A DNA stretch of 26,240 bases from Pezizomycotina sp. ARF18 (Eukaryota > Ascomycota), in NCBI GenBank assembly GCA_002224055.1, contig AZLU01000018.1:1-26240 (forward strand), written 5' to 3'. Positions 1 through 26,240 of the stretch are shown piece after piece (within the stretch, counting starts at the first letter, position 1; every line of letters begins with the position of its first letter). The position numbers and the translations under genes were made by a program. The notes below the pieces were generated by a model. That model was not told where the DNA came from. It saw only the letters and a program-made list of their open reading frames with translations, and did not search any database.

Positions 1-889
1 CCCCTCCGGAAGCGCAACCCGCAGCGCATCCATTGCCATCGAATCCGCCGCATCTGCACCTCACCGCCATTCTTCCACCCTACTTTCTTCTTCAGGGCCA
101 TTATAGCGTCTATTCCCCATCGCGATCTCCATATCCCGTCGTCGAAGAAGAAGTCTCGTTGTTGAAGCCGTCGTACTGGTGCCGTATGATGTCCGCCGCT
201 TCTTCCTCTTCGAGCCGCTGGTCTTCCTCGTTCTCGATGACGTTGGCGTCGTAGTAATCTTTGCGGCCGGCGCCCCAGCGGCCGTACTCGTCTTTGCCTT
301 CGCCATCTTGGTCGTCGGATTCTTCGTCGTCGGAGTACATGCCTATACCGCCTGCGCTCACCGAGACGTCGCCATCGTAGCCATCGTCTTCTTCGTCTTC
401 ATCGTCGTCGTCAGAGGAAGGGAGCTGTTCGAGGTCGAGGACTTCTTCGTCGCTGGGTTCGTCGTCATCTGATTGCTATGTTAGCGCCCGGCAGTCAAAC
501 TCGAACAATGGCAGGTAGTAGGGTGAGGTTGCGATTGTTACCTGCTCCGAGATGCGCTTGGGTAGCTTGTAGTCGTCTAGCGAGAGCGGGATTTTGTCCC
601 TGCTGATGTGAACTACGCAATTGGCATTATGTGAGCTAAAGTCCAAATTGAATCGATTCGCCCAGGGGCATCTGAAAGGGAACTTACACTCATCTTCCTC
701 ATCCGCCACATCCTCCCACGTATCTAGTGCAAGGGTTGGTTAGCAAGTTGTTCGTCTTCGTTAAGCAAGGAACATTTGAGCGATGAACGAGCTCTTACTT
801 ATTTTGCCAACTTTCGCATCCGCCGGATCGATCTCCCTCGGCCCAGAGCGCTTTGATGATTTGACCGTCTTATACTTGCTGCGACCCAT
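1..889 (-). CDS. SAS10: Sas10/Utp3, SSU processome subunit (5' part, truncated by window edge)
   Basis: Nucleolar protein of the small-subunit processome, needed in this family for early 18S rRNA processing. The start ATG is at 889-887 and opens with MGRSKYKTVKSSKRSGPREI, followed by an N-terminal pattern typical of the family (GPREIDPADAKVGKI, then TWEDVADEEDEFHISRDKIPL). Four exons can be read: 889-799, 723-688, 612-542 and 475 leftwards. The three introns have GT/AG ends and the phases join correctly. Exon 4 carries a long Asp/Glu tract and then the hallmark WGAGRKDYYDANVIENEEDQ followed by an EEEEA helix. The frame breaks near 140-150: a stop lies at about 108-110, but another frame continues with FFFDDGIW, so I infer one missing base. 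The C-terminal Sas10 domain lies outside the window. Paired head-to-head with MIM2, 332 bp apart. Confidence 0.85.
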
Positions 890-1221
890 TTTTACGTTTT
901 AGTAAATTTCGTTTGAAGTTGAAAATCGAGAAAAGTTTTCAGTTTGGGTCGTCGCAAGAAGAAAAAAAAAAAAAAAAAAAAAAAGTGAACGTGAAATTTT
1001 TTGGCCGGAAATGCCAAGACCGATAGCGGCTCTGCGAACCTTCTATCCCACTAAAAAAAAAAGCAACAAAAGGAAAACAACCCACTGCCACGCAACCCAA
1101 ACGCACTATCCGACTGCAGCTTTCTCCCTCTTTCCTTCCGACCCTCCAATCTTCCCCGAAAACAAACGCCGTTAAACCCCCGCTGTCACGACTCCATTCC
1201 CTCGCATCCTCTATTCCCATC
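890..1221. promoter_or_regulatory. Divergent promoter region, SAS10 / MIM2
   Basis: The 332 bp between the two divergent start codons must contain both promoters and 5' leaders. A poly-A run of more than 20 nt lies at 961-984 and a shorter A tract at about 1052-1062. The part next to MIM2 is pyrimidine-rich, as is common in fungal leaders. No specific operator was recognised. Confidence 0.5.
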
Positions 1222-1629
1222 ATGGCCGAGACTCAACGGCGTCGCTCCTCGACATGCCCTCGTCCTCGCAGCTCTCAGACTCCCTCGCGTCCGTCGACAG
1301 CATCGACGTCGACGCCATCTCGATCGACTCCAGGACTCCGACGCCGAAGCCGAGTGGCAGGAGTCCATACGGCAGCTCGAGCTCCTACTCAGCATGGTCT
1401 GGTGCCGTTCCTCGGCAATGGATAGGGAGGAGGTGCGCGTTTTGGGGTGAGTAGCTCTTCTCCGGGGAGGGGTTTAGAAACTCCGTTTGGAAGGAAGGAA
1501 GGAGAGCAGTGCTGACTGCAATTGCGTAGCATGAAACGGTTCATGGAGTGGAGTACCCGATACAGGTTGTCATGACGTCGAAGGTCGCGTACGAAGGAGC
1601 GGCTGGTCGGTGCTGCTACGCTATCGTGA
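1222..1629 (+). CDS. MIM2: Mim2-like mitochondrial outer-membrane import protein
   Basis: Mim2 is a small fungal protein that works with Mim1 to insert helical proteins into the mitochondrial outer membrane. The start at 1222 gives MAETQRRRSS. A Ser/Asp-rich stretch follows (SSSQLSDSLASVDSIDVDAI), then in shifted frames an EAEWQESIRQLELLLSMV helix, VPFLGN and WIGRRCAFWG. One intron (1447-1529, GTGAGT...TAG, branch-like GCTGACT) leads to exon 2, MKRFMEW..YPIQVVMTSKVAYEGA. It ends in a VGAATLS-like tail at TGA 1627-1629. The total, about 108 codons, fits the family. Each frame change is cured by one added base: near 1250 (TC_GAC), 1333 (AG_GAC), 1398 (GTC_TGG) and 1418 (AA_TGG), plus one near 1550 and one near 1605. 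The assignment comes from the acidic/Ser N-terminus, one membrane helix and the YPxxVVMT segment; it is good but not certain. Confidence 0.68.
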
Positions 1630-2832
1630 TGGAAGGTTACGCATGGGGCTTTTTTTTTTTTTTTTTTTTGGAATTGAATACGACTACAGAATATCGATCG
1701 GACGAATCGGACGATGAAAAGGAGAAATGCTGTCATTTTTTTTTTTTATGTTCGATCACAATGCAACTCAGCAGCTATATCACGTTTCCTACGACAAAAA
1801 AATAATATATATACAAAGAACATGTATATCACCCGCATGTGTAGACGACAGAACCATTTGTTCGGCCCTATTCTATTAGAGAAGTTGCTCGCTGGTATTT
1901 CCTTTTTTCTTACATCTTGCCTAATTCATTCTCTTATATCCGAGGCATTGAGCGTTTATCACTTTTATATACCTCTGTCTTCCACCTTTGATACACTATT
2001 TTTGCAATATGTACAACCTTATATTCCTCCCTTTTACCGCGACCATTCTACCACTCTCCTCGTGAGTGTTTCATTCGCAAACTTTTGTTATATTGTGTAT
2101 AAACCGAAATACTGCTTTTAACCTTTCGATAATAGGCCTAAGGCTTGAGAATAAAGAAGCGAGCATTGCAATGATCATGATACTTCTCTGAAAGCCCTGC
2201 GCAATCCATCTTCGATTTCCAAGCGACCCCTGTGATGTTAACCCTAATACAATATTTAGAAGCACTTATAGGATAAACATGTCCCTAATTACACCTTTTA
2301 TTCATTATTTTGCTTCCTGAAAGGGCTCTTCAAGTAGCGACGAAGCTGTATCGCAAGATCTCAGCACAGATAAAAGTTCAAAGGCCTAAACATCACTTGA
2401 ACATACCGTCAATGCAGAACAACGTCCAGAAACGTTAATCCGAGGAAATTTCAATATACAAAAATAATATCCCGGAGCCACCTCGGATTGAGCTACCATA
2501 CGATTTATTGCCGCCGGCGGAGGTCCGAACGTATTCTCATTATTTAGAGTAATATGCCGCCTAAATTGTTTTCCGTGGCTCTCAATCTTGGTGAACGTTT
2601 CTACTACTAGTAAATAGTATCTATGGCTCTTTCTCAGCACTGCGTCATTCGAGTAGACGGTAGAACCGTTATTAAAAAAAAAAAAAGGCTTCTATAAAAA
2701 CGCGCTTTTCGCTGCTCCGTTATCAGAGAGCTTCATTTAATGGTCTACTAGATACTCTACAATTCTACAAAGTTTAGCTTAACAATTCACAAAGCTGTAT
2801 CTCAATAAAGACGAACGCGCCAAGAATCAACA
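1630..2832. other. Intergenic region between MIM2 and the CMD-like gene
   Basis: About 1.2 kb of AT-rich DNA. It holds poly-T tracts (about 1651-1669 and 1737-1747) and short open stretches without recognisable protein similarity, the longest being minus-strand 2386-2640. A TATAAAA at 2693-2699, about 135 bp upstream of the CMD start codon and just after an A tract, is a possible core promoter element. Nothing else can be supported. Confidence 0.5.
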
Positions 2833-3542
2833 ATGCGCCTCCCCTACGCCCCCTCCACACCTCCCTACACCGCCGACGCCACAGTCCAAGAAACCTACGC
2901 CCGCGTCGCCGCCCGGCGCTCCCCCCCCACTGCAACCCCTCGACCTAACCCTCCTCCACTCCCCGCCCGTCGCCGACGGCTGGAACTCCTTCCTCGGCCA
3001 TCCGCACAAAAACATCCCTACCGCCTGACATTCGCGAAATACTCATCTGCGCGTCGCATCCCTCAACGGCGCCGCCTACGAGTGGGAACACCACGCACCC
3101 CTCGCCGCCGCCGCCGGAATTAATTCCGACGGAATGACGGCTTTAGAATACGACGGAAAATACCATTATGGTAGAAGAGGGAGATGGAAGGCTTAAGTGA
3201 GAAGCAGTGGGGTGCTGTGTGGTACGCGGACGCGATGACGGTGGATGTTAAGGTTGCAAAGGAGGTGTTTGATAATTTGAGGGAGATTTTAGTGAGAGGG
3301 AGGTTGTGGAGGTGACGGCGACGGTGGCGGGTATAATTGCGTTAGTAGGTTTTGGTTGCGCTCGACGTGAGTTTTTACTGTGAACTTTTTCTTTCCCTCT
3401 AATTGTTTTTTTTTTTTTTTTTTTTTTTTTTGAGATGATTGTGATTTGGGGGTTGTAATTGTATCGGTGTAGAGAGATCTAGTGCGGCTTTTGCTAACGG
3501 AGTTTTGTGTGAATTGTAGTTGGAGAAGCGAACCCGAAGTGA
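2833..3542 (+). CDS. Carboxymuconolactone decarboxylase-like (AhpD-fold) protein
   Basis: The family includes 4-carboxymuconolactone decarboxylase of the protocatechuate pathway and AhpD-type peroxidase relatives. The start gives MRLPYAPSTPPYTADATVQE, then ETYARVAARR, and in successive frames LDLTLLHSPPVADGWNSFLG, SLPPDIREILIC, VASLNGAAYEWEHHAPLAAA, EKQWGAVWYADAMTVDVKVA and EREVVEVTATVAG, then CVSRF and LVALDV. This order, with the RE..IC, ..NGAAYEW.HHAPLA and final ALDVGE elements, is the usual fungal one. One intron is placed at 3367-3519 with a CTAAC branch at 3494-3498; exon 2 ends GEANPK with TGA at 3540-3542. About 186 codons. The intron contains a T tract of about 25 nt. Around eight single-base deletions are implied (for example near 2928, 2998, 3050, 3180, 3291, 3331, 3352 and 3367). 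The substrate cannot be read from sequence; context suggests aromatic catabolism. Confidence 0.83.
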
Positions 3543-4365
3543 GGAGCCGGCGCTGTTAGTTTGGGGGTTCTCGTTAGAAACCAGGCGGTTCGGCTACAGC
3601 TCTCGGATGCGTGATAAAGCCCTCTTAAAGTAAAATTCTATAGTAAATTGTCCATGCTCATAATAATTAAGGATATATAGCTATAGCTGTCGTACAAATG
3701 CTGGTGAGCTGTAAAGCATCGTGGATGACGGCTTTCTCATACGACTCAAGATTTGTATATAGACTCAAAAAAGCGCTTGCACGCGAAATGGAAAGCGAAG
3801 TTTGAAGATGGTATGGGCGATTGCCGCTATGGTTGCCGTTAGTCTCTCGGTTAGGCTTTAAGAGCTGAAGCTTTGCCGAGATCCTGCCAGTGCGGAATAA
3901 TGAGCTCCGCTTTTTGTGCGACAGTAGGAAAGTTTCTCATTCGGGTTGCCGCCTGAACAAATTTGGGAGGCCTAAAGTAGTAGTCATGGAGTAGCCATGG
4001 TCATGGTTAAGATATTAAATTTCTCAAGCTTGGGGTATTGCTCAAAGTGCTTCAGTTGATTAAGCTCACAAAGTGGTCTCTTTCCCAATGATTTTGGCAG
4101 CGATTGAAAAGTTATTGATTAATTTAGCAACTGAGATAATAAAAGCTAGATACAAGGCAAGTAAAAGAAATCAACCACAAAGACAAATCTTTCTTTTTTG
4201 AGACGCCGAAAATAAATAAGCAGATCGTAAACTATTTTACAGAGAAGATAAGGCACTGTCTGTTCCTATAATAAAAAATCCAAAGTGATAGAGTGATTAA
4301 AAAAAAAAGAAAGAGAGTCGTCTAGAAAAAGGAGAAAGCGTGAATATAGGTAATGGTTATAATAT
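3543..4365. other. Intergenic region between convergent genes
   Basis: 820 bp between the 3' ends of the CMD-like gene and the dioxygenase. It is AT-rich, with no open frame of note, no RNA gene and no repeat that I could recognise. It presumably holds both 3' UTRs; several AATAAA-like and TAATAA-like motifs are present, but I cannot assign a polyadenylation site. Confidence 0.4.
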
Positions 4366-5308
4366 TTAAACCTGGTCCGGCTTCTTCCTGAAGAGAACGC
4401 TCGAGTCCTGGTAGCTGCCGTCTGTGCCCTTCGGCGCCAGGGTAACGTTATACTCGAGATCAAGCGTCGCCTTCGGATCGCCCTCGCGCGGCTTGAAATC
4501 GACAACGAGGTCGTCCTTAACAGCAAAGACGGAATCCGACGTCAGATACGGATCGTCCTTGGGGAACAGCTGCGTAGTAACAGCTTGTACTCTGGATGCG
4601 AGATCATCAGGTGAATATGCGCCGGCCTCATGGGGTGGCGGTCCATAAGCTGCAGAAGCGTCCACGCGGGTCCATCTGTGGGCAAGGAATACGCCGTCGG
4701 CCGCAGGCAGTAGAAGTAGTACTCCCGTCTTCATTCGTGCGAATTCCCGGAGGTTATTAGCGATTGGTTCTCGGATCTTGGAAATCGTATTTCCCGTTCG
4801 CGGAAGCCTGCAGATGTCGAATACGGCATTAGGAATGCCCTTTTTAGTATCGAGGTCGATTACTTTCCCGTGCATGAGCGCGACCTGCCCCTGGTGTTTA
4901 TCCTGGATGATACTACCGCCCAACTCCCTAAAAGGAGCATCGGGGACCAGAACGGACCGAGGATAGAAGAAGACGTCGGTGCCTCGCCGTTCTTGTCAAA
5001 GTGGTGGTGGCGATCTCGTCGACGAGGATTCGAGGCCGATTAACGTCGGAGAGGCGGTGCATCTCGTTGCGGGTAGCGTTGCTGATCTGGCCGACGGAGT
5101 TGAGGTATTTACTCCAGTCATCCATTCTTCGATCGTGAGCTCGTTCTCGATGGCGAAGTCGTGGACGTGCTTGATTAGGGAGGAGAGTAGCTGCCGGTCC
5201 TACCCTGGCATTTGGGACCGAGGCCGTTGATGCAGCTCTCGGTGAAGGCTTGGAAGACCTTTGGTCGAACGACGACGAGGGTTGGTCGTTTCCGTTGGTG
5301 GTGGCCAT
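4366..5308 (-). CDS. Intradiol ring-cleavage dioxygenase (protocatechuate/catechol/hydroxyquinol type)
   Basis: Non-heme Fe(III) enzyme that opens a diphenolic ring between the hydroxyls to give a cis,cis-muconate. The start [10 protein letters not shown] is at 5308. An N-terminal dioxygenase domain follows: a [20 protein letters not shown] helix, DEIATTTL, and [20 protein letters not shown] in a shifted frame. The catalytic core reads [60 protein letters not shown] and [11 protein letters not shown]. All four metal ligands are visible: Tyr codons at 4787-4789 and 4689-4691, and His codons at 4617-4619 and 4611-4613. The C-terminus is [13 protein letters not shown]...FRKKPDQV, with TAA at 4366-4368. 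About 315 codons, no intron. Frame breaks are single-base losses, for example near 4811, where the expected Trp of DIWQ is lost. The adjacent carboxymuconate cyclase favours protocatechuate as substrate; this is inference. Confidence 0.92.
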
Positions 5309-6408
5309 GGTGGAAAGGGTAAGGGTAAGGGTAGGTAGGTAGGTTAGAGAAAGATGTGTAAAGGTGTTAGGTAAGTGTGGATGTTATAACGTTAGGAGGA
5401 TTGTTGTTGGATGATCTGCTTTTGCGATCTGGTTTCTGTTGGACTGATGTCTGGAGAATGAGAATATCAAAAAATGGAGATCGTGAAATCCCCTTCTTAT
5501 ATATCTTTTTCGACGACAGCGAGTCTAATTTCAACGATACGCCGACATCTAAACACCCTTTCACAAAATCAAGGAAACCTGTGTTCTACAGTGCCCTATA
5601 CTCCGCGATAACAGCGCGCACACACTAGAAGCCGGAACCCCAAATGCCGAGTGCCATTTCTGTTCACGTAAAAGCCTCTGAATTCCTTCGCACAACAACA
5701 GCATAGGTGTTTCGCTAAGTGCTTTCTGTGATTCGGGACTTACGCTCGGATGTCGTCTCCATGCATGACATGACCCCCAATTGTTATTCCCCCCCCGCCT
5801 TTCAAGAGGGCGGTTATAAGCCATTAAAATCTCGACCAATGGCCCCACGGATTTCTTTTCGCTGCTCACAAGAAAAGGGAGTTTGAGGGTTGCGGGGGTG
5901 GCCGGATAAGTATTTATCCTGGGCAAGCTCTTTGAACTCTATGGAGATGTGCCGTGACTGCCCGAAAAACTCGTAAAGTCAGGCAGCGTGCCACAAGAAA
6001 AGCTTGGTAAGTAATTTCGCGGCTACAATGCTCGGAAGGGGGTTCTTCCATGCAGCAAGGGTTTCCGGCCCCAACTACTACGCCGTTGACATCGTCCCCA
6101 CAACACCCCGAAAACACCCCGTTCAGCGTTCTATCGGCAGATAATTCGGGGTATTCTGTTAGCAAAGACTAGAAAAAAAGAAGTCGTACGAGTGTCGCAG
6201 CTCCTTTTAAAGCCCTCAAAAGCTCTAGAATTATGAAATGCTCAGTAATGTATTCCATCGGCCGTAAGATCACGGGCTGAGTGAATGGTCTATTCGCGGT
6301 CAATTCGTTCGTTCACAAGTGCAGTTCGCTTATTTTCAGAGCTCGAGCTTATTCTTCCGCATTTCGACTTCAATTGCAACAACCACCACGAGTTTTCAGC
6401 AGAGGAAG
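5309..6408. promoter_or_regulatory. Shared divergent promoter, dioxygenase / carboxymuconate cyclase
   Basis: 1.1 kb between two start codons transcribed away from each other, both in the same predicted pathway, so coordinated control from here is likely (inference). The region holds a minus-strand TATATAA (plus 5498-5504) about 190 bp upstream of the dioxygenase ATG, short AGGGTA/GGTA direct repeats at 5316-5344, and a GATA palindrome listed separately. No credible ORF was found; the longest open stretch (minus 5561-5926) has no recognisable features. Confidence 0.55.
5904..5919. promoter_or_regulatory. Palindromic GATA-factor site
   Basis: GGATAA, a 4-base spacer GTAT, then TTATCC: perfect 6-bp inverted arms that place two GATA cores on opposite strands. 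Fungal GATA activators of the AreA/Nit2 type bind closely spaced GATA pairs. It sits centrally in the divergent catabolic promoter. Another GATAA occurs near 6140. Function is inferred. Confidence 0.4.
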
Positions 6409-7607
6409 ATGCTTCACCATTTGATGATAGGACGTGACGCCTCCAGGCGCAATATTCACCGTCGCGTTCGACGACGAAGCCTTAACGTTGAAATTGGTCA
6501 AGCGGACTGCGATTCCAGAGGACGAACCAATATCGTGGATGACGTTCGACGTAAGTGACCGCCTGTTCCCAATTCCAATGGCTTTTGCTAACAGGTATCA
6601 TTAATGTAGCATGTGAAAAAGACCATCTACGCGCTTCGATGAAGAAATGGTCAAGTCACAAAGTGATCGGTCCCACTGAAATTGTGCACTCGGCTTCATT
6701 CCCCATGGAACATGACCGTACGTCCTCCACCTCGCCTTTTTCCTTTTAAGCTCACACTTCTTGCTAACAGCTCCAACCGCCAGCCGCTGCATCCAGCGCT
6801 GATACGAACACCGCGCCATCTTCGTCCTTGCGGCGCACAACCGCCCTACAACGTCTACGGCAACCCGTTCTACGACCACGCCGGCACGGCAACGTCTTCT
6901 CCGTATCCTCCGACGGCGCGCTCTCACAAAACATCCAGAATTACGAATACTCACCCAAAACTGGCATACACGGCATGGTCTTCGACCCCACGGAAACTTA
7001 TTTATACTCCGCCGACCTTCGGGGTAATAAAATATGGACGCACAAAAAAGCACCCCGAAACAGTAAACTAGAATTAGTTAATTGCATAGAAGCACCCGAT
7101 CCGGGCGATCACCCGCGCTGGGTCGCCATCCACCCCTCGGTAAATACCTCTACGTCCTCATGGAAGCCGGTAACCGCCTCGCGTCCTACGTAATAGACGA
7201 AAACACAAAATTCCCGTCTTCACGCACATGACATACCGCTCGTCCCACCCTCCGCCCCGGAATTAAAAAACAGAATGTACCGCTCCGACGTCGTGTCCGT
7301 ATCCCACAGCGGTAACTACCTCTTCGCGAGCGCGCGGTCGAATTCGGCTAGTTTAACGGGGTATGTTAGTGCGTTAAGTTGGGAAAAGTGGGATATAGAA
7401 CGGCAGATTTGTTTAAACCCTACGCCGACGAGCGGGGGTCATTCGAATGCCGTTTCGCCGTGCGATTGGAGCGATGAGTGGTTGCGCTTACGGACGACGA
7501 GAAGGGTTTCGTGGAGGTTTATAGGTGAGGATGAGTTTTTGGTTAGGGTTGCGCATCTTGATATCAAGGAACCCGGGTTTGGGATGAATGCTATATGGTA
7601 CGATTGA
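6409..7607 (+). CDS. Carboxy-cis,cis-muconate cyclase (fungal 3-carboxymuconate lactonizing enzyme)
   Basis: Seven-bladed beta-propeller lactonase that converts 3-carboxy-cis,cis-muconate to 3-carboxymuconolactone (EC 5.5.1.5) in the fungal protocatechuate pathway. The start MLHHLMIG is at 6409, followed in shifted frame by PPGAIFTVAFDDEALTLKLV. Intron 1 is 6551-6609, exon 2 is HVKKTIYA..MKKWSSHKVIGPTEIVHSAS, and intron 2 is 6718-6770 (GTACGT...TTGCTAACAG). Exon 3 carries NIQNYEYSPKTGIHGMVFDP, TYLYSADLRGNKIWTHKK, EAPDPGDHPRWVAIHPS, MYRSDVVSVSHSGNYLFASA, NPTPTSGGHSNAVSPCDWSD and the C-terminus EPGFGMNAIWYD, with TGA at 7605-7607. About 362 codons, close to the characterised Neurospora enzyme's length of about 365. 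Frame breaks are single-base deletions. The near-identical C-terminal segment makes the family call secure. Confidence 0.93.
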
Positions 7608-7757
7608 GGTTGGAACTAAGGTAGGCTCTTTTTTCAGGCACACTAGTATGAGAAGATAGAGATAGACTTCCGCGGAATATGTATTAGAACAATAGCTATG
7701 CGCAAAATACTAAACAACATCATAGTACCTTTATTTTTTTTTTTTCTTTTGTGACCT

Positions 7758-8147
7758 CTAGTTTAATATAAACTTCACCACACCCAACGTACCAACAGCG
7801 TCCAATAAACATGCCAGCCCGCTTAACCCACCAGAAACTCCTCGTCCGGACTCTCCAAGCGGCCATAAATGCCCCAGTACAACCCCGCGATGGAAACGTG
7901 AGCTACCAAAGCCAGCCCGCACGCACAGATAAACAAGTAGACGCATCGACGTTCCTCAGGCGGTTCGGCGGAGGATTGGACATAGAGGACGTAGTGGAGA
8001 TACGTCGTTCGAGTATTGCCGTGACTATGAGGGCGAGGATGTGAGCTGGCTCCGGGTAGGCGCTTGCGAAGCGACGAGGGAGTTTTGTTTGCGCGGGTGG
8101 ATTGAGATGTTTGTCGGTGCGGCTTCGACGTCGATATTGTTCGTCAT
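7758..8147 (-). CDS. Small probable membrane protein, unidentified
   Basis: Read from ATG 8147-8145: MTNNIDVEAAPTNISIHPRK, then YPEPAHILALIVTAILE. In the next frame comes a long, clearly protein-like run: TYLHYVLYVQSSAEPPEERR, CVYLFICACGLALVAHVSIA, GLYWGIYGRLESPDEEFLVG. In a third frame there is a hydrophobic tail, LSGLACLLDAVGTLGVVKFILN, with stop TAG at 7758-7760. The frames join by single-base insertions, as in neighbouring genes, giving about 130 residues with three hydrophobic segments. It lies antisense between the cyclase 3' end and the hydrolase promoter. I do not recognise the family. The evidence for coding is amino-acid composition, the order of frames and the absence of a competing gene. 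A mitochondrial or ER membrane protein would fit. Confidence 0.5.
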
Positions 8148-8814
8148 TGCGTCCCTTTTTTTTTTTACTAGCCTTTGAGGATAGATCTAGTAGCAGATGC
8201 CTCAGGCAGGGGCCGACGATTCCAGAAAAAAAAAATCCATTTAAAAGCCTATACTTGAGAAATCGATAGCAGGTGAGACAAGGTCTCAGGCTAAAGAGCA
8301 TTCGACTACTCGTTGGCCGTTGATAGTAGATAACATTCTAGTATCTGATTCCCACTATCGTTATCATTCTCAATGTCAATTGGCGCAGCTTGGTACTGTC
8401 ATTACATTCCTATATCTCATTTTGCTGGATGGACGGGAATACTTCTATATTACACTAGCACCTGGCGATGCTCATTTTTTTTTTTTGGGTGCTTTTTTGG
8501 GTGCTTTTGATGCGGCAGCCAGTGAAGGAACCAACCAAGTCGACGCCGGCAGTTCCTTTTGCCGTTGTCGACTTCCGCCGCCTTTTCTTTCTTCTTTTTT
8601 CTTTTTTTTTTCTCTCGACCGAGCCAAACCGCCGGCCATCAACAACCGTCACCGCCTGCCGACACAAAGTTGACGATGCATCCATCAACCACGAGCAAGG
8701 GTAGCTTGGAATACGACCGGTAGCTACGGACGGCTTTACTAGAAGCTCTCGATACAAAAAGCCACTACAACCCGTTTCGACTTGCAATTTTAGAAGACTC
8801 CTCAATTTTTTCTT

Positions 8815-8845
<31 letters not shown>

Positions 8846-8968
8846 CCACCCAAATGTTCCCATTTGAAGTACACTGACAATTCAGATTCAAGTACGACCA
8901 AAACTCTCTGCAGTACTTCTTACAATTTAATCGAGCTTCCCGCGAAAAACCCGAAGCCTAAAGCAACA
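8148..8968. promoter_or_regulatory. Divergent intergenic region, small membrane protein / EthD-hydrolase
   Basis: 820 bp with very long T tracts (about 8600-8611 and 8816-8842), a short tandem direct repeat TTGGGTGCTTTT (about 8485-8510) and pyrimidine-rich stretches. Open stretches on both strands here are low-complexity Lys- or Phe-rich translations of homopolymers and are not genes. It should contain the promoter for the hydrolase at 8969. Confidence 0.45.
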
Positions 8969-10568
8969 ATGCGCCAACGAAAGGCCTCCTCTTCGTAACA
9001 ATGCAACCGCACGATTCCCTACCGCCGTCAAAATTCCACGACTGGTACAAACAACGAGCACGGCCCACCGGCTCCGCTTCAATTCCATCTTCGCCAAACG
9101 GTTCAGGTAAAGCCAACGACGGCGAAAAGCCGGAATGGCTGGCTATATACGACGTCCACGATATGTCCGAGATGGTAAAGAACCGTACGTTTCCATCAAA
9201 ACCACCGGTGCAATCACAACGGAGCGCGATGCGATGAAGAGATCAGCGTCGATAGGCGTTTTACGACCTCGTGAGGAGAAATCCCGCGGTGAAATTTTAT
9301 AAAGACGGTGGAAGTTGGTAATGAGGGAGGGAGAGTAAGCTTGTTGTCGTAAGCTTGCGATACATGGTGGAAGAAGGAAGAGTTAGAGAAGTGTATAGGG
9401 AGGAGCATATGGAACTACTTTCTAAAGTACCTGGGTGGAGACGGAGTCGGTTGTTCGTAAATTCTACAGTGGACGAGAATCCGTTCGGTACGGAGTACGT
9501 CGGCGTTCACGATTACGATGCGAGTAATGGATTAGGTGGTGAAGAGTTTAAAGCTGCGGTGAGTACGCCGTGGCACGATAGAATCTTCGAGGAAGTCGTG
9601 AAGAGGCGGTACAGAAGGACGTACGACTTATACTACACCTTCGTCCCGCGCCGCGCGATATCGCGAATGCAGCGGAAGAATTTACAAGCCACGACGGCAA
9701 AACTACAACCGGAAACGGCGTTATACAATCCTGCATCACTACGAACGACGGCGTCGAATATCGTACAAACTCGAAGGGAACGGGGATGTACGCGCACCCC
9801 TAATAGTGCTTGTAATTCCATTCTAGTAGATTGGGGTATATGGGACACCTTCATCACGGACTTCTTCTCTAACGAGGAAAATAAAAAATATAGAATCTAC
9901 GCTTTCAAAACCGCGGCGGACGGCGGACTGTGGACAGCGAGCGATTAATATGGACGTACTAGCGTCTGATGTATTACCCTGTTAGATGCGTTACGGGTTA
10001 AGCCAAAGCAGCGGCTGTAATAGGCGTGAGCATGGGCGGCGCGACGGCGCTCAACGTCGCGCTGAAGTACCCGAGCGGATATCGTGTTTTATATCCTGCG
10101 ATACAAACTCTCACGCGCCTGAAAGCATCGAAAGGCATGGGGGAGCGCATCGCCATATCCGAGAAGGAAAACGCACCGGCGAATATTGTCGGCGAGCAAC
10201 TGGCAGAAGCGACCGTACGGCGGTGGTTCGTAAAGGAAGCTTCGACGGCGGGAGAAACAGAAGGAATCGAGAAGGTGAAAGAGATGGTCAAGAGTAATAG
10301 TTTACGGGGTTTAAGAGGAGCGTGAAGCGCTGTTCGCGTACGATATGAGAGAGGAGATGAAGGGGAGTAGTGTTAGGGTGCGTTCTTCGTTGGGTCGGGA
10401 TGGAATACTGCCGGATACTATGAAGACTATGGCGGCGGGGCTAAAGACAGTGGGGAGTATGTTGTATGACGGCGCTGGGCATTGCCGATGGTTGAGCAGC
10501 CTAAGGCGGTTGCGGGTGAGGTTACGAGGTTCCTTGTGGGTAATGAGTGCGATACGATTTTAGATTAG
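8969..10568 (+). CDS. EthD-like plus alpha/beta-hydrolase fusion (3-oxoadipate enol-lactonase type)
   Basis: The N-terminal half looks like two EthD/dimeric-barrel modules: GLLFVTMQPHDS, KFHDWYxxxxGPTR and EKPEWLAIYDVHDMSEMVKN, then MVEEGRVREVYREEHMELLS, KVPGWRRSRLFVNSTV, GTEYVGVHDY and STPWHDRIFEEVVK. The C-terminal half is an alpha/beta hydrolase: SNSILVDWGIWDTFITDFFS, IGVSMGGATALNVALKYP (nucleophile Ser codon 10029-10031), FISCDTNSHAPES, ATVRRWFVKE, GRDGILPDTMK (probable acid Asp 10399-10401) and GAGH (His codon 10480-10482), then PMVEQPKAVAGEVTRFL. Stop TAG is at 10566-10568. About 533 codons, no intron seen. I start at ATG 8969, because the frame giving GLLFVTMQP begins upstream of the in-frame ATG at 9001 and needs one missing base right after the ATG. 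The family hydrolyses enol-lactones or carboxymuconolactone; the exact substrate is inferred from neighbours. Confidence 0.83.
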
Positions 10569-11600
10569 AATCTCAACGATCGATAGGAATTTTCTCACGT
10601 TTATAGTCGTTTCATTTCGCGATCTCGTCGTCAAAAACTCGATTGTTGTGACACTGCCACACATAGTGCCGCATTTCCTTTTTGAACAATGTATTGACGA
10701 GGCGAATGTACAATATTATATTGGCAAAGATTATAGACTTATCAACAAACAATTCCGTTACTCAATCGATTCTTGTCATTAATTTCAAACACCCCTCTTT
10801 CGAGCGCAAACCGCAACATCTACGGCATCGCATACCAAGAGGACTTTTTTGCTATAAACTACAATGAGGTCGTTTTGATTTGTTGAGGAACACAAACCCA
10901 CCAACCATCTCGGCCCGATGTCGCCATTCTCCGCAAAAAAGACCGGTACCGTCGGCGATACCTCTAGGCGGTGGATGCGGAGCTCCGAGGGCCTGTTTTT
11001 CAAGGTTTCTGCAAAGCTGCTTTAAGGCGTCGCTAAAAACGTTAAACCCTCGCCAACACGCCAACAAGTGTGCCCTCTCGAGAATCCCAGCATCTCACAA
11101 AGATTTTAACTTCCTTGCTCGAAACCCCCCTCTTTCCCTGCTCTTTTCTGCATGAGACGAAAAAAAAAATTTAATTTAATTAAAATAATTAGCAACAATA
11201 ATGAACTGGGAATCCTCAACGGAATCCTAGCGCATGGTACATCATGGCCATCCATGCATACTTCCTTTCTGCTATTGGGAACGGAAGAAGCCGCCCTTCC
11301 TTGCGTCGAGGACGAGGAAGGGTGGGAAAGTGGAGTTGGTTTTTCCTGGCCTTGGGGATATTACTGCCCTCGGGTTGCCATGCTTGTTCGAGGATTTAAC
11401 TCGATGCTGTGAAACTTTACTCCATCTCCACGCCCAAATCTTGTTATAAGGATGGATTGCCGCCCCGCTTCTTAAACTTTCGCACAGGAAGCATTTCGAT
11501 CAACCTTATAGCAAATCGCCTTCTCTCTGTTCGAAAGATTCTGATCTTACTTACCTATTATACCTTTTTTTTTTTTTTTTTTTTGTGGTGGCTGGACGTC
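10569..11600. other. Intergenic region upstream of the MFS permease
   Basis: 1.0 kb after the hydrolase stop and before the permease ATG. It contains an A/T-rich block (11160-11192) and a T tract directly upstream of the permease start (about 11565-11584). GC-rich patches near 10905-10985 contain several CGG/CCG triplets of the kind bound by Zn2Cys6 regulators, but I see no convincing inverted pair. No ORF here is supported. Confidence 0.45.
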
Positions 11601-13556
11601 ATGGCTGCGAACTCTGAGAGGAGCGAGCAGTTGGCTGCTCAGAATGCCGATATAAAGAATAATGACCGTTCGAGCGAAGACGCCGAAGGCGGCGCCGATA
11701 TCGCGTCGGACGCTGAGGTCGCTAGAGTATACAGGTACGCTTTTCTTCTTTTTCGCGCAATTGATTCAAAATACCTTTCTTTCCTGGCATTTCAATTATG
11801 TTCCCTATAGATGCTAACATCTCTCATCTCTACCACAGAAAACTCGATTACCGTATCATCCCGGGTACCTAATCCCCACACCCACGTTCTCAATTCACAA
11901 CCAAAACTAACCAATCAAACAGCTCTATGGACGCTGTACTTCCTCTGCTCCGCCATCCGCGGCAACGTCGGTCTCTCGCTCACGATGAACATATCGCCGG
12001 CCACTCGCTGGGGCAGAATCTAGGCTTGAATGCGCACCAGATCAGTACCGATTGGCTCTCTTCTACGTCGGTTACTGCGCCTTCGAGGTCCCCGCGAACC
12101 TCATCATGTCGCGCATGAGCCCGCACGCCTGGATGAGCCGCATTGTTCTCGCCGTGGGGGTTGTGGGTGCTTGCTTCGCTGCGCTGTCGGCGACTTGGAA
12201 TTGTAGTACGTACCCACAACACTCCAGACTGCAAGAAAAAACCAGATATCGAAATTGACTCTCTTTATAGTCTCCTCCGCCTCCTCCTCGGAATCGTCGA
12301 AGCAGGGTTGTGGCCCGGAATGTCTACTACCTAACCCTCTTCTATCCTCCCTCCCACATCGGCAAGCGCATCGGCTACTACTTCACCGCAGCACAAGTTT
12401 CCGCCGCCGTCGTGGGCCTCGTATCCGCCGGTTTCCAAAAAGATGGACGGCGACGGCGGGTTGACGGGCTACAAGTGGATGTTCCTACTTTACGGCCTCA
12501 TAACCGTCGTAAACGGTATTTCGCTTCTCTGGTGGTTACCCGACAGACCCGTTGCTCCGGAGAAGAAAGGAAAAGGTCGTGGTACTTGAAGTTCCTACCG
12601 CGCCAGCCGCCCGCCCTTTCCGATCCGAGGGATCAGAGGATTCATTATGAGGAGTTGAAGAGGGTTTATCACCCGCCGATGTGGACATTGAAGGATTTGC
12701 TGAAGTTTTCTTGGATTGGAGGGTTTGGCCACTCGTTGTCATGTACTTTGGCGTCGTCGGTGTGGGAATCGGCGTGCAGAATTACGGGACGCTGATTATT
12801 AAGGCGACGAATCCGAATCTTAACGGGATCGATTTGAGTTTGCTGTTTGCGCCGATTTGGATCGTATGTTTGAACACTCACCTGCCCAGACAAGAAGTTT
12901 TTAGAGTTAATGGTTTTTTGTCAGATGGACCTCATCGCAATCCTGATCGTTACGCCGATATCGGACCGCTTCCACAAGCACAGGGCGCTGTTCTTCTCCG
13001 TCCCCGTCGTCCTACAGATCGTCGGTCTCGTTGTTGTATCGTACGGTCAGCACCCGTGGCCAAGATACGTTGGTCTCCTCATCGTTGGTTTCGGTCTCGG
13101 ACCTACGGTACCCATCGCCATGACTTGGCAAAGTAAAACCTCCTTACCCATCCCCCCCCCACCTTCCCACTAGAAACAACGAAACATCCTGAATTAAGCT
13201 CATTGAAAAACAAACAGTGAAATCTTCCAACCCCGCCACGGCGAAGTAGGCGTCGCCGCGCATCCGCTCTCGTGTCGGCCTCGGTAACCTTGGTCAGTAA
13301 CGACGACGTACGCCCTCTACGAGGGCTGGGCGTCCGACGCCGTCCGGGGACCGAACCAGTACCACAAGAGCAACCTCGTCATGATCGGCATACTCGTGTT
13401 GAGTATTCTTAGCAGTATCGTGCTTACAGTATTGCTGCGCGTTTTCGATAAGGAACATGCGCCGGTTATTGTGCTCGATCAGGCTGCGAGGAGGCAAAAC
13501 GAGAGCGGGAGAGTGGGATTAAGAAGCCGAAGTTCCTTTCGAAGGCTGTCAATTGA
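11601..13556 (+). CDS. MFS permease, Dal5/allantoate-type anion:cation symporter
   Basis: Plasma-membrane importer of the fungal ACS subfamily, whose members carry small carboxylates, vitamins and ureido compounds. The start MAANSERSEQLAAQNADIKN is at 11601. Five introns are visible: 11735-11838, 11865-11922, 12206-12270, 12864-12924 and 13133-13217. Exons read KLDYRIIP/ALWTLYFLCSAIRGNVG, GHSLGQNLGLNAHQIS, ALFYVGYCAFEVPANLIMSR, MSPHAWMSRIVLAVGVVGAC, LLRLLLGIVEAGLWPGM, YPPSHIGKRIGYYFTAAQVS, AAVVGLVSAGFQK, GYKWMFLLYGLITVV, MDLIAILIVTPISDRFHKHR, GLLIVGFGLGPTVPIAMTWQ, EIFQPRHGEVGVAA and NQYHKSNLVMIGILVL, i.e. about twelve helices over about 530 codons. The stop is taken as TGA 13554-13556 (frame KKPKFLSKAVN); the neighbouring frame would end at 13572. 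About eight single-base indels are implied, one of them an extra A near 12438. Its location suggests uptake of an aromatic or carboxylic acid; this is inference. Confidence 0.9.
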
Positions 13557-13951
13557 GTACATGATAAGGTGAGAATGTTAGAGATGTAGAGATTGAGGGG
13601 ATATAAGGGAGGTGACTTGGAGGAGGAAGGTGGAGGGGAGTGTATAATGGCGGAAAGGAAAATAGTACATAGCTATCTTTTATATTCACTTCGAGATAAG
13701 TGCGACTTTCAATGTATATAAATTTTTAATACAAAAGTCTGGCTTCAATATTGCTGTTCTTGAACAATCGTCAGCTTCTACGAGTTAGCATGCCGTTTGA
13801 GATCTGTCAGAAGCACCGTCTCTATTTGGTTTCCGACTTTATCCCATGCAGGTAAGATATAATTTACAAACAGACATTAAAGAACCAAAAACGCCTTGCT
13901 GTCAAGATTTTTCTAGAATTCTGAGTGTTTTGCTATTCTCTTGAGCCTTAC
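13557..13951. other. Intergenic region between convergent MFS and RRP4 genes
   Basis: About 395 bp, AT-rich, holding the two 3' ends. An AT-rich stretch around 13715-13733 could serve 3'-end formation of the permease mRNA. No gene or structure is visible. Confidence 0.4.
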
Positions 13952-15055
13952 TTAACTCATCCTCATCCTCGCCAGGGCCACATCCACGATCCTCTTCCCC
14001 GCGACGCCCTCAGGCCCACCGTGTCCCCACTCCATCCCATCCAGATCCTCCTCCAGCGCAGCTTCGTACCAAATTCAGACTCTGCTCGTCCACCTTAACA
14101 TTCCACCTAACAAGCGCCCTGATAACGCACGCGAGCCTCGAAATCTCCTCCTCGTCTGCATGCTAATCTCATCGTTAACGTTCGAGTACATCTCCTCACT
14201 CGCTCCTCCTCCAACCGCGTAATCGGAACGACCCTACTGCTATCCCCTCCGCCGCCTGAAGATAGCAGTAGAACTCGCCGCTCCCGCGTTCGGAACGGTG
14301 TGCTTCGCGATCCATATGTAGCTGTTCACGCCGAGTACTACGTCCACTTCATCCCCGCCGTTCGCGGTCGGTATGGTTAAATGTGCGATTTTATACGCCG
14401 GACCATGCCCGCTTTTACTTTCAGGAACATCCCGTTGCGTAATTTCCCGTACTTTAGGGAGCGGGTGTGTAAGCTCGCCGCGCCGTCTTGGAATAAAGAT
14501 TGTACTTCTGCGACGAGGAGGTCGCCTTCGCTGAAGAACGTGCGTATTTGTAACTCGTCCGTGCTCGTGCGCTTGCGCAGTATTCCGCCGGGTAAGTTTA
14601 TGCTAGACAGTAATAACTGCGCCGAGTGCGGCGCGCCGATGTCGACTTTCCACCGCTTGCTCTGTACTTCCGTTATCCGGCCCACGACAGGTCGCTATCT
14701 CGGGGTGGTACCGCGCGCGCAAAGCGTTGACGGAGAGGAGCTTGTTCGTTTTACGATCGTGCCGCGAGGGATGACGCGATGGATTGCTGCGATGGATCGT
14801 CGGGGAGGGGAGCAGGTATGTGCCGTGGCCGCGCATCCATTGGGGTCGTCGGTTACTATTTCGCCGGGGGTGACGATGGACGTTCCGGCGGCGACGGTGC
14901 TGCGGCCCCGGTTGATGCGGACTTCGGAGGACGGCAGGGAGACGCCACCATGTTCGTGTCGCCTTCGGCGTCGGAGTAGGAGGGCGATCCGGCGCCACTG
15001 CCGTCGAGGGCTTCACTGAGGAACGGGGCGGTTCTTCGATTGTTATGTACGGCAT
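13952..15055 (-). CDS. RRP4: Exosome complex subunit Rrp4
   Basis: Cap subunit of the RNA exosome, with N-terminal, S1 and KH domains, in nucleus and cytoplasm. The start [20 protein letters not shown] is at 15055; an in-frame upstream open stretch to 15205 is not part of the protein. Diagnostic segments in order: [136 protein letters not shown] (S1), then [47 protein letters not shown] and [19 protein letters not shown] (KH), with stop TAA at 13954-13952. About 368 codons, no intron needed. Several single-base losses interrupt the frame (for example near 14385, 14190 and 14940). Its divergent partner is the membrane-protein gene at 15327. Confidence 0.94.
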
Positions 15056-15326
15056 CGTGTGGTTGGTTTGTCGTGAGGAAGAGTGGTGAGAAGGTTGAAA
15101 GTTGAATCTTTCCTTTGTGCGGCTAAAATTTTTGAGGTTTGCTTTGTGAGGCTCACGAAATTTTCCTGACCACCAATAATTGTTCGAATTCTTTAACCCC
15201 ACCAAAATCCACTACTTTTATCGAACCGACCACATACAGCACTCCTCCAGGATCTACCTCTATCGTCATCAATTGACCTGAAATAAAGCTGTTGTAGCTC
15301 ATTCTACTGTGCATATTTCCTCAGAG
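15056..15326. promoter_or_regulatory. Divergent promoter region, RRP4 / membrane protein gene
   Basis: 271 bp between the start codons at 15055 (minus) and 15327 (plus). It is compact and must serve both genes. No specific element was recognised. Confidence 0.45.
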
Positions 15327-16735
15327 ATGGCTTCGAGAAGCATCTCTTCGGTATTCACTTCTGCGAAGCAGCTAGAGTCTCGTCGAGAACGAGATCGTTC
15401 CGACCGTCCCTCTCTGCCCGGAGACTCCTGTCAACCGCAGCTGCCCAGCAACGGCCACTATCACATGCGACGCGCGATATTGTCTCGAAATCGACGGCAA
15501 GGCCGCTTCCTTACTTAATTCTACGAACAAACTACCGCCGCTACGCACATACATCAGCCGAAAAGGACCCCGCTCAGGCCCCCACCGCAGAAACCACGAC
15601 GATCATCGAGGCAACCGGCGGCAGCGTCTACACTTCCAATGACATCAGAGACCTAGAAAAGCTCATGGCAGCGATCGACCGCAATTTATTCAAAGAGGCG
15701 GCGAAGGTTCTGCCCCGGGAAGAACAGGTCATCGACGCCCTCAGCGCCTTGCAGCGGTACGCTCTCAAGCTGAAGTCCACCGAGAGCTCCAGGTCCGCCG
15801 CATCCCACATGACCGAAGGATCCGCATCAGCGATCCTCTCGTTCGCCGGTAGCTCCTCGACTGCAACAGAACCGGACTCACAAGCGACATCAACGAAGCA
15901 GATTGGAAAGGGCGGAAGGCGCTATCGTCGACGACGCAGGCGCAGATCGAAGCGAAGGAGAACCCGCCGATTCATCCAGTAATGGACGTAGCGTACAACA
16001 TCCTCTCACACCCGTCTGTATTTATTTCTCCGGACGTGCTCTCGGCGTACGTCTCCCTCGCGGCAACAGTCCGCGACCCTTCGACTATCCCGTCCATGTT
16101 CCGCAAGTACGCCAACAAACCCATCCTCTCCTCCCCGGACGCTAAACCGTCGAAACCGAACCCCAACGCCGCGAAATTCTCCATACCGCTAGATACAGCA
16201 AAAGCAGCGCTCGAAGTAGCTATAGCAGCGCGAAACCTACCGAAGGCGCTGGAAATAGTAGATACGTCCGTCGGCGCGAAGGCGTTCCTCCGCCGGAAGA
16301 CGATGACGCAGGTCGTACCCTTCTGGACGCTCTGCGGCGTCGTACCCGTGGGATTATGGAAGATAGCGTCGTGGCTAGCAACGTACGATAATAACTTCTT
16401 ACATTCTACGGCGACGGGTTGGGCTTTTACGTTGCTGTGCTGTTATACGGTGTATACGGGTACGATAGGTATGACGGCGCTGCTGACGTATAATGATCAT
16501 ATGTTGAGGGTTACTTGGATTCCGGGTTTCCGTTGAGGGAGAGGTGGTATATGGAGGAGCAGAGGAGGATGGCGGATAAAGTTGCCATGGCGTGGGGTTT
16601 CCAGAACGCGCAGGAGTGGGGGTTGGAGTCAGGGTGGGAGTGGCAGTATTTGAGGCACTGGTGCGGCGTTAGGGCATGATAGTGGACGATTCTACGGTGC
16701 TGGAGGCGAAGGAGATACGCATTGGAGGTCATTGA
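15327..16735 (+). CDS. Probable mitochondrial two-pass membrane protein, unidentified
   Basis: The start MASRSISSVFTSAKQLESRR is followed by a Ser/Arg/Ala-rich, acid-poor leader that looks like a mitochondrial presequence. Next come helical segments (SNDIRDLEKLMAAIDRNLFK, EEQVIDALSALQRYALKLK) and a variable Ser/Thr-rich linker. In other frames follow PPIHPVMDVAYNILSHPSVF, DVLSAYVSLAATVRDPSTIP, SMFRKYANKPILSS, KFSIPLDTAKAALEVAIAAR, NLPKALEIVDTSVGAKAFLR, two membrane spans (VPFWTLCGVVPVGLWKIASW and TGWAFTLLCCYTVYTGTIGM), then a conserved-looking tail with EEQRRMADKVAMAWGFQNAQ and EWQYLRHWCGVRGMIV. The repeated paired helices resemble PPR/TPR-like units. The stop is uncertain: TGA 16733-16735 in one frame, or TAA 16767-16769 in the frame ending LEVIEKGVWIYNYSK. 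I cannot name the family; a role in mitochondrial gene expression or respiratory-complex assembly is only a guess. Confidence 0.62.
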
Positions 16736-18624
16736 GAAGGGTGTGTGGATTTACAACTATAGTAAGTAAATGTTTTTCAAGCTATATTATCTTGATACGA
16801 TCTTAGAGCTACTTGACAAGTGCAGATCCCTCTCCGTATTTCTTTTCTTCCTTTTCTTCCATCCTCAATTTCTTCCCTTATCCCCCCCATTTCACAAAGG
16901 GAATCAGCCATTACCTCTAGTCCATTCGAAATATTGCATATTTTTATAATAAAATCAATACCACCACAGCTCATGTTAAGATTTCATATGAACATTCAAT
17001 ATTTAGATGTCGCTGCTAACAGGCATTTAGTGATTCAAATACACCAAACTTTACACAAATCTGATTATAAATCCGACACTCTCGACTGAATGTATCATAG
17101 CTATCAATCAATAGTGATTCTATCAAATTTCACTAAATATATACATACATTTCGACTCGAAATCAAAGCAACTTGAGTGTTTGTTGGCTTTGCTCCCATG
17201 CAAAAATGGAATCTGGTGACCTTCATACAACAGCTTCCCTTTTTTCTCCACCGTTCTCCGCCCTCTGCTGTTTACTAACAATGATATATTTTTTCTCTCT
17301 TTTTTCTTTTCTTTTCATCCCCAACACCCCTGATCGTCCGGGCACGCATGATTTGCCTACTGAAACGCTAGCCTATAAGAGGAATAGTTGCACAAGCTTA
17401 CAGCTCATCCGAACGATTCCTTTTTTTTTCTTGTAATTTTTTTATTTTTTTATTTTTCTGTTTCCAAAAATATTATACGGAGAAGGAGAGAGAAAAAAAA
17501 AAAAAAAACCGAATGGAGAGAGCGGGAAAGGGAACAAACGAAACAGGTACTCCCGCATACACAACAGGAAAAAGGCATCACCAATGAGAAGAGAGACAAA
17601 AAAAAGAACAGCCTTGTTTACTCGACGAGGCTTCCGCGACACTGTCGCGATTCGTTATATTCGGTCGTCGTTATGTTTTTTTCTCTTAATTAGGAACTTT
17701 CCCCCAATGTGATGCTTTCTATTCAGCTTGGCTTTTTTTTTTTTTTGAAGGACCGTGTCTGATTCGATAGGATCAGCGGTCGTGATAATTTTTCAATCCT
17801 TTGCAGAGCTGAAGATGATGTAGTCGCCAAAAAAGCGCTTGCATACATTTTCCTTTCCAGGTATCAGGTGGCAGGCGTAGTACGTCGTTCTGCATCGGCG
17901 TCTTTCCTGCCCCCAATTTAGGACGTACTTAAGTAAGTGTATATCGGGACATTTAATTTCTATACGTAAACACGAGCGAACCAAGACGAGGTATTCCAGA
18001 CGTGTACCTTGTTTCGAGGGAAATAAAAGTAGAAAAGGGAGACGATTCTCATATATAGTATATAGTATTCGCTCTATATATATACTCTCCTCCTCCCATT
18101 ATTCTATTTTGTTCTGTTTATTTCTATTATCCTTCTTTACCCAATATCTGTAACATTTTTCCTCGAATATTTACACGACAGTCGGCTAAAGCTCTGCAAT
18201 CGTAGTATAAAATAAATATTTAGCGTGTAGTGGACCTCGAGTCCCGCCCCTCCTTTTTGCCCCAGGAAGAGCTCACCCTTTCAACCCAGAAAAAAAAAAT
18301 TTCAATTACCCCCACATATACATAACCCACACGACAGCAGGGAGACGGTATATCGACATAAAAACTGTCCATTTTGTCCTTACTACTCTCCTTTGGTTTA
18401 CTTATAAGCATTGCATACTGAACAGGTTCAGTCTGTCTTTGTTCTTGTTTAAAAGGAGAACATTCAGGCAGTGGGCGATATTTACTGCAATTGCTGTTCA
18501 AATCCATAGTGTTTTCAAACTTGAAAGCTACACATCCGTCGCCTTTCTCCTGTCTATTTCCCCTCCTTTCTCCCTCTTTTTTCCCGCATCACTAGGACCG
18601 CCACAGAATTTCTACCTCCTCAGC
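16736..18624. other. Long intergenic region
   Basis: 1.9 kb without a supportable gene. It is rich in homopolymers and pyrimidine tracts: about 17420-17455 T/A-rich, 17493-17508 poly-A, and 17733-17745 poly-T. TATATA-type simple sequence lies at 18051-18085. Open stretches on both strands are short and of low complexity. The last 100 bp before 18625 are pyrimidine-rich, as expected for a fungal leader. Confidence 0.45.
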
Positions 18625-19769
18625 ATGTTTTCGATCCTTCGTTCATCTGGCCCACGGCTGTTAGGTTGGCGCGGAAGAGAATATCGCCAGTCTGTCTTCG
18701 CTCGGTCTCGACGCTCCAGGACAATCCTCACATCGTAAGTCACCCAGGTTTCTCATAGTTGTGCAGCTTTGGTTTTACAGACTCCTCTTTGTTTCGGCGA
18801 TTGAGCTTTCGACCCGTTCATCCTGTTTACCGCGCCGACAGGCGCTGCTCAACAATCTCCCTGCTTTCTATTCCAACGAACCAGCCGTGCCTTGGCGTCT
18901 TGACCAACCAGCTGACCATTATTTCTCCAATTTCTTACATTCTAGTACGTCCACAAGGACCCCAAGAACCCCGACTCGCACATCCTCAGCTTCCTCGAAA
19001 GCGAACCGCCCGTCGCGTCCGTCTCGATCGGCTCGACGACTTCCATCCCTCCCACGCCAGATTCCTTCAAGGAGAACCAGAAATTCCGACGTATCATGCA
19101 GTACGTCATCGCCACCCACTGCGCCAACGACCCGGACGTGAAGAACATCGCAAAGGGTTTGTTCGCGCAGTCGGAGCGGAACCGGGAGCACTTCCGCCCC
19201 AGCGACCGGACAGGCCGACCGTGGTCAGCCTGTCGGAGCACGCGTTTAAGGGAGCGGGCGTGGCGGCTGGGTTCATATTTCCGACCTGAGAAATCCGCCG
19301 ATATCAACAGGAGTCCAGATCCCGAGGATATCTTCGGCAGCGTCGAGTGCGACGGGAAGGGAACATCGTCGGCGGGTTCAGCGGGTACCAGGCTTGCGAG
19401 GCTTACAGGATGGTCACGCGGAAGGGAATGTAAGTTCTAAAGAAGACAAAAAAAAAAAAGGACCCCCCCTAAATCTTCCCATTGAGAAGGAAAAAAACTG
19501 CCGGATCGGCTCTTTTATACGAGATGCACAGTATTATCACATTCACGGTGCTTGAGGAGCGCTGCACGGCAATTGCGCCTTTGTCCACGTTTTAAAATTC
19601 ATAGTCCCACTTTTTTTTTTTTTCTTATGAAAATAATTCGCTAAAAAAAAAAATTTCCTTCTTCGTTTTCGTTCGTTTTACTAGGATCACCTTGACCGAC
19701 TACCTGCGCGAAAGGCTCGTCGAGAAACTGAAAAAGGAAGAGGCCAAGGTCAAAGAAGAGCAGAAGTAA
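18625..19769 (+). CDS. Conserved-looking fungal protein of unknown function
   Basis: Exon 1 (18625-18734) encodes MFSILRSSGPRLLGWRGREY and a further Arg/Ser-rich stretch, compatible with a mitochondrial presequence. A probable intron, 18735-18945, starts GTAAGT, has a CTGAC branch and ends TCTAG. Exon 2 reads YVHKDPKNPDSHILSFLESE, PPVASVSIGSTTSIPPTPDS, KFRRIMQYVIATHCANDPDV, KNIAKGLFA, RPDRPTVVSLSEHAFKGAGV, PDPEDIFGSVECDG, GNIVGGFSGYQACEAYRMVT and REGM. A long intron (19430-19684, 255 nt) precedes the last exon, ITLTDYLRERLVEKLKKEEA ending EEQK, with TAA at 19767-19769. The PEDIFGSVE...YQ...YRMVTR...YLRERLVEKL pattern is familiar from uncharacterised Pezizomycotina proteins. No enzymatic motif is visible. 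Exon phases need one or more missing bases, as elsewhere in the window. Confidence 0.65.
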
Positions 19770-20828
19770 TTGAACGATTACCGAATCTACCGGTGGACGA
19801 ATATTTTTACCTTCCAACGGCTCGAGTCGAAGTTTCCTCGGAATGACGCAAACCTCGTTAAACGCGTTTTTCTTTCGGTTCCACTTTCACAAAACGATAA
19901 GCGATAAGGCGAACGATGTGTACCTGCCGGCTTAGTTTCACATGAAAGGAAATACGATGTCAATACCGAACACTTTTATCCCAGTTACTAAAATATTTGT
20001 TTTATCACTTCATATTTTGGCGTTGGTTTTAATTGACTTATATTATTACCTACCATTGGCATTATTTGACTCCAATATACTTCATCTTCTCCTATATATA
20101 CTATGAATTTCTTATCTCGCAAACCACGCTACCTACATGCTATCCGACCAACAAATCATCCGCTAAGAAAAACCGTCCAACAAAAAAAAACAATCAAACG
20201 ACACTATATAATCTTTAGTATCCACATATAACACATAATCCTCTTTTTGGTCGCTGAGTCCTTCTGGATACCCGCGAACTTAGTTAACTGCATGGTTGAA
20301 TTGAATTATGTCGCATTATTGATAACTCTCGGATTTATTATGCGGTGACGACTAATGGGATCGGCGTATAGGCTGCAAAAGTAGTATGAACTGAATAGTA
20401 AGAGCAAGTCATGCCTGAAATATCTTAAGGAAAGGCATTTTTAAATATCACTCTACGGCACATGAGATGCATGTCGTATCGATCCGAGCCATTTCACGGA
20501 ATTTCGATAACCTTTTCTTTTCTGGGTTGCCTGTTACACGTATGTCTTCTAGATTTGTGATCGCTTTTGCAAATAAAATTCGAATTTACAAAGCTGTGTT
20601 TGACTTGGCTGTACGCAGCAGGATTATTCGATCGAATTGTTCTGGTCATCTGAAAAGTAGCCATCAAGTTTGTCGTTGTGGAAACAACTAAACTATGCTC
20701 GACTCGAATCGCTGTATGGTGATTCACCATCGCTTGTAAGTAGAAAGGAATGCATTTATGCCAGCATCATGTCGTGGACTGGTTGGCACTTCTAGTTTTT
20801 ATCGCTCGTCTCCCTGGTTACGGCAAGT

Positions 20829-21480
20829 CTACTGTTCCCATGAAGAATATGAAGAAGCCGCAGATATGATCGCGATTATCCGAAATTGTGTTCTGCCTCG
20901 TTTTTTTTTTTTAAGCACCCCTTGATCGAGTATCGGCGGAAACTCTTTCCCCAGCTTGTAAATGGCTTCCGTATTGTTCATATACAACGGATTGTTCACT
21001 GCTATTACACATTTCACATCGATTTCTTTCCATCGGAAGTATGCGGGGCGTCTCCGAGTTCCTTAAAGATATCTCGTTGTTCCACATAATTTGTCTACAT
21101 TCCAGATTCTATAAGAAGGTCGTGAACGAACTACTTTTCACGAAGAGCCGTAGAAGAGGCAGCGAATGCAAACTGGTAAAAAAAAGCCTCCTTGTCTGAG
21201 CTACCTTGTAACGTGAGCTTCATTAAATAGTTAGTATCTTTCAAGATCTTCCTAATGGCGATATCGAGCGGTATGCCAGGGCTGGTGCAGTTCGGATCTA
21301 TCACCTGTGCGTTTGGCCGGCAATCCATCAATAGTGGTCGGGAACAGGTCACTACTTTATCGTCGTCAGCAGCCGATCCGTCGCGTTACACTTCGAGTAT
21401 AGATTCCGTGAATGAAATGGAATAGAATTCAGCTATCGCTTGGAGTTGCGTCTTTAGTTCTAGTTTCTTATTCAGCTTTG
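20829..21480 (-). pseudogene. Decayed coding relic, weakly ankyrin-like
   Basis: One minus-strand frame is open from about 21480 to 21133 with a single internal stop near 21390. It reads KLNKKLELKTQLQAIAEFYS, ISFTESILEV, then DPNCTSPGIPLDIAIRKILK, NYLMKLTLQGSS and AFAASSTALRE. The next frame continues KFVHDLLIESGM, then EQRDIFKELGD, and a third gives IDVKCVIAVNNPLYMNNTEA followed by IYKLGKEFPPILDQ. DPN-(x)n-PLDIAIR...LMKLTLQ and FVHDLLIESG are spaced like ankyrin helices, a weak similarity judged by eye. It could equally be another gene family. Confidence 0.28.
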
Positions 21481-22183
21481 TTGGCGGGCAGAGTGGTCGT
21501 TTTGTAAACTAGATATCCCTGGTCTTCTTGCTTCAAGCGTAAGGATTATTTATCACTAGCCGCCGAAATTAAAGAACTTACGTACAACGCCTGCTATCAG
21601 GTTAGTCGTCGACCATCATTGCATCGTTCCAAGTGCCTATGTCTGCTGCAAGCTCGGGACGAATAATAGGGTTACAAGAGTATGCGGAGCCACCTTGAGA
21701 AGCGGTCATTTCCTCGAGAATGGTCAGATTACGTATAATAGCTAGTCACGTATGAGGTATCCTCCTCCTCCTCCTCCGTTATTTTGTAGTTTATGTTCGA
21801 CTCGTTCTCGCCGTCTCGAACTAGACAGCTTTTATGTTTTTGCACCATTTGACGGGAGAAATTTTACCATCTAAAACGCTATTGTTTCCTGTGCAGCTCT
21901 ACGGTTTTGCTCAGAATCCGCTATATTACGCGACGAATGAACCCTTTTGTGGATGCTGTTCGATATGTGCTGTTATCCGTGTGCGCTTGTGATCTTGTTC
22001 GCTTTGGATTGAATACGTGATGATGGCTCGGAGTTCTCCGAATGGTTGAATACGGTATCCACGCAAGAGAATCCAGTGCGAGGTCGTATTTCAACCCCTA
22101 ATTCTCTACACCCTATATCACCCTCGGCTCCATTTGAAGGGACGCAAAGCTTCTCACAGCCGTCTACTATTATGATGGGATTC

Positions 22184-22670
22184 CTACACGTACAGAAAAG
22201 CTCGCTCTAGGTGTACAAAAGGTTCTAACTCGTGGTCTAGAATTAAGCTAATATGCTCGCTAGAACGCTGTATCACCTTTTTCGGACTTCCAGCTAGATC
22301 GTAAGTGCACCGTCGTATTATATCTGTAGCTTTATCTACCATATAATAGCTGTTATCTGGGATACGGAATGTTTCGATTTTATCCATCTGATGTTGACGA
22401 CAGCCGCTAACAATCTCGAAAGGAATATAGCCACTGCAGTCGTCTCGTCACAAATACTAGTATTGCATTTATGCGCTTACCGTGCTCGCTTGCTGTTGTT
22501 ATACGCGGAACCACGAGTCTACATATTAATGAAGGTGTATGCTTGATCCGTGGAGCGGATGAAGTCCAGCCATCAGGAAGGAAGTGGCTACTTCTAGAGA
22601 TTGCAAGCCAATACGTTATATTGTTGCTTCCGAATGATTGATAGTAATATCCTTCTAGTCCACTCTTGTT
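22184..22670 (-). pseudogene. Decayed coding relic, unidentified
   Basis: Two overlapping minus-strand frames are protein-like. One (about 22655-22400) reads YYQSFGSNNITYWLAISRSS and HFLPDGWTSSAPRIK. The other (about 22440-22184) reads CSGYIPFEIVSGCRQHQMDK, IETFRIPDNSYYMVDKATDI, IRRCTYDLAGSPKKVIQRSS and EHISLILDHELEPFVHLERA. No family recognised. It may belong to the same decayed gene as the relic at 20829-21480. Confidence 0.25.
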
Positions 22671-23225
22671 ATCTCATGATTAGTATTTAACAGCCCTTCC
22701 CGGTAGACTACGTATGCTATATCTTCTTTCTAAGGTCATATGAGGCTGCAATTAGGTTCGTTGTTAGCTGGATTTGCAAGGAAGTCGGCATGGGGCATTT
22801 TATCACGCTGTTGCATTTGATTCTTGAAAAATATTTTTCCACATAGTATGAGCTAAGTAGTATAGCCTATTGTCTTTTCGGTTGGTGGGTAGAGACTTGA
22901 ATGCACTGATAACCACTAGGGTGTATAACCGGGGTACGGCGGCGTTGAAAACCCTTCATTTAGCATATGTGATATGATGCGACTGCTAGGAGGCGAATTC
23001 ATATAAGAACTTAGCGCAATGGCGTAGTCGTGTTTGAATACTCTGAGACGGCATAGTCGACTTTCTTATGAAGCTTTGCGTTGCCTTGCCCCTACCAGTA
23101 AGCGTTTTCAAATGGCGATACTTCGTGATGGCTTAACCTATGAGATATCATCGCATGGCGTCCGTCGCTGGGAAAATTATTATGGTTCCCACTTTCGTCG
23201 GTACATCCCCACGACTTAATTCATC

Positions 23226-23672
23226 CTAAAAGATTGATTTGCATATCCTTAAGCCACCGTGTTGGTTTTTTAATATCCTTAGTGATCTTCCTTGTGGGAA
23301 ATCACCCAGTAGCTGAATACCTTTACCAACGGCTGTGGGACGTGCAATCCACCACAGCTGCATCTTATGAATGGCAACGACACTCGACGCGATACCATTG
23401 ACAGAGTAAATAAAATTTGCACTATTCGGTGCTGGCACTCGCTTTTGTGGAGTGTATGACCTAGTCACACGAGTAATAAAGCTACTGCTGTTATATTGCT
23501 TGCCGTTCCATATAGTATTGTCGGTTTGTATGGAAGAGTGGCCGGGGTTGATAATCGCTACGTATGTATGGAAGGGCGTAACAGTAGCGTCGAGTTTAAT
23601 CCTATGTAAGAGCTTGGCCACGGTCTCCAAAGTCGTCGGAGGAAATGCTTCCATATACCATGTAAGAAACAA
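23226..23672 (-). other. 148-codon open stretch, unidentified
   Basis: The longest open frame in the gene-poor region: MFLTWYMEAFPPTTLETVAK, LLHRIKLDATVTPFHTYVAI, then ...VTRSYTPQKRVPAPNSANFI and IHKMQLWWIARPTAVGKGIQ. The composition is protein-like, but there is no recognised motif, and the opposite strand is also open over part of it (23452-23688). It could be an exon of the decayed gene downstream or a chance ORF. Confidence 0.22.
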
Positions 23673-24501
23673 GAAGCCTTTGTCTTAGAACCCCAGTGAG
23701 TAAAAATATGGCACTTCGTCACCGTGATCGATTCTCTCTATTAGTATATGTATGTTTTACAAAAAAGATGTGACAGAAATATATCTATAGTGCTAATTTG
23801 TTTTCAGAGTAAAGATGCATGAAACATTAATCGAAGTTTTTTTTTTCCCTCCCGTCCTTATTATGATGCGCTACGAATACCAACACTCAACGCAAGCAGA
23901 AGACTTAGGTGATTCTAGCGCCATGTTTGAGATAATCACAAATCATAGAGAATGCTTAGTTATTAGGAGAATAGAAAGTGATTGTGTTTGTTACCAAGTA
24001 GTTACATGTAGACAGAGGGCCATGGAGCGTTTAAATTTCTTTTGTTTTTAAGAAAAAGGGGAAGATACTTAACTTAAGTAAGAATATTGTAGTTGCACCA
24101 CTGGTGATAAAATCCTGGTGTAATCCTTAGGGGGAATATTAGAACTATCGAATTTGCCAGCCACCTTTAGGATTCTCTCTCTACGCAGTTATGAGTGATC
24201 CTCTAAAATTCTTTCTATCGTGTCTCTTTCTTTTGAATATAATGCGAATCAAGTTTTGTCAGAAGGGTTTCCATGAACCATTCAGCAGCCGTGTGACTGA
24301 GCAGCCAAATGCATACGCCGCAACCTGAGCATTATAGCCTAGTTACTCCGAACTTTGATGATCACCTCAGCAGTTCCCACAGACATGCCAGGAGGTCACA
24401 GTTCTTATTCGCAAAAAAGATAACGAGATCAAGTATAAGCCATTAGCTTTCTTTAAAAGTTAAGATACCACCACATAGCACATTTCAAGTATATAAGTAA
24501 A

Positions 24502-25130
24502 TTGGATAGCCTGACGCTGCCCTACAATCAGCTGACCACGATGCTAAGTGCATACCTTCACCAAACCGGGGCACCGGAGGATCTGACGCTTAAGTGGGCC
24601 CTGTTTAAAAACCTACCTTACCCTTACTCGGACCATACAGAGGAACAGAGCTCGTTTGGAAGGGTGGATCTCGGATCGCAAATTTGCGGGGAACCTCACC
24701 AGGCTTCGATCTCCTGCTTTACCATTGAAGACGCAAGCGAAGGCAAGTTCGACTTGGAATTACCCCAGCGCTGCCACTATACCAGACCACAGACAGAAGG
24801 AGCGGAAAAGGTGGATTACGAATTAACATGGCTTAAGAAGCTCATGTTTGCGATACGCCCCTCAAGCAGCTGACGAACTTGGATGTGAATGTCCGCGACG
24901 TCTACAACGCAAAGAGAACTCGCGGCATCGGCTTGTTCCGAAGATGAAGATAAAGAGACCATTTACAATAACGCCGAACGAACGCAGGAGATTATCGGGG
25001 AGTGGAAACGAAGGCAATGGAGCATCTCAAAGTCTCCTATTCTCGAAATTCAATATAAACTTGAAAAAATCGCGAGCGCCGAAGCGTGCCATCAAGACAA
25101 ACCTCCTGTTGATAGTCAACGCGTCTAGCA
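24502..25130 (+). pseudogene. Probable MULE-type (FAR1-like) transposase N-terminal fragment
   Basis: A 123-codon frame (24502-24870) reads DSLTLPYNQLTTMLSAYLHQ, then DLTLKWALFKNL and ISCFTIEDASEGKFDLELPQ followed by RCH. A second frame at 24781-24835 gives DRRSGKGGLRINMA, and a third at 24870-24926 gives NLDVNVRDVYNAKRTRGIGL. The order 'CxFxIxxxxxGKFxLEL..CH' (FAR1-type zinc-binding core), then 'SGKGGLR', then 'VRDVYNAKRTRG' is typical of fungal Mutator-like transposases, as judged from memory of the family. Downstream, frames with EWKRRQWS and NLEKIAS-like pieces are too degraded to align. No DDE catalytic domain or terminal inverted repeats are visible, so this is a dead remnant. Confidence 0.45.
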
Positions 25131-26240
25131 CTTGGCATAATAGGAATCTGGAACGACACAAACACGAAATATAAAAGAGGTGACGTTGGTTGCGAGGCCA
25201 TATATATGGGAGAGTTTGATTTATTGCGCTCTATGATATCATCGTTCTGAAAAAAAACGATGACCCTGGAGACGAAGATAAAAGTCGATAGAAGTGTTAA
25301 GATTCATTAAAAGCTACTGTACTGCTATACCACGATAACACGCGTGTATCTTCTTCTCCAAAGCATATTGTAGCCTTACTACTCTACCCTCACCGGAAGG
25401 GTGCTATATTCGCTCTCGTGCGCTTTCTTTTAATCGAATGGTCGAAGAAAACCTCCTGAAGCAAGATATAGCTTTGAGAAAAAAAACTAGCAGAACAGAT
25501 GCTAAATCTCACCAAATCGCAAAAAACAAAGATGTAGCCTAATCATACAGCAACATATCCTAGAATGTTGCATAATTACTCTCAGCCGAAAATTTCTCAA
25601 CGGACCATACTTCAGCTAAAACACTCGAACATTTAGCTGCTCATATTAACCGTACAATCTATTTCAACAATATCAAGAGCTCAGGCTATGAGACAAACTC
25701 GATACCCTCGAGCAATGTATTTCGACGCTCAACGACCATATCAGGTGTTAGAATATCAAAGGCTTAAGCTTCTTTACATACTGGATAGCTTAGCGACCAT
25801 ACGAAAATGTTCAAAAACCAACGTCTTCACTACTTTATGCGTCCAAGTAATCTAGCGTTCCAGCGGGCAAAATCACCTAAAGCATAGAAAATTCGTTGTA
25901 AGCCAGCGATTCTACGCCGGCTCATTTTGCAAAAAGCAAACTGACAAACACACACGCCCGATACGTTTTCAACTTCGAGCATGTCTGTCGAACAATGATG
26001 AAGAGATCAATCTGTCGCACCGGTCGATAATCACGCCGCGGGTGATGGAGATGAGCCTATGATACGTACATGACTTATCGCAACACTAAGATTACACACT
26101 TCTGATCGAGTATGATATCCGAAGGATACCAAAATTACAAATTAGTTAGGTGACTACGCAAGAGTTTCCCCGGGGCATAGACTTTGTTTGCAAAGCACGC
26201 CTAGATGTCATAACAAATCCCGGCCTTCTAGAAGGGTTCC
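25131..26240. other. Right-end region without recognisable features
   Basis: 1.1 kb of AT-rich DNA with frequent stops in all six frames and short A runs. No gene, RNA, repeat or inverted terminal structure recognised. It may be decayed mobile-element DNA continuing from the transposase fragment. Confidence 0.4.

What the first reader, a model, noticed from the sequence alone, without database searches (positions are those of the whole stretch)
1222..19769. Deletion-biased single-base errors interrupt nearly every gene
MIM2, CMD, dioxygenase, cyclase, hydrolase, permease, RRP4 and others are each broken several times, and nearly every break is cured by adding one base while conserved protein continues on both sides. 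Examples: AG_GAC at 1333, AA_TGG at 1418, the DIWQ Trp codon near 4811, and HLP at 10482. Normally essential genes are hit as hard as dispensable ones, while introns and codon choice look intact. That points to consensus error in an unpolished assembly, not gene death.
Basis: partly seen in the sequence, partly recalled or inferred. Interest (0 to 1): 0.7.

Follow-up and report, generated by a model that had tools for sequence, protein, structure and literature searches.

The report
Uncorrected sequencing errors in fungal assembly
The genes in this fungal sequence look broken because the assembled genome is missing single letters throughout, a sequencing and assembly artefact, and not because the organism's genes are dead or read in an unusual way.

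Summary
The window is the first 26 kb of contig C18 of an unnamed 46.4 Mb, 408-contig assembly. Frame-aware alignment to solved homologues found 23 frame breaks in three window genes (cyclase, RRP4, dioxygenase). It found 45 more in six chaperonin genes on other contigs. Of these 68 breaks in 10.7 kb, 60 lack 1-2 bases, 8 have extra, and 0 of 3,487 matched codons is a stop; 15 simulated intact genes gave none. The RRP4 profile matches nowhere else in the genome.

Two internal tests speak against biology. The two ends of a mitochondrion-like contig are the same 15.7 kb written twice. They differ by 346 gaps against 13 mismatches, with losses rising toward each contig end. Non-coding 5S rRNA copies also lack bases: 13 deleted letters to 1 inserted in the 11 copies counted of 15 found. 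Gene death, programmed frameshifting and insertional RNA editing fit poorly. No reads were available, so the cause and platform are inferred. Ordinary artefact; low interest except as a warning about this assembly.

The parts
1222..1620 (+). MIM2 gene, at least four frame changes seen by eye, all in the lacking direction
   Evidence: Frame translation; joined pieces match PF19117 Mim2, E 5.8e-14, profile 1-45 of 45. Ends approximate.
2833..3370 (+).
   Evidence: Frame translation; joined pieces have no Pfam match. Ends approximate.
4450..5196 (-). Intradiol dioxygenase, aligned part: 8 frame breaks (7 lacking, 1 extra)
   Evidence: yardstick 3n9t PnpC, 41% identity; no simulated control at this divergence
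6437..7604 (+). Carboxy-cis,cis-muconate cyclase-like gene: 9 frame breaks, all lacking, two introns in the alignment
   Evidence: yardstick 1jof, 67% identity
8990..10563 (+). Broken alpha/beta hydrolase-like gene; frame change at 10482
   Evidence: Esterase just below its cut-off. Ends approximate; breaks not counted.
11601..13570 (+). Broken MFS permease gene
   Evidence: MFS_1, E 1.4e-27 on joined pieces. Ends approximate; breaks not counted.
14297..14987 (-). RRP4, aligned part: 6 frame breaks (4 lacking, 2 extra)
   Evidence: yardstick 8pel_H, 61% identity; single RRP4_S1 match in the genome

Best explanation
The frame breaks are residual consensus errors of an assembly made from error-prone reads and not, or not sufficiently, polished. 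Bases were dropped in base calling or consensus building, more often in runs of one letter and where few reads overlap, as at contig ends. The sequence therefore lacks roughly 5-10 bases per kb that the organism's DNA has, and the genes themselves are presumed intact. Shown: breaks in all nine genes aligned, on seven contigs; deletion bias; disagreement between two assemblies of one stretch; contig-end gradient; losses in non-coding RNA. Inferred: that reads would contradict the consensus, that the reads were long reads, that coverage is thin at the ends, and that polishing was missing.
For: 68 breaks in 10,725 coding bp over nine genes, 60 lacking to 8 extra, 0 of 3,487 matched codons a stop (the scoring discourages stops); 0 breaks in 15 simulated genes. 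Same bias at other penalties: 64:10, 56:5, 49:6. Single RRP4_S1 match in the genome. The two copies of the C50 overlap differ by 346 gaps and 13 mismatches in a global alignment, or 331 gap openings and 34 mismatches by blastn; each copy lacks most in the 3 kb next to its own contig end, and differing letter runs rise from 1.6% at length 1 to 40% at length 6. 5S rRNA: 13 deleted to 1 inserted letter in 11 of 15 copies. In print: in a MinION worm assembly single-base deletions were the most frequent correctable consensus error, tenfold more frequent than insertions (passage of PMC5765664).
Against: No reads, coverage or assembly record could be examined. Eight of 68 breaks are in the 'extra' direction. 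A/T runs of up to 26 bases survive, which is not what simple homopolymer collapse predicts. Gaps far outnumber mismatches in the C50 overlap, whereas the worm assembly of PMC5765664 also had 28% transitions among its corrections, so the platform is open.
Confidence: 0.97

Rival explanations
1. Real gene death: the window is a decaying, duplicated or relict region, and intact copies elsewhere do the work.
For: Every gene examined in the window carries frame breaks.
Against: No second RRP4_S1 match and no second copy of window 1-3000 apart from three short matches at its long A run. Chaperonin genes are broken at all six of eight loci aligned. No stops among matched codons and 61-84% identity to solved homologues in eight of nine genes (dioxygenase 41%). 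Mitochondrion-like and 5S sequences carry the same kind of lesion.
Confidence: 0.01
2. Massive programmed ribosomal frameshifting, as in Euplotes: the DNA is right and ribosomes change frame.
For: Essential genes (recalled) interrupted by frame changes, with conserved protein on both sides. Euplotes shows that such a state can exist (start of abstract of PMC10235951 and titles in the listing).
Against: 60 of 68 breaks lack bases, the opposite of what +1 shifting needs. 5S rRNA, which is not translated, is affected. The same stretch written twice disagrees with itself. I did not test for a shift motif at the breaks.
Confidence: 0.005
3. Insertional RNA editing, as recalled for Physarum mitochondria: the DNA really lacks single bases and RNAs regain them.
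For: Would give missing single bases in both protein-coding and structural RNA genes, as seen.
Against: Four of 11 counted 5S copies lack nothing while sister copies lack 1-4 bases. The two written copies of one C50 stretch lack different bases, mostly near their own contig ends. All four letters are lost.
Confidence: 0.003
4. An artefact of another kind: a consensus drawn across mixed haplotypes or strains, not simple under-polishing.
For: Not excluded for nuclear genes, since no reads were seen.
Against: Mixing would be expected to bring many substitutions; the C50 overlap has few (13 or 34 mismatches against 346 or 331 gaps), and a contig-end gradient.
Confidence: 0.012

Closest known systems
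Residual indel errors of long-read assemblies (passages of PMC5765664, and PMC12007338)
   Same: Deletion-biased short indels that fragment genes, linked to letter runs.
   Different: Density here (about 6 breaks per coding kb) is far above the under-0.05% of the genome reported for the Kastor example; platform and pipeline unknown here.
Euplotes-type +1 programmed ribosomal frameshifting (PMC4759687, PMC5011710, PMC10235951: search listing and start of abstract only)
   Same: Many genes interrupted by frame changes in the genome sequence.
   Different: Direction here mostly opposite; untranslated RNA affected; one stretch assembled twice disagrees with itself.
Pseudogenes (general knowledge)
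   Same: Frameshifted genes.
   Different: No second RRP4 match, no stops among matched codons, protein still well conserved.

Membership tests
Consensus error of an unpolished assembly | Indels, mainly single-base losses, outnumber substitutions | tested here: met
   346 gaps (293 single-base) to 13 mismatches in the C50 overlap; blastn 331 to 34; 60 lacking to 8 extra in nine genes
Consensus error of an unpolished assembly | Genome-wide, whatever the gene's importance | tested here: met
   All nine genes aligned are broken, on seven contigs; only nine genes were aligned
Consensus error of an unpolished assembly | Two assemblies of one molecule disagree | tested here: met
   C50 start and end
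Consensus error of an unpolished assembly | More frequent in letter runs | tested here: met
   1.6% of runs of length 1 differ, 40% (16 of 40) of length 6
Consensus error of an unpolished assembly | Worse at contig ends | tested here: met
   Clear in C50; in nuclear genes only suggestive, 41 in 5,164 bp against 27 in 5,561 bp (tally)
Consensus error of an unpolished assembly | Reads contradict the consensus | not testable with these tools
   No reads held
Pseudogene | Functional copy elsewhere or dispensable gene | tested here: not met
   One RRP4_S1 match in the genome; essentiality recalled
Pseudogene | Nonsense changes as well as frameshifts | tested here: not met
   0 stops in 3,487 matched codons, with a scoring that discourages stops
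Euplotes-type +1 ribosomal frameshifting | Genome carries an extra base at the shift site | tested here: not met
   8 of 68 breaks in that direction
Euplotes-type +1 ribosomal frameshifting | Confined to translated genes | tested here: not met
   5S rRNA copies lack bases
Euplotes-type +1 ribosomal frameshifting | Shift at stop codons with a site motif | not tested
   Break positions from the aligner are approximate
Insertional RNA editing | DNA of every copy lacks the edited base | tested here: not met
   Copies of one C50 stretch and of 5S rRNA differ in which bases they lack

The most novel reading that the evidence does not exclude
A fungus whose nuclear and mitochondrial DNA really lacks single bases at about 0.5-1% of sites and restores them in RNA, the two written mitochondrial copies being real variants and not errors.
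Probability: 0.003. Interest if true: 0.97.

Novelty: not a real feature. Interest (0 to 1): 0.06.

Why it matters
It matters only as a quality warning. Gene calls, pseudogene counts, gene-loss claims and selection tests made on this assembly would be unreliable until it is polished, perhaps most at contig ends, where this window lies. The read-free test used here, comparing the two overlapping ends of an unclosed mitochondrial contig, is cheap and can be used on other assemblies.

Tried and rejected
Gene death, ribosomal frameshifting and insertional RNA editing were considered and rejected (see rivals). A second copy of window 1-3000 was sought for a nuclear version of the overlap test; besides itself only three matches of about 30-42 bases at its long A run turned up. 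tRNA counts were not used because only 63 of 1,606 candidates were scored; a likely pair in the C50 overlap (13561, 71 nt, and 228951, 70 nt) fits but was not aligned on its own. Four of 15 5S copies (L078-L081, 8-24 mismatches) were dropped before the 5S count as divergent; they hold 8 deleted and 4 inserted letters, and only 47 of 1,990 5S candidates had been scored. The two chaperonin loci on C53 were not aligned. A search for the assembly by size and contig count listed 11 papers, none of which I recognised as its source (listing only). A search on contig-end errors listed two papers; passages of one were seen. The control was run at the default penalties only, and not for the dioxygenase, CCT4, CCT5 or HSP60.

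Full report
What is there. The window is positions 1-26240 of contig C18 (350,589 bp) in an unnamed assembly of 46,361,250 bp and 408 contigs. Gene content and best homologues fit a filamentous ascomycete (inference; organisms of the PDB chains are recalled). Single-frame pieces match Dioxygenase_C, Dioxygenase_N, RRP4_S1, Lactonase and MFS_1, some below Pfam's cut-off; joined pieces match Mim2 and MFS_1. The CMD label found no Pfam support and the hydrolase only weak support.

Counting the breaks. I wrote an aligner that lets a protein run along DNA through introns and frame changes and counts, without altering the DNA, where bases are lacking or extra. Yardsticks were solved homologues: 1jof (cyclase), 8pel_H (RRP4), 3n9t (PnpC), and chains of CCT2, CCT3, CCT4, CCT5, CCT8 and HSP60. 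Window genes: cyclase 9 breaks in 1,043 bp, RRP4 6 in 691, dioxygenase 8 in 747. Other contigs: CCT2 6 in 1,365, CCT3 3 in 1,451, CCT8 12 in 1,318; CCT5 7 in 1,295, CCT4 7 in 1,490, HSP60 10 in 1,325, aligned in two parts. Together: 53 single and 7 double losses, 6 single and 2 double gains in 10,725 bp. A double loss and a single gain can stand for one another beside a codon gap, so the split is approximate. At other penalties losses against gains were 64:10, 56:5 and 49:6. Fifteen simulated intact genes with two introns, three each from five of the yardsticks and 47-74% identical to them, gave 0 breaks in 18,417 bp. None of 3,487 matched codons was a stop, although the scoring discourages stops.

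No intact twin found. RRP4_S1 matches once in the genome. The chaperonin profile gives 33 partial matches at eight loci; I aligned six of the eight, and all six are broken. That these genes are essential is established knowledge, recalled.

One stretch, assembled twice. Contig C50 (231,088 bp) carries most of the listed tRNA matches, is about 75% A+T in the parts read and looks mitochondrial. Its first 15,728 bases match its last 15.9 kb, so the circle was apparently not closed. A global alignment has 13 mismatches and 346 gaps: 228 where the start copy lacks bases (280 bases) and 118 where the end copy does (139 bases); 293 gaps are single-base. Blastn, with other scoring, gives 34 mismatches and 331 gap openings. 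Each copy lacks most near its own contig end: 70, 64, 58, 17, 9 bases in the first five kb from the start and 30, 19, 17, 5, 3 from the end. Between 4 and 13 kb the copies lack 47 and 41 bases with 2 mismatches, about 5 per kb per copy, similar to the nuclear genes. Runs of one letter that differ rise from 1.6% at length 1 to 4.8, 8.3, 13.9, 24.4 and 40% at lengths 2 to 6. I know of no biological divergence that gives so many gaps per substitution with a gradient tied to contig ends.

Non-coding RNA. Of 15 5S rRNA matches, 11 fall into two types; they hold 13 deleted letters and 1 inserted. Four of the 11 (L067, L068, L069, L071) have no deletion. L070 and L073 differ from the first type only by deletions (2 and 3), L072 by one deletion and its last base. 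Four divergent copies were left out of the count. Lesions in an untranslated RNA that differ among sister copies speak against a decoding trick and against RNA editing. Real 5S pseudogenes could account for a few of them.

Interpretation. This is residual consensus error, deletion-biased, enriched in letter runs and near contig ends. In a MinION/Canu worm assembly single-base deletions were the most frequent correctable consensus error (44%), tenfold more frequent than insertions (passage of PMC5765664). The Kastor paper states that long-read errors are mainly short indels at homopolymers and that most indel errors in its example were false deletions (passages of PMC12007338). The low mismatch share and the survival of A/T runs up to 26 bases leave the platform open. 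Its region is a sample of a wider defect, perhaps made worse by lying at a contig end: 41 breaks in 5,164 bp within about 15 kb of an end (cyclase, RRP4, dioxygenase, CCT2, CCT8) against 27 in 5,561 bp more than 30 kb from one (CCT3, CCT4, CCT5, HSP60), my tally, suggestive only.

Noticed in passing
G000 contig C50 (231,088 bp), L063-L066: Mitochondrion-like contig whose ends overlap, implying a circle of about 215 kb, large for an ascomycete (recalled), with many internal segments 65-90% alike between its two ends.
   Followed up: partly
5S rRNA loci L067-L077: Two 5S rRNA types that differ at about 10 positions coexist in the genome.
   Followed up: no
window 4450-13570: A dioxygenase, a muconate cyclase-like gene, a hydrolase-like gene and an MFS permease lie together, possibly an aromatic-degradation cluster; the dioxygenase's best solved match is PnpC, and hydroxyquinol dioxygenases follow.
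   Followed up: no
window 24457-24870 (+): A 138-codon open frame without a Pfam match, single-copy in the DNA search, in a stretch from about 19900 to 26240 where I recognised no gene.
   Followed up: partly
window, e.g. 962, 1650, 3406, 8817, 11565: Unusually many long A or T runs, 20 to 26 bases at five places.
   Followed up: no
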